From Magnetovibrio sp. (GTDB lineage: Bacteria > Pseudomonadota > Alphaproteobacteria > Rhodospirillales > Magnetovibrionaceae): a DNA stretch of 64,000 nucleotides. The stretch is from the NCBI RefSeq assembly GCF_036568125.1, contig NZ_DATCTF010000015.1:62001-126000 (forward strand). Direction: 5' to 3'. Below the pieces are notes generated by a model, which saw only the letters and a list, made by a program, of their open reading frames with translations, had not been told where the DNA came from and did not search any database. This document shows positions 1-64,000 of this stretch, piece by piece (position 1 is the first letter of the stretch; every line of letters begins with the position of its first letter). The position numbers were made by a program, and so were the translations under genes.

Positions 1-539
1 AACGCGTATTGGAAGTCGAAGGACGCCTGACGTTGCTAGACCAAAGCCGTGTGATCCGCCCGCACCCTTATTTCCGGCTGTTTTCGACCACCAACACCAT
101 CGGCCTGGGCGATACCACCGGGCTCTATCACGGCACCCAGCAGATCAATCAAGGCCAGATGGACCGCTGGAACATCGTCACCACGCTGAATTATCTGCCC
201 CATGATGACGAAACGCGCATCATTCTGTCCAAGGTCGCCGCGTACCAGAGCGACGAAGGCCGTAAAACCGTGTCGGCCATGGTGCGGGTCGCCGACCTCA
301 CCCGCGAAGGCTTCATCAGCGGCGACATCTCGACCGTGATGAGCCCGCGCACGGTGCTGACGTGGGCGGAAAACGCGCAGATTTTCGGCAATGTCGGCAC
401 CGCGTTCCGCATGAGCTTCCTCAACAAATGCGATGAGTTGGAACGCCCCATCGTCGCCGAATATTACCAGCGCTGCTTTGGCGAGGAATTGCCCGAATCC
501 CTGATCAAATCCGGTCTCGGGTCCAGCGCTCAAGGATAA
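1..539 (+). CDS. cobS: Cobaltochelatase subunit CobS (3' part, 5' end outside window)
   Basis: AAA+ ATPase subunit of the aerobic cobaltochelatase, which works with CobT and CobN to insert cobalt into hydrogenobyrinic acid diamide. The reading frame is open from base 3, so the gene starts before the window; the TTG at 9 is internal. The visible 178 residues are the C-terminal half. They include the stretch [29 protein letters not shown] and the helical lid ending in [13 protein letters not shown], all characteristic of CobS. The Walker A motif must lie upstream. The stop is 9 bp before cobT, so the two are probably co-transcribed. Confidence 0.95.
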
Positions 540-548
540 GGCCGGGAC

Positions 549-2420
549 ATGTCCAAGGCAGAACCGCTCAACGAAACGCTCAAACGCGCAACCGCAGCAA
601 CGCTCAAGGCCATGGGCCAAAAGCGCGAACTGACGGTCGGTTTCGTGCGCGGTCAAAGCGGCCCGTCCCTGTCGGGCGAAAGCGCCATGCTGCCCGAACC
701 GGAACCGGCACCGCATCTCAAATCCGCCGACGTCTTGCGTCTGCGCGGACAAGCCGACGCCCTGGCGATGCGCATGCAATATCACGACCCGGACTTGCAC
801 AACCGCTTGATGCCGCCGGGCGATGATGCGCGCGCGGTATTCGGCGCCCTGGAACAAGCACGGGTCGAGGCTGTCGGCGCGCGGGTGTTTCCCGGCGCGG
901 CGCAAAACATGGCGGCGCTGCACGAACAGAACGCCGGTAAATTCCGTGGGGTCAGCGAGCGCGACCCGGTGCACATGGCCCAGGCCATCACGCTGTTGGC
1001 GCGCGAACGTTTCAACGGCGAGAAAATTCCCGCCGACGCCGAGGACTTGGCCCAAATCTGGCGGCCGTGGCTCGACGCCAAAGCCCCAGGACGCCTCAAC
1101 AAGCTGGCGACGACGTTGGCCGATCAGGCGGAATTCGCGCGTGAAGCCGGAATGCTGATGCAAGCGCTGGAACTGCTCAACGAATTGCCCGGTCAAAGTG
1201 AATCCGATCAGCAGTCGGATCAGGACGCCCAAAGCCAGGAACAGCAGCCAGAAAGCGAGTCTGACGACAGCCAGCAAGGCGATGGTGAACAGGACACCTC
1301 CGGCGTGATGGGCTCGGAAGGCATGAGCGCCGAATTCGCCGACGGCCTCGACGGCGAAGGCGGGTTGGACGAAGACATGGTCGCGGGCGGCGAGACACCC
1401 TCAGGCCCCAGCGAACACGACGACGCGTGGCCGCAAAACGATCCCAACCCCGTCCGTCCCTATCGCGCCTACACCACCGAATTCGATCAGGTCGTGCCCG
1501 CCGAAGAACTGTGCGAGCCGATGGAATTGCAGCGCCTGCGCGAACAGTTGGACCGCCAGTTGGATAAGCTGCAAGGCGTGGTCACCAAACTCGCCAACCG
1601 TTTACAGCGCCGCCTGCTGGCCAAACAGACGCGATCGTGGGAATTCGATCTGGAAGAAGGCATGCTGGATGTCGCCAAATTGCCGCGGGTGATCATCGAC
1701 CCTTACGCACCGCTGTCGTTCAAGGAAGAAAAGGACGCCGATTTCCGCGACACCGTGGTGTCGTTGCTGATCGACAATTCCGGCTCCATGCGCGGCCGGC
1801 CCATCTCCATCGCCGCCACCAGCGCCGATGTCATGGCGCGCACCTTGGAACGCTGTGGGGTGAAAGTTGAAATTCTCGGCTTCACCACCCGCGCGTGGAA
1901 GGGCGGTAAATCCCGCGAGCAATGGGTCGAACAGGGCAAGCCGGAAAAGCCCGGCCGCCTCAACGATCTGCGCCACATCATCTACAAGGGTGCCGACACC
2001 CCCTGGCGGCGTGTGCGACGCAACTTAGGGCTGATGCTCAAAGAAGGCATCTTGAAGGAAAACATCGACGGCGAAGCCTTGCTGTGGGCGCACAGCCGTC
2101 TGCTCGGCCGCCCCGAACAACGCCGCATTTTGATGGTCATTTCCGACGGCGCGCCGGTGGACGACGCCACCTTGAGCGTCAACCCCGGCAACTATCTCGA
2201 ACGCCACCTGCGCGACGCCATCGAATGGATCGAGACCAAATCGCCGGTCGAACTGATCGCCATCGGCATCGGCCACGACGTGACGCGCTATTACAAACGC
2301 GCCGTAACACTGCTGGATGCCGAGGATCTGGGTGGAACCATCATGTCGGAGTTGGCCGATTTGTTCGATGAAGACACCAAATCCACCCGCCAACAAGGCC
2401 GCATGCGGCGACGTGCATAG
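549..2420 (+). CDS. cobT: Cobaltochelatase subunit CobT
   Basis: 623-residue partner of CobS in the CobNST cobalt chelatase of aerobic cobalamin synthesis. An N-terminal helical region is followed by a strongly acidic, Gln/Ser/Asp-rich linker (about residues 215-300). The C-terminal von Willebrand A domain carries the MIDAS motif DNSGSM near residue 410, a conserved FTTRAWKGG segment and SDGAPVDD. Length and layout match CobT proteins of alphaproteobacteria. The ATG at 549 is 9 bp after cobS. A region of about 110 bp without an obvious terminator follows. Confidence 0.96.
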
Positions 2421-2529
2421 AACATTTCATGTCCGTCGGCGGGCACTTAAACCTTGCCTCTTGGCCTATTTCGCATAAGATTGGTGTAAATGAGATGAGC
2501 GCCATGCTCATCCGCAGTTTGCAACGGGG

Positions 2530-2988
2530 ATGACCGTGATTCTGACACGCGTCAAAAGTGCGATCCGCTCGACCTGCAGCCGCCTCAAGGTAACGCACCG
2601 GGGCGCGGCGCAGACGGCGTTGTTCGCCATGCTTTTGCAAGCGATGATCCCGCTCAGCGCCGCCGTACCGCTACCGGACGACGACGGCATCCGCGAGGGT
2701 CAGTCACTCCCCAGTTTCTATCTCGTTATTTGTACGGCCTACGGCGCACAGACCCGCGGCGACGTTTTGGACGGACCTCTGGACAAGGTTCCTTCTGACG
2801 TCACACCCTGGGACTGCCCAGTCTGCCAAGTGCAGGCCAGCGCCCAAGGTCCGGTCCCTCAGGCGCCCCAGGTGGCGTTTGTACCCCTCGACCTCCCTCG
2901 GGGGTGCAACGTTCCTGAAGCGAGCGACAAGCGGACCGCACTTTGGAGTGCCGCGCCGGGGTTGGCCCGCGGTCCGCCCGCCGCCTGA
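2530..2988 (+). CDS. DUF2946-like small exported protein
   Basis: 152-residue protein with an N-terminal hydrophobic signal-like segment (about residues 25-48, AQTALFAMLLQAMIPLSAA). A cysteine pattern typical of DUF2946 follows: ICTAYG near residue 64 and CPVC near residue 94. DUF2946 proteins are often encoded beside copper chaperones, and the next gene is a PCu(A)C protein, so a periplasmic metal-handling role is likely. That role is inferred from context. The C-terminal 50 residues are Pro/Ala-rich and unconserved. The ATG at 2530 follows a weak GGGG ribosome site. Confidence 0.6.
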   Translation: MTVILTRVKSAIRSTCSRLKVTHRGAAQTALFAMLLQAMIPLSAAVPLPDDDGIREGQSLPSFYLVICTAYGAQTRGDVLDGPLDKVPSDVTPWDCPVCQVQASAQGPVPQAPQVAFVPLDLPRGCNVPEASDKRTALWSAAPGLARGPPAA

Positions 2989-3162
2989 CCCACAGTTACA
3001 CTTCCCAACCAAGACCACGCTCGGGCCGGAAAGTAGGACGGCCGGCTCGGGCGTGTGTCTATACAAAACAGCCAAGATTTGAACCTGCTCGTCCCAACCA
3101 GGATTGAGCCGCCCGTACAGAGAGGCGCACGCGTGTGCCCGCAATTGCAAGGACCCAAGACC

Positions 3163-3681
3163 ATGAACAGCTTTAAGACTTTCATCGCCGCAACCGCACT
3201 CGCCACCGTCGCTTTCACCGGTGCTGCCCTGGCCGGCGACATGACGATTTCCAAGCCTTGGGCCCGTGCCTCTGCCGGCATGGCCAAAGCCGGCGCTGCC
3301 TTTATGTTCATCTACAATGAAACCGGGATGGACGACACCCTGGTCGCCGCCAAGGCCGACGTGTCGAAAAAGGTCGAACTGCACACCCACCTGATGGAAG
3401 GCGGCGTGATGAAAATGCGTGAAGTCGAAGGCGGCATCCCGGTGAAAAACGGCACCACCCAAGAACTCAAACCCGGCAGCTACCACGTGATGTTCATGGG
3501 TCTGAACGAGCCGCTTAAAGAAGGCAGCTCCTTCCCCGTCACCTTGGTGTTCGAACATGCCGGCGAAAAGACCATCAAAGTCGAAGTCATGGGACCGGGC
3601 GCGATGGGCGATATGGCCAAGCACAAAATGGGTGGCATGCAGAACATGGACCACGGCAACATGCCGGGCATGGGTCAATAA
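3163..3681 (+). CDS. Periplasmic copper chaperone PCu(A)C
   Basis: 172-residue exported protein of the PCu(A)C family, which delivers Cu(I) in the periplasm, classically to cytochrome oxidase. The signal peptide runs to an ALA-GD cleavage site near residue 24. The family signature is present: SKPWARAS near the mature N-terminus, then the His/Met ligands ELHTHLMEGGVMKMRE and a distal HVMFMGL. The tail (about residues 145-172) is unusually rich in Met and His and could bind extra metal. The ATG at 3163 is preceded by AAGG. An upstream in-frame start at 3055 would place the signal peptide internally and is rejected. A strong terminator follows. Confidence 0.93.
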   Translation: MNSFKTFIAATALATVAFTGAALAGDMTISKPWARASAGMAKAGAAFMFIYNETGMDDTLVAAKADVSKKVELHTHLMEGGVMKMREVEGGIPVKNGTTQELKPGSYHVMFMGLNEPLKEGSSFPVTLVFEHAGEKTIKVEVMGPGAMGDMAKHKMGGMQNMDHGNMPGMGQ

Positions 3682-3711
3682 GCCCCTTAACACCACCGAC
3701 CACATCGAAAA

Positions 3712-3742
3712 GGCCGGAACGGTATCGTTCCGGCCTTTTTTT
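3712..3742 (+). terminator. Rho-independent terminator after the PCu(A)C gene
   Basis: Perfect 9-bp stem GGCCGGAAC / GTTCCGGCC (3712-3720 with 3727-3735), a 6-base loop and seven Ts. It begins about 30 bp after the chaperone stop. Confidence 0.93.
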
Positions 3743-3765
3743 GATCTCGCCCCGTTGCGTCAGGA

Positions 3766-3990
3766 AACCACGAACGCCTGTTGTCATCGCGACTGATGGA
3801 AGCCCAACACCATCACCACGACATTCCCGCCGCGACTTTGCATCTGCACATCGACGAGCGAAACTGCCTCGAGGCCACGGTGCTTAGAGATACGATGAAA
3901 GATGTGCGCCATCTGTCCAATCACCTGACCTCCCAAACCGGCGTCAAGAACGGTCGCCTGCACATCATTCCCATCGACAGCGATACATAG
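3766..3990 (+). pseudogene. nikR: Truncated NikR: C-terminal nickel-binding domain only
   Basis: The reading frame encodes a segment closely matching the C-terminal ACT-like domain of the nickel-responsive repressor NikR. It keeps QHHHHD, the nickel-ligand pattern HLHIDERNC (H-x-H-x5-C), CLEATVL and GVKNGRLH. Similarity begins upstream of any start codon, at the codons for NHERLLSSRL from 3766, and an in-frame TGA lies at 3742. The roughly 60-residue ribbon-helix-helix DNA-binding domain and hinge are missing. The only starts are TTG at 3781 and ATG at 3796. This is a decayed nikR, or less likely an expressed 64-69-residue metal-binding fragment. The family match rests on recalled NikR sequences. 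Confidence 0.75.
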
Positions 3991-4014
3991 ACGACGATTG
4001 GCGTTCGCGGACCC

Positions 4015-4968
4015 TTAACGCGAACGACCGCGTCCACGCATGTTCGGCACGGAGCTGGACCGTCGTGCGCGTTTGACCGGGCGCGTCGCGCTGCTGGGAC
4101 TGGGAGTGGGGCTGGCACTGGAACGCATGGTTCCGGCAAGCGCCTGCAGACGTTCGATGCGGTTTTTCATATTGGGGTGGGTCGAGAACAGGTTGTCCAC
4201 CGATTTGGCGTGCAACGGGTTGACGATGAACATATGCGCGGTCGCCGGGTTGTCCTCGGCGCGGGCGTTGTCGATGCGCTTTGCGCCTTGTTCCAATTTG
4301 CCCAGCGCCGATGCCAACCACAATGGTTGGCCGCATATTTCGCTACCGATACGATCAGCCTCGTATTCGCGGGTGCGCGAGATCGCCATCTGCACCATCA
4401 TCGCCGCCAGCGGCGCCAAGATCATCACCAAGATCACCCCGACGATGCCCAACGGATTGTTGCGGTTGTCGCTGCCGCCGAAAAACATCGCGAAGTTCGC
4501 CAGCATGCTCAGCGCACCGGCGATGGTCGCGGTGATGGTCATGATCAGGGTGTCGCGGTTTTTCACGTGTGCCAACTCGTGCGCCATCACGCCCGCGACC
4601 TCGTTGGTATTCAACAGACGTAGCAGCCCCGTGGTCGCCGCGACGGCGGCATTTTGCGGGTTGCGACCGGTGGCGAACGCGTTGGGCTGGTCCTCGTCGA
4701 TGATGTAGACCTTGGGCATGGGCAGGTCGGCCTGTTGCGCCAGAGCCGCGACCATGTCGTAAAATTCCGGTTGCTCCGTGCGCGAAACCTGACGCGCGCC
4801 GTACATCCTGAGCACCATCTTGTCCGATGACCAATAGGCCCAGAAGTTCATGCCGACCGCGATCATCAAGGCGATCAGCATGCCGCCTTCGCCGCCCAAC
4901 ATGAAACCCGCAGCCATGAACAAAGCCGTCAGGCCCGCGATCAAAATGGCTGTGCGCATGTACCCCAT
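4015..4968 (-). CDS. htpX: HtpX-type membrane metalloprotease (M48)
   Basis: 317-residue inner-membrane zinc endopeptidase that degrades damaged membrane proteins. Two N-terminal membrane segments (about residues 5-45) precede the catalytic part with [12 protein letters not shown] (HExxH near residue 130). Two more hydrophobic segments follow, with the third zinc ligand in the downstream [14 protein letters not shown]. The C-terminus ends in a basic Ser/Pro/Arg-rich tail. The ATG at 4968 has AGGA seven bases upstream. A second ATG three codons later is possible. It converges on the nikR remnant. Confidence 0.94.
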
Positions 4969-5073
4969 CGATGATCCTTTCGTGTTCGTATCGAAGGTCT
5001 TGTACCTGAGCGGGAGATAGGCGTGCGCCCCCTATCGCGTCAATCCCCCCGCAGCCATCGTCACGCGAAAAAA

Positions 5074-5102
5074 TTTGGACGATTGACTGATTTGGACGAT
5101 TG
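5074..5102. repeat. Short direct repeat TTTGGACGATTG x2
   Basis: Two identical 12-base copies at 5074-5085 and 5091-5102 start 17 bp apart, 59 bp upstream of the DsrE2-family gene. Tandem copies in a promoter region suggest a regulator binding site. No regulator is identified. Confidence 0.4.
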
Positions 5103-5160
5103 TCTTATTTTTAGGCCTCCACCATCAAAGGGGCACTCAACCGAACCGAGGGGATAGCCG

Positions 5161-5772
5161 ATGAATATGATTAAAACGACGACAGACGAAGCCCATCTCA
5201 ACGACTTGATCGACAAACGGCTCGATGCCGTGTTGGAACGTAAACTGGCCGAGATCGAGGCCAACAAAACCCCGTCCCTGGCGATCATCGCCACCAAAGG
5301 CACCATGGACATGGCCTATCCGCCGTTCATCCTGGCCTCGACCGCAGCGGCGCTCGAATGGGATGTGTCGGTGTTTTTCACGTTTTACGGCTTGGAACTG
5401 CTGAAGAAAAAACCGCGCTTGCAGGTCAGCCCGCTGGGCAATCCGTCAATGCCGATGAAAATGCCCTTCGGCCCCGAATGGCTGAAAGGCATCGAGTGGA
5501 ACATTCCCAACGCGGTGATGAGCAACGTGCCCGGTTTCGAAGCCATGGCCACCGCCATGTTCAAGGAAACCACCTGCGCCAAGGGTGTCGCCAGCGTCGA
5601 AGAATTGCGTGAAGCGTCAATCGAAGGCGGCGCGAAGCTGTTCGCGTGTCAGATGACGGTCGATCTGTTCGGCCATTCCCAAGACGACTACATCCCCGAA
5701 GTCGAGGGCTGGATCGGCGCGACCAGCTATCTGCCGATGTCGCAAAAAGCCGACATCAGTCTGTTCATTTAA
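5161..5772 (+). CDS. DsrE/DsrF/DrsH-like (DsrE2) family protein
   Basis: 203-residue protein of the DsrE2 class, thought to take part in cytoplasmic sulfur transfer and often encoded beside TusA. An N-terminal helical segment with charged residues (1-40) precedes the DsrE fold starting at SLAIIATKGTMDMAYPPF. Later come FTFYGLELLKKK, a conserved FGPEWLKG segment and FACQMTVDLFG, whose cysteine is the likely persulfide site. It heads a three-gene unit with tusA 16 bp downstream. The direct repeat at 5074 may regulate it. Confidence 0.85.
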   Translation: MNMIKTTTDEAHLNDLIDKRLDAVLERKLAEIEANKTPSLAIIATKGTMDMAYPPFILASTAAALEWDVSVFFTFYGLELLKKKPRLQVSPLGNPSMPMKMPFGPEWLKGIEWNIPNAVMSNVPGFEAMATAMFKETTCAKGVASVEELREASIEGGAKLFACQMTVDLFGHSQDDYIPEVEGWIGATSYLPMSQKADISLFI

Positions 5773-5788
5773 ACGGAGGAACGTACAT

Positions 5789-6016
5789 ATGGACTTCACC
5801 CACGACCTCGATGCACGCGGCCTCAATTGCCCGCTGCCGATCTTGAAAATTCGCAAGGTCCTGAACCAAGCCGAAAGTGGCGAGGTGGTGCGTATGATCA
5901 GCACCGACCAGGGTTCGCTGAAAGACATCGAATCGTTTTGCAAGCAGACCGGCAACACCTTGCTTTCGACCACCAGTGCCGATCGCGAACACACCTTCTT
6001 CGTGCGCAAGGATTGA
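5789..6016 (+). CDS. tusA: TusA-family sulfurtransferase
   Basis: 75-residue TusA/SirA-type sulfur carrier. The signature LDARGLNCPLPILKIRK contains the active cysteine (residue 15) that carries the persulfide, followed by a two-layer alpha/beta fold. A GGAGG ribosome site precedes the ATG. With the adjacent DsrE2 protein it probably forms a relay passing sulfane sulfur to acceptors. TusA can supply tRNA thiolation, Moco or sulfur oxidation; nothing here decides which. Confidence 0.92.
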   Translation: MDFTHDLDARGLNCPLPILKIRKVLNQAESGEVVRMISTDQGSLKDIESFCKQTGNTLLSTTSADREHTFFVRKD

Positions 6017-6021
6017 ACCCC

Positions 6022-7050
6022 ATGGACCCGCGTAAAAAGACCCTGACGGTGCTCGTCACCGGCGCCACCGGGTTCACCGGTTCGCACACCCTCGCTGCGT
6101 TGGCGGGGTTCGACCACGTCAATGTCGTCGCAACATGTCGCAACCCGGCCAAGCTGTCGGGGCGTTTTAAAGGCGAGATCCGGGTCGGCGATTTGAGCGA
6201 TGCCGGGTTTCGCAAGCATGTGCTGCAAGACATCGATGCCGTCGTCCACTGCGCTGCGTGGACCGCAGCGTGGGGACACCGGTCGCAATCGGACACGCAT
6301 CACCTGCGTCCCGCGCTCGCCTTCATCGACGACGTGGTCCAAGCCGGTGTGAAGCGCTTCGTCCACGTCAGCAGCACCGCGCTGACCGATCGCAACACGG
6401 ACGACGACGCGCATTGCGTGGGCGAGGTTACGCCGTTCTTCCCTCACCTGCACAATGTCCAAAAGATCGAAGAATATATGCGCCGACACGCCGACCACGG
6501 CACCACATTCGTCAACATGCGCTTGGGGTTTTTCGTCGGCTCGAATTACGGCCTGGGCATTTTGCCGATGTTGCTGCCCAGGCTAAAAACCCACCTGGTG
6601 CCATGGGTGAACGGTGGCGCCACCCATCTGCCGCTCATCGATGGTCGCGATATCGGGCAAGCCATGGCGCTGGCCGCGACGGTTCCCGGCCTCAAAGGCT
6701 ATGAATCGTTCAACGTCATCGGCCCCGAAAACCCGACCGTGCGTGACGTCATCGGTTTCTTGCATGATGAATTCGGCTATCCCAAGCCGCACTTTTCAGT
6801 ACCGTTTCCCATCGCCTACGTCTTTGCCGGCTTGATGGAAGCCATCGATCCGTTGGTGTGGTGGGAACCATTGGTGACCCGATCCATCATCCACTTTTTG
6901 GAGGAAAAAGCCGTCACCAATAGACGCGCCGAACAGGTGCTCGGATATCGGGCGCAACATCCTTGGCGACAGGCCGTTCGGTTGCAAATCGCCGAGATGG
7001 CCCGCAGGCAAATCAAACCCATGTCTATGACGCCACCAATCGGCGTGTAG
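6022..7050 (+). CDS. NAD-dependent epimerase/dehydratase (extended SDR)
   Basis: 342-residue protein with a Rossmann start VLVTGATGFTGSHTL. The second-strand and substrate regions resemble 3-beta-HSD or dihydroflavonol-reductase-like SDRs: VVHCAAWTAAWG, HVSSTALTDR and LPLIDGRDIGQAMALA. The usual YxxxK is not intact; the corresponding place reads HNVQKIEEYM, leaving a lysine but no tyrosine four residues before it. Activity as a classic SDR is therefore uncertain. The ATG at 6022 is five bases after the tusA stop, implying co-transcription. The substrate is unknown. Confidence 0.8.
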   Translation: MDPRKKTLTVLVTGATGFTGSHTLAALAGFDHVNVVATCRNPAKLSGRFKGEIRVGDLSDAGFRKHVLQDIDAVVHCAAWTAAWGHRSQSDTHHLRPALAFIDDVVQAGVKRFVHVSSTALTDRNTDDDAHCVGEVTPFFPHLHNVQKIEEYMRRHADHGTTFVNMRLGFFVGSNYGLGILPMLLPRLKTHLVPWVNGGATHLPLIDGRDIGQAMALAATVPGLKGYESFNVIGPENPTVRDVIGFLHDEFGYPKPHFSVPFPIAYVFAGLMEAIDPLVWWEPLVTRSIIHFLEEKAVTNRRAEQVLGYRAQHPWRQAVRLQIAEMARRQIKPMSMTPPIGV

Positions 7051-7134
7051 TACATGAATATGCATTTATGTCTGGAAACCTAAGCTCCGGCGCGTAAGAT
7101 GGGGACATCATCGCGCATTCAAGCTGGAGCCGTC

Positions 7135-7704
7135 ATGGGCCGCAAGGGCGAAGAAAAACGCCAGCGCATCATCGATGCCGCCAACACCTTGTTTTATCAC
7201 AAGGGGTTTACCGCAACGTCGTTCGCCGACATTGCGGACGATTGCGATGTGCCCAAAGGCAATTTTTATTTCTATTTTCGCACCAAGGAAGAGTTGCTCG
7301 ACGCGGTGATCCGCGACCGCTCGGAGCGTCTGGCAGGTTTGCTCGACGACCTTCACAAAGACATTCCCGATCCGCGTGCACGCCTGCACCGCATCGCCGA
7401 CGTGCCGTTCAACGATCGCCACGAGGTGGCGCAATATGGCTGCCCGATGGGTACGCTGAGTGCGGAAATCGGCAAGCTCACCCCTTTCAGTCAGAACGCT
7501 TTGACGTCGATGTATTCGTTGTTGTTGATGAGCATGCATCACTGCCTGGCGGGCATGGGATTGAGCCACGACGACGCCGACCATAATGCCCGTCACATGC
7601 TGACGCGTCTGCAAGGCGCCGCCAACCTTGCCCAGACCTTCAAGGATGAAAACTGGCTGGAAGCGGAAATCGCCGACATTCACGACTGGATCGATTCCCT
7701 GTGA
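7135..7704 (+). CDS. TetR/AcrR-family transcriptional regulator
   Basis: 189-residue repressor-type protein. The N-terminal helix-turn-helix spans about residues 10-55 (IIDAANTLFYHKGFTATSFADIA and PKGNFYFYFRTKEEL). The C-terminal domain is of the type with a conserved YGCPMGTLSAEI segment seen in TetR_C proteins of the ethidium/organic-compound type. GGAG five bases before the ATG at 7135 supports this start over the ATG at 7099. The effector is unknown. The neighbouring SDR operon or its own promoter are plausible targets. Confidence 0.9.
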   Translation: MGRKGEEKRQRIIDAANTLFYHKGFTATSFADIADDCDVPKGNFYFYFRTKEELLDAVIRDRSERLAGLLDDLHKDIPDPRARLHRIADVPFNDRHEVAQYGCPMGTLSAEIGKLTPFSQNALTSMYSLLLMSMHHCLAGMGLSHDDADHNARHMLTRLQGAANLAQTFKDENWLEAEIADIHDWIDSL

Positions 7705-7758
7705 TCACCGCCATGGCGGTGATATGCTGAGGCGACATCACCACCGTTGAGGTATCTC

Positions 7759-8622
7759 GTGATCCGTCTCGTTATTTTTACCCTGAGCATGTTGTGCGCC
7801 GCCCTCCCCGCGCGGACGGAAACCATGTGGGCCAATTTGGAACGGGTGTCGGAGCCCCTCTTGGCGGCTCCCCATGACCTGACGTTGAGCCCCGACGGCC
7901 GTTTCCTGGTAGTGGCCGACATGGGCAACGACCGGGTCGTGCTCTTGGACCCGGATCTATTGACCCTTGAGGGCATCATCGGGGCGCAAACGCTCAGCTT
8001 CCCTCACGACGTGGTTTTCGACGCCAAGGGCCGTTTGCTGGTGGCCGACAGCGGCAACGATCGCATCGTGATTTATGAGTTTCACGACACCGCCGCGCAG
8101 ATTGTCGGCATCATCGAAAATCTGGGCGGGCCCGAAGGCCTCGCGGTCGGCCCGCACGGATCGATCTATGCGTCCTCCACCATGGAAGATCGGGTCGTGC
8201 GCATCCACGATGGCGCGATTGAAACCGTCGCCGACAGCGCGTTGGGCATGGCCTTGAGCCGCCCGCACGACATCGAAATCCGCCAAGACGCCACCGGGCT
8301 GAGCATCATCGCCACGGACCCCGGCAACCACCGCCTTGTGGTGTTCGACCGCGATTTGCGCCCGAAATTCGAAATTTCCACTTGGGACCCACCGTTTTCG
8401 GAGCCCAAATACATCAGCCACGACGAACAAGGTCGCCTGTACGTCGCCGACGCGTTCAACAACCAAATTCGCGTGTTCAGTCCCGACGCCGCCCCGCTGG
8501 GCACGTTTGCCGAAACGCACGTCAAACTGCCGGAAGGCATATTGGTGGTCAAGGACCGCGCCTGGGTGTCGGACACCGAAAATGGCCGCGTTTTGCTTTA
8601 CCGATTGGGGGAAAGGCGGTAA
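7759..8622 (+). CDS. Exported NHL-repeat / SMP-30-like beta-propeller protein
   Basis: 287-residue protein with a signal peptide (LVIFTLSMLCAALPARTE). Repeated propeller blades of the form GRFLVVADMGNDRVVLLD, GRLLVADSGNDRIVIYEF, and GRLYVADAFNNQIRVFS are spaced about 45-55 residues apart, as in NHL proteins. It probably acts in the periplasm as a binding scaffold or lactonase-like enzyme; no catalytic residues can be assigned. The GTG at 7759 has GAGG six bases upstream and is preferred over the TTG at 7747. The DUF3050 gene follows after 49 bp. Confidence 0.8.
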   Translation: MIRLVIFTLSMLCAALPARTETMWANLERVSEPLLAAPHDLTLSPDGRFLVVADMGNDRVVLLDPDLLTLEGIIGAQTLSFPHDVVFDAKGRLLVADSGNDRIVIYEFHDTAAQIVGIIENLGGPEGLAVGPHGSIYASSTMEDRVVRIHDGAIETVADSALGMALSRPHDIEIRQDATGLSIIATDPGNHRLVVFDRDLRPKFEISTWDPPFSEPKYISHDEQGRLYVADAFNNQIRVFSPDAAPLGTFAETHVKLPEGILVVKDRAWVSDTENGRVLLYRLGERR

Positions 8623-8671
8623 ATTTCACCCCACCATACACCCCGGCCCCAATCAAAAAATCGGAAAACCG

Positions 8672-9460
8672 ATGAAAAACGATTTCAATCTCGACCTGAT
8701 CGCGCCTGCGCGCGACCGCTTGGCCCGCCACCCGGTTTACGAATCGGTGCGCACCATGGCCGATCTGCGTGTGTTCATGCAGCACCACGTTTATTCCGTG
8801 TGGGATTTCATGTCCCTGTGCAAAACCTTGCAAAACGAACTGGCGCCGACCCGCGTGCCGTGGACGCCCAAGGGCGATCCAATGGTACGCCGCTTCATCA
8901 ACGAGATCGTGCTCGAAGAAGAAACAGACCAGGGCCTGCCCGGACACGAACCCGAATTTCTCAGCCATTATGAACTGTATCGCACCGCCATGCGCGAAAT
9001 CGGCGCCGACGCCGACACGGTGCATGGGTTTGTCGAAACCGCTGCGGACAAAGGCATTCGCAAGGCTTTCGACGATCACGACATTCCCGCCGCCGCGCGC
9101 GCCTTCACGGCCCAGACGTTCCAGTTCATCGAGACCGATAAACCCCATGTCATCGCCGCTGCGTTCGCACTCGGACGCGAACACATCATCCCCGCCATGT
9201 TCCGCTCATTTTTGAAGGATATGGCCGTCACCAAGGCTGATGCACCGGCATTTCACTATTATCTGGAACGCCACATCCACCTGGATGAAGATTTTCACGC
9301 GCCCTTGTCGTTGCGCATGCTGAATGCGTTCATTGACGGCGATGCGAAAAAAGCCCGCGAAGCCGAAGAGGCCGCCCTTTTGGCCATCGATGCACGCACC
9401 CGCTTTTGGGATGGCGTGTTCGACGCCCTGCCCGGCAACCAAGAAGCCGCCGCCGAATAA
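8672..9460 (+). CDS. DUF3050 (haem-oxygenase-like fold) protein
   Basis: 262-residue protein matching DUF3050. The early segment HHVYSVWDFMSLCK, then EEETDQGLPGHEPEFLSHYELY and a late HYYLERHIHLDEDFH supply conserved His/Glu residues typical of haem-oxygenase-like diiron proteins. No reaction is established for the family, so function is unassigned. The ATG at 8672 was chosen because similarity begins there; the frame is open much further upstream over the preceding gene. A shared terminator with rpmB lies downstream. Confidence 0.85.
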   Translation: MKNDFNLDLIAPARDRLARHPVYESVRTMADLRVFMQHHVYSVWDFMSLCKTLQNELAPTRVPWTPKGDPMVRRFINEIVLEEETDQGLPGHEPEFLSHYELYRTAMREIGADADTVHGFVETAADKGIRKAFDDHDIPAAARAFTAQTFQFIETDKPHVIAAAFALGREHIIPAMFRSFLKDMAVTKADAPAFHYYLERHIHLDEDFHAPLSLRMLNAFIDGDAKKAREAEEAALLAIDARTRFWDGVFDALPGNQEAAAE

Positions 9461-9484
9461 CATCATCGCGGCGTTGATAACATG

Positions 9485-9516
9485 AAAAAAGGCCCGCTCT
9501 ATGAGCGGGCCTTTTT
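9485..9516. terminator. Bidirectional rho-independent terminator
   Basis: Perfect 9-bp stem GGCCCGCTC / GAGCGGGCC (9491-9499, 9503-9511) with a 3-base loop, six As before it and five Ts after it. It serves the DUF3050 gene on plus and rpmB on minus. Confidence 0.92.
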
Positions 9517-9539
9517 AATGGTGCCTGTTCGGCGCTGAC

Positions 9540-9839
9540 TTAAGCGGCCTTGGCAGCTTTCGCCAACGCGCGACGAACGCGGCGCTTCAGCCGTTGGGCT
9601 TCTTCGGTCAGCTTCAGGTTCGACGTACCCAGCAGGTAGGCGTCGAGACCGCCGTTGTGTTCGATCGAGCGGATGGTGCTGGCGCAGATACGCATGCTCA
9701 CCGGATGCCCCAGGGCATCGCTCATCAACGAAATGTCCTGCAGGTTGGGCAGGTAACGGCGACGGGTTTTGTTGTGAGCGTGGGACACGTTGTTACCGGT
9801 CATCACGCCACGGCCGGTCAGGGCGCATTTACGGGCCAT
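9540..9839 (-). CDS. rpmB: 50S ribosomal protein L28
   Basis: 99-residue bL28 of the large ribosomal subunit. The start [20 protein letters not shown] and the basic RRRYLPNLQ segment are diagnostic. The start at 9839 is chosen because L28 proteins begin MARKC; an upstream in-frame start at 9854 adds five unconserved residues. It is monocistronic, with the bidirectional terminator at 9485-9516 downstream. Confidence 0.97.
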
Positions 9840-9966
9840 TGTTCGGCTCCTCAAGTCAAAAACGGATGCAGGGCCACACAGATGCAGCCCCGAGTGCGCG
9901 GTTTTTACGGAATTTAAAGGGGTACGTCAAGGAAGAAATCGCGTATTTACCACCGGAAATCGCGTT

Positions 9967-10743
9967 CTATTTCTCACTCTTGCGGATAAATGCCATCAAT
10001 TCGAGCGAGAACCGCGGACCTTTTTTGATCAGGGTGGTCCGTGGCGGCAGGGATTCCAGCATTTCATTGCTGATCTCGTCCGCCGTCACCACCGCGGTCT
10101 GAACGTTGCGGGTGGCCTGAAACATCTGCAGCGCCCAGGCCAATTCGATGCCGGTCATGCGCTCGAGGGCATGGGTGGTGATGACGAAATCGGGTTTGAG
10201 CGTGAGAGCCATGTCCAAGGCCTCGATCGCTTTGTCGAGAATCGAGACTTTGTAGCCCAACTGCGCCAATTCCTGGGAGATGATCTTACGCTGCACGCCG
10301 CGCGGCATGATCATCACGGCGGACCCCTTGTCCAGCGCCCGAACGCCGCTTTGACGACGCCCCGTGGGCAAGCTGCGCAACATCATATGGGCCAATTGCT
10401 CGTCGGGCTCTTCGCCCGCGACCAAAATGTCGGTTAGGGTGTTGACGAACACCCGCAGATCTTCTGCGGTGACCGTGGAAATGTCACCGCTGGTTTCAAG
10501 ATAGTCCTCAAGGCCGTGCGCCACCCTGGAAATGGTCGGAAAGCCGAACGAACCGCCAGAGCCTTTGATGGAATGGATGATGCGTTTGATTTCGAGGATA
10601 TGGTTTTCCGCGCCGTCCTCGCCACTGCGCAGGGCCTCGATCTCGTCGTCCACGGCATCGAGCTTATCACGTGCGCCATCGATAAAATCCTGGCGCATAT
10701 CGGCCAAGATCATCTCCAGATCCGGATCGGTCGACGGCCTCAT
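9967..10743 (-). CDS. Hpt domain protein with degenerate receiver domain
   Basis: 258-residue signalling protein. The N-terminal Hpt domain (about residues 5-110) carries the phosphorylatable histidine in IIHSIKGSGGSFGF. The C-terminal half (about 135-255) has a CheY-like pattern, but the phospho-acceptor strand reads KPDFVITTHALERMTG, with threonine where aspartate is expected; a conserved lysine remains near the end (LIKKG). It is probably a phosphotransfer protein with a pseudo-receiver output or interaction domain. Partner kinases may be those at 18.6 or 27.3 kb, which is speculative. Confidence 0.85.
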   Translation of the reverse strand: MRPSTDPDLEMILADMRQDFIDGARDKLDAVDDEIEALRSGEDGAENHILEIKRIIHSIKGSGGSFGFPTISRVAHGLEDYLETSGDISTVTAEDLRVFVNTLTDILVAGEEPDEQLAHMMLRSLPTGRRQSGVRALDKGSAVMIMPRGVQRKIISQELAQLGYKVSILDKAIEALDMALTLKPDFVITTHALERMTGIELAWALQMFQATRNVQTAVVTADEISNEMLESLPPRTTLIKKGPRFSLELMAFIRKSEK

Positions 10744-10803
10744 ATCCCAACCTCTCGAACGGTTACAGCAGTCCCCATATTAAGCCCCGCACAAGGGCGG
10801 GCA

Positions 10804-10837
10804 AGCAAAAACCCCACCGGATGGGCCGGTGGGGTTT
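10804..10837 (-). terminator. Terminator after icd
   Basis: 12-bp stem AAACCCCACCGG / CCGGTGGGGTTT (10809-10820, 10826-10837) with a 5-base loop. On the minus strand the stem runs into TTTTTGC, about 25 bp after the icd stop. Confidence 0.88.
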
Positions 10838-10863
10838 CGCATTGTCGCCTGTCGGCCAACCGT

Positions 10864-12084
10864 TTACCAGCTGGCCATTTCGGCTTGCAGGTTTTCGTCA
10901 AGCTTTTCCAGGAACTGGTTGGTGGTCATCCACGCCTGATCGGGGCCGATCAGCAGCGCCAGGTCCTTGGTCATGAAGCCCGCTTCGACGGTCTCGACAC
11001 AGACTTTTTCCAAGGTTTCGGCGAACTTGACCACGTCGGGGGTGTCGTCGAACTTGCCGCGATACGCCAATCCGCGGGTCCAGGCGAAAATCGACGCGAT
11101 CGGGTTGGTCGAGGTTTCCTTGCCCTGCTGATGCTGACGATAGTGACGCGTCACGGTGCCGTGGGCCGCTTCGGCTTCCACCGTCTGGCCGTCCGGCGTC
11201 ATCAACACCGAAGTCATCAAACCCAATGAACCAAAACCCTGCGCCACGGTGTCGGACTGCACGTCGCCGTCGTAATTTTTGCACGCCCACACGAAACCGC
11301 CGGACCACTTCATGGCGCACGCGACCATGTCGTCAATCAGACGGTGTTCGTAGGTGATGTTGGCAGCATCGAACTTGGCTTTGAATTCGGTGTCGAAGAC
11401 CTCTTGGAAGAGGTCCTTAAAGCGCCCGTCGTAAGCCTTGAGAATGGTGTTTTTGGTCGACAGATACACCGGCCAGCCCAGATCGAGACCGTAATTGAAG
11501 CAAGAACGAGCGAAACCGCGGATGCTGTCATCCAGGTTGTACATGGACATCGCCACGCCACCGCTGGGGAAATTAAACACTTCGCGTTCGATCACCTCGC
11601 CACCGTCTTCCGGCACGAACTTCATCGTCAGCTTGCCGGCGCCGGGCACTACGAAATCGGTGGCACGGTATTGATCGCCAAAGGCATGACGGCCGATCAC
11701 GATCGGCTGGGTCCAACCGGGCACCAGACGCGGTACGTTGGAGCACAAGATCGGCTGACGGAACACGGTGCCGCCGATGATGTTGCGGATGGTGCCGTTG
11801 GGGCTTTTCCACATGGCTTTGAGATTGAACTCTTTGACGCGATCTTCGTCCGGCGTGATCGTCGCGCACTTGACTCCGACGCGGTGCTTTTTGATCGCTT
11901 CGGCGGCGTCGATGGTGATCTGATCGTCGGTTTCATCGCGCTTTTCAACGCTGAGATCGTAATATTTCAGATCCACGTCCAGGTACGGCAGGATCAGTTT
12001 GGTCTTGATAAAATCCCAAATGATGCGGGTCATTTCATCGCCATCGAGCTCGACGATAGGGTTGGCGACCTTGATTTTCGACAT
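10864..12084 (-). CDS. icd: NADP-dependent isocitrate dehydrogenase
   Basis: 406-residue TCA-cycle enzyme that converts isocitrate to 2-oxoglutarate and CO2 with NADPH formation. It belongs to the eukaryote-like subfamily common in alphaproteobacteria: start [36 protein letters not shown], and the metal-binding DDMVA and catalytic YDGDVQSD stretches. The ATG at 12084 has AGGAGAAT just upstream on the minus strand. Monocistronic. Confidence 0.97.
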
Positions 12085-12291
12085 CCGCGATTCTCCTTAT
12101 ATACCCCGAAAATGTTTGTCGGCCTTCAGGTATCCACCCGAAAAGCGCGCAAAATTGCGGGGTCTCGTTTTACAGAGTTTATCCAAGCTGTGTATGTGTG
12201 CACCTGCAACATATGACTCCCCGCCTTCTTTGACAAGCGGCGCGCATATCACGTGACGCATCCATAAACTGAAGACGGAAACCCCACTTTC

Positions 12292-12876
12292 TTACAGATG
12301 GCTGGTCAGTACGATCTCATCGGCTTCGGGGGCGGCGGCGATGGCATCGAAAATTTGCTCGACGTTTTCGACCACCTGAAACAGCTCTTTAACCTTGTGA
12401 TGACCGAAACCGCCGTCGACCACCCGGTCGATCAAGGCGAAATACGGATCCCAATAGCCATTGGTGTTGACGAACACGATCGGTTTGTTGTGTTGCTGAA
12501 GCTGCTTCCAGGTGGTGATTTCGATGCTTTCGTCCAAGGTGCCGAGCCCGCCCGGCAGAACCACGAAGGCATCCGAAATTTCGAACATCTTGGCTTTGCG
12601 CTCGTGCATCCCCTCGACCACGATTTCGTCCGCGCCGTCGACCACGCCGACCTCGTAAGCGCGGAGAAACTCGGGAATGATCCCCGTGACCGCGCCACCC
12701 GCCGAAATCGTTGCGTTCGCCACCACCGCCATCAGACCGATGCCGCCGCCGCCATAGACCAAACGCACGCCGCGCTCGGCCAACAAGCGGCCGAGTTTTT
12801 CACCCTCGCGGGCATGGGCCGGGTCGGTGCCCGGACGCGATCCGCAAAAAACGCACAGTGATGTCAAATTGCTCAT
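12292..12876 (-). CDS. LOG-family protein (TIGR00730)
   Basis: 194-residue protein of the lysine-decarboxylase-like LOG family. Members act as nucleoside-5'-monophosphate phosphoribohydrolases and include cytokinin-activating enzymes. The N-terminal CVFCGSRPG, the central GGGGIGLMAVVANA and the signature PGGLGTLDE with the preceding R-K pair (MHERKAKMFE) are all present. The start at 12876 was chosen where similarity begins (MSNLTSLCVFCGS); the frame extends upstream without homology. Confidence 0.92.
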   Translation of the reverse strand: MSNLTSLCVFCGSRPGTDPAHAREGEKLGRLLAERGVRLVYGGGGIGLMAVVANATISAGGAVTGIIPEFLRAYEVGVVDGADEIVVEGMHERKAKMFEISDAFVVLPGGLGTLDESIEITTWKQLQQHNKPIVFVNTNGYWDPYFALIDRVVDGGFGHHKVKELFQVVENVEQIFDAIAAAPEADEIVLTSHL

Positions 12877-13068
12877 CGAAGTTCCCTTTCTTACTTCCCA
12901 TCTTTGTAGCGTGCGGCGTGCCGTGTCGAAAGCCTCAATTGTCCGGTCCTTGTTACGAACCGTTACAAACTGGCCCTTGGCAATGGATTGCTTTTCACGG
13001 AAACTATGCTGCGATTGGTCCCACACAGCGCCCGCGATGGGCGAGCGCACGAAGGAGATGACTGAGCC

Positions 13069-13524
13069 ATGATGATGAAACGCACAACCCTTTTCGCCTG
13101 CGCAGCCTTGGCCGCGATTTCGTTCACGGCCCCCGCGATGGCTGACGACGCCGGTGAAATCAAATACCGCAAATCCGTTATGAAATCGATCGGCGGCCAC
13201 ATGGGCTCGATCGCGGGTATCTTCAAAGCGGAAACCGGCAATCAGACCAACCTCGCCGTGCACACCCAGGGCATGGCCGCACTGGCGACAATTACCGGCT
13301 CAGTCTTCCCTAAGGGCTCCGATTTCGGTGAAACCGGCGCGCTGCCCGTCATTTGGGAAAAGCCTGACGACTTCGCCAAGGCCGTAAAAATGTTCGAAAG
13401 CGCCGCCGCAAATATGAACGCCGCCGCCATGTCCGGCGACATGGCCGCCGCAGGCGCCGCGTTCGGCGAATTGGGCAAATCGTGCAAGAACTGCCACGAG
13501 AATTTCCGCGAGAAAAAGAAGTAA
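13069..13524 (+). CDS. Cytochrome c' (class II c-type cytochrome)
   Basis: 151-residue periplasmic haem protein. A signal peptide ends at APAMA-DD (about residue 25). The mature part is a four-helix bundle starting EIKYRKSVMKSIGGHMGSI, and the haem site CKNCHENFR is near the C-terminus, as in cytochrome c'. The family binds NO and protects against nitrosative stress. GAAGGAG lies 11 bases before the first ATG; two further ATGs follow at once. The diheme cytochrome gene begins 6 bp downstream. Confidence 0.93.
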   Translation: MMMKRTTLFACAALAAISFTAPAMADDAGEIKYRKSVMKSIGGHMGSIAGIFKAETGNQTNLAVHTQGMAALATITGSVFPKGSDFGETGALPVIWEKPDDFAKAVKMFESAAANMNAAAMSGDMAAAGAAFGELGKSCKNCHENFREKKK

Positions 13525-13530
13525 GATAAC

Positions 13531-14451
13531 GTGCCGACGGCTCTGCCCCTACAGGCAATCTATAGCGCCGCCCTCGCCACCGTTGTGGCTGGGGCGGCGC
13601 TGCTGTCTACACATGCGCCAGCCTTTGGCCAAGATTCGTTGGCGAAAGGCGAATACATCTTCAATCTGGCCGGATGCGAAGGCTGCCATACCGACAAAAA
13701 AAACAACGGCCCCCGATTGGCCGGCGGGCGGGCGTTCAAGACCGACTATGGCACGTTTTTCAGCCCCAACATCACACCCGACCCGAACACGGGCATCGGC
13801 AAGTGGACCTTTGACGATTTCAAACGCGCCCTGCGCGAAGGCATCGCCCCCGATGGCAGTCACTATTTTCCGGCATTTCCCTATACCTCCTACACCCACA
13901 TGACGGACGACGACATCGCCGCACTGTGGGCCTATATGCAAGCCCAGCCTGCCACCAACCACGTGAACACGGCACACGACCTCAAAGCGCCGTTCGGCTG
14001 GCGCTGGTTGATGGTGTTTTGGAATGCGCTCTACCTCGATCCCGGCCCCAAGTCCGATTGGGACCGCGGCCGTTATGTCACCGAAGCCCTGTCGCATTGC
14101 CATGAATGCCACACGCCGCGCAATCTTCTTGGCGGCTATCAAAACGACAAAGCGTTCGCCGGCACCATAAGCAACCCCGAAGGCATCACCGTGCCGAACA
14201 TCACGCCCGACCCTGATACCGGCATCGGCAAGTGGTCCGAGGGCGATTTAAAGATGCTGTTTACCACCGGCATGTTGCCCGACGGCGATTTCGTCGGCGG
14301 GGTGATGAGCGAATCGATCAGCCACTCCACCAGCAAAATGACCGCTCAGGACCGCCAAGCGTTGATCCGCCATCTGCAATCCCTGCCCCCGGTCCACAAT
14401 CCGGTCAAAGCCCCAAAAGCCAAGGTTTCCGGGGGGGGCGATTGGAATTGA
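13531..14451 (+). CDS. Exported diheme cytochrome c
   Basis: 306-residue periplasmic protein with an N-terminal signal peptide and two haem motifs, CEGCH (about residue 50) and CHECH (about residue 193). Each is followed by a similar domain containing NITPDPxTGIGKW, so it looks like an internal duplication of a class I cytochrome c domain. This resembles the cytochrome subunits of membrane dehydrogenases and the diheme proteins paired with cytochrome c'. The GTG start is 6 bp after the cytochrome c' gene, indicating one transcript and a possible electron-transfer pair. The partner enzyme is not in the window. Confidence 0.9.
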   Translation: MPTALPLQAIYSAALATVVAGAALLSTHAPAFGQDSLAKGEYIFNLAGCEGCHTDKKNNGPRLAGGRAFKTDYGTFFSPNITPDPNTGIGKWTFDDFKRALREGIAPDGSHYFPAFPYTSYTHMTDDDIAALWAYMQAQPATNHVNTAHDLKAPFGWRWLMVFWNALYLDPGPKSDWDRGRYVTEALSHCHECHTPRNLLGGYQNDKAFAGTISNPEGITVPNITPDPDTGIGKWSEGDLKMLFTTGMLPDGDFVGGVMSESISHSTSKMTAQDRQALIRHLQSLPPVHNPVKAPKAKVSGGGDWN

Positions 14452-14560
14452 CATTTTTTTTACGCCATTCGCACTTTAGGGTGATTGCAGTCCCATCGCC
14501 CCACATTTAGTGTTAAACATAATAATGTTGGGGCCTCACGGGATCAGGAGTTGGGGGACG

Positions 14561-15514
14561 TTGCATAAATCCGTCATGATAGGTGTGCTCGGCGTGGTCA
14601 TCATCGCCGTCGCCGTCGGGCTCAGCATCATTCTGGGCGACGTGGATACCCCCCCGCCGCCGCCTGCCCAAACCACTGAACAAGATCGCGCGACCAAAAC
14701 CCAAGCTGAAACCGTCGTCCCGCCGTCGTTCGACGTCGTGCGGGTCAACCCCGAAGGCAACGCCGTGATGGCGGGCCGCGCCCATCCCGGCAGCCGCGTC
14801 GAAATCCTTGACGGCGACAATGTGTTCGGGTCCGTCGCTGCGGATGCTCATGGAGAATGGGTGTATGTACCCGAATCCCTATTGGAACCCGGTGAACGCC
14901 GCCTCGGCCTGCGCATGCACGTTGACGGGCACGATCCCGTTCTGTCCGACCATGTGGTGATTTTGGTGGTCCCCGAACGCGGTGCCAACACCGACGGTGC
15001 GCTGGCGCTGAAAGTACGTCGCGACGGCACCGGCCCCAGTGAAGTTCTGCAAAAACCCGGCCCGCAAGACGTTTTCGGCGTCGATTCCGTCGATTACGGC
15101 GGCGGCAACCTGACCATCAGCGGCCACGCATCGCCGGGACACGCGGTGCAGCTTTACATCGACAACCATTTCATCGGCCGCACCATCACCGATGCGGCGG
15201 GACGCTGGCACGTCACCCCGCAAACCGATATCGCACCCGGCACCTATACCCTACGTGCCGACATGATCGACGACCGCGCCCAGGTGTTGGCGCGGCGCGA
15301 ACTGCCGTTCCAACGTGCCGAGCCTGCGGACACCAAAGATCTCGCCCCCGGCAGCTTCGTCGTCGTGCAACCCGGCAACAGCCTGTGGCGGCTGGCGCAG
15401 CGCACCTATGGCGAAGGATTGCGTTTCCATATGATTTACGAGGCAAATCAAAAGCTGATCCGTGACCCCAATTTGATCTATCCCGGCCAAGTGTTCCGCC
15501 TGCCTGGACAATAG
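14561..15514 (+). CDS. Membrane-anchored LysM protein with Ig-like repeats
   Basis: A single membrane segment near the N-terminus (VMIGVLGVVIIAVAVGLSIIL) is followed by a Pro-rich spacer. Two Ig-like/Big domains come next, with the pattern NAVMAGRAHPGSRVEI and NLTISGHASPGHAVQLYID. A C-terminal LysM domain (VVQPGNSLWRLAQRTYGEG to IYPGQVFRLP) binds peptidoglycan. It probably tethers the envelope to the wall. The start is uncertain: TTG at 14561 follows AGGAG and GGGGGA, while ATG at 14576 and in-frame GTG at 14510 are alternatives. Confidence 0.8.
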   Translation: MHKSVMIGVLGVVIIAVAVGLSIILGDVDTPPPPPAQTTEQDRATKTQAETVVPPSFDVVRVNPEGNAVMAGRAHPGSRVEILDGDNVFGSVAADAHGEWVYVPESLLEPGERRLGLRMHVDGHDPVLSDHVVILVVPERGANTDGALALKVRRDGTGPSEVLQKPGPQDVFGVDSVDYGGGNLTISGHASPGHAVQLYIDNHFIGRTITDAAGRWHVTPQTDIAPGTYTLRADMIDDRAQVLARRELPFQRAEPADTKDLAPGSFVVVQPGNSLWRLAQRTYGEGLRFHMIYEANQKLIRDPNLIYPGQVFRLPGQ

Positions 15515-15651
15515 GACAAAACAATAAACGGTGCTTTGCAGCCATTTTTTAACGTAAAATACAAGGCTTAACGTAACGCCTTCGCGCATCTACAATGCGC
15601 GCGGATCGAAACCGGAACTTTTCCGGTGAACAGTTTAAGGAAGATCATTTC

Positions 15652-16335
15652 GTGAAGACCATCCTGGTCCCTATCAACAGCGCCGGTTGGCCGTTCATCG
15701 CGCTGTTCGCCGTCATCGCCCTGGCCCTTGGCTACTATGCCGAGCCGCTCGGTTGGATTGGCTTCGTTCTGACGCTGTGGTGCGTTTATTTCTTCCGCGA
15801 CCCCGACCGCGTGACCCCGACCCGACCGGGTCTGGTCATCGCGCCCGCAGATGGCCGCATCTGCCTGATCGACGAAGCGGTGCCACCGGCGGAATTGGAA
15901 ATGGGTGACGAAGCCCGCCCACGCGTGTGCATTTTCATGAACGTCTTCAACGTCCATGTGAATCGCGCCCCGATGGACGGCACGATATCAAAGATTGCCT
16001 ATCGTCCCGGTAAATTCCTCAATGCCGAACTCGACAAGGCCAGCGAATTCAACGAACGCATGTCGCTCTCCATGCGCACCGCCACGGGCCACGATATCGC
16101 GTTCGTGCAGATCGCGGGCCTGGTTGCACGACGGATCGTGTGCCAGGTCAAAGAAGGCGATCACCTGCAAGCCGGGCAACGTTTCGGCCTAATCCGGTTT
16201 GGTTCGCGCGTCGACGTCTATTTACCGAAAGACGCCCAGCCGCTGGTTGCCGTTGGCCAATTGACCACCGCCGGCGAAACGGTGGTTGCCGATTTGGACG
16301 CCGATGAAACCCGTCGCGAGGGCGAGGTTCGCTAA
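15652..16335 (+). CDS. psd: Phosphatidylserine decarboxylase proenzyme
   Basis: 227-residue short-form Psd that makes phosphatidylethanolamine. An N-terminal membrane anchor (about residues 10-45) precedes the catalytic domain: [31 protein letters not shown] and the self-cleavage site [11 protein letters not shown], whose serine becomes the pyruvoyl group. The GTG at 15652 has TAAGGAAG eight bases upstream; the longer frame from 15595 lacks support. The stop overlaps the pssA start by one base. Confidence 0.95.
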
Positions 16336-17183
16336 TGACCGATACCAGCCCCCACAGCGCCCCCCCCTCGTCGATCCGACGCCCCAAGCGCAAGCGCTTG
16401 TCACTGAACGTGATGATTCCCAACATGCTGACGCTGATGGCCCTGAGCTCGGGCCTGACGGCGATCCGCTTTGCCTACGAAGGGCGCTGGGAACACGCCG
16501 CACTGGCGATTTTAGCGGCGGCGATCTTGGACGCGTTGGACGGGCGAATTGCACGACTGCTCAAGGGGACCTCTAAGTTCGGGGCGGAGTTGGATTCGCT
16601 GGCCGACATTCTCAGCTTCGGCGTCGCCCCGCCAATGATGCTGTATTTTTGGTCGTTGGAGCAGATGGGGCGGTTCGGCTGGATCTTGGTGGTGCTGTTC
16701 GCTGTCAGTTGCGCGCTGCGTTTGGCGCGTTTCAACACCGCCGCCGAAGACCCCGATCCCCCGGCGTGGGCCTCGACCTTCTTTTCCGGCGTTCCTGCCC
16801 CGGCGGCGGCCGGTCTGGTGCTGTTGCCGATGATCATTTCGTTCAACTTGTTCGAAGAATATGTGCGCCGCCCCGAAGTGGTATCGGTCTTTATGATCGT
16901 GGTGGCGATGTTGATGATTAGTTCGATCCCCACCTATTCATTCAAGAAGGTCAAGCTGAGCCCCAAGCTGGTATTGCCTTTGATGGTCACCGTCGGCTTG
17001 GTGATCGCCAGCATGCTGAGCGCGCCATGGGTGACGTTGTCGGGCATTTTGGCGGCGTACATGATCTCCATTCCGTTCGCCGTGCGCAGCTACCGCGCCA
17101 TCTGCATCCGCACCGGTTCGTGCGAGATTGACGACGACGACGACCAACCTGTGGACATCGACCTCAACGGCAAAAAGCCCTAA
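16335..17183 (+). CDS. pssA: CDP-diacylglycerol-serine O-phosphatidyltransferase
   Basis: 282-residue multi-pass membrane enzyme that makes phosphatidylserine, the substrate of the upstream Psd. The CDP-alcohol phosphatidyltransferase motif DALDGRIARLLKGTSKFG with ELDSLAD is complete (D-x2-DG-x2-AR-x8-G-x3-D-x3-D). About seven hydrophobic segments follow. The C-terminus has a run of aspartates (about residues 262-266). Its ATG overlaps the psd stop in TAATG, so the two genes are translationally coupled. Confidence 0.96.
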   Translation: MTDTSPHSAPPSSIRRPKRKRLSLNVMIPNMLTLMALSSGLTAIRFAYEGRWEHAALAILAAAILDALDGRIARLLKGTSKFGAELDSLADILSFGVAPPMMLYFWSLEQMGRFGWILVVLFAVSCALRLARFNTAAEDPDPPAWASTFFSGVPAPAAAGLVLLPMIISFNLFEEYVRRPEVVSVFMIVVAMLMISSIPTYSFKKVKLSPKLVLPLMVTVGLVIASMLSAPWVTLSGILAAYMISIPFAVRSYRAICIRTGSCEIDDDDDQPVDIDLNGKKP

Positions 17184-17190
17184 CCGGCGT

Positions 17191-18330
17191 TCAGTGAAAT
17201 ACAGATCCCGTTTCGGGCGTATTCGGCAACAGATCGCGGATCGCACTGAGATATTCGCGGTCGTCGTTCCACATCTCGACCACTTTCAATGCGTCGTCCT
17301 GTTCAAATCCACGGTAGAGATCCAAGATCGCGTTGACATCGGCACGGGTGGCGTCGGCGCGCCCTGGCGCAACCCGGCGGCTTTTGCGGAAAATGGTGAT
17401 GAAATCGATTTCCGCAAGACCGATCGCCTTACACGCAATGGCGATGCCCTCTCCGCCTTTTTCGAAAACGATACGCCGTACCAACACGTCATTGAGTTTG
17501 GTTAGGTCTGCCAAAATCGCGAAAAACAAGGGAATTTCACCGTCCGACAAGGTTTGCACCAGCATTTCCGGGGTCACCATGCCGCGTTCGCGCAGGCTCT
17601 TGATCAATTCCGATGACGGGTCCGACTTTTCCGTCAGGGTTGCTTCATACCCCTCCCGTGCCGCTTGCCGCAACAGGCGATCCGTGGTCTCGGCATCGAT
17701 GTGGTAGCGTTCGATAATGTGTTGACGCAATGCCGAAGACACCCACATGAACATCTTTTGCGCCAACGCTTCGGGCAGGTCGGTGCGCCGCAAAAGCGGA
17801 TCTTGGAAGGTGTCGACGCGTTTGGACTGTTCGACCAGATACGCCATCGCAGCCTGAGAAATGCGGGCGTTTTCATTCTTCAAAAGATGCGTGATGACGC
17901 TGACGTTATTGGTCTCGACCAACGCGTCGGAAACCTGTTCGCTGATGTCGTCGCGCAATGTGATGGCGAGGTGATACTCTTCGGTACGCAAGCGAATGAT
18001 TTCGATCAGGTCTTCGTCGTGCAGAACCTTGCTTTTGGTCAGAATCGGGTACGCGACATCCAATTCATCGGATGCCAGCGCCACCACCAATTCATGCGGA
18101 ACAGTGCTATCTTCGGCGAGTTTTTCGCTGAGCTTCTTGCGCACCGAGACCTCGACCTCATGCACAAGTTTCTGAATGATGTTGAACATGAGGCTTTTTT
18201 CGCGGTCGGACAGCGCCGTTCCGCGATCATCGAACAAGCTGTCGACGACAGCGGCAAGCTCAGTTTTGCTTTTGGCGGTATTTTCACGCGCCAAGCTCAG
18301 CAACCGGTCCGCGTCCAGCACAGGACTCAT
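17191..18330 (-). CDS. DUF2336 domain protein
   Basis: 379-residue, largely helical protein assigned to DUF2336 on its overall pattern: an N-terminal DREKSLMFNIIQKLVHEVE and ALASDELDVAYPILTKSKVL followed by HEAT-like helices. The family is common in Rhodospirillales and has no established biochemical role. No membrane segments or catalytic motifs are visible. It is transcribed away from the histidine kinase at 18573, and converges on pssA with 7 bp between stops. Confidence 0.8.
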   Translation of the reverse strand: MSPVLDADRLLSLARENTAKSKTELAAVVDSLFDDRGTALSDREKSLMFNIIQKLVHEVEVSVRKKLSEKLAEDSTVPHELVVALASDELDVAYPILTKSKVLHDEDLIEIIRLRTEEYHLAITLRDDISEQVSDALVETNNVSVITHLLKNENARISQAAMAYLVEQSKRVDTFQDPLLRRTDLPEALAQKMFMWVSSALRQHIIERYHIDAETTDRLLRQAAREGYEATLTEKSDPSSELIKSLRERGMVTPEMLVQTLSDGEIPLFFAILADLTKLNDVLVRRIVFEKGGEGIAIACKAIGLAEIDFITIFRKSRRVAPGRADATRADVNAILDLYRGFEQDDALKVVEMWNDDREYLSAIRDLLPNTPETGSVFH

Positions 18331-18572
18331 CGAAACCTCATCATCAATGCTATACTGTCGTTAGATCATAGCCCGAGACGGTCGGAAAAAGAGATACACC
18401 ATTCGTATAATCAAGCACATTTTCCACATAACCCTACACCATGCACGCCTTTCAGCTACACCTTTACGTGACTCCTTACGCGCTTTTTTCCCGTTTAGAA
18501 TGATTTTATAGCTTTATGACAATAAAGTTTTATGGTTAATCATCTCGATATTCGAGACGAGGGGGCGTCAGC

Positions 18573-20129
18573 GTGGTGCATGTGTATCAAAGCCGAAAGC
18601 CTAGAAACTGGCCTTCGTTTCCCGGTAAGGCCGAGGAACGGGCGTCAAATGCATTGGCGCGACTGGAAGACATCACCCGTCTGGTGTCCGAAGTCATTTG
18701 GGAAATCGACAAAAGCGGCACCCTAACCTTCGTATCCGAGCGCGCGTTCGAAGTCTTCGGCCTACCGCCGCAACACTTGATCGGGCAGAAACTCTCTTCG
18801 TTGGGGAGCTTTCCCGCCATTCCAGGGGGGCAAGCCGAGCCTGATTGGGACAAACCGTTTCGCGACCGCCTGTTTAGAATCGAGCGCCCCGACGGCGTCA
18901 ACCGCTCACTGTTGATCAGCGGCCTGCCGCACTTCGACAAGGTCACCTGGGATCTCAAAGGCGTTTACGGCACCGCCGAGGACATCACCGAAAAGCTCGA
19001 TGCGGAAAAACAACTGCGCATGCTTTCTGAAATTATCGAACAAAATCCGTCGATGGTTTTCGTCACCGATCTCGACGGCACGATCCAGTACGTCAACACC
19101 ATGTTCAAGAAAATGACCGGCTTTAGCAGCGAAGAGGTCATCGGACAAAATCCGCGCCTGTTGCAATCGGGCCTAACGACACGAGAAACTTATCAAGATC
19201 TATGGGCCACCATTCTTGCCGGTAAGAAATGGCAAGGCGAAATTCAAAACAAGCGCAAAGACGGCACCGTGTTTTGGGCCAACCTGACCATCAGCCCGGT
19301 GGCGCTTTACTCTGAAACCATCAATCACTTCGTCGCCGTTCACGAAGACATTTCCGAGCGTAAACTGGCAGAGGAAAAACTCACCGCCGCAAAAGAGCAG
19401 GCGGAAATTGCCAGCCGGGCAAAGTCCGAAATTCTCGCCAATACCAGTCACGAATTGCGCACTCCGTTAAACGCGATCATCGGCTTTTCCAGTTCCATCC
19501 AAAACGAAACTTTCGGCCCACTCGATAATCCGGCTTATCTCGATTACGTCAACATCATCAAGGAATCCGGTGAGCATCTGCTGGCATTGATCAATGATAT
19601 TCTCGACGTCGCCTCGCTGGAAGCCTCGCAGGTAAGTCTTTACACCACCACATTCCGTCTTGCCGACGTCCTGCAATCGTCATTGCGGTTGGTGGCACCG
19701 CGTGCCGAGCAGGTCGGTATCACCATCACGTGCGACTGCATCGACCAAGACACCTTTATCATCGCCGATGAACGCCGCATCAAGCAGGTGTTTTTGAACT
19801 TACTTTCCAATGCGGTGAAATTCACCACCTCGGGGGGAAGTGTCAGCATCTCGTTCGAGAAAAAAGACGATGGCGGCCTCGCCATTGTCGTTTCAGACAC
19901 CGGCATCGGCATGGACGAAGCCGATATCACCAAGGCGATGATGCAATTCGGTCAGGTCGAAAGCGACCACACCCGTAAGTATCACGGCACCGGCCTGGGT
20001 CTGCCTTTGACCCAAGGACTGGTCGAATTGCATGGCGGCAGCCTGGAAATCATCAGCCAAAAAGGCGCCGGAACCACCGTTAAGGTGCATTTGCCGCCGA
20101 ACTGCATCGCCCCGCCACTGATCGACTAA
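18573..20129 (+). CDS. PAS-PAS sensor histidine kinase
   Basis: 518-residue soluble-type kinase without membrane segments. A first PAS domain (about residues 35-130) and a second PAS with PAC (about 150-270) are followed by HisKA with the phospho-site HELRTPLNAIIGF (near 293). The HATPase has NLLSNAVKF, DTGIGMDE and GTGLGLPL. No receiver is fused or adjacent, so its partner is elsewhere. The start GTG at 18573 is tentative. The gene is 5 bp from the convergent RND permease gene. Confidence 0.92.
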   Translation: MVHVYQSRKPRNWPSFPGKAEERASNALARLEDITRLVSEVIWEIDKSGTLTFVSERAFEVFGLPPQHLIGQKLSSLGSFPAIPGGQAEPDWDKPFRDRLFRIERPDGVNRSLLISGLPHFDKVTWDLKGVYGTAEDITEKLDAEKQLRMLSEIIEQNPSMVFVTDLDGTIQYVNTMFKKMTGFSSEEVIGQNPRLLQSGLTTRETYQDLWATILAGKKWQGEIQNKRKDGTVFWANLTISPVALYSETINHFVAVHEDISERKLAEEKLTAAKEQAEIASRAKSEILANTSHELRTPLNAIIGFSSSIQNETFGPLDNPAYLDYVNIIKESGEHLLALINDILDVASLEASQVSLYTTTFRLADVLQSSLRLVAPRAEQVGITITCDCIDQDTFIIADERRIKQVFLNLLSNAVKFTTSGGSVSISFEKKDDGGLAIVVSDTGIGMDEADITKAMMQFGQVESDHTRKYHGTGLGLPLTQGLVELHGGSLEIISQKGAGTTVKVHLPPNCIAPPLID

Positions 20130-20134
20130 GCTAT

Positions 20135-23100
20135 CTATGAAGCCATGCGGGGCGCGCCGTGGCGATCGCGGCGGCGTTGACGCCAAGCCGCGACATTGGC
20201 CCGCAACATCAACAATGCAGGCGTGACGATCAGCGTCAAGATCGTGGCGAAACTCAAGCCGAACACGATCGACAGGGACAACTGCACCCACATCTGATTG
20301 GCCGGCGCATCGAACACCACGGTGCGGCCAATGAAATCGATACCGATGTTCATGGCCATGGGCATCAGGCCCAAAATCGTCGTCACGGTGGTCAGCAACA
20401 CCGGACGCAAACGTTGCGCGCCGGTCAGCATGACCGCTTCGCGCACATCCGAGGTGCTCTGTTTAAGGCGGTCAAAGGTGTCGATCAGCACGATGTTGTT
20501 GTTGACCACGATCCCCGCCAACGAGATCACGCCGATGCCGCCCATGACGATGCCGAACGGCTGACCGGTGATCAGCAAGCCGATGAATACCCCAATGGTC
20601 GACATCACCACAGCCGACAAAATCAGCAAGCTGGAATAGAAACTGTTGAATTGCGTCACCAAGATGATCGCGATCAAAAACAGCGCCACGCCGAACGCCT
20701 TGCCCAAGAACGCCTTGGCTTTGTCTTGCTCTTCATCTTCGCCCTTGAAGCGGATTGAGATGCGCGGATCCAAATCCGCTGACGCAATCCACGCCTGAAC
20801 ACCTTTGACCATGACGTCGGCCAGCACGCCTTCGGCCACGTCGGCCTTGACCGTAACCACGCGCTTGACGTCGGTGCGGCTGATGGTGCCGGTCTTGGCA
20901 CGCGGTTCCATGGTGACGAAGTTGCTCATCGGCACTTGGCCCGCCGGTGTTTTGATCCGCATGTGACGCAACTGTTCCAAGGTGCGATATTCGCTGGGAA
21001 AGCGCGCACGAATGTCCAACTCGTCATCGGTGTCGCGAGGACGATAACCACCCAACTTGATCCCCGCCGTAGCCAGACGAACGGTGCTGCCGATCGACGA
21101 AACATTGGCGCCGAACTTGGCCGCCTGGGCGCGATCGACCTCGAAAACCCAATCGATCCCCGGCAACGGCAAGCTGTCTTCGATATCGACAAAATTCTCG
21201 TTTTTGTTCAGCTCTTCGATGATACGCCGGGCCGTCGGCTCCAAAAGTTCGGGATAGCGCGACGAAATTTCGATCTGCACCGGCTTGCCCACCGGCGGGC
21301 CGCTTTCGCGTTTGAGCGTGTTCACGATCACGCCCGCGATCGGTGCCGTGCGGGTGCGGATTTCATCCAATATCACATCGGCCTTGCGCCGTTTGTCCCA
21401 ATCTTCGAATTCGAGAAACACCGTGCCGATGATGTCTTCCGCGCTTTCGCCTGTGGGATTGGAACGGGTGCGCGCGTAAACGGTCTTGATGTCTTTGACG
21501 CGCATAATCTCGGCCTCGATTTCGCGCATCAGCGCATCGCGTTCCCAAATCGACAGGTTGCCGCGCGCCCGCACTTGGACCTGTGCGGTGCTGGGTTCGG
21601 ATTCGGGAAAAAATTCGATCCCGTTGCCGAACTTGGCATACGTAAACAAAACACCAACCAGCATCAAAACCGCGCCGATCATCACCTTTGCGGGATGGTT
21701 CAAGGCCGTTTCCAAAATACCCAGATAGGCCCGCGTGATGCCGCTGGCATTATCCAGACCGCCTTGTTCGCCGCCTTTCAGCGCGCGCATCGCTTGCGGA
21801 TCGGCGGTGCCGGGACGACCGATGTACGCCCCCAACGCCGGAATGAACACCAACGCCATCAGCAACGACGCCGACAATGTCGCCAGCAAGGTAATGGGCA
21901 GATACTTCATGAACTCGCCGACCACGCCGGGCCAAAACAGTAACGGCAAAAACGCCGCCAAGGTGGTCAGAGTCGCGGCGAGGATCGGTGGCGCCATGCG
22001 CTTGGCGGCCAGGGCATACGCCTTTTTGCGGTGCAAGCCTTCGGTCATTTTGCGATCTGCGAATTCGGTCACCACGATGGCACCATCGACCAACATGCCG
22101 ACCGCCAGCACCAGACCGAACAGCACCACCATGTTCATGGTCAGGCCCATGGAATGCAGCACCAAAACGCCGGTCAGAAACGAGCCCGGAATCGCGACGC
22201 CGACCAAGCCCGCCGAGCGCAATCCCAGTGCGGCAACCACCACGATCATAACCAGCAGCACCGCGCTGATGACGGAATTTTCCAACGTCGACAGGCGTTC
22301 GCGAATATCCGTCGACTTGTCTTGCGCGTAGGTCACGTTGACCGAGTTCTGCAACGATTCCGGCCACGCCGAACGCTCGCCCTCGACCGTGGCTTTCACC
22401 AGTTCGACGGTTTCGATCAAATTTTCGCCGGACCGTTTTGAGACCTCCAACGTCACCGCGCGTTCGCCGTTGATGCGGGCGAAACTCTTGGGGTCCTTAA
22501 AGGCGCGACGCACCTCGCCGATGTCGCCCAAGCGCACCACCGCGTCGCCATCGACGGTGATCGGCAGCGCCATGATCTCGCCGACATCGGTCAGCAATCC
22601 CGGCACCTTGAGGGTGAAGCTGCCGCGCCCGGTGTCTTGTGCGCCAGCCGCGACCAGTTTGTTGGAACTTTTGACGTTGGCGATGGCCTCAGAAGGGCTG
22701 AGGCCGTAGCTTTCCACCTTGACCGGATCGATGAGGATTTCCACCATCTCGTCGCGGGTGCCGGTGAGTTCCGCTTTCAAGACCGGGCTCAAACCTTCCA
22801 GCTCGTCTTTCAGATCACGCCCCAGCTGCAGCAACGCACGTTCCGGCACAATGCCGGACAGACTGACCACCACAACCGGAAATTCGGAAAAATTGATCTC
22901 TTCGATGACCGGGTCTTCGCTGTCTTCGGGCAAATCGGGTTTGGCGTTGTCGACTTTTTCACGCACATCGGTGAGCGCCTGCTTGGCGTCGAAACCGGCT
23001 TCGAACTCCAACACGATGTTGGCGCCGCCTTCGTAGCCTTTGGCGCGCATTTCCTTGAGCCCTTCGACGGAACGCAGCTCCAGTTCCAACGGTCGAATGA

Positions 23101-23290
23101 TCAGGCTTTCGCTGTCCTCGGGGGAAATGCCATCATGCACGACACGCACGATCACCAACGGGATGTTGATGTCGGGTTCGGCTTCCTTAGGAATTTCCAC
23201 GTAAGCCACGGTACCCGCCATCAACAGCAACAACAGCGTCGAAAGCGTGGTCCTGGCATGGACAAAGGCGATGTCGATGAGCCCGCGCAT
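20135..23290 (-). CDS. RND-family efflux permease
   Basis: 1051-residue inner-membrane proton-driven efflux pump of the AcrB/MexB superfamily. One N-terminal membrane helix, a large periplasmic domain, a six-helix bundle with the VGMLVDGAIVVTEFADRK motif, a second periplasmic domain and a second bundle (GIVVNNNIVLIDTFDR) are all visible. The second bundle reads VNNNIVLID in helix 10; the first has the acidic residue expected for proton relay. It is the last gene of a padR-adaptor-permease operon, 3 bp after the adaptor stop. The substrate is unknown. Confidence 0.95.
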   Translation of the reverse strand: MRGLIDIAFVHARTTLSTLLLLLMAGTVAYVEIPKEAEPDINIPLVIVRVVHDGISPEDSESLIIRPLELELRSVEGLKEMRAKGYEGGANIVLEFEAGFDAKQALTDVREKVDNAKPDLPEDSEDPVIEEINFSEFPVVVVSLSGIVPERALLQLGRDLKDELEGLSPVLKAELTGTRDEMVEILIDPVKVESYGLSPSEAIANVKSSNKLVAAGAQDTGRGSFTLKVPGLLTDVGEIMALPITVDGDAVVRLGDIGEVRRAFKDPKSFARINGERAVTLEVSKRSGENLIETVELVKATVEGERSAWPESLQNSVNVTYAQDKSTDIRERLSTLENSVISAVLLVMIVVVAALGLRSAGLVGVAIPGSFLTGVLVLHSMGLTMNMVVLFGLVLAVGMLVDGAIVVTEFADRKMTEGLHRKKAYALAAKRMAPPILAATLTTLAAFLPLLFWPGVVGEFMKYLPITLLATLSASLLMALVFIPALGAYIGRPGTADPQAMRALKGGEQGGLDNASGITRAYLGILETALNHPAKVMIGAVLMLVGVLFTYAKFGNGIEFFPESEPSTAQVQVRARGNLSIWERDALMREIEAEIMRVKDIKTVYARTRSNPTGESAEDIIGTVFLEFEDWDKRRKADVILDEIRTRTAPIAGVIVNTLKRESGPPVGKPVQIEISSRYPELLEPTARRIIEELNKNENFVDIEDSLPLPGIDWVFEVDRAQAAKFGANVSSIGSTVRLATAGIKLGGYRPRDTDDELDIRARFPSEYRTLEQLRHMRIKTPAGQVPMSNFVTMEPRAKTGTISRTDVKRVVTVKADVAEGVLADVMVKGVQAWIASADLDPRISIRFKGEDEEQDKAKAFLGKAFGVALFLIAIILVTQFNSFYSSLLILSAVVMSTIGVFIGLLITGQPFGIVMGGIGVISLAGIVVNNNIVLIDTFDRLKQSTSDVREAVMLTGAQRLRPVLLTTVTTILGLMPMAMNIGIDFIGRTVVFDAPANQMWVQLSLSIVFGLSFATILTLIVTPALLMLRANVAAWRQRRRDRHGAPRMAS

Positions 23291-23293
23291 GGG

Positions 23294-24520
23294 TTAGTTT
23301 CCTTCCCCGTTGACCAAACCGGTGGCGGACTTTTGCGTATTCAACTCCCCTTCGACGGGGATCACGGTTTGTCCTTCGGCGACGAATTCCTGGCCCACGG
23401 TGATGATCCGCGCTTGCTGCGGCAACCCGGTCAGCCAGATCCCGTCTGTGGCGTCGGACACCATCTCGACGGGATGGAATTCGACCACCCCTTGATCGTT
23501 GACGGTTTTAACGCCCACCGCGCCCTCATCGTTGAGCGTCAGCAATGCCGGAGAAATTTTGTGCGCCACCACGCGTTCCAGCGGCAGGTGCAACTCGGCG
23601 GTCACGCCTTCGGGCACCGAGCCGTCGGGCACATCCATCGTCACCTCGACGCGAAAAGTGCGGGTCAATGCCGTGGATGATTTGGCGATAAAGCTGACAC
23701 GACCGCTGACCATGCGCTCGTCGGGCAGACGCACCTGCGCCTCGCCGCCCAAATCGATGTAGCCGATGTCGTGTTCCACCACTTCACCGACCGCGTTCAT
23801 CCGCGTCAGATCGATGACCCGCGCGACGATTGCGCCGGCCTTGTCGATGAAGTCGCCTGCTTCCACCGGCAGATCATCGACCACGCCGGCGAGCGGCGCA
23901 GTGATGGTGGTGTTGTCCATATCGCGCTGCATACCCGACACCTGTGCGCGGGCGGCTTCCATGTCGGCTTTGGCCTGGGCCACGTTCAATTGCGAACTGT
24001 AGCCGCCTTTGCTGAGTTTTTGCGCGGACTCATAAGCGATCTTGCGTTGTTCCAAACGCGCACGCGCCTCAGCCAGCAACGCCGGAAGATTTTCCGGATC
24101 CATTTTGACCAACACGTCTCCGGCCTCGACCCGCGCGCCGCGTTGCACCACCACCTCGGCGATGCGGCCCGGTATTTCGGCGCGCACGGACACCGCTTTG
24201 TCCGCTTCGATGCGGCCCAAGATGGCGATCTTGCGCACGTGTTCTTCACTGGTGACGGTGCTTACGCGCACGCGCGTTTGTGGGTTGTCCTCGGCCTGCG
24301 CAGAGGCGGGACCATCGACTGCGTCGACTGGCGTTACGCCGTTCACGGCGGCGGGCTCGGGATTGGTGAACCGCCCCGAGACCATCCACATTACCGCCAG
24401 CACCGCGATGGCGATGGCCATCTTGTGCGAAGTTTGCAACAGGGGCTTTCTCGAAGACGACTGACCCGAAGCGTGTTCCCCTTGATCCAAAGAGGGCTCG
24501 AAATTGTCCTTGGGGCTCAT
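23294..24520 (-). CDS. RND efflux periplasmic adaptor (membrane fusion protein)
   Basis: 408-residue HlyD/AcrA-type adaptor. A single N-terminal membrane anchor (about residues 33-50) is followed by the barrel-sandwich lipoyl half (VRAEIPGRIAEVVVQRGARVEAGDVL). An alpha-helical hairpin (about 125-190) comes next, then the second lipoyl half (ITAPLAGVVDDLPVEAGDFI) and beta-barrel domains. It links the permease downstream to an outer-membrane channel that is not encoded here. Its start overlaps the padR stop by 4 bp. Confidence 0.94.
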   Translation of the reverse strand: MSPKDNFEPSLDQGEHASGQSSSRKPLLQTSHKMAIAIAVLAVMWMVSGRFTNPEPAAVNGVTPVDAVDGPASAQAEDNPQTRVRVSTVTSEEHVRKIAILGRIEADKAVSVRAEIPGRIAEVVVQRGARVEAGDVLVKMDPENLPALLAEARARLEQRKIAYESAQKLSKGGYSSQLNVAQAKADMEAARAQVSGMQRDMDNTTITAPLAGVVDDLPVEAGDFIDKAGAIVARVIDLTRMNAVGEVVEHDIGYIDLGGEAQVRLPDERMVSGRVSFIAKSSTALTRTFRVEVTMDVPDGSVPEGVTAELHLPLERVVAHKISPALLTLNDEGAVGVKTVNDQGVVEFHPVEMVSDATDGIWLTGLPQQARIITVGQEFVAEGQTVIPVEGELNTQKSATGLVNGEGN

Positions 24521-25125
24521 GCGTCCTCTCCCACTTTATGCTTACGGATGGCCGGACTGACACAGTCCATACATTCGCGGATCGATTCCAGATCGCGCCA
24601 ACCGTCGTCTTTGGCAGCGGCGAAAAATGCATCGCGATTGTCTTCCATGTATTTCAACACGCCTTGGTAAAATGCCATGCCGAAACCACGCACGAACCGG
24701 CGTCCCCGCGACAGACCGGTGTTGTCCAACTGCGCCATCTTTTCAACGTAAAAACGATAGTCCGCCATATAGCCGTCATAGACCTCGGTTAAATGTGCGT
24801 CGTCCAAATGATCGGCGAAAAAAAGCATGAACAGCGTTTCGGAACGCACCCGATCCATGTCCGGCTTTTTGCGTAAAGCAGCGCGAAAAGCGCTCAAGCC
24901 TGCTTCGGTAATGGAATAGACTTTTTTGTCGGGTCGGCCATCCTGGGCCTCGACCGTGCAGGTGACCTGTTCGGCTTCCAGCAACTTGGACAAAGCCGGA
25001 TAGATGGAACCGAAGCTCGCTTGGTGAAAGTGCGCGAACGGTCCTTCTTCGAACATTTTGCGGATTTCATACCCGCTGGCATCACCCAGGCTCAACACGC
25101 CCAGGCACAAGGTTTTCACGTCCAT
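24517..25125 (-). CDS. PadR-family transcriptional regulator of the efflux operon
   Basis: 202-residue winged-helix regulator. The N-terminal PadR domain has LGVLSLGDASGYEIRKMFEEG, FGSIYPALSKLLE and DGRPDKKVYSITEAG. A C-terminal helical Vir-like domain (about residues 95-185) mediates dimerisation. It is the first gene of the operon with the adaptor and permease, so it probably represses its own pump. The start at 25125 has GGAG eight bases upstream; a longer frame to 25164 is unsupported. A palindromic AT-rich site lies just upstream. Confidence 0.93.
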   Translation of the reverse strand: MDVKTLCLGVLSLGDASGYEIRKMFEEGPFAHFHQASFGSIYPALSKLLEAEQVTCTVEAQDGRPDKKVYSITEAGLSAFRAALRKKPDMDRVRSETLFMLFFADHLDDAHLTEVYDGYMADYRFYVEKMAQLDNTGLSRGRRFVRGFGMAFYQGVLKYMEDNRDAFFAAAKDDGWRDLESIRECMDCVSPAIRKHKVGEDA

Positions 25126-25150
25126 ATTCCACTCCGCAAGAACGGCGGCA

Positions 25151-25182
25151 CATGTGCCGAACATATATCAGATCTATATATG
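25151..25182. promoter_or_regulatory. Candidate PadR operator
   Basis: CATATAT (25162-25168) and ATATATG (25176-25182) flank CAGATCT in the region 25-60 bp upstream of the padR start. An ATGT-N5-ACAT pair (25152-25164) adjoins it. Dyads in this position fit self-repression by a PadR protein, but the spacing differs from the classic ATGT-N8-ACAT. Confidence 0.4.
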
Positions 25183-25211
25183 CCTAAGTGATATACGGCG
25201 CAAGGTCTCGT

Positions 25212-25778
25212 TTACCTACGGTTGTTCATGTGTTCACGGTAGCTTTCCGCGTCACCGTAATCGTCGAACTCGTAGTAGCGATGATGCACGCCGCGCACCC
25301 GTCGGGCATGCTTGATGGGGCACCACCTTTTTTCCGTACGGCTGGCGATTTCGCGGCCATAGGCGATCACCCCGTTGGCATAGCCGCAATAAGCGCAATT
25401 GAGCTTTTCGACCCAATTGAGATACGCCAAATGATGGCGATCGATGACGATAAAGTCCGAACGCGGCACTTTTTTGATGCCGTAAATGGGAAAGCAGATC
25501 AATTGAAACAGGCTTAACGACAGGTCGAGCAAAACAAGAGGCACCACCAGCGCGTAGATCACCGGCGAAGTGATGAAATTGAGCAGTTCGGATTCCCGCC
25601 AAAACTTCATCACGCTTTTGCGTAGCGCGCGATGGCGGATCGTCATTTCCTGCTCGAACAAAACCTTGTGCTGGTCGAGACGGTAGCGAAACTGCGTGCG
25701 TTGGGTTTCGTATTCTTGTTCCAGGTCTTGTTCAAGCGCTTGAATTTTGCCTAGAATTTCGTCGATAACCGTGCTCAT
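25212..25778 (-). CDS. Hypothetical protein with coiled coil, membrane segment and CxxC
   Basis: 188-residue protein not recognised. Residues 1-60 are charged and helical (coiled-coil like, ALEQDLEQEYETQRTQFRYR). A hydrophobic region follows at about 80-115 (VIYALVVPLVLLDLSLSLFQ), and then a C-terminal part with CAYCGY and later RWCPIKHARR. The three cysteines and histidines could bind a metal. The start at 25778 was chosen because the upstream extension is Gly-rich and unconserved-looking. Confidence 0.65.
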   Translation of the reverse strand: MSTVIDEILGKIQALEQDLEQEYETQRTQFRYRLDQHKVLFEQEMTIRHRALRKSVMKFWRESELLNFITSPVIYALVVPLVLLDLSLSLFQLICFPIYGIKKVPRSDFIVIDRHHLAYLNWVEKLNCAYCGYANGVIAYGREIASRTEKRWCPIKHARRVRGVHHRYYEFDDYGDAESYREHMNNRR

Positions 25779-25837
25779 GATGTCTCGCCCCTGTGGTTTT
25801 CCGCCTCCACCATAGCGCATTTTGAAAGGACTTCCCC

Positions 25838-26272
25838 ATGTCTTCGGTATCGCCCATCCAGCCTTTTCATTTGGCTTTTCCGGTCCACGACTTGGAACAG
25901 GCGCGAAAATTTTACGGTGAGTTCTTGGGGTGTGCGGAAGGACGCTCTTCGGACACCTGGATCGATTTCAATTTTTGGGGCCACCAGGTCGTCGCCCATC
26001 TCAGCTCCGGCGATGGCCCCACCGCGCTGACCAACCAAGTCGATGGCAAACATGTCCCCGCACCGCATTTCGGCGTGGTGTTGGGCTGGGACGACTGGCA
26101 TGCGCTGAAAGACAAGCTGGTCGCTGCGAAGGTCGATTTCGTGATTGAGCCCTATATCCGTTTCCAAGGCTTGGCCGGTGAGCAAGCCACCCTGTTCATT
26201 CAAGACCCCAGTGGCAACGCCTTGGAATTCAAGAGTTTCAAGGATATGGGGCAATTGTTCGCAACCGACTAA
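25838..26272 (+). CDS. VOC-family (glyoxalase-like) protein
   Basis: 144-residue single-gene VOC protein. The pattern [23 protein letters not shown] at the start, [11 protein letters not shown] in the middle and [15 protein letters not shown] near the end is that of glyoxalase/dioxygenase-fold metalloproteins, with His and Glu as likely metal ligands. The substrate is not deducible. The stop overlaps the convergent DUF1491 gene by 4 bp. Confidence 0.88.
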
Positions 26273-26619
26273 GGGCGCACGGGCTGCTGGCCGTCAGGCA
26301 GGTAGCTGCCGTCCGGGTCTTCGATCTCGATCACCCACAGATCCGTGTCGATATCGACCTCGCGCGCGATGTAGGTGTCGCACGCCGCCTCCGCATCCGG
26401 GCCCTCACCGCCGGCAACGACCATCCACACCCGATTGCCGTCGACCGAAAACCGTCGCCCCAGAAGCTCGCAGCCACGCCCCAGACGGTTGAGTTTGATC
26501 AGCACTTGGCCCGCGTCTCGGTCGCCGCGCCGCGCCACCACGGCAGGCAGGAACGATTGGTCGCACAAACGCAGTTGGGCCTTGACCCAAAACTCCGTTT
26601 TAACGCGCATTTCCGTCAT
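26269..26619 (-). CDS. DUF1491 family protein
   Basis: 116-residue protein with the DUF1491 pattern: [15 protein letters not shown] at the start, [17 protein letters not shown] in the middle and [15 protein letters not shown] near the end. The family is restricted mostly to alphaproteobacteria and has no known function. No signal peptide or membrane segment. Confidence 0.82.
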
Positions 26620-26691
26620 TGATCATTGTCCTTCGCTTCGCCGTGGGCTCATACTGCCCGAACCCGACAGCAATCTAAAGAGACCTTAACC

Positions 26692-27111
26692 ATGAGTACA
26701 TCCGCCTTCACCCTCAACCCCATCTTGGACAAAGACACGGTCGAAGTAACGCGTTTGGACATTTGCCGGGTGTTGCTGATGCGTGACAAAACCTATCCAT
26801 GGGTCATTTTGGTCCCAGCCATCGACGAATTGCGTGATCTCGACGACCTCAACGCAAGCGAGCGCATCCAGGTAATGGCGGAAATCGATCGCGTCAGCAA
26901 GGCCATGAAGGCCGTGTTCCAGCCCTATAAAATGAACGTCGCCGCGCTGGGCAACGTGGTGGAACAGTTGCACATCCACGTCATCGCCCGCTTTCAAGGC
27001 GATCCCGCTTGGCCCGCGCCAGTGTGGGGCGCGCACCCGCCCGTGGATTATGACGATACGCACCGCCTTGAAACTCTAGCCCAACTCCGCGACGCCCTCG
27101 CCATCCATTAA
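26692..27111 (+). CDS. HIT-family protein
   Basis: 139-residue nucleotide-binding HIT protein. The segment YPWVILVPAIDELRDLDDL and the active site VVEQLHIHVIARF are seen. The canonical third histidine of HxHxH is isoleucine here, as I recall for the QLHVHVIAR subgroup. The hydrolytic substrate is unknown. The start at 26692 is where similarity begins; the upstream extension to 26626 overlaps the promoter region of the divergent gene. Confidence 0.86.
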   Translation: MSTSAFTLNPILDKDTVEVTRLDICRVLLMRDKTYPWVILVPAIDELRDLDDLNASERIQVMAEIDRVSKAMKAVFQPYKMNVAALGNVVEQLHIHVIARFQGDPAWPAPVWGAHPPVDYDDTHRLETLAQLRDALAIH

Positions 27112-27141
27112 TCCTATTTTTTCAAAACTTTGCAGATCGGA

Positions 27142-27166
27142 CTGGTTGGCGTATCTTACCAACCAG
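27142..27166. other. Intergenic hairpin
   Basis: Perfect 8-bp inverted repeat CTGGTTGG / CCAACCAG with a 9-base loop between the HIT gene and the kinase gene at 27257. There is no T tract, so it may be an operator or a weak terminator. Confidence 0.4.
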
Positions 27167-27256
27167 CCGGGGGGCTTGGCGCAAAGGCTGCGCTGAATCG
27201 ATCATGATGCATATGGTTTTACGGAATTCTTTGGGGAGGGCATCCAACATGCGTGG

Positions 27257-29245
27257 ATGTTGGAATGCGAAGGCATGACCGTTTCTAATATGCCATTTCT
27301 GCGTCGCGTGCGCACCCTGCCCATCCGCACCAAGCTGACCATGTTGTCGGTGATGGTGGTGGTCTCGCTTGCGACGATTTTATATCTCAGCTGGTACCGC
27401 GACGCTTCCCTGCGTGCGATGAACGAAACTCGCAATTCCATTACGTCAATGGACATGATGCTGCTGAACTTGCGGCGCAATCAAAACGATTTCGTCAATC
27501 TGTACGACCCGCGCAACCGCGAAGAATTCAGCACGATCTTCGAGCGGTTCGTGGAGAGCACCGAAGACCTCAAAGAGCGTTTCTGGATGCTAGATCTGCC
27601 CATGAATGCGCTGGAACAACTGGTGGTGCTGACCAGCGAGTACCAGTACCTGTTTGAAGTCATGGCAGAATTACAGACCAAGATCGGCAAGGACCAAACC
27701 CAAGGTCTGCGCAAAGCGCTTGCCCGCGATATCATCAACATCGAAACCGAACTGGACAAGGTCTCCAACGAGGTCAATGTCCGTCACGCGCTGCACCGTC
27801 AGTTGGTGATCTTGCAGATCTTCACCAAAGACCTTCAACTGCACAAACAAACCGAGGACGTCGACCGGTTTGAAGGCAACTATGCGGTTATGGTTTCCGA
27901 CATCAAGCGCTTGGTCTCTGATGAGGAAATACGTCTAAACCTCATCACCCATTTGTTTTCCTACCGCCGCACATTTCTCGAACTGGCGCACGCTGCCAAC
28001 GAAATTGGGTTGGACTTCGAACACGGCTTGCGTGGACAAATCGAAAATACGGTCAACGACGCTCATACCATCTTGGCCCGTCTCACCAGCGAAGTGAACG
28101 TCGCCATCGACAAGCAGGAACAGAACCTCAACGCCCTCATCGGTTTGATCGCGGGTGGGTTTTCCCTGGCCTTTATGATCGCGCTGATCTTATTGGGACG
28201 TTCCATCTCCATCCCGATCCGGCGTGTCACCAGCATCATGACCCGATTGGCCGATGGGGACTTGTCGGTAGAAATTCCCGACAAGCCGCGACGTGACGAA
28301 ATCGGCGATATGTTGCGTGCGTTGCGCATCTTTAAAATGGGTGCCATCATTCGCCGCCGCACCCAGGAAGAACTGCGGACCGCCCACGACGAGTTGGAGC
28401 ACCGCGTCCACGAACGAACCCGTGCCTTATCCGAAGAGGTGCAAGAACGCCGCCGCGCCGAAGGCGAATTATTGCGCGCGCGCGAAGACGCCGAAACGGC
28501 CAACAAAGCCAAGTCCTTGTTCCTGGCCAACATGAGCCACGAGTTGCGCACCCCGCTGAACGCCATCATCGGCTATTCCGAAATGCTCCAAGAAGACGCA
28601 GCGGATTTGGGTTATGCCGAAATCGCCCCCGACCTCGACAAGATCAACACAGCCGGCAAACATCTGTTGGGAATCATCAATGAGATTCTCGATCTATCGA
28701 AAATCGAAGCTGGACGCGTCGACCTCAGCATCGAAAAATGCTTGATTCAGGACATCCTCGATACCGTCGTCGACACCGTCCAACCCTTGATCGCCGCCAA
28801 CAGCAATACCCTCATTGTCAACACCGCCGACGATATCGGCGTCATGGAAACGGACGTCACCCGATTGCGTCAAATTCTTTTCAATTTCTTGTCCAACGCC
28901 GCCAAATTCACGGACAACGGCACCATTACGCTGAGCGCGACCCGGCAACAAAATCCCGATAGCGGTGTCGACTGCATTATTTTCAGCGTTTCCGACACCG
29001 GCATCGGCCTGGATGACGCACAGCTAAAACGGGTCTTCGATCCGTTCATTCAGGCCGACGCGTCAACTACCCGAAAATATGGCGGCACCGGTCTGGGCTT
29101 GACGGTTAATCGGGAGTTTGCTCGACTGCTTGGCGGCGAAATTGATGCCCACAGCACATTGGGCCAAGGCGCAACCTTCACCGTCCGCCTCCCCACCTCC
29201 ATCACTGAGGCTGAGGCTGCGGACACAATTCAGTATCATATCTAA
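27257..29245 (+). CDS. Membrane sensor histidine kinase with HAMP domain
   Basis: 662-residue kinase. One membrane helix (about residues 25-50) precedes a 240-residue helical extracytoplasmic sensor region. A second helix (LIGLIAGGFSLAFMIALILL) leads to HAMP (ISIPIRRVTSIMTRLADGDL), a coiled coil, and HisKA with HELRTPLNAIIGYSEML. The HATPase has NFLSNAAKF, DTGIGLDD and GGTGLGLTV. Two receiver-protein genes follow on the same strand, so this is a likely multi-step relay controlling c-di-GMP. The start is uncertain between 27257 and ATG at 27275. Confidence 0.93.
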   Translation: MLECEGMTVSNMPFLRRVRTLPIRTKLTMLSVMVVVSLATILYLSWYRDASLRAMNETRNSITSMDMMLLNLRRNQNDFVNLYDPRNREEFSTIFERFVESTEDLKERFWMLDLPMNALEQLVVLTSEYQYLFEVMAELQTKIGKDQTQGLRKALARDIINIETELDKVSNEVNVRHALHRQLVILQIFTKDLQLHKQTEDVDRFEGNYAVMVSDIKRLVSDEEIRLNLITHLFSYRRTFLELAHAANEIGLDFEHGLRGQIENTVNDAHTILARLTSEVNVAIDKQEQNLNALIGLIAGGFSLAFMIALILLGRSISIPIRRVTSIMTRLADGDLSVEIPDKPRRDEIGDMLRALRIFKMGAIIRRRTQEELRTAHDELEHRVHERTRALSEEVQERRRAEGELLRAREDAETANKAKSLFLANMSHELRTPLNAIIGYSEMLQEDAADLGYAEIAPDLDKINTAGKHLLGIINEILDLSKIEAGRVDLSIEKCLIQDILDTVVDTVQPLIAANSNTLIVNTADDIGVMETDVTRLRQILFNFLSNAAKFTDNGTITLSATRQQNPDSGVDCIIFSVSDTGIGLDDAQLKRVFDPFIQADASTTRKYGGTGLGLTVNREFARLLGGEIDAHSTLGQGATFTVRLPTSITEAEAADTIQYHI

Positions 29246-29290
29246 ATTAAATTCATTCATAGATTCATATAGTTGCCCTGGATTACGTTG

Positions 29291-29662
29291 ATGACCACCT
29301 TGCTCCTCGTCGAAGATAACGACCTCAATCGCGACATGCTGTCCAGACGTCTGGAAAAAATGGGCTACGAGGTGCTGCTGGCCGTGAACGGACAAGAAGG
29401 TGTCGAAATGACCCGCGCATTGGCCCCCGACTTGATTTTGATGGATATCAATATGCCGGTCCTGGATGGGTGGGAGGCCGTGCACCTACTGAAAAGTGCG
29501 CCTGAAACCAGCGCAATTCCGGTCATCGCCTTGACCGCCCACGCCATGATGTCGGACCGCGAGAAAGCTGACGAAGTTGGTTTCGACGATTACGCCACCA
29601 AGCCTGTAGACTTTCCTGCGCTAGTTCATATGATCGAGGCGTTGCTCCACCGCAATCCCTGA
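29291..29662 (+). CDS. Single-domain response regulator (CheY-like)
   Basis: 123-residue stand-alone receiver. The acidic pair is in LLLVEDNDLNRDML, the phospho-acceptor aspartate in LILMDINMPVLDG, the threonine in IALTAHAM and the lysine in YATKPVDFPALV. All catalytic residues are present. It lies between a histidine kinase and a REC-PAS-EAL protein and probably shuttles phosphate or tunes the kinase. The start ATG at 29291 is favoured over 29273. Confidence 0.93.
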   Translation: MTTLLLVEDNDLNRDMLSRRLEKMGYEVLLAVNGQEGVEMTRALAPDLILMDINMPVLDGWEAVHLLKSAPETSAIPVIALTAHAMMSDREKADEVGFDDYATKPVDFPALVHMIEALLHRNP

Positions 29663-29698
29663 GCCACGCCCTCAAGAGAGTTATGAACACACAGAACC

Positions 29699-31804
29699 AT
29701 GGACGAGCGCACTACCGACAATCAAGCTCCGCGTATTCTGGTCGTCGATGACAACGCCATGAACCGCGACCTTCTGGTACGTCGCCTTGCGCGCCAAGGC
29801 TTCGCCATGGACACCGCCAGCGGCGGTCTTGAGGCTTTGGAAAAAGTTGCAAAAAATTCCTACGACTTGGTTTTGCTCGACATCAATATGCCGGACCTGG
29901 ACGGCATTTCAGTGCTGAGCCAAGTGCGCGAAACCAAAGACCAGTCAGAACTTCCCATCATCATGGTAAGCGCGCGCGACGCCAGCGACAGCATCGCCGA
30001 AGCCATCAACAAGGGCGCCAACGATTACATCACCAAACCCGTTGATTTTCCGGTAGCACAAGCGCGCATTCGCACCCAATTGGACGTTTTGCAAACACAC
30101 AAGAAACTCAAGGAAAGCGAAGAACGCTACGCCCTGGCCTTTCGCGGCGCCAATGACGGTTTGTGGGATTGGGACATCCAAAATGGTCGAGTGTATTTTT
30201 CCCAGCGCTGGAAAGATATGCTCGGCTATGGGCAGGAGGAATTTGGCAATCAGCCCGACGATTGGTTCAATCTGGTTCATCCCGAAGAGGTCGAGCGCCT
30301 GAAGCTGGCGGTGGAAAATCATCTGCTTGGCCAATCCGACGCGTTGGAGCATGAATACCGCGCCCTGCACAAAGACGGCACATTTCGTTGGCTGCTGACC
30401 CGTGGCGTCGCCTCACGCGGGGCGGACGGTCAAGCGGTGCGTCTTTCCGGCTCGCAGACGGACGTGACCCGCACCAAGGCATATGACCCGATCACCTCGA
30501 TCCCCAACAAATTCCTGTTTATGGACCGCCTGGAATGGCTGCTCGACAAAGAACGCCGCAAACGCCGCGGACGCTATGCGGTGTTGTTGATTCACATCGA
30601 CCGCCTTGATGAATTGCGCCAGACCTTGGGTCCGGTCGCGGGGGAAGAGATCATCATCAACGCCGCCTATCGCCTGATCGACAGCTTGCGCGTCGAAGAT
30701 AGCGTGTCGCGCCTGTTCGAAGCCGAAGCCACCACCGTCAGCCGCCATGACGAAGCCGACTTCGCGGTACTGGCCGAAGGTTGCCGTGACGAATCCACCG
30801 CACCCAAAATCGCCGAACGGCTGCGCCAAGCAATAACCAAGCCGATGGAAGTCGCAGGTGAAAACCTTGTTCTCACCGCGTCCATGGGCATCGTCGCCGG
30901 CGCGATGGAAGAAGGCCTGGACGCGACCGAGGTCATCGCCCATGCGGCATCGGCGTTGAGCCGGGCGCGGCGCAAGGGCCCTGGCAACTACGAGCTGTTC
31001 GACAAACATATGCAGCAGCGCGCCATCGCCCGGCTGAAAATGGAAACCGATTTGCGCCGCGCGGTGGCCGACGGCCAATTGGCGTTGCATTACCAACCGA
31101 TCGTCAAGCTCGACAGCGGCGAAATCGCCGGTTGCGAAGCCTTGGCGCGCTGGCGTCACCCAGAACGCGGCAACATCCCGCCCGCTGAATTCATTCCCCT
31201 GGCCGAAGAAACCGGACTGATCGACCTAATCGGCGACTGGGTCTTGGAAGAGGCCTGCACCCAACATCAGAAATGGTCCGATGGACGCGCCGACAAGGTC
31301 GATCTATCGGTCAATTTCTCGTTGCTGCAAATGCAGCGTGACGGGGTCGAAGACCGGGTGATGGATATCTTGAACAAAACCGGCATGGATCCCCGCCGTC
31401 TGAAGATCGAGATCACGGAATCCATCTTCATGGAAGACATGGACCGTATCAAAGGCATTTTGTCGGCGCTCAACGACGAAGGCATCGGCATCGCCATCGA
31501 CGATTACGGCACCGGCTATTCGTCGCTGTCGTATCTCAAACGCCTACCGATCACGCACCTGAAAATCGACCGCTCGTTCATCGGCGACGTATCCAGCGAC
31601 ATCGCGGCGCAAGCCATCGTGCAGAGCACCTTGCTGATGGCGCAAAGCCTCGGTATCGAAGTGGTTGCCGAAGGTATCGAGACCATCGATCAAGAGGCCC
31701 TGCTCAAGGTTCTCAAGGCCGAGTACGGCCAAGGCTATCATTTCTGGCGGCCGATCAGCGGCGACGACTTCGCCGCCTTGTTGACCCGCCCGGCTCATCC
31801 GTAA
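29699..31804 (+). CDS. REC-PAS-GGDEF(degenerate)-EAL c-di-GMP phosphodiesterase
   Basis: 701-residue protein with four domains. The receiver has LVVDDNAMNRDLL and LVLLDINMPDLDG. A PAS domain covers about residues 140-260. The GGDEF domain has its signature replaced by DEADF (in SRHDEADFAVL). The EAL domain has all expected motifs: CEALARWRHP, ETGLI, EITES, DDYGTGYSS, LKIDRSFI and EGIET. It is expected to hydrolyse c-di-GMP but not make it; the dead GGDEF may bind GTP as a regulator. It is the output of the kinase/receiver group upstream. Confidence 0.94.
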   Translation: MDERTTDNQAPRILVVDDNAMNRDLLVRRLARQGFAMDTASGGLEALEKVAKNSYDLVLLDINMPDLDGISVLSQVRETKDQSELPIIMVSARDASDSIAEAINKGANDYITKPVDFPVAQARIRTQLDVLQTHKKLKESEERYALAFRGANDGLWDWDIQNGRVYFSQRWKDMLGYGQEEFGNQPDDWFNLVHPEEVERLKLAVENHLLGQSDALEHEYRALHKDGTFRWLLTRGVASRGADGQAVRLSGSQTDVTRTKAYDPITSIPNKFLFMDRLEWLLDKERRKRRGRYAVLLIHIDRLDELRQTLGPVAGEEIIINAAYRLIDSLRVEDSVSRLFEAEATTVSRHDEADFAVLAEGCRDESTAPKIAERLRQAITKPMEVAGENLVLTASMGIVAGAMEEGLDATEVIAHAASALSRARRKGPGNYELFDKHMQQRAIARLKMETDLRRAVADGQLALHYQPIVKLDSGEIAGCEALARWRHPERGNIPPAEFIPLAEETGLIDLIGDWVLEEACTQHQKWSDGRADKVDLSVNFSLLQMQRDGVEDRVMDILNKTGMDPRRLKIEITESIFMEDMDRIKGILSALNDEGIGIAIDDYGTGYSSLSYLKRLPITHLKIDRSFIGDVSSDIAAQAIVQSTLLMAQSLGIEVVAEGIETIDQEALLKVLKAEYGQGYHFWRPISGDDFAALLTRPAHP

Positions 31805-31869
31805 GATCGACAATTCCCGTCCAACGATAATTATGGCACACTCAAGACGATTGAACTTGGGTAGGTCAT

Positions 31870-32580
31870 ATGGTCGAACCGTTGAACAAATGGGATTTCG
31901 CAACTGGCGCGGACGTCCGCCCCGGCGACATCTCTCATCGCCCGCGCCACACGCCGACCAACGATATTCCCCAAGATGTCCCGTTAAAGACGCGGAGCAC
32001 CACAGATGACTCGATCCTCATGTCGCCACAAGCGTTGGCGGCAATCGAGAACGATCCGTTTTTCGGCCTGTCGAATTCAGAGATCAAAAAGCTAGACGCC
32101 GTTTTTGCGCAAATCGACGCGATTTTCGAAACGGCAGGCGACCAGCCTTTAAGTTCCGCGCAGGAAAAACAGCTCGACGCCCTGGAACGCAAAATCGAGT
32201 CCATTCTTGGCGGCGAACAGATCGCCGCCGACCTGTTCACCTTGCTATCGGAAGAGGGCGGGCAAAAGGTCGACGCACTGTTTGCCCAAGCCGATCAAAT
32301 CTTCGAAGCCGCTGGCGACGCTCCGCTGACGCTAGAGCAACAAATTCAAATCGAAGACCTCGATCGCCAAATCCAAAGCATTGTGCAAAACGACCTCGGC
32401 CCCGAAGATCCGTTCGCCGGCCTTTCGGCGCAAAGCATCCAACAACTCGACCGGCTTTTTTCCGACATCGACGCTTTGTTGAACCAGACTGCAGGTCAAC
32501 CTCTGACGTTCGCCCAAGAAAAACTATTGAACGCGCTGGACCGAAAAGTGATGGACATTTTCGCTGCACACGAGGTCTAA
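31870..32580 (+). CDS. Hypothetical protein with three internal repeats
   Basis: 236-residue acidic protein not recognised. After a 60-residue polar N-terminus, three copies of a roughly 55-residue helical unit follow. Each contains a form of KKLDAVFAQIDAIFETAGDQPL followed by EKQLDALERKIESI (second: VDALFAQADQIFEAAGDAPL; third: LDRLFSDIDALLNQTAGQPL). No signal peptide or membrane segment is present. The ATG at 31870 has GGGTAGG upstream. It is monocistronic, with a terminator downstream. It may be a helical scaffold or interaction protein; no function is assigned. Confidence 0.7.
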   Translation: MVEPLNKWDFATGADVRPGDISHRPRHTPTNDIPQDVPLKTRSTTDDSILMSPQALAAIENDPFFGLSNSEIKKLDAVFAQIDAIFETAGDQPLSSAQEKQLDALERKIESILGGEQIAADLFTLLSEEGGQKVDALFAQADQIFEAAGDAPLTLEQQIQIEDLDRQIQSIVQNDLGPEDPFAGLSAQSIQQLDRLFSDIDALLNQTAGQPLTFAQEKLLNALDRKVMDIFAAHEV

Positions 32581-32589
32581 CCACCCCAG

Positions 32590-32625
32590 AAAAAAGGCCG
32601 CGCCCCATGTAGGAACGCGGCCTTT
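32590..32625. terminator. Bidirectional terminator between the repeat protein gene and metY
   Basis: 7-bp stem GGCCGCG / CGCGGCC (32596-32602, 32616-32622) with six As before it and TTTG after it. The A-run gives a strong T tail for metY on the minus strand. Confidence 0.8.
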
Positions 32626-32643
32626 GTTGTTGGGACAAGCACC

Positions 32644-33945
32644 TTACGCCGAGGCGGCAGCCTTCAACGCTTGATCCAGATCCGCGATGATGTCGTCGAT
32701 ATGCTCGATACCGATGGACAGACGCACGTAACCTTCGGTGACGCCGCTGGCGGCGCGCTCTTCGACGCTGAGCTGCGAGTGCGTGGTGCTGGCCGGGTGG
32801 ATCGCCAGCGAGCGCGCATCGCCGATGTTGGCGACGTGGTAGAACATCTTCAACGCTTCGATGAACGCACAGCCCGCCGCTTTGCCACCTTTCAGCTCAA
32901 AACCCATCAGGCCGCTGTAGCCGCCTTTGAGGTACGCATCCGCGCGGCGCTTTTCCTCACCGCTTTGCAGGCTCGGATAAATCACCTTGGTAACATCCGG
33001 ATGCTTGGACAGATAGTCCGCAACCTTGGCCGCGTTTTCGCAATGCGCGCGCATGCGCAGCGGTAAGGTTTCCATGCCCTGGATGATCTGGAAGGCGTTG
33101 AACGGGCTCATGGCGCTGCCCAGATCGCGCAGCAACGTGGTGCGCGCCTTGATGATGTAGGCCACCGGGCCGATGGGCTTGACGGCCTCAACCCACACCG
33201 CGCCGTGATAGCTGGGATCGGGGGTGTTAAGCGCCGGTTGACGCTCCGCCCCCGCCGCTTCCCAATCGAACGTGCCGCTGTCGACCAAGATACCGCCGAT
33301 CGAGGTGCCGTGGCCGCCGATGTATTTGGTGCCGGAATACACGATCACCGCCGCGCCGTGCTCGAACGGACGGCACAACGTCGGGGCGGCGGTGTTGTCC
33401 ATGATCAGCGGGATGCCCATTTCACGCCCGATGTCGGCGACTTCCTTGATCGGAAAGACGCGCAGTTTCGGGTTGGGCAGGGTTTCGGCGTAATAGGCGC
33501 GGGTGCGATCGTCGGTTGCCTTGCGGAACGCTTCGGGGTCGGCAGGATCGACGAAGCGCACTTCGATGCCTTGATCCTTGAGCGTGTTGGCGAACAAGTT
33601 CCAGGTGCCGCCATACAGGTCGGTGGAACTCACCACGTTGTCGCCCGCCTTGGCCAAGTTCTGGATCGCGAACGCCGAGGCCGACTGACCGGACGCAACC
33701 GCCAACGACGCGACGCCGCCTTCCAACGCCGCAACGCGTTTTTCCAACACATCGTTGGTCGGGTTCATGATGCGGGTATAGATGTTGCCCAGCTCTGACA
33801 GCGCGAACAGGTTGGACGCGTGTTCGGTGCTGTTGAACTGATAAGACGTGGTCTGGTGAATCGGCACCGCGACCGAGCCCGTGGTCGGATCTGCGCGCCA
33901 GCCTGCATGCAAGACCAAGGTTTCCGGATTTTTGCTGTCGGTCAT
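32644..33945 (-). CDS. metY: O-acetylhomoserine aminocarboxypropyltransferase (MetY-like)
   Basis: 433-residue PLP enzyme of the Cys/Met-metabolism family, which makes homocysteine from O-acetylhomoserine and sulfide. Visible are ETLVLHAGWRADPTTGS, PIHQTTSYQF, YTRIMNPT and the PLP-lysine motif VIVYSGTKYIGGHGT. The C-terminal SIGIEHIDDIIADLDQAL is typical. The length fits MetY rather than the shorter MetB/MetZ. The start at 33945 has GGGAGAAAG upstream on the minus strand. Confidence 0.93.
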   Translation of the reverse strand: MTDSKNPETLVLHAGWRADPTTGSVAVPIHQTTSYQFNSTEHASNLFALSELGNIYTRIMNPTNDVLEKRVAALEGGVASLAVASGQSASAFAIQNLAKAGDNVVSSTDLYGGTWNLFANTLKDQGIEVRFVDPADPEAFRKATDDRTRAYYAETLPNPKLRVFPIKEVADIGREMGIPLIMDNTAAPTLCRPFEHGAAVIVYSGTKYIGGHGTSIGGILVDSGTFDWEAAGAERQPALNTPDPSYHGAVWVEAVKPIGPVAYIIKARTTLLRDLGSAMSPFNAFQIIQGMETLPLRMRAHCENAAKVADYLSKHPDVTKVIYPSLQSGEEKRRADAYLKGGYSGLMGFELKGGKAAGCAFIEALKMFYHVANIGDARSLAIHPASTTHSQLSVEERAASGVTEGYVRLSIGIEHIDDIIADLDQALKAAASA

Positions 33946-34209
33946 TAAGACTTTCTCCCTTTCGAGTGCATCTTTCGTCATCGTCCCATCGCCTGTTTCA
34001 GACGTTTTCGGGCTATAGCGACGGTGAATTTCCCCATGTGGTCCCCACCACAGGCGCTTATTAAGCCCACAATCGCATGTCCCCGCAAGTCCCGCTCCGC
34101 GTCAAAGCGCACATTAGAGATAGCTGTTTTCTACATTGGACAAATGGGCTACCTTCCAAGCATCCAAAAACCTCTGATTCTCCACAGATTCGGCAAAGAA
34201 GCAGCATCT

Positions 34210-35217
34210 ATGAAAGTTCTCATCACCGGCAGCGCCGGCTTTATCGGCAACCGTGTTTCCCAACGTCTGCTCGCGCGCGGCGATGAGGTGGTCGGCATCG
34301 ACAATCTCTCGCCCTACTATGACGTCGAGCTGAAAAAAGCCCGTCTGGCGCAGGTGATCGACCACCCGAATTATACCGAAGCGCGCTTTGACATGGCTGA
34401 CCGCGCCGCCGTGGCGAAACTGTTCGAAGAACAGCGTCCTGATCGGGTCATCAACTTGGCCGCCCAGGCGGGCGTGCGCCATTCGCTGATCGCCCCCCAC
34501 GATTATGTCGACACCAATCTGGTTGGGTTTGTGAACATTCTTGAAGGCTGCCGCGCAGTCGAAGTCGAGCATTTGGTCTACGCATCGTCCAGCTCGGTCT
34601 ACGGCACCAATGCCCAAATGCCGTTTACCGTGCATGACAAAGTCGACCACCCCATCAGTTTGTACGCTGCATCCAAGCGCGCCAACGAACTGATGGCGCA
34701 CACCTATTCGCATCTGTTCGGGTTCCCGTCCACGGGGCTGCGCTTTTTCACCGTCTACGGCCCGTGGGGCCGCCCGGACATGGCGTTGTTCCTGTTCACC
34801 AAGGCGATCTTGGCCGGCGAACCGATCGACGTGTTCAACAACGGTCAGATGAAGCGTTCCTTCACCTACATCGACGACATCGTCGAAGGGGTCATCCGGG
34901 TGCTCGACACGCCGCCAACCGGGACCACCGCGATTGGCGACGAGGAAGATCCTTCCAATAGCAAAACCGCGCCGTTTCGCGTGTTCAACATCGGTTCCGA
35001 CGAGGCGGTCAGCCTGATGCGCTACATCGAGGTGTTGGAAGACAACCTCGGTATCAAGGCCGTCAAGAACATGCTGCCGATGCAACCCGGCGATGTCGCC
35101 GCAACGTGGGCCGATGTCAACGATCTCAAAACAACGGTGGGATACGAGCCCACCACCACGGTCGAAGAAGGCGTCAAAAAATTCGTCGAGTGGTATAAAG
35201 ATTACTACGGCGTCTAA
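34210..35217 (+). CDS. UDP-glucuronate 4-epimerase
   Basis: 335-residue extended SDR that interconverts UDP-glucuronate and UDP-galacturonate for surface polysaccharide. The Rossmann start is VLITGSAGFIGNRV, followed by the family-typical SPYYDVELKKARL, NLAAQAGVRHSL, YASSSSVYG and the catalytic YAASKRANELMAH (YxxxK). TVYGPWGRPDMALFLFTKAI is diagnostic of this epimerase group. The start ATG at 34210 is where similarity begins. It precedes a GT4 gene by 37 bp and shares a theme with the sugar locus at 46.5 kb. Confidence 0.92.
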   Translation: MKVLITGSAGFIGNRVSQRLLARGDEVVGIDNLSPYYDVELKKARLAQVIDHPNYTEARFDMADRAAVAKLFEEQRPDRVINLAAQAGVRHSLIAPHDYVDTNLVGFVNILEGCRAVEVEHLVYASSSSVYGTNAQMPFTVHDKVDHPISLYAASKRANELMAHTYSHLFGFPSTGLRFFTVYGPWGRPDMALFLFTKAILAGEPIDVFNNGQMKRSFTYIDDIVEGVIRVLDTPPTGTTAIGDEEDPSNSKTAPFRVFNIGSDEAVSLMRYIEVLEDNLGIKAVKNMLPMQPGDVAATWADVNDLKTTVGYEPTTTVEEGVKKFVEWYKDYYGV

Positions 35218-35254
35218 ATTCGCAACGCGAACGGAACGGATATGAGGGCGATGC

Positions 35255-36418
35255 ATGAGCGGTGAACGTAAACCCGCACCCGGCACGGCCCGGCCAAAGC
35301 TTCTGTTTACCGTGACGGAAGATTGGGCGTTTTGTTCCCACCGCCTACCCACCGCCCTCGCCGCCCGCGATGCGGGATACGACGTGGTGGTGACGGCGCG
35401 GATGCGCGATCACCGCGAACAAATCGAAGCCTTGGGCTTTCGCACCGTCGAATGGGCCATCCGCCGGGAAAGTCAAAATCCATTTTTCGAACTCTCGGCA
35501 CTGCTCGACCTGATCCGCATCTACAAGGCCGAACGCCCCGACGTTACCTATCACGTCGCCCTGAAATCCATCATGTACGGCGCCATCGCCGCGCGGCTTT
35601 GCGGTGTGGGCGCCAGCGTGAACCTGTTTTCGGGCTTGGGGGTGGTGTTCATTTCAAACTCGCTTTGGTTCCGTTTCATCCGCGCCCTGGCAACCCCACT
35701 GTTGCGCTGGGCCATGAGACCGTCAAACGTGCGCCTGCAGGTGCAAAATGCTGACGACCGCGCCATGCTCAATGGATTGGGCATCGGCACCGCCGAACGC
35801 ACCGACCTGGTGCCCGGGTCGGGCCTGGATTTGGAAAACTTCCCCGAAACGCCTGAAACCGACACGGACACCCCCATGGCCATGCTGGTCGCGCGCATGC
35901 TGTGGGACAAAGGCATCGGCGAACTGGTCGAAGCCGCCCGGCACCTCAAAGCGCGCGGCATCAAGCTGCGCATCGTTTTGGTCGGCAATCCCGACCCCGC
36001 CAACCCCGCATCCATTCCCGAGCCGCAATTGAAGGCCTGGGTGGACGAGGGACTGATCGAATGGTGGGGGCGACGAAACGACGTCGCCGAGATACTCAAA
36101 CAAAGCCATATCGCGGTATTGCCATCGTATCGCGAGGGCATGCCGCGCAGCCTGTTGGAAGCCGCCGCCATCGGCCGGCCATTGGTGGCGTTTGACGCGG
36201 TGGGCTGTCGCGACTTGGTGCGCGATGGCAAAAATGGTTTTTTGGTTCCGTTTCAAGACAGTGAAGCCCTTGCCGATGCCTTGCACAAGTTGACCGACGA
36301 CGCGGATTTGCGCCGCCGTTTGGGTCATCAGGCGCGCCTGGATATCGAACGCACATACAGCGCCGACGCCATTCGCAGCCGAATTTGCGACATTCTGTCT
36401 TCTCTGCGTCCCGGCTGA
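35255..36418 (+). CDS. Glycosyltransferase family 4 protein
   Basis: 387-residue GT-B glycosyltransferase. The N-terminal half has LLFTVTEDWAFCSHRL and VTYHVALKSIMYG. The C-terminal GT4 domain has LVARMLWDKGIGELVEA, the GRRNDVAEILK loop and PSYREGMPRSLLEAAAIGRPLVAFD (the E-x7-E donor-binding motif). It resembles undecaprenyl-linked sugar extension enzymes acting on the cytoplasmic membrane face. The acceptor is unknown. Probably in one unit with the epimerase upstream. Confidence 0.92.
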   Translation: MSGERKPAPGTARPKLLFTVTEDWAFCSHRLPTALAARDAGYDVVVTARMRDHREQIEALGFRTVEWAIRRESQNPFFELSALLDLIRIYKAERPDVTYHVALKSIMYGAIAARLCGVGASVNLFSGLGVVFISNSLWFRFIRALATPLLRWAMRPSNVRLQVQNADDRAMLNGLGIGTAERTDLVPGSGLDLENFPETPETDTDTPMAMLVARMLWDKGIGELVEAARHLKARGIKLRIVLVGNPDPANPASIPEPQLKAWVDEGLIEWWGRRNDVAEILKQSHIAVLPSYREGMPRSLLEAAAIGRPLVAFDAVGCRDLVRDGKNGFLVPFQDSEALADALHKLTDDADLRRRLGHQARLDIERTYSADAIRSRICDILSSLRPG

Positions 36419-36436
36419 CTGTTCTCTTTAATCTGT

Positions 36437-36461
36437 TCACAATCTCCCAACTGCGGCGTCT
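36437..36461 (+). promoter_or_regulatory. Reb-locus bipartite promoter element (plus-strand unit)
   Basis: TCACAA at 36437-36442, 15 bases, then GTCT at 36458-36461, 100 bp before the first gene of the three-gene unit. It matches the element found upstream of the reb genes with one change in the last base. Confidence 0.55.
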
Positions 36462-36560
36462 TCCTCTCAGGAATGAAAGGCTGAAACAGGCTTGGCGTCG
36501 TGCCTCGTCGGTGTGCCTTTGTGTCTCATCATGAGGTTATGAAACAGGGGAGATACGGAT

Positions 36561-36923
36561 ATGAGCGATGAAACCAATGACGGTCTCGTCACGTCGTTGC
36601 AATCGAACGAGGTGAGCCAAGAGGCGCTTGAAGTCTCCACCGTCGAGTCCGCCAGCGAAGTCAACGAAGCCACATGCATCGAAGCCTTGAGCCGGTCTTT
36701 TGAAGATTACGTCCGCAATTATCAAGATACCTGGCAGCAAGCGTGGCAGGAGTCCATCGCCATATACGAACAAGACGTCGCAAACTGGCAGAAAATCATT
36801 TCCGACTTTCAAAACGCAGGCCCGCAGCCAAGCGGGAACGTCCCACCCGCGCCCACATCGGTAAAGCCGTCTACCCCAGCCGCGCCTACGGCTAAACCCA
36901 AGCCGCAAAAATCCGGGAATTGA
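36561..36923 (+). CDS. Hypothetical protein, first gene of reb-linked unit
   Basis: 120-residue protein not recognised. It is acidic at the N-terminus. A central helical stretch (about residues 45-85) is rich in aromatic residues and Gln (SFEDYVRNYQDTWQQAW, YEQDVANWQKIISDF). The C-terminal tail is Pro/Ala/Lys-rich and disordered. It has no signal or membrane segment. GGGGAG precedes the ATG, and the next gene starts 3 bp after the stop. Position and the shared promoter element suggest a role in the R-body system, possibly as an assembly or regulatory factor; this is inference. Confidence 0.65.
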   Translation: MSDETNDGLVTSLQSNEVSQEALEVSTVESASEVNEATCIEALSRSFEDYVRNYQDTWQQAWQESIAIYEQDVANWQKIISDFQNAGPQPSGNVPPAPTSVKPSTPAAPTAKPKPQKSGN

Positions 36924-36926
36924 TCG

Positions 36927-37208
36927 ATGGACGACAGTTCAGCAAAAGCCGGATTGGATGAATTGGTCAATTCTGTCGTCGACTCGATCAAGATGACGAG
37001 TGCCGTCGAAGACGCGGTGGGGAAGCTTCAGGTCAGCACCCTGGATACGGCCAGCACGGTCACGGACGAGCTGATCAAAAACAACGTCAGCAGTCCCGAG
37101 CTCGCGCAAGAAAACCTCAAACTCCAAAAAGCGATCATCGAAAAAACCATCGCCGCAATCCATGCTCTGGGTCCGAAGGATGACTCCTCCTCGGATTCCG
37201 GCTCATAA
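36927..37208 (+). CDS. Hypothetical protein, second gene of reb-linked unit
   Basis: 93-residue acidic, helical protein, Ser/Thr-rich, with the pattern SAVEDAVGKLQVSTLDTAST and ENLKLQKAIIEKTIAAIHALG. It has no cysteine, signal or membrane segment, and ends in a run of Ser/Asp. The alternation of small residues and Val/Ile recalls the Reb proteins, but the QITDAVTQ core is absent, so I do not call it Reb. It is 3 bp after the upstream gene and 19 bp before the third gene. Confidence 0.65.
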   Translation: MDDSSAKAGLDELVNSVVDSIKMTSAVEDAVGKLQVSTLDTASTVTDELIKNNVSSPELAQENLKLQKAIIEKTIAAIHALGPKDDSSSDSGS

Positions 37209-37227
37209 TTGTTCGGAGAGTCGAACC

Positions 37228-37992
37228 ATGACCACGCAACAACCAACCCCCTTACCCCCGGTTCAAAGCGGCCCGCACACGACGATACCGCATACCGACA
37301 TTCCGCACATGGGCACGTCCCAAGCCAACATTCCCAATCCCTCCATCCCGCAAGCGGAACACGCCTCTCAACCACCGCAACCGCCGCAAACGGTGCGCGT
37401 CGAAATGCCGCCGCTGCCCCCCGGCATCACCCAAGAAGCCATCAACACGGCCATTGCCCAAGTCGAGCAAACCGGCACCACGGAGGGCATCTCGCCGGAG
37501 GTTCTGGGCGCGGCTTGCGCCCAGCTTGAAGCCCAGGCAAAAGCCCAAGGCGTCGATTTGACACAAACTCAGGCGTCACAAGATGCGCAGCCCGCGGCAC
37601 CGGCCGGGCCAAGCAACTACGTAGAAGCCGCCGTGTTCGACAAAAAAAAGGTTATGGACGGCTTCAGCGATCAGCGAGAAAAGCTCAAGACCGCCGTCAG
37701 CGATCAACGCGACGCCATGCAACAACCCTATAAGGATGCCCTGAACAAAGCAGGCATCGGCGGTGGTGGGGCAAGCACGATGACGCCCGAAACCATGGCC
37801 GAACTGGCCTCCGCCATTCAGGATCTCGACCCCGGCACCGTCGCCCTGATCAACGCCATCGGCGCCATGAACGCAAATCCGTCGATCTTGAACAGCGTGG
37901 TGTGGATTGAAATCATCCGCTCAGTCCGCGCCATGATCGCCGCCGAGGCCAAAAAACAACTCGAAGTCCTGATGCGCGCCTCCACGAATTAA
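37228..37992 (+). CDS. Hypothetical proline-rich protein, third gene of reb-linked unit
   Basis: 254-residue protein. The first 75 residues are Pro/His/Thr-rich with short repeats around IPHTDIPHMG and IPNPSIPQ. A middle region contains GITQEAINTAIAQVEQTG and ends in a duplicated motif, GFSDQREKLKTAVSDQRDAM. The C-terminal 80 residues are helical and hydrophobic (GTVALINAIGAMNANPSILN, EIIRSVRAMIAAEAKKQL). GGAG precedes the ATG at 37228. A terminator follows, closing a three-gene operon. No family recognised. Confidence 0.68.
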   Translation: MTTQQPTPLPPVQSGPHTTIPHTDIPHMGTSQANIPNPSIPQAEHASQPPQPPQTVRVEMPPLPPGITQEAINTAIAQVEQTGTTEGISPEVLGAACAQLEAQAKAQGVDLTQTQASQDAQPAAPAGPSNYVEAAVFDKKKVMDGFSDQREKLKTAVSDQRDAMQQPYKDALNKAGIGGGGASTMTPETMAELASAIQDLDPGTVALINAIGAMNANPSILNSVVWIEIIRSVRAMIAAEAKKQLEVLMRASTN

Positions 37993-38032
37993 CCGACAGC
38001 CGCACCAATCACGCCCCGTGACCGGATTGCCC

Positions 38033-38057
38033 AAGCCCCGGTTTTCGGGGCTTTTTT
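38033..38057 (+). terminator. Terminator of the 36561-37992 operon
   Basis: Perfect 8-bp stem AAGCCCCG / CGGGGCTT (38033-38040, 38046-38053) with loop GTTTT and a T-run to 38057, 41 bp after the last stop. Confidence 0.92.
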
Positions 38058-38416
38058 ATTAAATTCCGATCCGCAGCACCCCAAACACTCGTTATTAGTG
38101 TATTTTATTTCATAGTCATGAAACGAAAATAACCCAAGATACAATCTTGATTTGCATTCAGAACTTGGGCCATGCAACTTAACGTGTATATATAAATTGC
38201 TGCTTTCCGCGTTTTTTTTAATCACAATGTGCTGTGTTTATACGTCATTAGCATGCAAGGGCGCAAAGATGGCCTCGGCACGAAATGCGACAAAATTACT
38301 ATCTATGGTGCATCAAAAAGGGAGGTTCGCGCAGCCAAGACAGCAACCTGTGTTTGTATGTTGCATTATAGTTTTCGCATGCACCTTTAAACACATGGTC
38401 CACAGGACCTGCCTAA
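38058..38416. other. AT-rich intergenic region upstream of the sigma gene
   Basis: About 360 bp, clearly richer in A+T than the surroundings. It contains the candidate promoter at 38222-38247 and then roughly 170 bp of probable untranslated leader. Short frames here (for example ATG at 38251, 45 codons) have no ribosome site or recognisable product. Confidence 0.6.
38222..38247 (+). promoter_or_regulatory. Reb-locus bipartite promoter element upstream of sigma gene
   Basis: TCACAA at 38222-38227 and GTCA at 38244-38247, separated by 16 rather than 15 bases. It lies about 170 bp before the sigma-factor start and would allow autoregulation. Confidence 0.45.
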
Positions 38417-39343
38417 GTGCTGGCGCGTAATGAGACTATGGGAGTTTTTAAATTCTCCGGACATCCGGGTTTTCGCGCCACCCGGCCGTACACAGGCGAC
38501 GGCCACAGCACAAATCCAGACTCTTTAAACGACGCCATTACCGAGGTTCCGGGGCCAGGGACCACGCGCAAGTCCCGCAGTAGGAAACGCCTCTCCCCGG
38601 CGGCGGTGATTGCAAGGTCCCTGGCGCCGGACGCCCAAAACCTATCGCCGGCGGAAATCATCGCGCGATCGTTGGAAAGTGCATTCGGCGCTCCTGCCCC
38701 CCATCCCCAAAAGCTGCGCCCCTCGGCGCCACCGCCACCGGCGGCCCCGCATCCTTTTCCCCTGCCACGTCAAACTCCGCCGCCGCAAGGCCCACGCACC
38801 GGCAGGGGGCAAAACGTCGGCCTGGGGCCGTTTGAGGACTTCTGGGACGTGTGGATGGAACATCACGACTATCTGTTCAAGCAGAGCCTGCGATTCATGG
38901 CCGGCAACATGGCCGACGCCGAAGACGCGCTCAGCCAAGCAATGCTCAAAGGCTCGCAGCACTTCGATGGCGAAGCCATTCGTAACGAACGCGCCTGGTT
39001 GACGCGCCTTGTACACAATGCCTGCATGGACCAGCACCGATCGCGCAAGCGCCAAGCGCGTCTGAGCGACGAGATCGACGGCGACGACCCTGATCAAGCC
39101 CCCAACGTCACCCCCCGACCCGTGCGCACACCGGACGAGGCCCTGCACATGCAGCAGACCTTCGATCATCTTGAGCGCCAATTGATGGATCTACCCGTGA
39201 CGTTGCTGGAGCCGCTGCTGCTGCGCGTGATCGAGGAAAAATCCTACGATGAGATCGCCGGACGCATGGGACTGTCGAACTGTGCCGTGCGCAAGCGCAT
39301 CCAGCTGGCGCGCGACCGCCTACGTGAAGCGAAGTTCGTCTAA
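38417..39343 (+). CDS. ECF-like RNA polymerase sigma factor with N-terminal extension
   Basis: 308-residue sigma-70-family protein. The C-terminal 170 residues have region 2 (YLFKQSLRFMAGNMADAEDAL, then ERAWLTRLVHNACMDQHRSR) and region 4 (LMDLPVTLLEPLLLRVIEEK, SYDEIAGRMGLSNCAVRKRI), as in ECF factors. The first 140 residues are unusual: Pro-rich, basic, and containing two copies of LSPA-[AE]-[VI]-IARSL. No anti-sigma gene is adjacent. An in-frame stop directly precedes the GTG at 38417; ATG at 38438 is an alternative start. It probably activates the reb genes. Confidence 0.85.
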   Translation: MLARNETMGVFKFSGHPGFRATRPYTGDGHSTNPDSLNDAITEVPGPGTTRKSRSRKRLSPAAVIARSLAPDAQNLSPAEIIARSLESAFGAPAPHPQKLRPSAPPPPAAPHPFPLPRQTPPPQGPRTGRGQNVGLGPFEDFWDVWMEHHDYLFKQSLRFMAGNMADAEDALSQAMLKGSQHFDGEAIRNERAWLTRLVHNACMDQHRSRKRQARLSDEIDGDDPDQAPNVTPRPVRTPDEALHMQQTFDHLERQLMDLPVTLLEPLLLRVIEEKSYDEIAGRMGLSNCAVRKRIQLARDRLREAKFV

Positions 39344-39517
39344 GCCCCCTGAAACCACCACCTCGATCCACATTGCAGGCGGTCCCAACCATACCGGATC
39401 CGCCTCTTTCATGTGCGTCCTAAAGGGGCCCACGCTCCCCTGGACACAGCCTTTTTGACCTCCCCCCCTCATTTCAACGAAGAAGCCGTACACTGTTCCG
39501 TCTGGGAGGTGGCGAAC

Positions 39518-39541
39518 AAAAAAAGACCGCCGAGGTGGCGG
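39518..39541 (-). terminator. Terminator after the 39574 reb-like gene
   Basis: 5-bp stem CCGCC / GGCGG (39527-39531, 39537-39541) with loop GAGGT. On the minus strand it is followed by TCTTTTTTT. Confidence 0.7.
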
Positions 39542-39573
39542 CCTGAAGTTGAAGGCGCTTTTGAAAGGGGTGT

Positions 39574-40020
39574 TTAGGTTTTGGTCGCCGGAAATTCGGT
39601 CGCGATCGTGGTCGCCGTCGCACCGACCGTGGCCAGGTTGGTGCTTGCCGCAATGACCATTTCCTGCAGGGTAGCCAGCACCGGAGTGTAGATCGGAATA
39701 TTGGCTTCATTCTCAAGCATTTTGGTCACGATGACACCTTGAGCGGTCATTGCGATATTTTCGATATTACGTGAATAATCCGTAGCGTCCTGCACCGAAA
39801 AAGCCGCAGCCTGGGCCACCTTCTGATATGCGGTTGCCGCGCCTTGATTGGCGGCGTTGCTCATCACGGCCGCGTTGGTCTGATTGACCGCATCGATGAT
39901 CTGCGCATTGACGCCGCCGCTCGTCGCAGTCAGCGCGGTGCTGCTGGTCGGCGTGGCGGCGTCTTGCGTGGGCTCGTCGGCATCCGATGTGTTTTCGGTA
40001 TTTTCAGTGCTATCGGTCAT
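39574..40020 (-). CDS. Divergent RebB-family protein with acidic N-terminus
   Basis: 148-residue protein. Residues 1-35 are acidic and Thr/Ser-rich. The Reb core then appears in altered form: VNAQIIDAVNQTNAAVM in place of VNGQITDAVTQANVKVL, then ANQGAATAYQKVAQAAAF. The C-terminal part (TPVLATLQEMVIAASTNL) is unlike the other copies. GGAGG precedes the start. It may be a capping or modifying subunit of the R-body. No clear copy of the bipartite promoter was found; it is 160 bp from the next gene upstream. Confidence 0.7.
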   Translation of the reverse strand: MTDSTENTENTSDADEPTQDAATPTSSTALTATSGGVNAQIIDAVNQTNAAVMSNAANQGAATAYQKVAQAAAFSVQDATDYSRNIENIAMTAQGVIVTKMLENEANIPIYTPVLATLQEMVIAASTNLATVGATATTIATEFPATKT

Positions 40021-40133
40021 CTCTTCACCTCCGGACCTGACTTGGCCCTCTCTCCCCTAAGAAAGTCAATTTACGGTTTCGTGTTGCGCCTGGGATGCGA
40101 AGCGCGTTTGCCCCGTTTACACAATCTTGCAGC

Positions 40134-40162
40134 TCATCGACCAAGGGGCGATAGGTCGATGA
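40134..40162. other. Intergenic hairpin between reb genes
   Basis: Perfect 9-bp inverted repeat TCATCGACC / GGTCGATGA with an 11-base loop, just after the stop of the 40181 gene. There is no T tract, so it is a processing or attenuation hairpin rather than a canonical terminator. Confidence 0.45.
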
Positions 40163-40180
40163 CGACGGCGGCATGGACTG

Positions 40181-40423
40181 TTACTTGTTACCGCCACCGT
40201 TTGCGGCATCGAAGATCATCCGCACGCCGCTGGACGTTACGGCGTTGCCGATCTGTTGCAACCCACCCTGGGCTTGCATGGCGTTTTCCATCGCCAAGGA
40301 AATCGAGTGCGCCATGGTCTGGTAGACCATGGCCATACTCTGGGCAGGGGCTTCGGCGACCACCTTAACGTTCGTCTGCGTGACGGCGTCAGTAATTTGT
40401 GAATTGACACTGGTATCAGACAT
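40181..40423 (-). CDS. RebB-family R-body protein
   Basis: 80-residue small Reb protein. The core VNSQITDAVTQTNVKVVAEAPAQ is followed by MAMVYQTMAHSISLAMENAM, as in RebB proteins, which polymerise into the coiled ribbon called the R-body. It resembles the 40931 gene product (both have GG-[LM]-QQIGN). It is shorter than the array copies. It lies 71 bp after the 40495 gene and is probably co-transcribed with it. Confidence 0.85.
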   Translation of the reverse strand: MSDTSVNSQITDAVTQTNVKVVAEAPAQSMAMVYQTMAHSISLAMENAMQAQGGLQQIGNAVTSSGVRMIFDAANGGGNK

Positions 40424-40494
40424 ATCTGGAACCTATAAACTGTGCGTTCATACATCAGTGATCGAGTTTCTTCCGACCACCCCTAACTCCCCGA

Positions 40495-40818
40495 TTACTT
40501 TTTACTCGCCGCCAGGGCGATCAGCAGCGCCATCATAAAATCCGGTGTGTCGCTGCTGGCAACCTTGGCCGTGGCGGTGGCTCCGGCCATCGTGGCCGAT
40601 CCGTACAAATGCATCACACCCATGTTGGTTGCCGCTTGAGCGGCGATCTGGCCGTGCTGCTGCATCTGGGTGTTGTTTTCGAACATGATGCTCAGCGAAT
40701 GCGCTGCGGTCTGATAGACACTGGCCATAGCCTGGGCCGGTGCGACGCCGAGCACGGCAACATTACTTTGCGTAACCGCGTCGGTAATCATCCCATTCAC
40801 TGGTGTTGGCATCGCCAT
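40495..40818 (-). CDS. RebB-family R-body protein
   Basis: 107-residue Reb protein, diverged from the array copies: NGMITDAVTQSNVAVLGVAP, then SVYQTAAHSLSIMFENNTQM and GVMHLYGSATMAGATATAK. The 40-residue C-terminal half aligns with the IQIYSVDTMAGAVATSKI segment of the array proteins. GGAAGGAAG precedes the ATG. An exact bipartite element lies 65 bp upstream. Confidence 0.88.
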   Translation of the reverse strand: MAMPTPVNGMITDAVTQSNVAVLGVAPAQAMASVYQTAAHSLSIMFENNTQMQQHGQIAAQAATNMGVMHLYGSATMAGATATAKVASSDTPDFMMALLIALAASKK

Positions 40819-40882
40819 TTACGTACTTCCTTCCTCTCCCCACCGGGCGCATGGTCGCATCCGGGTGAACGTTCTCTATCCT

Positions 40883-40907
40883 TGACGCAAGCGGATCGAA
40901 CTTGTGA
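40883..40907 (-). promoter_or_regulatory. Reb-locus bipartite promoter (exact)
   Basis: On the minus strand, TCACAA (40907-40902), N15, GTCA (40886-40883), 65 bp before the start at 40818. The spacer sequence differs from the other copies, so identity of the two boxes is not simply due to recent duplication. Confidence 0.7.
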
Positions 40908-40930
40908 ACCGCGCGCGCATCGATTCATAT

Positions 40931-41158
40931 TTAAGACGCGCCGGCCTTGGTGATCATCGCCATTAACGCGGCGGCGGCGGAGTTTCCAATCTGTTGCATG
41001 CCACCTTGGGTCTGGGTGGCGTTTTCCATCGCCAAGCCCATGGCGTGTGACATCGCCTGCGACGACACCCCCAAGGCACCCGCCGGGCTTTCGCCCAAAA
41101 CCTTCACATTGGTCTGGGTCACGGCGTCGGTGATCTGCGAATGAACAAGTTCCGCCAT
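40931..41158 (-). CDS. RebB-family R-body protein (short)
   Basis: 75-residue protein with the Reb core HSQITDAVTQTNVKVLGESP and QAMSHAMGLAMENATQTQGG. It lacks the longer C-terminal half of the array proteins and is close to the 40181 product. It lies 43 bp after the 41202 gene with no terminator between, so it is the last gene of the 42477-to-40931 operon. Confidence 0.86.
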   Translation of the reverse strand: MAELVHSQITDAVTQTNVKVLGESPAGALGVSSQAMSHAMGLAMENATQTQGGMQQIGNSAAAALMAMITKAGAS

Positions 41159-41201
41159 GATTTAAACCTTTCTCATCAAATCGTTCTCTATGGAGTTGCC
41201 G

Positions 41202-41708
41202 TCACGTAACAGCCAGGGTTTGCTTGGAATTCTCAGTCATCTCATGAAGCAGCAACATCAATTCCGTCAGCACCTTCTCGAACGTATCGGTATTTGGACA
41301 GTTGGTCGTAGTGCTGGTGGTGTTGGTGCTGGTGTTGGTTTTGTTGAGCAAATTTTTCAACGCATCGATGCCGCCGACGGCACCGAATTCGGTGTCTCCC
41401 TCGCCGCCCGTTGTCGGGCTCGGCTGAGACGCGGGCGCGGGCGCGGGAATGTCGATCGCGACATTGCGGTTGTTGCGATGGGCATGATGACGCGCATATT
41501 CACTCGCTTCCAAAATTTGCGCCAATGCCCCCGCCAACGCCTGCATCTGGATCGGATGAGACATTTCGTGATCGCGCACCATACTTGCCGCCAGCTGGGA
41601 CTGGGTGTTGACCAAACTGAACATGGCCTCCAAGGTCGCAAGCCCGACGCCGCTTCCCAGCAGGTTCGCATTGGCGTTCATCAGCTTTCGTTCTGTCCTC
41701 ATTGCCAT
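41202..41708 (-). CDS. Reb-associated protein with Thr/Asn-rich arm
   Basis: 168-residue protein. The N-terminal half contains GSGVGLATLEAMFSLVNTQS and AASMVRDHEMSHPIQMQALAG, similar in layout to the C-terminal domain of the next gene product (GSGPAFATLGTMLANSTAQS). A Pro/Gly linker and a Thr/Asn/Ser-rich stretch follow, then a final helix, FEKVLTELMLLLHEMTENS. GGAGG six bases before the ATG at 41708 fixes the start. It does not have the QITDAVTQ core. Its role in R-body assembly is inferred from position. Confidence 0.7.
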   Translation of the reverse strand: MAMRTERKLMNANANLLGSGVGLATLEAMFSLVNTQSQLAASMVRDHEMSHPIQMQALAGALAQILEASEYARHHAHRNNRNVAIDIPAPAPASQPSPTTGGEGDTEFGAVGGIDALKNLLNKTNTSTNTTSTTTNCPNTDTFEKVLTELMLLLHEMTENSKQTLAVT

Positions 41709-41739
41709 GATCAACCTCCCCATTCGCAATCCGAATTGG

Positions 41740-42477
41740 TCAATCCGAATCTTGAGTGCCGTTGTTTAGGTTCAACAGTTGTTGCACGCAGGCGCTGGTG
41801 CAGCTCAGCCCGACGAGGTCGAGCTGGCGCTGCATCTGCGTCGCGTTCATCAACACCGAGCTTTGTGCCGTCGAATTGGCCAGCATGGTTCCCAGCGTCG
41901 CAAACGCCGGACCGGAACCCAGGACCAGGCCTACGCCCTGGCTCATCTCGTCGTATTTTTCCGCATCCCAGTCGTTGCTGCTCATATCGCCAAGTAGGCT
42001 GGACATCATGCCGAGATAACTGTCGTTGTTGCCAAACGTCGAGGGGTTGGGCGCGCGACGTCGCGGGCGGGTATTCGCACCGCTATCGGTTTGCGGATTG
42101 TTCGCCGCTTGAGCGGCTCTGCGGCGCATCGACAAAGCCGCTTGCGCCGCCATAACCGCTTCGGCGGCGGCCTCGGCCTCCTGGGCTGCATCTTCCGCAT
42201 CCTGGGCCGCAGCCTCGGCCTCCTGGGCGGCAGCTTCGGCTTTCGCCTGAAGTGCTTCCAGTTCGCTGAATTCGTCAAAATCGTCGTAATCATCGGGTTC
42301 GTCAGGAACGGTGCTGGCGGCCGTCGATGTGGGCGCCGGGCTCGACGTCTGCTTCGGGGGTGTGGCCCCGGTACGGCTTGCGGCGGGGCGTCCTGCAGTG
42401 GTCTCGGCGCCGTCTTCGATGCCGCTCCCTTTGCTGGCTCCACTGCCGGCCTTGGTGCTACTTTTTGTGTTCGCCAT
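41740..42477 (-). CDS. Reb-associated protein with Ala/Glu-rich coiled arm
   Basis: 245-residue protein. Residues 1-75 are Ser/Thr/Pro-rich and end in an Asp-rich patch (PDDYDDFDEFSELEAL). Residues about 75-115 are a repetitive Ala/Glu/Gln helix with the unit EAEAAAQ. The C-terminal 70 residues hold GVGLVLGSGPAFATL and QRQLDLVGLSCTSACVQQLL, related to the 41202 product. GGAG precedes the start at 42477. It heads the operon 42477 to 40931. It may anchor or cross-link the ribbon; no function is established. Confidence 0.7.
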   Translation of the reverse strand: MANTKSSTKAGSGASKGSGIEDGAETTAGRPAASRTGATPPKQTSSPAPTSTAASTVPDEPDDYDDFDEFSELEALQAKAEAAAQEAEAAAQDAEDAAQEAEAAAEAVMAAQAALSMRRRAAQAANNPQTDSGANTRPRRRAPNPSTFGNNDSYLGMMSSLLGDMSSNDWDAEKYDEMSQGVGLVLGSGPAFATLGTMLANSTAQSSVLMNATQMQRQLDLVGLSCTSACVQQLLNLNNGTQDSD

Positions 42478-42555
42478 CAATCGTCTCCTACCCCTTGCGA
42501 AGGTGACACTTCCATGAGATGAGCGCCGATCGCCAATCGGTCTCTTCTCCCTGCT

Positions 42556-42580
42556 AGACGTTCCCGGATCGGTTCCGTGA
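42556..42580 (-). promoter_or_regulatory. Variant Reb-locus promoter
   Basis: On the minus strand, TCACGG (42580-42575), N15, GTCT (42559-42556), 79 bp before the start at 42477. Three of ten positions differ from the consensus, but spacing and position agree. Confidence 0.4.
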
Positions 42581-42621
42581 AACACAAAACGCCTTTTTTC
42601 ATTTTTTATGCGGGACCAGGC

Positions 42622-42658
42622 CGCCGCAATCGGGAGCGATATCTCGTCGATTGCGGCG
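42622..42658 (-). terminator. Hairpin after the 42702 reb gene
   Basis: Perfect 11-bp stem CGCCGCAATCG / CGATTGCGGCG with a 15-base loop, 44 bp after the stop. The expected T tract is weak, so it is a probable rather than certain terminator. Confidence 0.55.
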
Positions 42659-42701
42659 ACCTCAGGCCCTTACAAGCCATCAAGTCCGCATAAGTCTGGT
42701 C

Positions 42702-43034
42702 TTAGCTAACGCCGGAGGTGGAGGCGCGCAGGGCGGACATCAGGGCGAGCATGTTGTCCGGAACGTCGGAGTTGCCGATCTTGGAGGTCGCCACGGCGCC
42801 GGCCATCGTATCGACGCTGTAGATCTGGATTACACCCTGGTTGGTCGCGGCCTGAGATGCGATCGCCAACTGCTGCTGCGAGCTGACCGCGTTCTCAAAC
42901 AAGATACCGGTCGAGTGGGACATGGACTGATACAGCGCGCCCATTGCCATTGCGGGCGCATCGCCCAACACTTTGACGTTGGCCTGGGTGACGGCGTCGG
43001 TAATCTGACCGTTTACGGGGGTGGGTAAAGCCAT
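42702..43034 (-). CDS. RebB-family R-body protein, array copy 1
   Basis: 110-residue Reb protein: MALPTPVNGQITDAVTQ, VLGDAPAMAMGALYQSMS, QQQLAIASQAATNQGVIQIY and a C-terminal LMSALRASTSGVS. It differs from copy 2 by about ten residues by eye. AGGAG precedes the ATG. The exact bipartite promoter lies 85 bp upstream. R-body proteins form a ribbon that uncoils on an acid trigger in Caedibacter; the role in this organism is unknown. Confidence 0.92.
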   Translation of the reverse strand: MALPTPVNGQITDAVTQANVKVLGDAPAMAMGALYQSMSHSTGILFENAVSSQQQLAIASQAATNQGVIQIYSVDTMAGAVATSKIGNSDVPDNMLALMSALRASTSGVS

Positions 43035-43118
43035 TTGAATTCTCCTGTTGTAGACCTGATAACTTGGGATGAATGCAGGGCCCGTTCGTCATGGGGTTGC
43101 ATCGTGCTTTCAGTTAAA

Positions 43119-43143
43119 TGACGGCTCGAGATGGCTTTTGTGA
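43119..43143 (-). promoter_or_regulatory. Reb-locus bipartite promoter (exact)
   Basis: On the minus strand, TCACAA (43143-43138), N15, GTCA (43122-43119), 85 bp before the copy 1 start. Confidence 0.7.
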
Positions 43144-43199
43144 CCCACACAAAGTCTTTTTTTATTATTTATTTTCAATTAGTTATATCAAGACACACC

Positions 43200-43233
43200 G
43201 AACCCGCCCGACCAAATTGGCCGAGGCGGGTTC
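43200..43233 (-). terminator. Terminator-like hairpin after reb copy 2
   Basis: 9-bp inverted repeat GAACCCGCC / GGCGGGTTC (43200-43208, 43225-43233), 24 bp after the stop of the 43257 gene. The T tract is poor. Confidence 0.55.
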
Positions 43234-43256
43234 GCTGCATGGGCGAGACTTGAGGG

Positions 43257-43589
43257 TTAGCTCACACCGCTGGTCGATGCGCGCAAAGCGCTCAGAAGCG
43301 CCAACATGTTGTTGGGCACATCGGATTGGGCGATTTTGGACGTCGCGGCGGCACCAGACATGGTGTCGACGCTGTAGATTTGGATCACACCTTGGTTGGT
43401 CGCGGCCTGAGACGCGATCGCCAGCTGCTGCTGCGAGCTGACGGCGTTCTCATAAAGAATGCCGGTCGAGTGTGAAAGCGATTGGTACATCGCACCCATC
43501 GCCATTGCAGGAGCGTCACCAAGAACCTTCACGTTGGTCTGGGTGACGGCATCCGTGATCTGGCCGTTAACCGGAGTGGGTAGAGCCAT
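43257..43589 (-). CDS. RebB-family R-body protein, array copy 2
   Basis: 110-residue Reb protein almost identical to copy 1, sharing the C-terminal ALRASTSGVS. Differences include TQTNVKV, GAMYQSLS, SGAAATSKIAQ and PNNMLALL. AAGGAG precedes the ATG. It has its own exact promoter element 82 bp upstream and a hairpin downstream, so it looks like an independent transcription unit. Confidence 0.92.
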   Translation of the reverse strand: MALPTPVNGQITDAVTQTNVKVLGDAPAMAMGAMYQSLSHSTGILYENAVSSQQQLAIASQAATNQGVIQIYSVDTMSGAAATSKIAQSDVPNNMLALLSALRASTSGVS

Positions 43590-43670
43590 GTTCGATCTCC
43601 TTCATCGTATAGGACTGCCAGGCACCACGGCCATACTGTTTGGCTTTGCGGTGCATCTCTCTCACGCTAA

Positions 43671-43695
43671 TGACGTTCGATAGGGACAGTTGTGA
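43671..43695 (-). promoter_or_regulatory. Reb-locus bipartite promoter (exact)
   Basis: On the minus strand, TCACAA (43695-43690), N15, GTCA (43674-43671), 82 bp before the copy 2 start. A purine-rich GAGAGAGATGCACC leader follows. Confidence 0.72.
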
Positions 43696-43742
43696 TTGAT
43701 CAATGTGTGTTTTTTTCAAGGTCTTTGAAAATTGCCGGAAAT

Positions 43743-43768
43743 GCCCGACCCGTCCCCGACTTCGGGCC
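43743..43768 (-). terminator. Terminator-like repeat after reb copy 3
   Basis: First of three copies of the GACCCGTCCCCGAC sequence. It can pair as GCCCGA / TCGGGC (43743-43748, 43762-43767). It lies 21 bp after the stop of the 43789 gene. Confidence 0.5.
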
Positions 43769-43788
43769 AGAAATTTCCAATGCGAGAC

Positions 43789-44112
43789 TTAGACCACGAC
43801 AGCCCGAAGCGCCGACAGCAACGCCAGCATGTTGTCCGGAACATCGGAACCGGCGATTTTCGACGTCGCCACCGCACCGGCCATGGTGTCGATGCTATAG
43901 ATTTGGATCACACCCTGGTTGGTCGCGGCCTGTGCGGCGATGCCCAACTGCTGCTGCGAGCTGACGGCGTTTTCGTACAGAATGCCGGTCGAGTGCGAAA
44001 GGGATTGGTACATTGCACCCATGGCCATCGCCGGGGCGTCACCGAGAACTTTAACATTGGCCTGGGTGACAGCATCCGTGATCTGACCGTTCATGGGAGT
44101 GGGCATAGCCAT
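43789..44112 (-). CDS. RebB-family R-body protein, array copy 3
   Basis: 107-residue Reb protein: MAMPTPMNGQITDAVTQ, VLGDAPAMAMGAMYQSLS, QQQLGIAAQAATNQGVIQIY. The C-terminus is ALRAVVV instead of ALRASTSGVS, so it is slightly shorter. GGAG precedes the ATG. An exact promoter element lies 84 bp upstream. Confidence 0.92.
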   Translation of the reverse strand: MAMPTPMNGQITDAVTQANVKVLGDAPAMAMGAMYQSLSHSTGILYENAVSSQQQLGIAAQAATNQGVIQIYSIDTMAGAVATSKIAGSDVPDNMLALLSALRAVVV

Positions 44113-44150
44113 CTTCTATCTCCTACTTTAGGTTTCACTGCTTGGCACCT

Positions 44151-44195
44151 CAGAACCTGCGGGGTCGTGCGGTGCGTTTCTCTCTCTCAGGTTCT
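44151..44195 (-). other. Leader hairpin of reb copy 3
   Basis: AGAACCTG / CAGGTTCT (44151-44158, 44188-44195), an 8-bp inverted repeat, sits between the GTCA box and the gene, in the expected 5' leader. The loop holds the purine-rich GAGAGAGAAAC segment, so the structure could affect translation or stability. Confidence 0.45.
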
Positions 44196-44220
44196 TGACG
44201 CCAATCGCTTGCGGTTGTGA
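44196..44220 (-). promoter_or_regulatory. Reb-locus bipartite promoter (exact)
   Basis: On the minus strand, TCACAA (44220-44215), N15, GTCA (44199-44196), 84 bp before the copy 3 start. Confidence 0.72.
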
Positions 44221-44261
44221 TCTGCAAAGTCAGAATTTTTAGAAGCGATCCAATGAATGCG

Positions 44262-44290
44262 AAAAACTGACCCGTCCCCGACATCGGGCC
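44262..44290 (-). terminator. Terminator after reb copy 4
   Basis: Second copy of GACCCGTCCCCGAC. Stem GGCCCG / CGGGTC (44290-44285 with 44274-44269, one G-T pair), followed on the minus strand by AGTTTTT, 20 bp after the stop of the 44310 gene. Confidence 0.72.
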
Positions 44291-44309
44291 GGTCTTTCGA
44301 AGATAGGAC

Positions 44310-44636
44310 TTAAGCCGCAGTGGATGCGCGCAACGCCGACATCAGCGACAGCATGTTGTTGGGAACATCCGAATTGGCGATCTTCGACGTTGCGGCGGCA
44401 CCGGCCATGGTGTCGACACTATAGATCTGCAGAACGCCTTGGTTGGTTGCGGCTTGAGACGCGATTGCGAGCTGCTGTTGCGAACTCACAGCGTTCTCGT
44501 ACAAAATTCCCGTCGAATGTGAGAGCGACTGAAAAATCGCCCCCATGGCCATCGCGGGCGCACTTCCCAAAACCTGGACGTTGGATTGGGTAACGGCGTC
44601 CGTAATTTGGCCGTTCATCGGAGTCGGTAATGCCAT
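44310..44636 (-). CDS. RebB-family R-body protein, array copy 4
   Basis: 108-residue Reb protein: MALPTPMNGQITDAVTQ, SNVQVLGSAPAMAMGAIFQSLS, QQQLAIASQAATNQGVLQIY, ending LMSALRASTAA. AAGGAAAA precedes the ATG. A variant promoter element lies 75 bp upstream and a terminator follows. Confidence 0.92.
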   Translation of the reverse strand: MALPTPMNGQITDAVTQSNVQVLGSAPAMAMGAIFQSLSHSTGILYENAVSSQQQLAIASQAATNQGVLQIYSVDTMAGAAATSKIANSDVPNNMLSLMSALRASTAA

Positions 44637-44710
44637 AATATTTTCCTTAATGGGGTTGGATCGCTTAACACCTCAGCCTTCGGCCTAGCGGTGCATCCCT
44701 CTCACGTTGG

Positions 44711-44735
44711 TGATGTTCGATGCCGACAAGTGCGA
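44711..44735 (-). promoter_or_regulatory. Variant Reb-locus promoter
   Basis: On the minus strand, TCGCAC (44735-44730), N15, ATCA (44714-44711), 75 bp before the copy 4 start. Three positions differ from consensus, yet the flanking leader (GTGAGAGGGATGCACC) closely matches copy 2. Confidence 0.5.
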
Positions 44736-44768
44736 TTGGGTTTGTCGTTGTGTGAGATGTGGATTGGG

Positions 44769-44807
44769 AAAAAAAGAAAACCTGACCCGTCCCCGACATC
44801 GGGTCAG
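44769..44807 (-). terminator. Terminator after reb copy 5
   Basis: Third copy of GACCCGTCCCCGAC. Perfect 8-bp stem CTGACCCG / CGGGTCAG (44782-44789, 44800-44807) with a 10-base loop. On the minus strand it is followed by GTTTTCTTTTTTT. Confidence 0.88.
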
Positions 44808-44829
44808 TGTTTTCTTATCACAAGCGGAC

Positions 44830-45156
44830 TTAAGCCGCCGTGCTCGCCCGAAGCGCCGTCAACAGCGACAGCATATTGTCCGGAACGTCGGAATTGGCGA
44901 TCTTCGAAGTCGCAACCGCAGCCGACATCGGCGGTACGGAATAGATCTGAATCACACCCTGGTTGGTGGAAGCCTGAGCGGCAATGTTCAACATTTGCTG
45001 CGAGCTAACCGCGTTTTCATACAAGATGCCCGTCGAGTGCGAGAGCGACTGGTAAATCGCACCCATTGCCATCGCGGGGGCATCGCCCAGAACTTTAACG
45101 TTTGCCTGAGTAACGGCGTCCGTGATCATTCCATTCACGGGAGTCGGCATGGCCAT
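44830..45156 (-). CDS. RebB-family R-body protein, array copy 5
   Basis: 108-residue Reb protein, first unit of the array in the direction of transcription: MAMPTPVNGMITDAVTQ, VLGDAPAMAMGAIYQSLS, QQMLNIAAQASTNQGVIQIY, then SVPPMSAAVATSKIANSD, where the PPM replaces DTM of the others. It ends ALRASTAA. TGGAG precedes the ATG, and a one-mismatch promoter element lies 52 bp upstream. Confidence 0.92.
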   Translation of the reverse strand: MAMPTPVNGMITDAVTQANVKVLGDAPAMAMGAIYQSLSHSTGILYENAVSSQQMLNIAAQASTNQGVIQIYSVPPMSAAVATSKIANSDVPDNMLSLLTALRASTAA

Positions 45157-45207
45157 AAGCTGTCTCCATTTCCTTGGTTTGAGTGGTTTCTCTCCCCTAC
45201 AGCTGTT

Positions 45208-45232
45208 TGACGCCAGGCAATCGATTATGTGA
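45208..45232 (-). promoter_or_regulatory. Reb-locus bipartite promoter (one mismatch)
   Basis: On the minus strand, TCACAT (45232-45227), N15, GTCA (45211-45208), 52 bp before the copy 5 start. Confidence 0.62.
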
Positions 45233-45261
45233 TGAAATTGTTCGCGATTTTTGATCCGGCC

Positions 45262-45288
45262 AAAAAAAGAGAGGGCCGAAGCCCTCTC
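45262..45288 (-). terminator. Terminator after the OmpA-family gene
   Basis: Perfect 8-bp stem GAGAGGGC / GCCCTCTC (45269-45276, 45281-45288) with a CGAA loop. On the minus strand seven Ts follow, 27 bp after the stop. Confidence 0.93.
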
Positions 45289-45314
45289 CTTCCTCAGTTT
45301 CTTGCCGATCGAAG

Positions 45315-46169
45315 TTAGCGCTCGAACACCACCTCAACGCGGCGGTTCATACGTTCGCGCATACCGTCTTCGGTCGCAACCTGCGGGCTGGTTTCGCCCG
45401 CGAACGAGGTCGTCATCATGGAACCCATGACACCCTCATCCATCAGCGCTTTGCTAACCGCTTCCACGCGCTTGCGAGACAGGGCTTCATTGTAGGCATT
45501 CGAGCCGGAACGGTCGGCGTGACCGATCAGCACCACACGGGCGACTTTGGCCGCTTTCGCCGCTTCGGCCGCACGCTTGATGAGATCAACGTTGGCGCTG
45601 CTCAAATCCGCGCTATCGTGGGTGAAGTAGACGATGAACGGTTCGGGTAGAGCCGCGGGCATCGCCTTGGGCATCGGTGCGGGCATCGCCATATCACCGG
45701 CGCAATCGGGAATGGCTTTCTCATAGCCCGCGCGCATCATTGCGATGTGGTCCGTCTGATGGCCTTCTTCCGCCTGTTCCATCCAATGTTCGAACCAGGT
45801 TTGCGCCAATGCACAGGCGTCCGGCGCGACTTTCGGCGCGTTGGTTTTCAACGCCGCGCTCAAAGCATTGTAGGCGCTGTTGATGGCGTCGCCATCGGCT
45901 TTAATCTTGCGATCGCTGGGCATCTGCACCGCCGGCGCATTGCCCATGGCAGCCATTTCGGCGCGGGTGTTAAAGAAGCTGACGGAACGCCAATCGCCTT
46001 CCTTGATCTCAAATTCCGCGCGTTCGATGTAGCGTTTGTGCAGCGCGCTGGCAAAAGCGTCGCCTTGATCTCCCATCGCCGAAACACCGGCGACGTCGTA
46101 GTTCGCGGCGCATGCCGACAGCATCGCCACGGCGCCGAGCATGGCGCTGGCTTTGAATATAGTTTTCAT
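45315..46169 (-). CDS. OmpA-family outer-membrane lipoprotein
   Basis: 284-residue lipoprotein: signal peptide with lipobox MLSACA (Cys about residue 20). A helical periplasmic region of about 150 residues follows, then a Met/Pro/Ala linker. The C-terminal OmpA domain has FIVYFTHDSADLSSANVDLI, VVLIGHADRSGSNAYNEALS and RMNRRVEVVF, which binds peptidoglycan. AGGAGGAGG precedes the ATG at 46169. A TCACAT-N15-GTAA element 71 bp upstream suggests it may belong to the reb regulon. It is directly upstream of the array on the same strand, with its own terminator. Confidence 0.9.
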   Translation of the reverse strand: MKTIFKASAMLGAVAMLSACAANYDVAGVSAMGDQGDAFASALHKRYIERAEFEIKEGDWRSVSFFNTRAEMAAMGNAPAVQMPSDRKIKADGDAINSAYNALSAALKTNAPKVAPDACALAQTWFEHWMEQAEEGHQTDHIAMMRAGYEKAIPDCAGDMAMPAPMPKAMPAALPEPFIVYFTHDSADLSSANVDLIKRAAEAAKAAKVARVVLIGHADRSGSNAYNEALSRKRVEAVSKALMDEGVMGSMMTTSFAGETSPQVATEDGMRERMNRRVEVVFER

Positions 46170-46514
46170 CGGGGCCTCCTCCTGAAACGACAAACACAAA
46201 GGGTCGCGACTTTTTTATTATGCCCATTTTACGATAAGTTTACGCGTCTAGGACAAACATGTGAAGGATCGCTATTGAATTCAATGACACAATTGAATTA
46301 GGAGCCTCTATTTGATGGAACATGCCTGAGCAGCACACCGTTATCTTTCCCCGTATCATTCCCCGCCCATTCCACATGTGTCACCGCGAAAATTTCAACT
46401 TGTGCCTTACGTCACAGCACAATGATCAGTAACGAGATATTCGATTAAGGCAATTGCAACATCGCACGCGCGGCATGTATGATCCTCGAAATTCAGCTGA
46501 CCCCAGAGGGCTAA
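46170..46514. other. Intergenic region between OmpA-family gene and gmhA
   Basis: 345 bp between divergent genes. It holds the weak promoter candidate at 46240-46264 for the minus-strand gene. No gene or terminator is seen in it. Confidence 0.6.
46240..46264 (-). promoter_or_regulatory. Weak Reb-locus promoter candidate
   Basis: On the minus strand, TCACAT (46264-46259), N15, GTAA (46243-46240), 71 bp before the OmpA-family start. Two of ten positions differ from consensus. Matches of this quality also occur by chance. Confidence 0.35.
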
Positions 46515-47090
46515 ATGAAAAGTATTGGAGAGTATCTCCGCGAATCTGCTGAGGTCATCAATAAAACGACTGAAGTTTTGTCGAATGAGCGGGTGGAACA
46601 GGCTCTCGAGGCCATGACCGCGGCTCTTTCTGTCGGCAACCCCTTGTTGGTGTGCGGGAATGGTGGGTCCGCCGCGGATGCGATACACATCACCGCCGAG
46701 TTGGTTGGTCGTTTTTTGATTGAACGCAAGGCCTTGAACTGTATCTGCTTGTCGTCCAACCCCGGCACCCTGACAGCCTGGACCAACGATTACGGCTATG
46801 ACACCGTCTTTTCACGCCAAGTTGAAGCTTACGGCAAGGCTGGCGGCGTAATCTTGGGCATTAGCACATCTGGCAATTCGCCAAGCGTGGTCAATGCCCT
46901 GAGGACTGCGCGGGAGATGAATATGGTCACGATCGCATTAACCGGCGAGGGTGGTGGAAAACTGGCAGAAGTCAGCGACATCGTGTTGAGCGCACCCTCG
47001 ACTTCTACACCGCAAATCCAGCAAGTCCACCTGTGTATCTATCATTATCTTTGCGCAGAGATCGAACAACGCATCCGTGCGCAGGCATAA
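46515..47090 (+). CDS. gmhA: Sedoheptulose-7-phosphate isomerase (SIS family)
   Basis: 191-residue GmhA-type isomerase that makes D-glycero-D-manno-heptose 7-phosphate for lipopolysaccharide. The SIS core has LLVCGNGGSAADAIHITAELVG, LGISTSGNSPSVVNAL and ALTGEGGGKLAE, with the C-terminal IQQVHLCIYHYLCAEIE holding the active His/Glu. It opens the surface-polysaccharide locus. No other heptose genes (hldE, gmhB) are visible, so they lie elsewhere. Confidence 0.9.
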   Translation: MKSIGEYLRESAEVINKTTEVLSNERVEQALEAMTAALSVGNPLLVCGNGGSAADAIHITAELVGRFLIERKALNCICLSSNPGTLTAWTNDYGYDTVFSRQVEAYGKAGGVILGISTSGNSPSVVNALRTAREMNMVTIALTGEGGGKLAEVSDIVLSAPSTSTPQIQQVHLCIYHYLCAEIEQRIRAQA

Positions 47091-47202
47091 TCTATTCGAA
47101 TAGAGTTTCGAAAATGAGATAACTGGTGTGGCGTGACCGAGCGATGAACAAAGAGTTTAAGACGCCACCGCACGATACCTTCATTTTCACAAAGGGTCTT
47201 TG

Positions 47203-48159
47203 ATGTCATTAAGCATATTCGACCGCAAACGCATTCTGGTAACGGGTGGCGCAGGTTTTCTCGGCTCGCACCTGTGCGAACGCCTCCTGAACGATGGTCA
47301 CGATGTCATCTGCGTCGATAATTTCTTCACCGGCACCAAAGACAACATCCTCCATTTGATGGACAATCCCAATTTCGAGGTGATGCGCCACGACATCACC
47401 TTCCCACTCTACGTCGAGGTTGAGGAAATATACAATCTGGCTTGCCCCGCGAGTCCGTTTCACTATCAGCACGACCCCGTCCAGACCACCAAGACGTCCG
47501 TGCATGGCGCGATCAATATGTTGGGCTTGGCCAAGCGGGTGGGAGCAAAGATTTTCCAGGCCTCGACCTCGGAAGTTTACGGTGACCCCGAAGTGCACCC
47601 GCAAACAGAAAACTACACCGGATCGGTAAATCCCATCGGCCCCAGGGCCTGTTATGACGAAGGCAAGCGTTGCGCAGAGACCTTGTTTTTCGACTATAAC
47701 CGTCAATACAACCTCGACATCCGGGTGGCGCGAATCTTCAACACTTACGGACCACGCATGCATCCCAACGATGGCCGCGTGGTAAGCAATTTCATCGTTC
47801 AAGCCCTCAAGGGTGAGCCCATCACCATCTACGGGGACGGTAGCCAGACCCGGTCGTTCTGTTACTGCGACGATTTGATCGAGGCTTTCGTTCGGATGAT
47901 GGATGCTCCCAGCGGCATCACCGGACCGATCAATATGGGCAACCCCGCCGAACTGACCATCAGGGGGCTGGCGGAGGTCGTGATCGAAATGACCGGCTCG
48001 AAATCCGCTTTGGAAATTCACCCCTTGCCCATGGATGATCCGATGCAGCGCTGCCCGGACATCACCAAAGCCAAAACAGAATTGGCGTGGGAGCCGAGCA
48101 CATCTTTGGAGGACGGGCTGCGCAAAACCATCGCCTACTTTGCCGAGATCGTCTGCTAG
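47203..48159 (+). CDS. UDP-glucuronate decarboxylase (UDP-xylose synthase)
   Basis: 318-residue extended SDR that converts UDP-glucuronate to UDP-xylose. Motifs: [59 protein letters not shown], and the catalytic [17 protein letters not shown] (YxxxK), all diagnostic of the UXS group. AAAGGG precedes the ATG at 47203; a TTG one codon earlier is the alternative. The same donor, UDP-glucuronate, feeds the epimerase at 34210. Confidence 0.94.
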
Positions 48160-48209
48160 GTCGGACGCACCGGTTAGGACCTCTCACAACCTCATGTTTC
48201 CATGGAGTG

Positions 48210-48503
48210 ATGCACGTGCGCCGCAGTTATATAATTCTCATCTTACTCGCAATATGCATCGCCTTGGCGTTCGCAAGCATCAAACCGATTCTCAACTATA
48301 CAAACAGCTGGGTGGTCGATGATTTGAAAGCCACATATCCCGACACCCTAGTTGAGCAGCGTTTGGCGGAACAATACTGGTCGATGTATCCCGATGTAGC
48401 CGCTTCCAGTAAGTTTGGGGTATCTGGTGCGCTCGGTGTATATGGCGCACGCCGCCATTTTCAGGTTTTCGGACAGCACGAAAATCGTAAGTGGCCACAA
48501 TAG
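48210..48503 (+). CDS. Small membrane protein with YPDV motif
   Basis: 97-residue protein: one membrane helix at residues 7-25 (YIILILLAICIALAFASI), then a short periplasmic part. The C-terminal 35 residues read YWSMYPDVAASSKFGVSG, GVYGARRHFQVFG and ENRKWP. The same pattern ends the protein at 59699, and it resembles motifs repeated in some secreted calcium-binding proteins. TGGAG precedes the ATG at 48210. It shares the plus strand with the UXS gene 50 bp upstream. Function unknown. Confidence 0.72.
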   Translation: MHVRRSYIILILLAICIALAFASIKPILNYTNSWVVDDLKATYPDTLVEQRLAEQYWSMYPDVAASSKFGVSGALGVYGARRHFQVFGQHENRKWPQ

Positions 48504-48517
48504 ACCTATGACGGACG

Positions 48518-49417
48518 CTATGACATGCGGTCCGCAAGCTCTACCAAGCAAACCTCAAGACTCTCTCGCCACTCTGGCAACGTGAGCCCATATACCGTTT
48601 GAAGCTTGGCGCAGCTCAAACTCGAAAAGGTCGGACGTGCTGCGGGATCCTTGCGTAGCGCTGACGCAATCGGCACAATTTCACAGGAGGCCCCAGACCA
48701 CTCTCGCCCCAACCGCCGTGTCATGGCAGCCTGAATTTCACGAGCGAATACGTAGCGCGATATGCTTCCTGTATCCGCCACATGAAATGTCCCGTACTGC
48801 TCATCATTTCGGCGATCAAGCTGAGCAGCCATTTCGATCAAGGTGCTTGCCAAGTCTGATGCATAGGTTGGCGATCCGGTCTGGTCATCGACAACCGAAA
48901 TGGATGAGGATTTGGACAGATGGCGGACAATCGCCGTGACGAAATTCCCGTCAGACGCACTGTACAGCCATGATGTTCTAACGATGATGTGTGCTGGCGC
49001 AAAATCGCGCACGGCGCGTTCTCCGGCTTCCTTGCTGGCGCCGTAGACGCTCAAAGGTCCAACGGCGTCAGCCTCAGTGTAGGGTTCGTGTGCGTCCCCT
49101 GAGAAAACGAAGTCCGTGGATATGTGTATTACCGGGCAGTCGCGCTGCGACGCAGCCCGGGCGACATTGGCTGCACCATCGCAATTGACGGCATAGGCTT
49201 GGCGTTCATTGCTTTCAGCTAAATCCACGTTGGTGTAGGCCGCCGCATTGATGATCACATCAGGGCTGAAACGCATCACTTCCGCGTTGACCTGCTCAGC
49301 ATCGGCAATATCGACCCGCTCCCGCCCGACACGTTCCATCACCCAACCTGCGGGCAAAGCGCATCGCCCCAGTGCGTGAGACAGCTGACCACTTCGACCG
49401 AACACCAGTACACGCAT
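48518..49417 (-). CDS. rmlD: dTDP-4-dehydrorhamnose reductase
   Basis: 299-residue SDR catalysing the last step of dTDP-L-rhamnose synthesis. VLVFGRSGQLSHAL replaces the usual GxxGQLG. NAAAYTNVDLAESN, HISTDFVFSGD, the catalytic YGASKEAGE and SWLYSASDGNFV are all present. It is the last gene of the minus-strand rml group, 30 bp after rmlB. Confidence 0.94.
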   Translation of the reverse strand: MRVLVFGRSGQLSHALGRCALPAGWVMERVGRERVDIADAEQVNAEVMRFSPDVIINAAAYTNVDLAESNERQAYAVNCDGAANVARAASQRDCPVIHISTDFVFSGDAHEPYTEADAVGPLSVYGASKEAGERAVRDFAPAHIIVRTSWLYSASDGNFVTAIVRHLSKSSSISVVDDQTGSPTYASDLASTLIEMAAQLDRRNDEQYGTFHVADTGSISRYVFAREIQAAMTRRLGREWSGASCEIVPIASALRKDPAARPTFSSLSCAKLQTVYGLTLPEWRESLEVCLVELADRMS

Positions 49418-49447
49418 TCCGCCCCCTCGCCGCTCAAGCCAACAGCG

Positions 49448-50500
49448 TCATAGGACGCCTAGCCTTTCGCCATCATACACTTGCTCGCTGATTGCACCCC
49501 ACCAGCTGCGATTATCCAGATACCATTGCACGACTTGGCGCAGTCCATCGTCTAAAGTGTGACGCGGCATCCACCCCAATTCGGCCGTGATTTTTTGAGC
49601 ATCTATGGCATAACGGAAGTCATGACCGGGACGATCGGTGACAAATGAGATCAACTGCGACGTCGGTTGAACAGGCAATTCATCCGCCAACTCATCCATC
49701 AAGACGCACAGTTTTTTGACCAGTGCGATGTTGCTGCAATCGTTATTGGCGCCGATGGCATAAGTTTCCCCCGCACGCCCTTGTGTCAAGATGGCGTATA
49801 ACGCTTCTGCGTGATCTTCAACATGCAGCCAATCACGGCGATTGAGACCCTGGCCGTACACCGGCAATGTGCGTCCCTCTAGAGCGTTTATAATCATGCG
49901 CGGAATCAGCTTTTCGGGGAACTGATAGGGGCCGTAATTGTTGGTGCACGTGCTGACCATAACGGGCAGACCATAAGTCTCGAACCAAGCGTGCGCCAGG
50001 TGGTCAGAAGCTGCCTTGCTAGCCGAATAAGGTGAATTGGGGCGGTAAGGCGAGAGCTCGTTAAATGCGCCGTCCTCACCTAATGAACCATATACTTCGT
50101 CAGTGGAAACGTGAAGAAACCGAAACTTACGTTGCATGTCGGCAGTGAGGTCGCGCCAGTATATATAAGCCGCCTGCAACAGCTCGTATGTGCCGACGAT
50201 GTTCGATTGTATAAAGGTATCAGGTGAATCGATGGAGCGGTCGACATGAGATTCCGCCGCTAGATGAAGCACCGCATTCGGGCGATGTTCAGAAAAGATT
50301 GCGCGGATTGTATCGCGGTCACAAATATCGGCCTTGATGAAGGTATATTCATCCCGCCCTTCCAGCATCTCCACGGAAGCTAGGTTGGCCGCATACGTCA
50401 ACTTATCGACGTTCACAACCGTGCAATGTTTTTGCAGCACCAAGTTGCGGCACACAGCAGAACCGATGAAGCCAGCCCCCCCCGTAACCAAAACTTTCAT
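49448..50500 (-). CDS. rmlB: dTDP-glucose 4,6-dehydratase
   Basis: 350-residue enzyme for the second step of dTDP-L-rhamnose synthesis. The NAD-binding GGAGFIGSAVCRNL, HLAAESHVDRSID, the substrate-binding STDEVYGSLGE, the catalytic YSASKAASDHL and NNYGPYQFPEKLIP are canonical. The start overlaps the rmlC stop by 4 bp. Confidence 0.97.
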   Translation of the reverse strand: MKVLVTGGAGFIGSAVCRNLVLQKHCTVVNVDKLTYAANLASVEMLEGRDEYTFIKADICDRDTIRAIFSEHRPNAVLHLAAESHVDRSIDSPDTFIQSNIVGTYELLQAAYIYWRDLTADMQRKFRFLHVSTDEVYGSLGEDGAFNELSPYRPNSPYSASKAASDHLAHAWFETYGLPVMVSTCTNNYGPYQFPEKLIPRMIINALEGRTLPVYGQGLNRRDWLHVEDHAEALYAILTQGRAGETYAIGANNDCSNIALVKKLCVLMDELADELPVQPTSQLISFVTDRPGHDFRYAIDAQKITAELGWMPRHTLDDGLRQVVQWYLDNRSWWGAISEQVYDGERLGVL

Positions 50501-51111
50501 GAACGTTTCTCCGCCGCATCAGCTGCGCCATACACAAAAGGCGGGCGAATATCTTCTAACTGAGGAAGTCTTTCATCCTTTTCAGATAAGCAGGGCACAC
50601 TGTCAGACAAAGGCCATGCGATCCCCAAGTTCGGATCGTTCCACACCACACCGCCTTCGCATTCAGGGGCATAGAAATCGCTCACCTTGTAGAACACCTC
50701 CGTCATATCTTCCAACGTCACATAACCGTGTGCAAACCCCACCGGCACATATAATTGGTTCCAGTTTTGTGCGCTGAGCTCAACTCCTTGCCATTTCCCG
50801 AACGTCGGAGAACCTTGTCGCAAATCCACCGCCACATCCCAAATGCGGCCGCGGATCACACGCACCAACTTCGCTTGAGCATGCGGGGGACGCTGAAAAT
50901 GAAGCCCCCGCAATGTACCGGCTCGATCCGAAGAGGCGAAATTGTCCTGAACGAACGACACCTCAATTCCGGATTGCTTCAAGCGGTTGGCATTGAAAGT
51001 TTCAGAAAATGCACCGCGACCATCGGCGAACCTGGGCGTTTCAAACAGCATCAGCCCCGGAAGCGACAATTGCTCAATTCCAATGTCCGTCACGCTCACT
51101 CTCTCTTCCAC
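50497..51111 (-). CDS. rmlC: dTDP-4-dehydrorhamnose 3,5-epimerase
   Basis: 204-residue cupin-fold epimerase. FVQDNFASSDRAGTLRGLHFQ holds the catalytic His. VAVDLRQGSPTFGKW, the tyrosine in LYVPVGFAHGY and VVWNDPNLGIAWP are typical. The N-terminal 10 residues are longer than usual, so a start a few codons later is possible. It overlaps rmlB. Confidence 0.95.
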   Translation of the reverse strand: MEERVSVTDIGIEQLSLPGLMLFETPRFADGRGAFSETFNANRLKQSGIEVSFVQDNFASSDRAGTLRGLHFQRPPHAQAKLVRVIRGRIWDVAVDLRQGSPTFGKWQGVELSAQNWNQLYVPVGFAHGYVTLEDMTEVFYKVSDFYAPECEGGVVWNDPNLGIAWPLSDSVPCLSEKDERLPQLEDIRPPFVYGAADAAEKRS

Positions 51112-51181
51112 ATGCGAAACACTTCAACACCATCTACTTAAGCGTTCCATGCCATCTGATCCTAGCATAGCGCGTTGAACC

Positions 51182-52177
51182 TTACTTTCCAGCCTTGCGC
51201 ACCAAGGGTACCATCTTGCGGCTCAATACATACGGATTGATCGTGATCAGACGATTGCGCAGCAACGCCCACATATCTCCCCATAACGAGGCCCGCTCCA
51301 CCCCTGCAACAGGCGTCGGCGTCCGCACCCCATCAAGAGCCCCACGCAACGCAGCCTTGCGGCCAGCGCCATCATACTTAAACAACAGTATCGGAATGTA
51401 CAGAAGGGCACCCATCAAAAGAGAAAGACCCGCGAGCAGCGGCGGCATATTCCGACGCACCATCCACACCCGGTTGCGTTGACTGTGATAAAGGCTGAAC
51501 GGACTATTTCGGATCGTGATCAGGCTGCCTTTGTGGTGCACGACGGCACGTCTCACCTGGACGCATTGCGCACCCTGACGCTGCAGGCGCCAGCCCAGAT
51601 CGATGTCTTCGAGGTAGCAGAAGAACGCCTCCTCAAAGCCCCCTACCTTTTCATAAGCGGTGCGCCGGTAGAATGCCGCCGCTGCGCATGGGGAGAAGGC
51701 GAAGATATCGTCATCGGGCAACTCTGACACATGATGGCCGTGTAAGGCCCGCCAGGGAATGCCGTAAATGGACAAGAAGTCGCCATACCCATCGACTTGG
51801 TCTGGCATATCGGCCATCAATTGGGTCGAACCGAACATGTCGATATCGGGAAAGCGTCGGCTGGCCTCACTCATGCGCGTCAACCAATCAGATTCAGGAA
51901 TACAGTCGGGATTGAGCGTACAGAACCATTCGCTGCTTGATCCCTCGAACCCCCGGTTGTTGGCGAAAGCGAAACCTGTGTTGTTCGGCAAGGCCACGAG
52001 GTGAAAACGCGCATCGGGCAAACTTAAGGACGCAAAGCTGTCATCGCTCGAATCGTTATCGACGATCACAACTTCAAAATCCTCAAAAGTCTGAAGCGCA
52101 AGACCATCGATCACTTTCTGCAACCATGGACCGCTGTTGTAATTGACGATGACGATCCTCACCCAGGGGCTTCGCAT
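51182..52177 (-). CDS. GT2 glycosyltransferase (rhamnosyltransferase-like)
   Basis: 331-residue GT-A enzyme. IVIVNYNSGPWLQKVIDGL, VIVDNDSSDDSF and LNPDCIPESDWL (nucleotide and metal binding), then the acceptor region GGFEEAFFCYLEDIDLGWRL. A C-terminal membrane helix is present (LLAGLSLLMGALLYIPILLF). It sits between rmlA and rmlC, so it is probably a rhamnosyltransferase; this is inferred from context. Confidence 0.9.
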   Translation of the reverse strand: MRSPWVRIVIVNYNSGPWLQKVIDGLALQTFEDFEVVIVDNDSSDDSFASLSLPDARFHLVALPNNTGFAFANNRGFEGSSSEWFCTLNPDCIPESDWLTRMSEASRRFPDIDMFGSTQLMADMPDQVDGYGDFLSIYGIPWRALHGHHVSELPDDDIFAFSPCAAAAFYRRTAYEKVGGFEEAFFCYLEDIDLGWRLQRQGAQCVQVRRAVVHHKGSLITIRNSPFSLYHSQRNRVWMVRRNMPPLLAGLSLLMGALLYIPILLFKYDGAGRKAALRGALDGVRTPTPVAGVERASLWGDMWALLRNRLITINPYVLSRKMVPLVRKAGK

Positions 52178-52196
52178 GGTCTTGCCTCCCGAACCG

Positions 52197-53069
52197 TCAG
52201 AGCTGTCGGCTCAGAAAATTCTCTAGATAATTTCTGTATTCGCTGTGGCCCATCTCATCTATCAAGCGTTCCAACTGACGAGTGTCGATAAATTTTTTGT
52301 AAAAGGCGATTTCCTCGACACAGGCGATTTTCAGACCTTGGCGCTCTTCGATGGTGCGCACGAAATTTCCGGCATCAAGCAAGGAATCATGCGTTCCCGC
52401 ATCCAGCCACGCAAAGCCGCGTCCCAAATATTCGGCTGAAAGCTCACCGGCTTCAATATAAGCATTGTTGACGTCGGTGATTTCGTATTCGCCCCGGGCT
52501 GATGGCCTAAGACCGGCCACAATATCAACAACCCGGTTGTCGTAAAAATAAAGTCCCGTAACCGCCCATGACGAAGGAGGAACAGACGGTTTTTCTATGA
52601 TGGAAACGATCTCATTTTTATCATCGAGTTCAAGCACGCCGTAACGTTGGGGCTCATCCACCCAATAGGCAAAAACCGTCGCCCCATCGGTGGTGTGCGC
52701 CGCCCGCGCCAATTTTTCTGTTAGGCCGTGTCCGAAGAAAATATTGTCCCCCAACACCAGGCACACCGAATCGTCACCGATAAAATCACGACCAACGACG
52801 AAAGCCTCGGCTATTCCCTTGGGTTGAGACTGTTCTCCATAAGAAATATTGAGCCCCCACTGGGTGCCATCGCCCAGCAGTTCGACAAAACCGGACAGGT
52901 CGCGGGGGGTTGATATCACCAGGATATCCCTGATACCCGCCAGCATCAAAGTCGACAGTGGATAATAAATCATCGGTTTGTCGTAAACGGGCAGCAGTTG
53001 TTTGGAAACGGCTCGCGTTATCGGATGCAGTCGGGTGCCATGACCGCCTGCCAGAATGATCCCCTTCAT
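52197..53069 (-). CDS. rmlA: Glucose-1-phosphate thymidylyltransferase
   Basis: 290-residue nucleotidyltransferase that makes dTDP-glucose. [50 protein letters not shown] and [16 protein letters not shown] are canonical for the RmlA family. It overlaps the upstream membrane-protein gene by 4 bp, so it belongs to a longer transcript. Confidence 0.97.
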
Positions 53070-54235
53070 GCTTGCTCCCCCTCATCGTTTGACGATATAG
53101 GCAGGGCCTCTAGCGAGAGAGACAGATTGGTGCCCATGATGTCATTGATCTGTCCCAAGACCATGCGCAGGTCCGTATCCGAAACATGATGCACATCATC
53201 ATCGGGCAAGGAAACGTGCGTCTCTTCAGGCCCTGCAAGACACGCCGCCAAGATCAAGTCCATATGCAGGTCGTTCAAGCGGCTGTAGGTGCTGAGACTG
53301 CGATAAAACTGATCTTGAAATTCTTCCATCGCGGCGAGTTTTTCCACCCGACTTCGTAGGTTACTCATCGCATGCGGCCCTAAGGCGTAAAAATTGAAAA
53401 ACAGTTCCAATCCGGTTATCGCGCTCCGCTCCTCAAACCGCCCCAGTGACAGATTTCGGATTCCCCCCGTCCGCGCGAACCTTTCTGTTCGCTTGGCGCG
53501 ATCGCGGGGCTCAATGATAACGCAATACGCGACAATAAACCCAATCGCGAGAACGAAGAAGAACGGTAGAACCTCTATGCTGACAGGTTGTTGGAACCAA
53601 AAAATATTGTAGTAAGCCGCCAAGAAATGCGATGCCGGGTTGATGGAAGTGAAGTACTTGTTCCCAAACTGATTGAGATCATGGAACATGAACAGCACCG
53701 GCGACATGATGGCAAAAATCACAAACGCCACGACCATGATGTTTTTGACGTTAAACCATCGCGAAACGGCTAGGTGAAAGATACTCACCGAGAAATTCAC
53801 CGTCCCCTGCGTTAGCACGACCAGCACCGAATACCCCAGCATCGTGGCAATATCCACATAGTCGCGAACGACTGCCATGACGGCAACGATGATCACCATA
53901 TCGACGAGAAAGTCGACAAACAGAATACCCGCCCCTCCCAGCGCGGAACGAAGCCCCGCGGAGTCGAGTACACCATAAATTTTCCCATGTATAATCAAGG
54001 CTTCATTAACCCTGAGGATGGTCTTCATGGTCCACATCAAAATCACGACGCCAAGCCATGACAGCAAAAATCGTTCAAATGCAAATTCACCCAGCAGATT
54101 GACCTGCACCGAATACAGCGCCAAAGCGATGAGCGGTGCCTCGAAACGCGAAAGGATGAAGCGGGTGAGGTGGAAGCGAGCGTTATAAATACATGCTGAA
54201 ATAATGACCCGATAAATACTTTCCATATTCAGCAT
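53066..54235 (-). CDS. ABC-2-type polysaccharide-export-like membrane protein with C-terminal domain
   Basis: 389-residue protein. About six hydrophobic segments lie in residues 20-250, in a pattern like Wzm/KpsM permeases: starting near [20 protein letters not shown] and including [20 protein letters not shown] and [20 protein letters not shown] soluble C-terminal region of about 140 residues follows, which Wzm proteins lack. No ABC ATPase gene (wzt) is in the window. The assignment rests on topology and neighbours. A start three codons later (ATG 54226) is possible. Confidence 0.6.
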
Positions 54236-54371
54236 AACTCACAAATGTCTGCATCTTCACTCAGAGGTAACATAAACGGTTCATGCGCGGCACATATGCC
54301 TAGCATAACCGTGTCACCTGAAACGAACGAGCCCAAACAATACCCTGAGCGACGCAAAAAAGCTTTTAATT

Positions 54372-55289
54372 TCAGATCCTGTTCCACAATTCCGAGATTT
54401 GAATTTTTTTACGGTTCGAAAACAGGTACTTCACGCTTATTCCAATAAAATGCAGGTAAACCAACACGGATACAAGGAATAGAAAGATTGTGGGGTAATA
54501 GTTTAAAAACCCACGATTCATGAATTTTACGAATGAGTTATGCTTATGGTATTCGACAAATATCGGCCGTGAAACGCTACACTGTCCTTTAGTATGTGTG
54601 CACTTAGCGCCGGGCACGAACATAACCAATTGCTTGCTGCGGCCCATGCGCATGCAAAGCTCCAAATCTTCGAAGTGTAGAAAATATTGCTCGTCGAAGC
54701 CGCCGTGTCGCGCCAGCGCCGAGCTCCGCACAAGCATACATGCCCCGGATACAGCATCGACAGCGATTTCACGCTTAGGCGTAGGACGTCCGGCATGGTT
54801 GAAATTCTTAAAACGCGGATGGTCCGGCATCAACGCGTCAAGATGCAGCAGCATGCAGAAGGTTTTCCACGGCGATGGAATATCGCGCCGGCCGCCGGGT
54901 TGTTCGCTGCCGTCGGGATTCAGAAGCATCGGGCCGGCTATTGCGGCACCGGTGGTTTTCTCCAACACGCCAACCAGCTTTTTGATGCAACCCTTATGCA
55001 ATGTGCAGTCGGGATTGAGAAACAGAACGTAATTTCCCTTCGCTTGCGCCGCGCCAATATTGCATCCTTTTGCGAAACCGAGATTTTTATCATTGCGGAT
55101 AATTTGAGGTTTCAGATCGAGATCATCCAAGAGGCTGATGCTATCGTCGGTCGAGGCGTTGTCGACGACGATCACCTCGGTCTTGGCGCCACCTTCGGCA
55201 AAAGCACTCAAAACGGCCTCTTTTAAAAAGGGACCGCTGTTGTAATTGACAATAACGGTGGAGACTTGGCGTTTTGCTTTAGGTGACAT
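54372..55289 (-). CDS. GT2 glycosyltransferase
   Basis: 305-residue GT-A enzyme: VSTVIVNYNSGPFLKEAVL, VIVVDNASTDDSISLL, NLGFAKGCNIGAAQAKG, LFLNPDCTLHKGC, and the acceptor segment GGFDEQYFLHFEDLELCMRM. A C-terminal membrane helix (YYPTIFLFLVSVLVYLHFI) places it at the membrane. Its ATG overlaps the stop of the O-antigen-ligase-like gene by one base (TGATG). Confidence 0.92.
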   Translation of the reverse strand: MSPKAKRQVSTVIVNYNSGPFLKEAVLSAFAEGGAKTEVIVVDNASTDDSISLLDDLDLKPQIIRNDKNLGFAKGCNIGAAQAKGNYVLFLNPDCTLHKGCIKKLVGVLEKTTGAAIAGPMLLNPDGSEQPGGRRDIPSPWKTFCMLLHLDALMPDHPRFKNFNHAGRPTPKREIAVDAVSGACMLVRSSALARHGGFDEQYFLHFEDLELCMRMGRSKQLVMFVPGAKCTHTKGQCSVSRPIFVEYHKHNSFVKFMNRGFLNYYPTIFLFLVSVLVYLHFIGISVKYLFSNRKKIQISELWNRI

Positions 55290-57337
55290 CAGTTCTTACC
55301 GACTTTCATCGCACTTTTGCAGCCAGTCTGAAGATTGCGATAAGGCTGAACCGTGTTGGCAAGCCATTCTGGAATTTCCATAAACCGATCGACACCGCAG
55401 TCCATAGCATTTGCGATCCATGACAAGCCCGTTCGCTTTTCGTCCATATCCTGAGCCTGAGTGAGCATCGCGCCAAGATAGTACATTGCGACCGGATCGT
55501 CCGGTTTCTTTGACAATATACGGCTCACAACCGTTTCAAGGGAATCGTAGCGTTTCTCGGCAAGCAGATGGGTAAGGTAAGAAATGAGAATGTCACTGCG
55601 ATACGGCGCCAAGTCCAGACTGCGTTCAGCGAGTTTTTCCCACAATTGCGCCTTTCCATCAACAACGGATGCAGTCCAGGCCCATTCGGGAAGCAACGCA
55701 ATATCACCAAACAAGTTCAGGCCGACCATAACCAGCCCGGGCTCCTGGGTCGTAGCCATACGTTGGTTCACGTCTTCAAGCACGTCCTTCAAAACCGCCA
55801 AGCCTTGAGCGTTTTGCAACTCTTTGTGGATTTCTATGTAACCCATGGCTTCGACGTAAAGCATTCTGCGCACGAGATCGGTGCGACGCGGATCAGGCGG
55901 CACGTACTTCGCCATAAACCGTTCATTTTCAATACTCCCCTTGTCCGCTTTCAAGGGATAGACGTTGATCGAAAATGAATAATAGGACGCTGCGAGCATG
56001 CCGAGCACGGCAATCGCGCCAACGCTCATCCCCGTCGCCCAGACGGTTCCGGTCGTGAAGGATGGGGCTTGCCCCTGCCCCTTGCCTTCTCGCGGCCCAG
56101 ACCGTGCCCGTGATGGCGCAAACGAAGCCAACGCCAGCGCAAAAAAAGGCATATGAAACGACAACTCGAACCAAACGGAGCTGTATAGAACGTACCCCAC
56201 GACAAAGGCCAAAGCGACGGTTCGCCTGTGTTGCGGCGCCCCGACATAGATCGACGTGATCAACGCCAACATACCGAACACACCAACCGCGCCGATGCTG
56301 TATTGCGTTTCAATCAGGAAGTTGTGGCTGTGAAACATTTCTCGCCATAGAAAATCCCACTCCTTCGTGTACAGAACCATGTTTCCCCAATGCAGATACT
56401 GGAAAAACGCTGCCTGTGTATGTCCCCATCCATGCCCGAATATCCATTCCAGCAAGCTCGAATCCTGAAGGGCACCGCCCATGATGTTCGCGATGATCGC
56501 ACGCATCCGCATCGATTTGACGTCTACCGCATCACCAACGATCAGGGCTAACACCGCACCAGCCGACACAATCACCAGCGCAGCCACCAGCCAAGCTGGG
56601 ATTCTTTCCAGCATCGTGCTCAGTTCGGGGCGGCGGCGGGAAACGGCCCAGAATGCGCCTGCCAGCAGCGCCCCAGCGCACACAATCGCTACCAAGGACA
56701 AATTTGATGACAGAACAATCAGCAACACGGCGCTGGCGCGAAGGCTATAGAATTGAAGTGCCGCGATGCGTCCCTTGCCGCGACCGTCATCGGGAAAAAA
56801 CAGCAACAAAAACCCAATTAGCCCGTAACTGTCGCCACCGGGTATAAAGACGGTTGTTGCCGTAATCTGGCTATATAAAAGAACCCCCGACACGGTCAAC
56901 GCGGTCACGGTCGCGACTGCACTGAAAATCGAAATGGCCGCAGCATTATCCTTGAGTGTCCAAACAACCACCAGCATAGACGCCGCCAAAAGATGCCACA
57001 CCGGACCATAGGCCGATTGATAAGTACCGATCAGCGCCACCCAGGGCATATCCGCCCAAAGTGCCGTCAGCCCCCCCAGCCCTGCGATCACCGCCAAAAA
57101 GATCGCACTCATCGGGATACCATCCCGCCACCATGGATCGACAAGCCCGCGCATCGCCAGTGAAGCAATGGCCAAGATCCCGGACATCAAAATCACCACG
57201 AAAGACGAATCGACAAGGTTCCAGTACCCGGTTTGAAAAACGGGAAAGGCGCCAAGCGGGCTCAAGATCCCCGCCACGACCGCGATTGCCGCGGTTACGG
57301 AAGAGATTCGCTTCAACAATACGGCCATATCCGTCAT
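55289..57337 (-). CDS. O-antigen ligase / Wzy-like membrane protein
   Basis: 682-residue protein with about 11-12 membrane segments over the first 450 residues. The large loop holds GGALQDSSLLEWIFGHGWGH and EMFHSHNFLIETQYSIGAVG, the HxHN-type pattern of the O-antigen ligase (Wzy_C/WaaL) family. The C-terminal 200 residues are soluble and TPR-like (LLAEKRYDSLETVVSRILSK). It either polymerises glycan repeats or ligates glycan to a lipid or protein carrier. The start is uncertain between ATG 57337 and TTG 57349. Confidence 0.85.
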   Translation of the reverse strand: MTDMAVLLKRISSVTAAIAVVAGILSPLGAFPVFQTGYWNLVDSSFVVILMSGILAIASLAMRGLVDPWWRDGIPMSAIFLAVIAGLGGLTALWADMPWVALIGTYQSAYGPVWHLLAASMLVVVWTLKDNAAAISIFSAVATVTALTVSGVLLYSQITATTVFIPGGDSYGLIGFLLLFFPDDGRGKGRIAALQFYSLRASAVLLIVLSSNLSLVAIVCAGALLAGAFWAVSRRRPELSTMLERIPAWLVAALVIVSAGAVLALIVGDAVDVKSMRMRAIIANIMGGALQDSSLLEWIFGHGWGHTQAAFFQYLHWGNMVLYTKEWDFLWREMFHSHNFLIETQYSIGAVGVFGMLALITSIYVGAPQHRRTVALAFVVGYVLYSSVWFELSFHMPFFALALASFAPSRARSGPREGKGQGQAPSFTTGTVWATGMSVGAIAVLGMLAASYYSFSINVYPLKADKGSIENERFMAKYVPPDPRRTDLVRRMLYVEAMGYIEIHKELQNAQGLAVLKDVLEDVNQRMATTQEPGLVMVGLNLFGDIALLPEWAWTASVVDGKAQLWEKLAERSLDLAPYRSDILISYLTHLLAEKRYDSLETVVSRILSKKPDDPVAMYYLGAMLTQAQDMDEKRTGLSWIANAMDCGVDRFMEIPEWLANTVQPYRNLQTGCKSAMKVGKN

Positions 57338-57469
57338 CGGCTTAACCAATCAAAGGAGGAGGGCAACGCCACCTAACCAAGATCGCATCTGGATGCATGA
57401 ACGCACAACCACAACGTACACGACGTCGCCCATGACGCCCGCCACTGAACTGATCAGAACATTATGGAT

Positions 57470-58345
57470 TTAACGTGAATTAATCAATTGTTGCTGCAGC
57501 TTTGGCCACATGTCGGACCAGCAGCAGGTATGGTCAACGCCGGAAAGGCTGCGCAACGATGTTTTCGGGTCGCGCCCAATCGCGTGCAGATAGGAAACAA
57601 GCACGGATTGCGGAACGATCTGATCGTCGGCGCCAACAAAATGCATTTGCGGCACGGTTTTGAGCGACGGAAGCGTCGCGGGGTTTAACGAGTCGTACAA
57701 CGGCGTGACCCCGTGCAATCTGGTCCAATAAGCCGTATCCAGGTTCGCCGCGAGGGTTACCAGTTGCACGACATCCGGGCGGCGCGCCGCCAACAGCGCC
57801 GCAACGACACCACCGCCGGAATATCCGACCAGCCGGATGGATTGAGCGTTCGAGGCGCGTTTCAGCGCCGACACCGCCTCGTCCATGGAATCGATGACCG
57901 GTTTGGAATACCGCGCCGTGGTCCAATACGCGGTGTGGCAACGCCGACGGTCCATTTCCATGGTGAATTGGCAGGGACGGGCCAAATACGCCGCGTTGCC
58001 GGTGACGTCAGAAAGAGCCAATTTTAATGACATCGCGTCGTCGGGGGTCGGGTCCATCGACGGTTGATACCGTGTTTTCCACGCGAAGCCATCGCCTTCG
58101 ATATAGACCGTCAAGGTACTGCCTGGGATGCGGGGCGCCGTAACGGGGCGATAGGTTCGCAAGGTAAAGGATTTCGTGGGAATGTTCGCCGCGACCCAGC
58201 CGCGCGATGTCGCAAGCTGATTTGCCGCCCCTTCCCGGTCATCGAGAAAATGCGACGTACAACCGGTGAGGAACAATACCAGTGCGATGGAGGCAAAAGA
58301 AAAAAGGGCGGATATAAAATCCGCCCTTTTCCCGAGGGTAACCAA
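57470..58345 (-). CDS. Lipoprotein alpha/beta hydrolase
   Basis: 291-residue exported hydrolase. A signal peptide ends in the lipobox LFLTGCTS (Cys about residue 29). TLTVYIEGDGFAW, the nucleophile elbow IRLVGYSGGGVVAALLAAR, a later VGADDQIVP (acid) and GVDHTCCW (His) make a complete Ser-Asp-His triad. The TTG at 58345 is the only start that keeps the signal peptide, yet it lies within the hairpin terminator of the upstream gene. The substrate is unknown; a polysaccharide ester is possible. Confidence 0.82.
   Translation of the reverse strand: MVTLGKRADFISALFSFASIALVLFLTGCTSHFLDDREGAANQLATSRGWVAANIPTKSFTLRTYRPVTAPRIPGSTLTVYIEGDGFAWKTRYQPSMDPTPDDAMSLKLALSDVTGNAAYLARPCQFTMEMDRRRCHTAYWTTARYSKPVIDSMDEAVSALKRASNAQSIRLVGYSGGGVVAALLAARRPDVVQLVTLAANLDTAYWTRLHGVTPLYDSLNPATLPSLKTVPQMHFVGADDQIVPQSVLVSYLHAIGRDPKTSLRSLSGVDHTCCWSDMWPKLQQQLINSR
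58296..58330 (-). terminator. Terminator of the barrel gene, inside the next CDS
   Basis: 12-bp stem AAAAGGGCGGAT / ATCCGCCCTTTT (58302-58313, 58319-58330) with a 5-base loop. On the minus strand the T-run follows, 28 bp after the barrel-gene stop and within codons 6-17 of the hydrolase gene. Confidence 0.9.
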
Positions 58346-58358
58346 TTTTAGTCTTCGA

Positions 58359-59486
58359 TCAGAAGTTATAACGGATGCGACCCGTTACACCGTAGACATC
58401 GAGGTTGTCGCGCATGTTCGCGGAGCTGGAACCTTCGACGTTGATCGACAGTTTGTCGTTGATCGCGGCGTTCACACCGACGGCGGCGTTGATGCCGAAC
58501 TTGTCGTTGCTGGAGGTGCGACCATTACCAAGATCGGCAGCTTTGCCTTTCTTGTAGTCGTATTCTGCCATGGCACGGACATACGGGCTGAACTTGCCGG
58601 CATTGACCGCAACCGTACCGCCGAGGCTGGCGCGACCCAGGTTGATCGTGGAGCTGGCGGAAGCCACACCGGAGCTATCGGTGTAACCGTCCTGCTTTTC
58701 GCGAACCTGCATGATGCCAGCTTTCGGCGTCAAGGTCAGCTTGGAGGTTTTGATCGCTTTGGAGACGTTCACAGAACCCATGTAGCGGGTGGCGTCGAAC
58801 GAACCGGTGATGGTGCGGTTGGTGCGGGTGGTGTCGTAGTTGATTTTGGACACACCGATCATACCGTCGATTGCAACGCCGTTCTTGAGAACGATGCCGC
58901 CGTAAGGAGCCAGCGTGTAGCCCTTACCCTTGAAGGTACCGGTGTTGAAGGTCGTGGTCACATCGACGTTTTCGTATGCGATGGACACACCCAGGACCGC
59001 GTTGTCTTTCGGCATGAAGTCGAAGCCGGCGACCAAGTTGCTGACGTCGCCGTCGAATTCACCGCCAACGTCTTTGCCATCGACGGTCGTGTAACCGCCC
59101 ATGACCCAGGCGCCTGCTTTCTTCAACTTGCCACCGGCGGCGACACCGCTCTGCGCGCGGCTGTTGAAGAATGCGACCGTCTTGTTGCCGCTCAGAGTAC
59201 TCTGCGGACCGACGCCACCAGCAGGAGCGATAGTGCCACCACCACCACCAATCGGAGCCAGACCCGGTGAAGCCGGCGGAATCACTGTGATCCCACCGCC
59301 CAACGCACCGCCGATCGAACCGGCGATAATGCCCGCCGTCTGGGTCGACGCCACCGGCGTCACCGACACGGACACAAGCTGGTTTGCCAAAGCCGGGCTA
59401 TCAGACACGGCACTCGCGGCAAACGCGTTGCCTGCAACCAGTACCGACGCAGCCGTCAGAGCTAAAAATTTAATACGCATGGTCAT
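58359..59486 (-). CDS. Outer-membrane autotransporter-type beta-barrel protein
   Basis: 375-residue protein with a signal peptide ending in AFA-AS (about residue 23) and a Gly/Pro/Ala-rich passenger stretch (about 55-95). The C-terminal 250 residues are amphipathic beta strands ending in GVTGRIRYNF, an outer-membrane barrel with terminal phenylalanine. The best fit is an autotransporter beta-domain without a large passenger. It is independently terminated at 58296-58330. Confidence 0.82.
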   Translation of the reverse strand: MTMRIKFLALTAASVLVAGNAFAASAVSDSPALANQLVSVSVTPVASTQTAGIIAGSIGGALGGGITVIPPASPGLAPIGGGGGTIAPAGGVGPQSTLSGNKTVAFFNSRAQSGVAAGGKLKKAGAWVMGGYTTVDGKDVGGEFDGDVSNLVAGFDFMPKDNAVLGVSIAYENVDVTTTFNTGTFKGKGYTLAPYGGIVLKNGVAIDGMIGVSKINYDTTRTNRTITGSFDATRYMGSVNVSKAIKTSKLTLTPKAGIMQVREKQDGYTDSSGVASASSTINLGRASLGGTVAVNAGKFSPYVRAMAEYDYKKGKAADLGNGRTSSNDKFGINAAVGVNAAINDKLSINVEGSSSANMRDNLDVYGVTGRIRYNF

Positions 59487-59698
59487 CCCTCTTAAATACT
59501 AACCTGGCGGACATATTACGCACGAAAAGCGCAACCGTCCATGGGTTAAATCCTATCTGCATGCCCCAAAAAGCCCACCACAGACAAAGATTACTAAAAT
59601 CCAATTGCTTACTTTCCTAAATCACTTCCAGACGTATGTAAACAATAGAAATATGGCCCAAACACACAACCGTTCCGGGGTGTGGCATTCATGCAACA

Positions 59699-60046
59699 TT
59701 AAGACGCATTTCCGGGCCAAATCCGCCCTTCCTGACGGCCGTGCCTAGTCCAATGCTCGTATGCGCCCTTACAGCCGCCGCCGCCCTGACGGCCAAAAAA
59801 GGCATTTTCAGCAACGTCTGGATAGGTTTCCCAGTACTTGCGGGCGGAATCGCACAGCTCTTTATCGAAGGATTCGATCTGAGCCTTGGATTGCGCCGCA
59901 TAATCCGCAGTCAGGGCCATGCCCGCGCGCTGTGCCCCAGACAGGATGCCGCTGTGCCATACGCCCACGCCAAATACTAAGAGTGATAGAATGTATACGG
60001 ACCAGGCCCAGACCTTGTTCGTCCGCTCTGATTTAAGGATTGTCAC
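59699..60046 (-). CDS. Small membrane protein with YPDV motif (paralogue of 48210)
   Basis: 115-residue protein: one membrane helix near residues 14-34 (WSVYILSLLVFGVGVW), then a helical periplasmic part. The tail reads KYWETYPDVAENAFFGRQG, CKGAYEHWTRHG and EGRIWP, the same layout as the 48210 product. The GTG at 60046 follows GGGCGAG; the longer frame upstream overlaps the sulfatase-fold gene and is rejected. It lies 16 bp after that gene, so both are likely in one operon. Confidence 0.72.
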   Translation of the reverse strand: MTILKSERTNKVWAWSVYILSLLVFGVGVWHSGILSGAQRAGMALTADYAAQSKAQIESFDKELCDSARKYWETYPDVAENAFFGRQGGGGCKGAYEHWTRHGRQEGRIWPGNAS

Positions 60047-60062
60047 GATCTCGCCCGCTTGC

Positions 60063-61715
60063 TCATTGCTGGAAATAAACCGTTTCCCATGCGCTCCACT
60101 CCTCCGTGCCCTCGGCACGTATTTTAATGCGCGCTTTTTTGTAGGGCACCACCCAAGTGTCCCAGTAATGCCGATCGACATCGCCAAAATCCTTGCGTGT
60201 CCCAACGACCCGCATTTCGCCCGACAACGAGAACGGTGATTCGCCAAGCTCGTAACCGACAATGTAACTGGCGGATGGGTCGCCACTCCATTCAATGGAA
60301 AAACGTCCCGCCAAATCGTCGTACCCGAGTCGCGCCGCAGTTTTGGGCCACAACAACACCGGAACGCCCGTGCCCGCGATCATGCGCTCTTGCGGAGAAA
60401 CGAACTGACGCGCCGTCAACACCTTTTGCGCGAGATGCACCTTGGCCGCCCCCCCCATAACCGTTTCGCAGCGCTCCTGTGGGCTCTGCCGACCATCAGG
60501 TCCGAGAAGGTTGATGCGCTCCCAACCGTCCGTGCGAAGATCGTACAAACCTTCCTCGGTGATTTCGGTTTTGACGGCCCGCACGATCATCTTGCACGAA
60601 TCCGTTATGGTTGCGGCAACGAACGATGAAATGTTGTCCGGGTACGGCTCGCCATATCCTCCCTTGCTGGAATACGCGAACCATGGACGGGGGTGCTGGT
60701 CCACGGTCAAATTGCGCCCCGGCAACGCCTGCACCGGCGAGACGCCGATCAGAGAGAGCACCGTCGGCATGATGTCGAGGTGATCCGTCTGCAAATCCGC
60801 ATCGAATTGAAATCCCTTTTGTCGCAGGGGGTGGCTTGGCGGCAAGAGGATAAACATCGGGATGTTGACGATTTCCTCGTGAAGCGAGGCGTCGTGGGTG
60901 GTTGATGCGTGACCGATGCGGCCGCGTTCAAGCAGCTCTTCGCCATGATCGGCCGTGACCACGAGTATGGTGTGTTGATCGAGACCGGTTTTTGTGAAGT
61001 AGCGCCAAAAATCCGCGAACCACAAATCGAACTGGCGAACCCCCGATATATATAAGTCGTGGATTAGGGGTTGGTCTTGGTCTTCAAAGGTCACGCTTCC
61101 CATGGGAATGGCCGAGCGGGTGCGCACGACATCGATGCGGGCCTGTTGAGCGGGCGTGAGCGAAGGGAGCTTTGCCTGCACGAGCGCCGACGCCGGACTA
61201 TAGGGCAAGTGCACGTCAAGATAATGATGCCAAAAGACGAATTTATCGCCATCGCGTTGGCGATGGGCCAGCCATTGCATCCACGTCGGCCTCGTATCCA
61301 CCGTCACGCCAAGATTTTGAAACACTTCTGTTTTAGCGAAAGCCTGGACATTGCCGACGTGCCACCCATCGCCAGCCAGTTGTTCCAAAGGCGTCAACGC
61401 ATCCCCCAAAACGTACTGCCCGCGTGCATGCACGCCTTGATCGAACGGCGACATGCCCGAGAGAATCGCGATGATATTCGGCGCGGTCCATGCCGATACG
61501 GTGCGATGCGCATGCGGTCTCAACGCCCCTTGCATGGCAGCATAGAAAGTCGGCGCCGTCTGCGGCGTGAAATCTGAGGACCTGAGGCTATCGATCGTCA
61601 AAATGACGACGTTGAAGGGCCGCTCGCGCATCACGTCACGCACCGTCAGGGCGACCAAGACCAGCGTGGCAACCACCAACACCTTATATAAAGCGGATGC
61701 CCATGACCTGAACAT
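60063..61715 (-). CDS. Sulfatase-fold hydrolase/transferase, membrane-anchored
   Basis: 550-residue alkaline-phosphatase-superfamily enzyme. An N-terminal membrane anchor (about residues 9-27) leads to the metal site VVILTIDSLRSSDF. The nucleophile region is VSAWTAPNIIAILSGMSP, with threonine where sulfatases have the formylglycine cysteine. The second metal site is LVVTADHGEELLERGRIGHAS. Threonine suggests a phosphotransferase or phosphodiesterase rather than a sulfatase. The C-terminal 120 residues are beta-rich. GGAGGAGGGG precedes the start at 61715, giving a 32-bp overlap with the VanZ gene. Confidence 0.86.
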   Translation of the reverse strand: MFRSWASALYKVLVVATLVLVALTVRDVMRERPFNVVILTIDSLRSSDFTPQTAPTFYAAMQGALRPHAHRTVSAWTAPNIIAILSGMSPFDQGVHARGQYVLGDALTPLEQLAGDGWHVGNVQAFAKTEVFQNLGVTVDTRPTWMQWLAHRQRDGDKFVFWHHYLDVHLPYSPASALVQAKLPSLTPAQQARIDVVRTRSAIPMGSVTFEDQDQPLIHDLYISGVRQFDLWFADFWRYFTKTGLDQHTILVVTADHGEELLERGRIGHASTTHDASLHEEIVNIPMFILLPPSHPLRQKGFQFDADLQTDHLDIMPTVLSLIGVSPVQALPGRNLTVDQHPRPWFAYSSKGGYGEPYPDNISSFVAATITDSCKMIVRAVKTEITEEGLYDLRTDGWERINLLGPDGRQSPQERCETVMGGAAKVHLAQKVLTARQFVSPQERMIAGTGVPVLLWPKTAARLGYDDLAGRFSIEWSGDPSASYIVGYELGESPFSLSGEMRVVGTRKDFGDVDRHYWDTWVVPYKKARIKIRAEGTEEWSAWETVYFQQ

Positions 61716-62529
61716 AGGCCCCTCCTCCCGCCGCGGTTGCGGCAATCGCAGCGAACGCGAGATGCGCCCTGGCTACAGCGATGTCGAGTTCGCGGCTCCG
61801 GCTTTCGTTGGCAAGCAAAGCCAGCCCGCCGAAGACCGGTAAAAGCAGCCACAGAGGAAAATCCAGGCCGCGAAATGGGTATAGCGCCACCAGGGATAAA
61901 AAATAGCCCGCCGCCACCGCAACCGGCGCGGCGATATCGGCGGTGTCGGTATACCGCCACGACAATCGCTGCCCCCTCAGAAGTTGCCCCCCCACTGCGA
62001 CCGAAACGCCGGCAAGGGCGCCGCAAAAATTGGTGACGATATCCGCAATGCCAAAAGTGCGTTCCGCCATCGCGCCTTGCAGCATCTCATCGAGACCGCC
62101 GAGCATGGTGGTGATGAGCAATGCCACCAGTCCTCGCGCGACGAGACGCTCCTCAGACTTAAAAGCCAAAAACACCAACCAAGCCAACACAAAATACTGG
62201 GCGACATGCGTACGTTTCGCAGGAAACTCGGGATCAACGCTCGCCAGACCGGCAAGCGCGACGACGACCGCGAGGCCGAAGCAAGCCCAAGCCACTCGAT
62301 TGGCCCGCATCACTCGATGAAACCGCACCATCCACACCACGGCGAGAGCGACAGCGCCCACAGCCACCGCTGCGCCCAATTGATCCACGATCGAACGTGA
62401 AAAGTACCCGAGCAAGGCATTGCGGATCAGATAGCCGTAAGAAAACACAACCACACAGCCATACCACGCCAGCAGCGCCTTCAAGACCCAGCCCCACGTG
62501 GCACCCGACTTTTCGGTCGTGTGTGTCAC
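61684..62529 (-). CDS. VanZ-family membrane protein
   Basis: 281-residue protein with about eight membrane segments. The VanZ-like signature is visible: AKRTHVAQYFVLAWLVFLAF followed by GGLDEMLQGAMAERTFGIADIVTN. The family includes VanZ of teicoplanin resistance, but most members are of unknown role and are common in surface-glycan loci. It overlaps the GT2 gene upstream by 4 bp and the sulfatase-fold gene by 32 bp. Confidence 0.85.
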   Translation of the reverse strand: MTHTTEKSGATWGWVLKALLAWYGCVVVFSYGYLIRNALLGYFSRSIVDQLGAAVAVGAVALAVVWMVRFHRVMRANRVAWACFGLAVVVALAGLASVDPEFPAKRTHVAQYFVLAWLVFLAFKSEERLVARGLVALLITTMLGGLDEMLQGAMAERTFGIADIVTNFCGALAGVSVAVGGQLLRGQRLSWRYTDTADIAAPVAVAAGYFLSLVALYPFRGLDFPLWLLLPVFGGLALLANESRSRELDIAVARAHLAFAAIAATAAGGGAYVQVMGIRFI

Positions 62530-63509
62530 GGACGCCCCCCGAATGACTTACTCATTTTGGTTTTCACGGACGTAAGAACATCGAAAGGCTTGAAATATAT
62601 TTCATATATTTTTGTCAAAAGTGTTTTCTTAAATTCTGCGATGAACCCATTTCGACCACGGTCTTTAAAATATGCTTTCATGATCGCGTTGTGTTTCTGT
62701 TCAAAATCCCACCGTTTCTTGAACCTTGCGATGACCTTATCCGTAAACCGTTGAGGTTGCTGTCTACGCAGGACGTCTTCCGCCCGCGACCAAATCCGCT
62801 TTGCTGCGGCGTGATCGCCGTACAACTCAAAGCCGTGCCCTTTCCACACATCGCGTTTGGATGCGAGAATTTCAGGGATAAAACACGCTCCTTCACCTGC
62901 AGCAATCGTCCAACAGCACAACGCATCGGCAAATCCCTGCAATTGAGGGTCGAAACCGCCGATCCGCACAAGCGAAGCACGCTTAAAAATGCACGAGACC
63001 CCTTCAAACCAGCTACCCACCTTATAGAGGCGTGCGACCACATCATCGGGAGAGATATACCCAGCAGTGCTGGACCCAGCAGGCGTGCGAATGCCGCCCT
63101 GGGGCGCGCCATCCGCATCGACGTCTTGAACGTACGCGGAACACACACCGCAGGTGGGATTGCGTTCCAGCATGTCACGCGATCGGCCATAAAATCCCGG
63201 CAGGACAAAATCGTCCCCCGCCAAAAAATGCACCCAATGGCCTTCGGCCGCCGCCAATCCCTCGTTCAGGCATTGGTTGATTCCCTGGCTTTGCTCGTGG
63301 CGAATAACGTGCGTGGGCAGGCTTGCATCCAAGTATTGTTGGACGACCTGTAAGCTATCGTCATTGGATCCGTCATCAATAACGATCAGCTGATCAATCG
63401 CGTCTTTTTGATCCATGACAGACGATATGCACGTCTCAATGACCGCTTGCTCGTTTCGAAAGAACACGACAACCGATAATGTGACATCCTCGTCCGTATT
63501 GGTGCTCAT
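62526..63509 (-). CDS. GT2 glycosyltransferase
   Basis: 327-residue GT-A enzyme: LSVVVFFRNEQAVIETCISS, LIVIDDGSNDDSLQVVQQYL, INQCLNEGLAAAEGHWVHFL and AGDDFVLPG (metal and donor binding). A Trp-rich acceptor region follows. No clear membrane helix, but the basic tail may associate with the membrane. The start at 63509 is favoured because MSTNTDEDVTLSVVV begins the domain; the frame is open to 63641. First gene of the minus-strand unit 63509 to 59699. Confidence 0.9.
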   Translation of the reverse strand: MSTNTDEDVTLSVVVFFRNEQAVIETCISSVMDQKDAIDQLIVIDDGSNDDSLQVVQQYLDASLPTHVIRHEQSQGINQCLNEGLAAAEGHWVHFLAGDDFVLPGFYGRSRDMLERNPTCGVCSAYVQDVDADGAPQGGIRTPAGSSTAGYISPDDVVARLYKVGSWFEGVSCIFKRASLVRIGGFDPQLQGFADALCCWTIAAGEGACFIPEILASKRDVWKGHGFELYGDHAAAKRIWSRAEDVLRRQQPQRFTDKVIARFKKRWDFEQKHNAIMKAYFKDRGRNGFIAEFKKTLLTKIYEIYFKPFDVLTSVKTKMSKSFGGRP

Positions 63510-63803
63510 TATGAGTTGCTCTTGTTTCGACTGTTCTGCGAGACCATCGGGGCCATCATAGAAATTGGCAGACATGCAAGGACGGATTGCAGCAGAAAAT
63601 TTGGCTGATTCTGCCGTGATGTTAAGCCGCTTGCACCGCACGGTTCAAGGCATCAAATCGGCCCGCCTTCGTATCGTCCCCTCGCGCTGAGCGACGATTT
63701 ATCGATCCTACGCCAAACAGAGTAGACGCAAACAAACGCTTTGCAGGGCGCACGCATTGGGTTATCAGAAGTTATCCGTCGAAAACTACAAGGAAACGCA
63801 CCG

Positions 63804-64000
63804 ATGTCCAGTCACGCTCAAGACTTCTTTAGCCAAACGGCAGAAATTGCCAAAACGATCGATTATAAGGTTGTGGATGAGCTGGCTGAAGAACTCGTAA
63901 AGCTCCGCGAAGCGGCCGGACGCCTGTTTATCCTTGGAGTCGGCGGTAGCGCTGGCAACTGCAGCCACGCGGTCAATGATTTTCGCAAGCTGTGCTCAAT
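63804..64000 (+). CDS. SIS-domain sugar isomerase (5' part, cut by window end)
   Basis: The frame opens at ATG 63804 with AAGGAAA nine bases upstream and runs off the window. The visible 65 residues start MSSHAQDFFSQTAEIAKTI and reach the SIS phosphate loop LFILGVGGSAGNCSHAVNDF, similar to GmhA-type isomerases. It is a second SIS protein besides gmhA at 46515, suggesting a second sugar-phosphate pathway in the locus. It is transcribed away from the GT2 gene. Confidence 0.85.
   Translation, partial: MSSHAQDFFSQTAEIAKTIDYKVVDELAEELVKLREAAGRLFILGVGGSAGNCSHAVNDFRKLCS

What the first reader, a model, noticed from the sequence alone, without database searches (positions are those of the whole stretch)
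36437..46264. R-body (Reb) locus with at least nine RebB paralogues and its own sigma factor
Nine minus-strand genes encode short proteins with the RebB core (ITDAVTQ, NVKVLG, then YQ..SHS). RebB proteins form the R-body, an acid-triggered ribbon known as the killing trait of Caedibacter; homologues are widespread in Proteobacteria but mostly unstudied. This locus combines many paralogues, two accessory proteins, an ECF-like sigma factor, a three-gene plus-strand unit and an OmpA lipoprotein. I infer an inducible contractile or lytic device whose subunits are drawn from a gene family.
Basis: partly seen in the sequence, partly recalled or inferred. Interest (0 to 1): 0.9.

Follow-up and report, generated by a model that had tools for sequence, protein, structure and literature searches.

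The report
R-body locus with dedicated sigma regulon
A marine bacterium of the genus Magnetovibrio carries a large gene cluster for R-bodies (coiled protein ribbons known for killing protists that eat the bacteria), and its genes share one sigma-factor-like promoter that recurs in front of R-body genes in distant bacteria and points to further, unstudied partner genes.

Summary
Observation confirmed; the gene count is if anything too low. Eight minus-strand genes are strong RebB (PF11747) hits. The 281-aa ORF passes the cut-off too, and iterated profiles add the 148-aa and 175-aa proteins, so all 11 genes between 39574 and 45156 look Reb-related. The sigma factor is real. The OmpA lipoprotein is only a neighbour: it stands beside the same glycosyltransferase in a reb-less Magnetovibrio. 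R-body loci with a linked sigma factor are known (PMC3583457; P. aeruginosa fecI2, PMC8322103), so this is a large variant of a known kind.

New here: a bipartite promoter, TCACA-N15-CGT(C/T), precedes most inferred transcription units of the locus, the plus-strand three-gene unit included. It stands upstream of 181 of 477 reb genes in 70 of 85 loci from several orders; shuffles give 0.8. The sigma factor's N-terminal extension has a short SP-x-(D/E)-IIA-x-S type peptide, present in 37 of 45 closer sigma homologues and 0 of 34 distant ones. The motif also leads outside the locus to a 472-aa membrane protein, found in 4 of the 6 genomes with this locus type, each time behind the promoter, one with CGTA. 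Ribbon formation was not testable.

The parts
36437..36460 (+). sigma-type promoter site TCACAA-N14-CGTC for the plus-strand unit P1-P2-P3
   Evidence: same place in L036, L037, L038 and L042
36561..36923 (+). P1, 120 aa, fast-evolving (33-41% identity to relatives), no Pfam family
36927..37208 (+). P2, 93 aa, no Pfam family; profile finds it in 10 of 85 reb loci
37228..37992 (+). P3, 254 aa, R-body-associated family with a 48-aa core (F-x-x-QR-x-x-L-x-x-x-V-x-x-QR type) and a C-terminal helix; in 23 of 85 reb loci
38033..38053 (+). terminator-like hairpin plus T run after P3
38438..39343 (+). ECF-type sigma factor (regions 2 and 4) with about 130-aa N-terminal extension holding SPAAVIARSL and SPAEIIARSL; the listed ORF starts at 38417, alignment favours 38438
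39524..39544 (-). terminator-like hairpin plus T run after the last reb gene
39574..40020 (-). RX, 148 aa, divergent Reb-family protein with an acidic/Ser-Thr-rich N-terminus
40181..40423 (-). R1s, 80 aa, short (RebD/group-3-like in size) RebB protein
40495..40818 (-). R2, 107 aa, RebB protein of a distinct branch
40884..40907 (-). promoter site for R2 (inferred unit R2-R1s-RX)
40931..41158 (-). R3s, 75 aa, short RebB protein
41202..41708 (-). A1, about 168 aa, divergent Reb-related protein (listed ORF to 41729)
   Evidence: direct hhalign negative
41740..42477 (-). A2, about 245 aa, Pro/charged N-terminus plus Reb-like C-terminus (S4/RapA-like layout; listed ORF to 42585)
42702..43034 (-). 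R4, 110 aa, RebB
43120..43143 (-). promoter site for R4
43257..43589 (-). R5, 110 aa, RebB
43672..43695 (-). promoter site for R5
43789..44112 (-). R6, 107 aa, RebB, no clear orthologue in the genus relatives
44197..44220 (-). promoter site for R6
44310..44636 (-). R7, 108 aa, RebB, no clear orthologue in the genus relatives
44712..44735 (-). degenerate promoter site for R7 (TCGCAC-N14-CATC)
44830..45156 (-). R8, 108 aa, RebB
45209..45232 (-). promoter site for R8 (TCACAT-N14-CGTC)

Best explanation
An R-body production locus of the sigma-linked (Group 2-like) kind. The long Reb proteins R4-R8 and R2 are the likely ribbon subunits; R1s, R3s, RX, A1 and A2 are Reb-derived assembly or end-piece proteins, A2 resembling the RapA/S4 type in layout. 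The adjacent ECF-type sigma factor directs RNA polymerase to the shared promoter TCACA-N15-CGT(C/T), switching on about seven short transcription units at once: R8, R7 (weak site), R6, R5, R4-A2-A1-R3s, R2-R1s-RX, the divergent unit P1-P2-P3, and a few genes elsewhere in the chromosome. The coiled ribbon stays in the cytoplasm and extends when a grazing protist ingests the cell, bursting it and harming the grazer. Shown here: family membership, purifying selection, conserved synteny, shared promoter and its spread. Supported by published work elsewhere: dependence of rebP1 expression on a linked sigma factor in P. aeruginosa. Inferred: the extent of the transcription units, which subunit does what, that this sigma reads this promoter, ribbon formation, trigger and target.
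For: PF11747 hits and Reb signatures in the alignment (QITD, KxxxD/E, QQQ; exceptions in the membership table). dN/dS about 0.02-0.10 in the pairs of long paralogues and orthologues where dS is finite. Locus in four of five other genomes of the genus and, at the same glycosyltransferase, in another genus. Promoter: six exact sites in the 10-kb locus of seven in the 64 kb, 0.62 expected; own genome 15 matches of TCACAA-N14-CGTC, 5 in the locus, 1 for the backwards control; 181 of 477 reb genes in 70 of 85 loci with spacer 15, 17 genes with spacer 16, 2 with the seven other spacers 11-14 and 17-19 together, shuffles 0.8 in sum; 274 sites in 1.557 Mb, of which 182 upstream of Reb-family and 43 upstream of sigma genes, 9 for the backwards control. 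Sigma homologue (E up to 1e-3) in 79 of 85 loci. PA14: deleting fecI2 abrogates PrebP1 activity (PMC8322103, passages). R. centenum: reb operon RC1_1993-1999 rises up to 50-fold in cyst development (PMC4340629, passage) and sigma RC1_2001 rises in cyst formation and falls in germination (PMC7117780, passage).
Against: I found no report of ribbons in Magnetovibrio (one paper holds both words, seen as a listing, on another subject). The sigma gene of the window has no exact site upstream, so it is not autoregulated by this motif here, unlike in Thalassospira. R7's site is degenerate. With one mismatch allowed the window shows no excess of sites (11 against 10.0 expected). 15 of 85 loci lack a spacer-15 site on any reb gene, including all five cyanobacterial loci, four of which have the spacer-16 form. 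In the class survey the P3 core was found in 2 of 15 reb-positive genomes and in 1 genome with no reb match, so P3 is not a general component. The sigma-promoter link rests on co-occurrence only. The 85 loci were chosen by similarity to R1s (80 of them the best of 506 from a capped list) and are not independent.
Confidence: 0.82

Rival explanations
1. The TCACA-N15-CGTY element is a binding site for a Crp/Fnr-type activator (RcgA/RebR/HP2.4 family) rather than a sigma promoter.
For: Crp/Fnr-type regulators are frequent at Group 2 reb loci (PMC3583457; Ruegeria plasmid) and RcgA is needed for PrebP1 (PMC8322103).
Against: The element is not palindromic; the RebR consensus is a GTRMC-N4-GKYAC palindrome (PMC5527310, passages); no Crp/Fnr domain was found among the proteins of the window's locus; -10 CGTC and the spacer resemble known ECF promoters such as ECF41 TGTCACA-n16-CGTC (PMC3426412, passages).
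Confidence: 0.12
2. The reb genes of this genus are decaying or co-opted: the proteins form inclusions for storage or envelope scaffolding and no extendable ribbon, the extra paralogues being neutral.
For: No ribbon report found for the genus; R7 promoter degenerate and R7 lacks the KxxxD pair; clean absence in one Magnetovibrio, G002.
Against: dN/dS about 0.02-0.10 where dS is finite, no stop codons inside the nine matches, promoters of P1, R2, R4, R5 and R8 kept at orthologous places in five genomes each, window included.
Confidence: 0.1
3. The locus is a phage-derived or contractile injection device.
For: R4 matches an unnamed PHROG, phrog_32040, at 1.3e-20.
Against: No match of R4 in 50,697 phage records at E 1e-5; no sheath, tube or baseplate match among the locus proteins (one weak tail-fibre match of A2's low-complexity part, E 0.0012); fixed chromosomal place beside glycosyltransferase genes in several genomes.
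Confidence: 0.03

Closest known systems
Group 2 reb loci (Raymann et al. 2013, PMC3583457)
   Same: Reb genes with a linked RNA polymerase sigma factor (HP2.3) and hypothetical proteins of about 200 aa
   Different: No Crp/Fnr regulator (HP2.4) in the block; 11 Reb-related genes against 1-9 Reb homologues per genome in that survey (their count is of Reb homologues, of which this window has 8-9); extra P1-P2-P3 unit under the same promoter. Whether P3 is their HP2.2 could not be tested (accessions are in a figure).
P. aeruginosa PA14 reb cluster: rebP1, rebP2, rebD, rapA, fecI2, rcgA (PMC8322103)
   Same: Reb subunits, a short RebD, RapA, and a sigma factor shown to be needed for rebP1 transcription
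   Different: PA14 has three reb genes and a transcription factor rcgA; the window has more subunits, an N-terminally extended sigma and P1-P3. The PA14 FecI2 motif was published as a logo (PMC4362757, Fig. 2) that I could not see. PA14 itself was not examined; P. protegens, P. chlororaphis and other Pseudomonas loci were.
Caedibacter taeniospiralis R-body genes rebA-rebD
   Same: RebB family structural proteins (window R4 matches its plasmid at 39% identity)
   Different: rebC was found only in Caedibacter (PMC3583457); I did not examine its promoters or look for a sigma factor there
ECF41 sigma factors (PMC3426412, passages)
   Same: Bipartite promoter TGTCACA-n16-CGTC; the sigma carries an extra domain that regulates its activity; neighbouring genes are the only detected targets
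   Different: ECF41 has a C-terminal extension and COE target genes; the reb sigma has an N-terminal extension and ends with region 4; TG before TCACA is not conserved and the spacer is one base shorter

Membership tests
R-body / Reb family locus | RebB (PF11747) domain proteins | tested here: met
   8 strong hits plus A2 above the cut-off, RX below it
R-body / Reb family locus | three or more reb genes clustered | tested here: met
   all between 39574 and 45156, none found elsewhere in the genome
R-body / Reb family locus | Reb signatures QITD, KxxxD/E, QQQ (as listed in PMC13430693) | tested here: met
   alignment A3: R4, R5 and R6 have all three. Exceptions: R2 and R8 read MITD; R2 lacks the lysine and QQQ; R7 reads QVLGS for KVLGD; R8 reads QQM; the short R1s and R3s have QITD and KxxxE but no QQQ
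R-body / Reb family locus | SDS-insoluble coiled ribbons that extend | not testable with these tools
   needs microscopy
R-body / Reb family locus | toxicity to a eukaryote after ingestion | not testable with these tools
   needs grazing assays
Group 2 reb synteny (PMC3583457) | linked sigma factor HP2.3 | tested here: met
Group 2 reb synteny (PMC3583457) | HP2.1 and HP2.2, about 205-220 aa | tested here: inconclusive
   A2 (about 245 aa, Reb-like C-terminus) and P3 (254 aa) are candidates; accessions not available as text
Group 2 reb synteny (PMC3583457) | linked Crp/Fnr-type regulator HP2.4 (frequent association) | tested here: not met
   no such domain among the 18 proteins of the locus and its edges that were scanned
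ECF sigma factors | only sigma regions 2 and 4 | tested here: met
   TIGR02937 57 bits, cut-off 42.9
ECF41 | C-terminal extension and COE neighbour genes | tested here: not met
   region 4 ends at residues 302-305 of 308; neighbours are reb genes
Contractile injection system / tailocin | sheath, tube and baseplate genes | tested here: not met
   no such match for the locus proteins in Pfam or, for the seven window proteins scanned, in PHROGs (one weak tail-fibre match of A2, E 0.0012)

The most novel reading that the evidence does not exclude
R-body formation across distant bacteria is governed by one dedicated sigma-factor lineage with a near-universal promoter. In the forms with an N-terminal extension, the SP-x-(D/E)-IIA-x-S peptides are a docking site by which a co-regulated partner (P3 is the first candidate, since a P3-sigma module recurs even where it lies on another contig than the reb genes) holds or releases the sigma, so that ribbon assembly and transcription are coupled as in an assembly checkpoint. 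The extra-locus regulon, such as the 472-aa membrane protein, then contains the missing partners that make an extended ribbon harmful.
Probability: 0.15. Interest if true: 0.78.

Novelty: new variant of a known kind. Interest (0 to 1): 0.56.

Why it matters
Reb genes are recognised in hundreds of taxa (671 in PMC13430693), yet partners, inducers and toxins are known in only a few. A promoter signature that marks reb units from Alpha- to Gammaproteobacteria (and, one base longer, in cyanobacteria) gives a direct way to look for co-regulated genes genome by genome, and already points to two non-neighbouring genes in Magnetovibrio. It also turns 'is the linked sigma factor the switch?' into a simple reporter test. 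The genus includes M. blakemorei strain MV-1, recalled as a cultured magnetotactic bacterium, for which I found no R-body report.

Tried and rejected
OmpA lipoprotein as part of the system: rejected. In reb-less G002 the tblastn matches of OmpA and of the same glycosyltransferase lie 75 bp apart; its upstream element TTCACAT is kept there without the CGT half, and a sigma-70-like TTCACA-N17-TAAACT fits it in the window. In G005 no OmpA match was seen in the 1.9 kb held beyond R8.

P1, P2 and P3 as Reb relatives: not supported; P3 by hhalign, all three by iterated HMM with no overlap with Reb hits. A1 against Reb by hhalign was negative; the iterated HMM joined it, with some risk of profile drift.

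P3 structure: AlphaFold model poor (mean pLDDT 55.7, pTM 0.25, helices only), so no fold search was made. Thalassospira P3-like protein: same place and layout, but the profile link is weak (hhalign E 0.0014, one helix; the Thalassospira-seeded profile shares only L063 and L086 with the other set), so it is not counted in the 23 of 85 except L063.

Further regulon members: of 10 own-genome sites outside the locus (one of them in the window at 7197) only two had an ORF start within 300 bp downstream on the same strand; six of the other eight lie inside the largest ORF at that place (seven of the ten in all). The small Ig-like protein keeps the site in 3 of the 6 genomes with this locus type. Relatives hold more sites than the backwards control outside their loci; most of these were not examined. 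Phage origin: no record matched. Rfam: nothing in the locus. PDB: no relative of the Reb profile; the 472-aa protein has only two weak, partial matches (E 0.006-0.009), to SDR-family oxidoreductase chains.

Dropped before counts: L036, L037, L039 and L042 were left out of the 85-locus counts because L055, L054, L066 and L056 are the same contigs. L105 and L106 come from one MAG and were both kept.


Full report
What is there. The window is part of contig C15 of a 3.39-Mb genome. A relative in the same genus, G004, has a contig of the same length and the same reb place as NZ_MCGG01000055.1 of Magnetovibrio blakemorei MV-1, so I take the genus to be Magnetovibrio. Between an epimerase and a glycosyltransferase (34024-36418) and an OmpA lipoprotein (start codon probably 46169) lies a block of a plus-strand unit P1-P2-P3, a plus-strand sigma factor, and 11 minus-strand genes.

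The Reb proteins. Eight genes are strong PF11747 hits (65.5-102.9 bits, cut-off 24); RX scores 18.9; A2 scores 24.7 for its C-terminus and 28.4 in the genome search. RX aligns with the Reb profile (hhalign E 1.4e-8). Iterated HMM searches over the ORFs of 85 reb loci started from A1, A2 or RX all converge on the Reb family and list 10 or 11 members in the window; the direct hhalign for A1 was negative. The block 39574-45156 thus seems to hold Reb-family genes only, in three shapes: long (R2, R4-R8; 107-110 aa), short (R1s, R3s; 75-80 aa) and extended (RX, A1, A2). The 2026 survey describes a secondary group S4, which includes RapA, with an extended, Pro- and charge-rich N-terminus; A2 has that layout (PMC13430693, Results read).

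Paralogue number. Relatives in the genus have R4, R5 and R8; R6 and R7 are seen only in the window. The protein tree does not resolve them. Synonymous distances between the window's paralogues run from about 0.8 to saturated, while dN is 0.06-0.15, so the copies look old and under strong constraint. The number is high but not a record. With PF11747, 15 of 385 genomes of the class have matches, 1 to 11 per genome, the window's genome having 9. With my own HMM, 85 loci hold 1 to 14 each, the window 10; the 14 are in Methylobacter tundripaludum.

Neighbourhood. The order glycosyltransferase, P1, P2, P3, sigma, Reb block is kept in G003, G004 and G005; the contigs of G001 and G008 (another genus) cover parts of it in the same order. 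In G002, a complete Magnetovibrio without reb matches, the glycosyltransferase and the OmpA gene are neighbours, 75 bp between the tblastn matches: an empty site. The OmpA gene's upstream element TTCACAT is kept in G002, without CGT, and in G005 no OmpA match lies in the 1.9 kb held beyond R8. OmpA is therefore a neighbour. P3 matches in 5 of 19 relatives searched, which are the five with this locus type; three other reb-positive genomes (G014, G045, G052) had no match at that threshold. The strong sigma matches (E below 1e-40) are in those five plus G045 and G052.

The promoter. Reading the upstream regions showed TCACA(A/T)-N14-CGTC before R2, R4, R5, R6, R8 and, on the other strand, P1. In the 64 kb this pattern has 7 matches, 6 of them in the locus; 100 shuffles gave a mean of 0.62 and a maximum of 3. 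With one mismatch allowed there is no excess over chance (11 against 10.0), so the signal lies in exact sites. In the genome, TCACAA-N14-CGTC has 15 matches, 5 in the locus, against 1 for the backwards control. In four relatives it has 5 (G002, no reb; control 2), 17 (G003, 5 in the locus; control 3), 12 (G004, 5; control 0) and 17 (G005, 6; control 2); the excess outside the loci is unexplained. At orthologous places the site precedes P1 in L036, L037, L038 and L042, and R2, R4, R5 and R8 in L035-L038; in L038 it also precedes A2. In Thalassospira it precedes the sigma gene too.

Spread. I took the 80 best named loci (of 506 tblastn-confirmed matches, themselves from a capped list) that encode a relative of R1s, left out duplicates among my earlier loci, and added the window and four unnamed loci: 85 loci, 477 reb genes. 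TCACA-N15-CGT(C/T) stands within 200 bp upstream of 181 genes in 70 loci: Magnetovibrio and family 22 of 41 genes, Thalassospira type 77 of 132, other Alphaproteobacteria 21 of 99, Caulobacterales 4 of 44, Methylobacter 4 of 14, Pseudomonas 16 of 24, Xanthomonadales 21 of 34, Neisseriales with Paraburkholderia 14 of 40, Cyanobacteria 0 of 43, others 2 of 6. Spacer 16 adds 17 genes (13 in other Alphaproteobacteria, 4 in Cyanobacteria). Spacers 11-14 and 17-19 give 2 in all; dinucleotide shuffles average 0.8 in sum over the groups. Counting dyads without a preset pattern puts TCACA, TTCAC or GTCAC with (G)CGT at the top, often tied with unrelated dyads, for Xanthomonadales, Chromobacterium and kin, Caulobacterales, Thalassospira and mixed Alphaproteobacteria; in Cyanobacteria a TCACA-N16-CGTT dyad is among those tied at 4 of 5 loci; in Pseudomonas, whose loci are close kin, and in a small Rhodobacter-type group other dyads came first. 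Over all 1.557 Mb there are 274 sites: 182 upstream of Reb-family genes, 43 upstream of sigma genes, 17 elsewhere in the clusters and 32 outside; the backwards pattern has 9. These loci are related, so counts are not independent trials; the spread over orders is the stronger argument.

The sigma factor. It has sigma regions 2 and 4 only. A homologue (E up to 1e-3) is found in 79 of 85 loci; apart from Methylobacter (167 bits) the Gamma- and Betaproteobacterial ones are weak, about 20-80 bits. An alignment of 21 representatives shows RKR or RKH in the presumed recognition helix, with one RKK. In the window, most Alphaproteobacteria and Methylobacter an N-terminal extension carries one to three copies of a short peptide such as SPAEIIARSL or SPVEVIARSV. 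By one regular expression it is present in 37 of 45 sigma proteins that score over 90 bits and in 0 of 34 that score less, with 48 hits in sigma ORFs (27,624 residues) and 1 in all other ORFs of the 85 loci (about 2.1 million residues). The expression was written after seeing some of these sequences. Four cyanobacterial sigma proteins have hardly any extension (27-31 residues).

A module of P3 and sigma. In G052 the reb matches are on contig C7, while contig C51 (L138) has site (spacer 16), a 171-aa Ala/Glu-rich protein, a 165-aa protein, site (spacer 16), sigma. The 165-aa protein matches the P3 core profile, built without it, at 24.6 bits. This repeats the order of the window although it is on another contig than the reb genes. 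The Magnetovibrio-seeded P3 profile finds members in 23 of 85 loci, among them Methylobacter, Brevundimonas, Kordiimonas and Nisaea, with a gap-free 48-aa core in 16 aligned rows. Against a general role: the core was found in only 3 of 385 genomes of the class, namely this one, G398 inside its reb region, and G137, which has no reb match.

Regulon outside the locus. Of 10 own-genome sites outside the locus, two stand just before an ORF. One is a 472-aa protein with Pro-rich ends, no Pfam or NCBIfam family and three hydrophobic stretches long enough to span a membrane. Thirteen relatives were searched: it occurs in G001, G003 and G005 besides G000, all with this locus type, and in each the promoter stands before it (G001 with CGTA). 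It was not found in reb-less G002, in G004 and G008, which have the locus, in G014, G045 and G052, which have other reb loci, or in the other four. The other is a 93-aa Ig-like protein that has the site in G000, G001 and G005, but not in G003, G004 or G008, nor in reb-less G010 and G012.

How it most likely works. The sigma factor, itself under an unknown signal, opens the whole set at once; Reb subunits assemble into a coil; extension in a grazer bursts the cell. Linked expression of sigma and reb genes is reported for PA14 (passages of PMC8322103) and is consistent with R. centenum, where the reb operon RC1_1993-1999 is induced up to 50-fold in encystment and sigma RC1_2001 changes in the same sense (passages of PMC4340629 and PMC7117780); that RC1_2001 is the linked sigma is my inference from the locus numbers. 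Extension at low pH and killing are known for Caedibacter (passage in PMC8322103). All of that is inference for this organism.

What is known and what is not. Linked sigma factors were described by Raymann et al. (PMC3583457, Results parts 1 and 2 of 3 read), and the 2026 survey notes them but set them aside (PMC13430693, Results and the first part of the Discussion read). A FecI2 motif for PA14 was derived by Schulz et al. (PMC4362757, passages), but its letters are in a figure I could not see, so the PA14 form may already be in print. I found no paper that gives a shared reb promoter across species, in searches of an open-access library, of which I opened only the papers named here; subscription papers are not covered. 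The shape resembles the ECF41 promoter TGTCACA-n16-CGTC (PMC3426412, passages).

Verdict. A genuine, large R-body locus with its own sigma factor; a variant of a known kind. The promoter signature, the sigma peptide and the extra-locus gene are the parts that a specialist could use at once.

Noticed in passing
L144 58-1524 (G000:C10, site at 745,579-745,602): 472-aa protein with Pro-rich ends and three hydrophobic stretches behind the reb-type promoter; homologues with the site in G001 (CGTA), G003 and G005, none found in reb-less G002.
   Followed up: partly
L147 1170-1524 (G000:C13): 93-aa Ig-like (Big_6, below cut-off) protein behind the same site; the site is kept in 3 of the 6 genomes with this locus type.
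   Followed up: partly
L138 (G052:C51) 5988-8171: Sigma, P3-like and Ala/Glu-rich genes with spacer-16 sites on a contig other than that of the reb genes.
   Followed up: partly
L076: Methylobacter tundripaludum locus with 14 Reb-family genes by my HMM, with P3 and a sigma whose N-terminus has peptides of the SPAQVIAQSI type.
   Followed up: no
L061-L077, e.g. L066 2985-4694: In 13 Thalassospira-type loci the same promoter precedes a 510-640-aa protein; the two copies scanned have no Pfam family; in the three loci read it stands upstream of a P3-like gene and the sigma.
   Followed up: partly
window 43739-43775, 44261-44297, 44776-44812: Repeated hairpin-like intergenic element downstream of R6, R7 and R8 (73% and 89% identity to the middle copy), perhaps terminators duplicated with the genes.
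   Followed up: no
L134 13425-15469: Empty site in reb-less Magnetovibrio G002; its glycosyltransferase match holds one in-frame TAG. Not examined.
   Followed up: no
window 42702-43034: R4 matches phrog_32040 (unknown function) at 1.3e-20, although no phage record matched at 1e-5.
   Followed up: no
window 7197-7220: The only exact promoter-pattern match in the window outside the locus; it lies inside a 201-aa ORF whose start looks TetR-like to me and is probably chance.
   Followed up: partly
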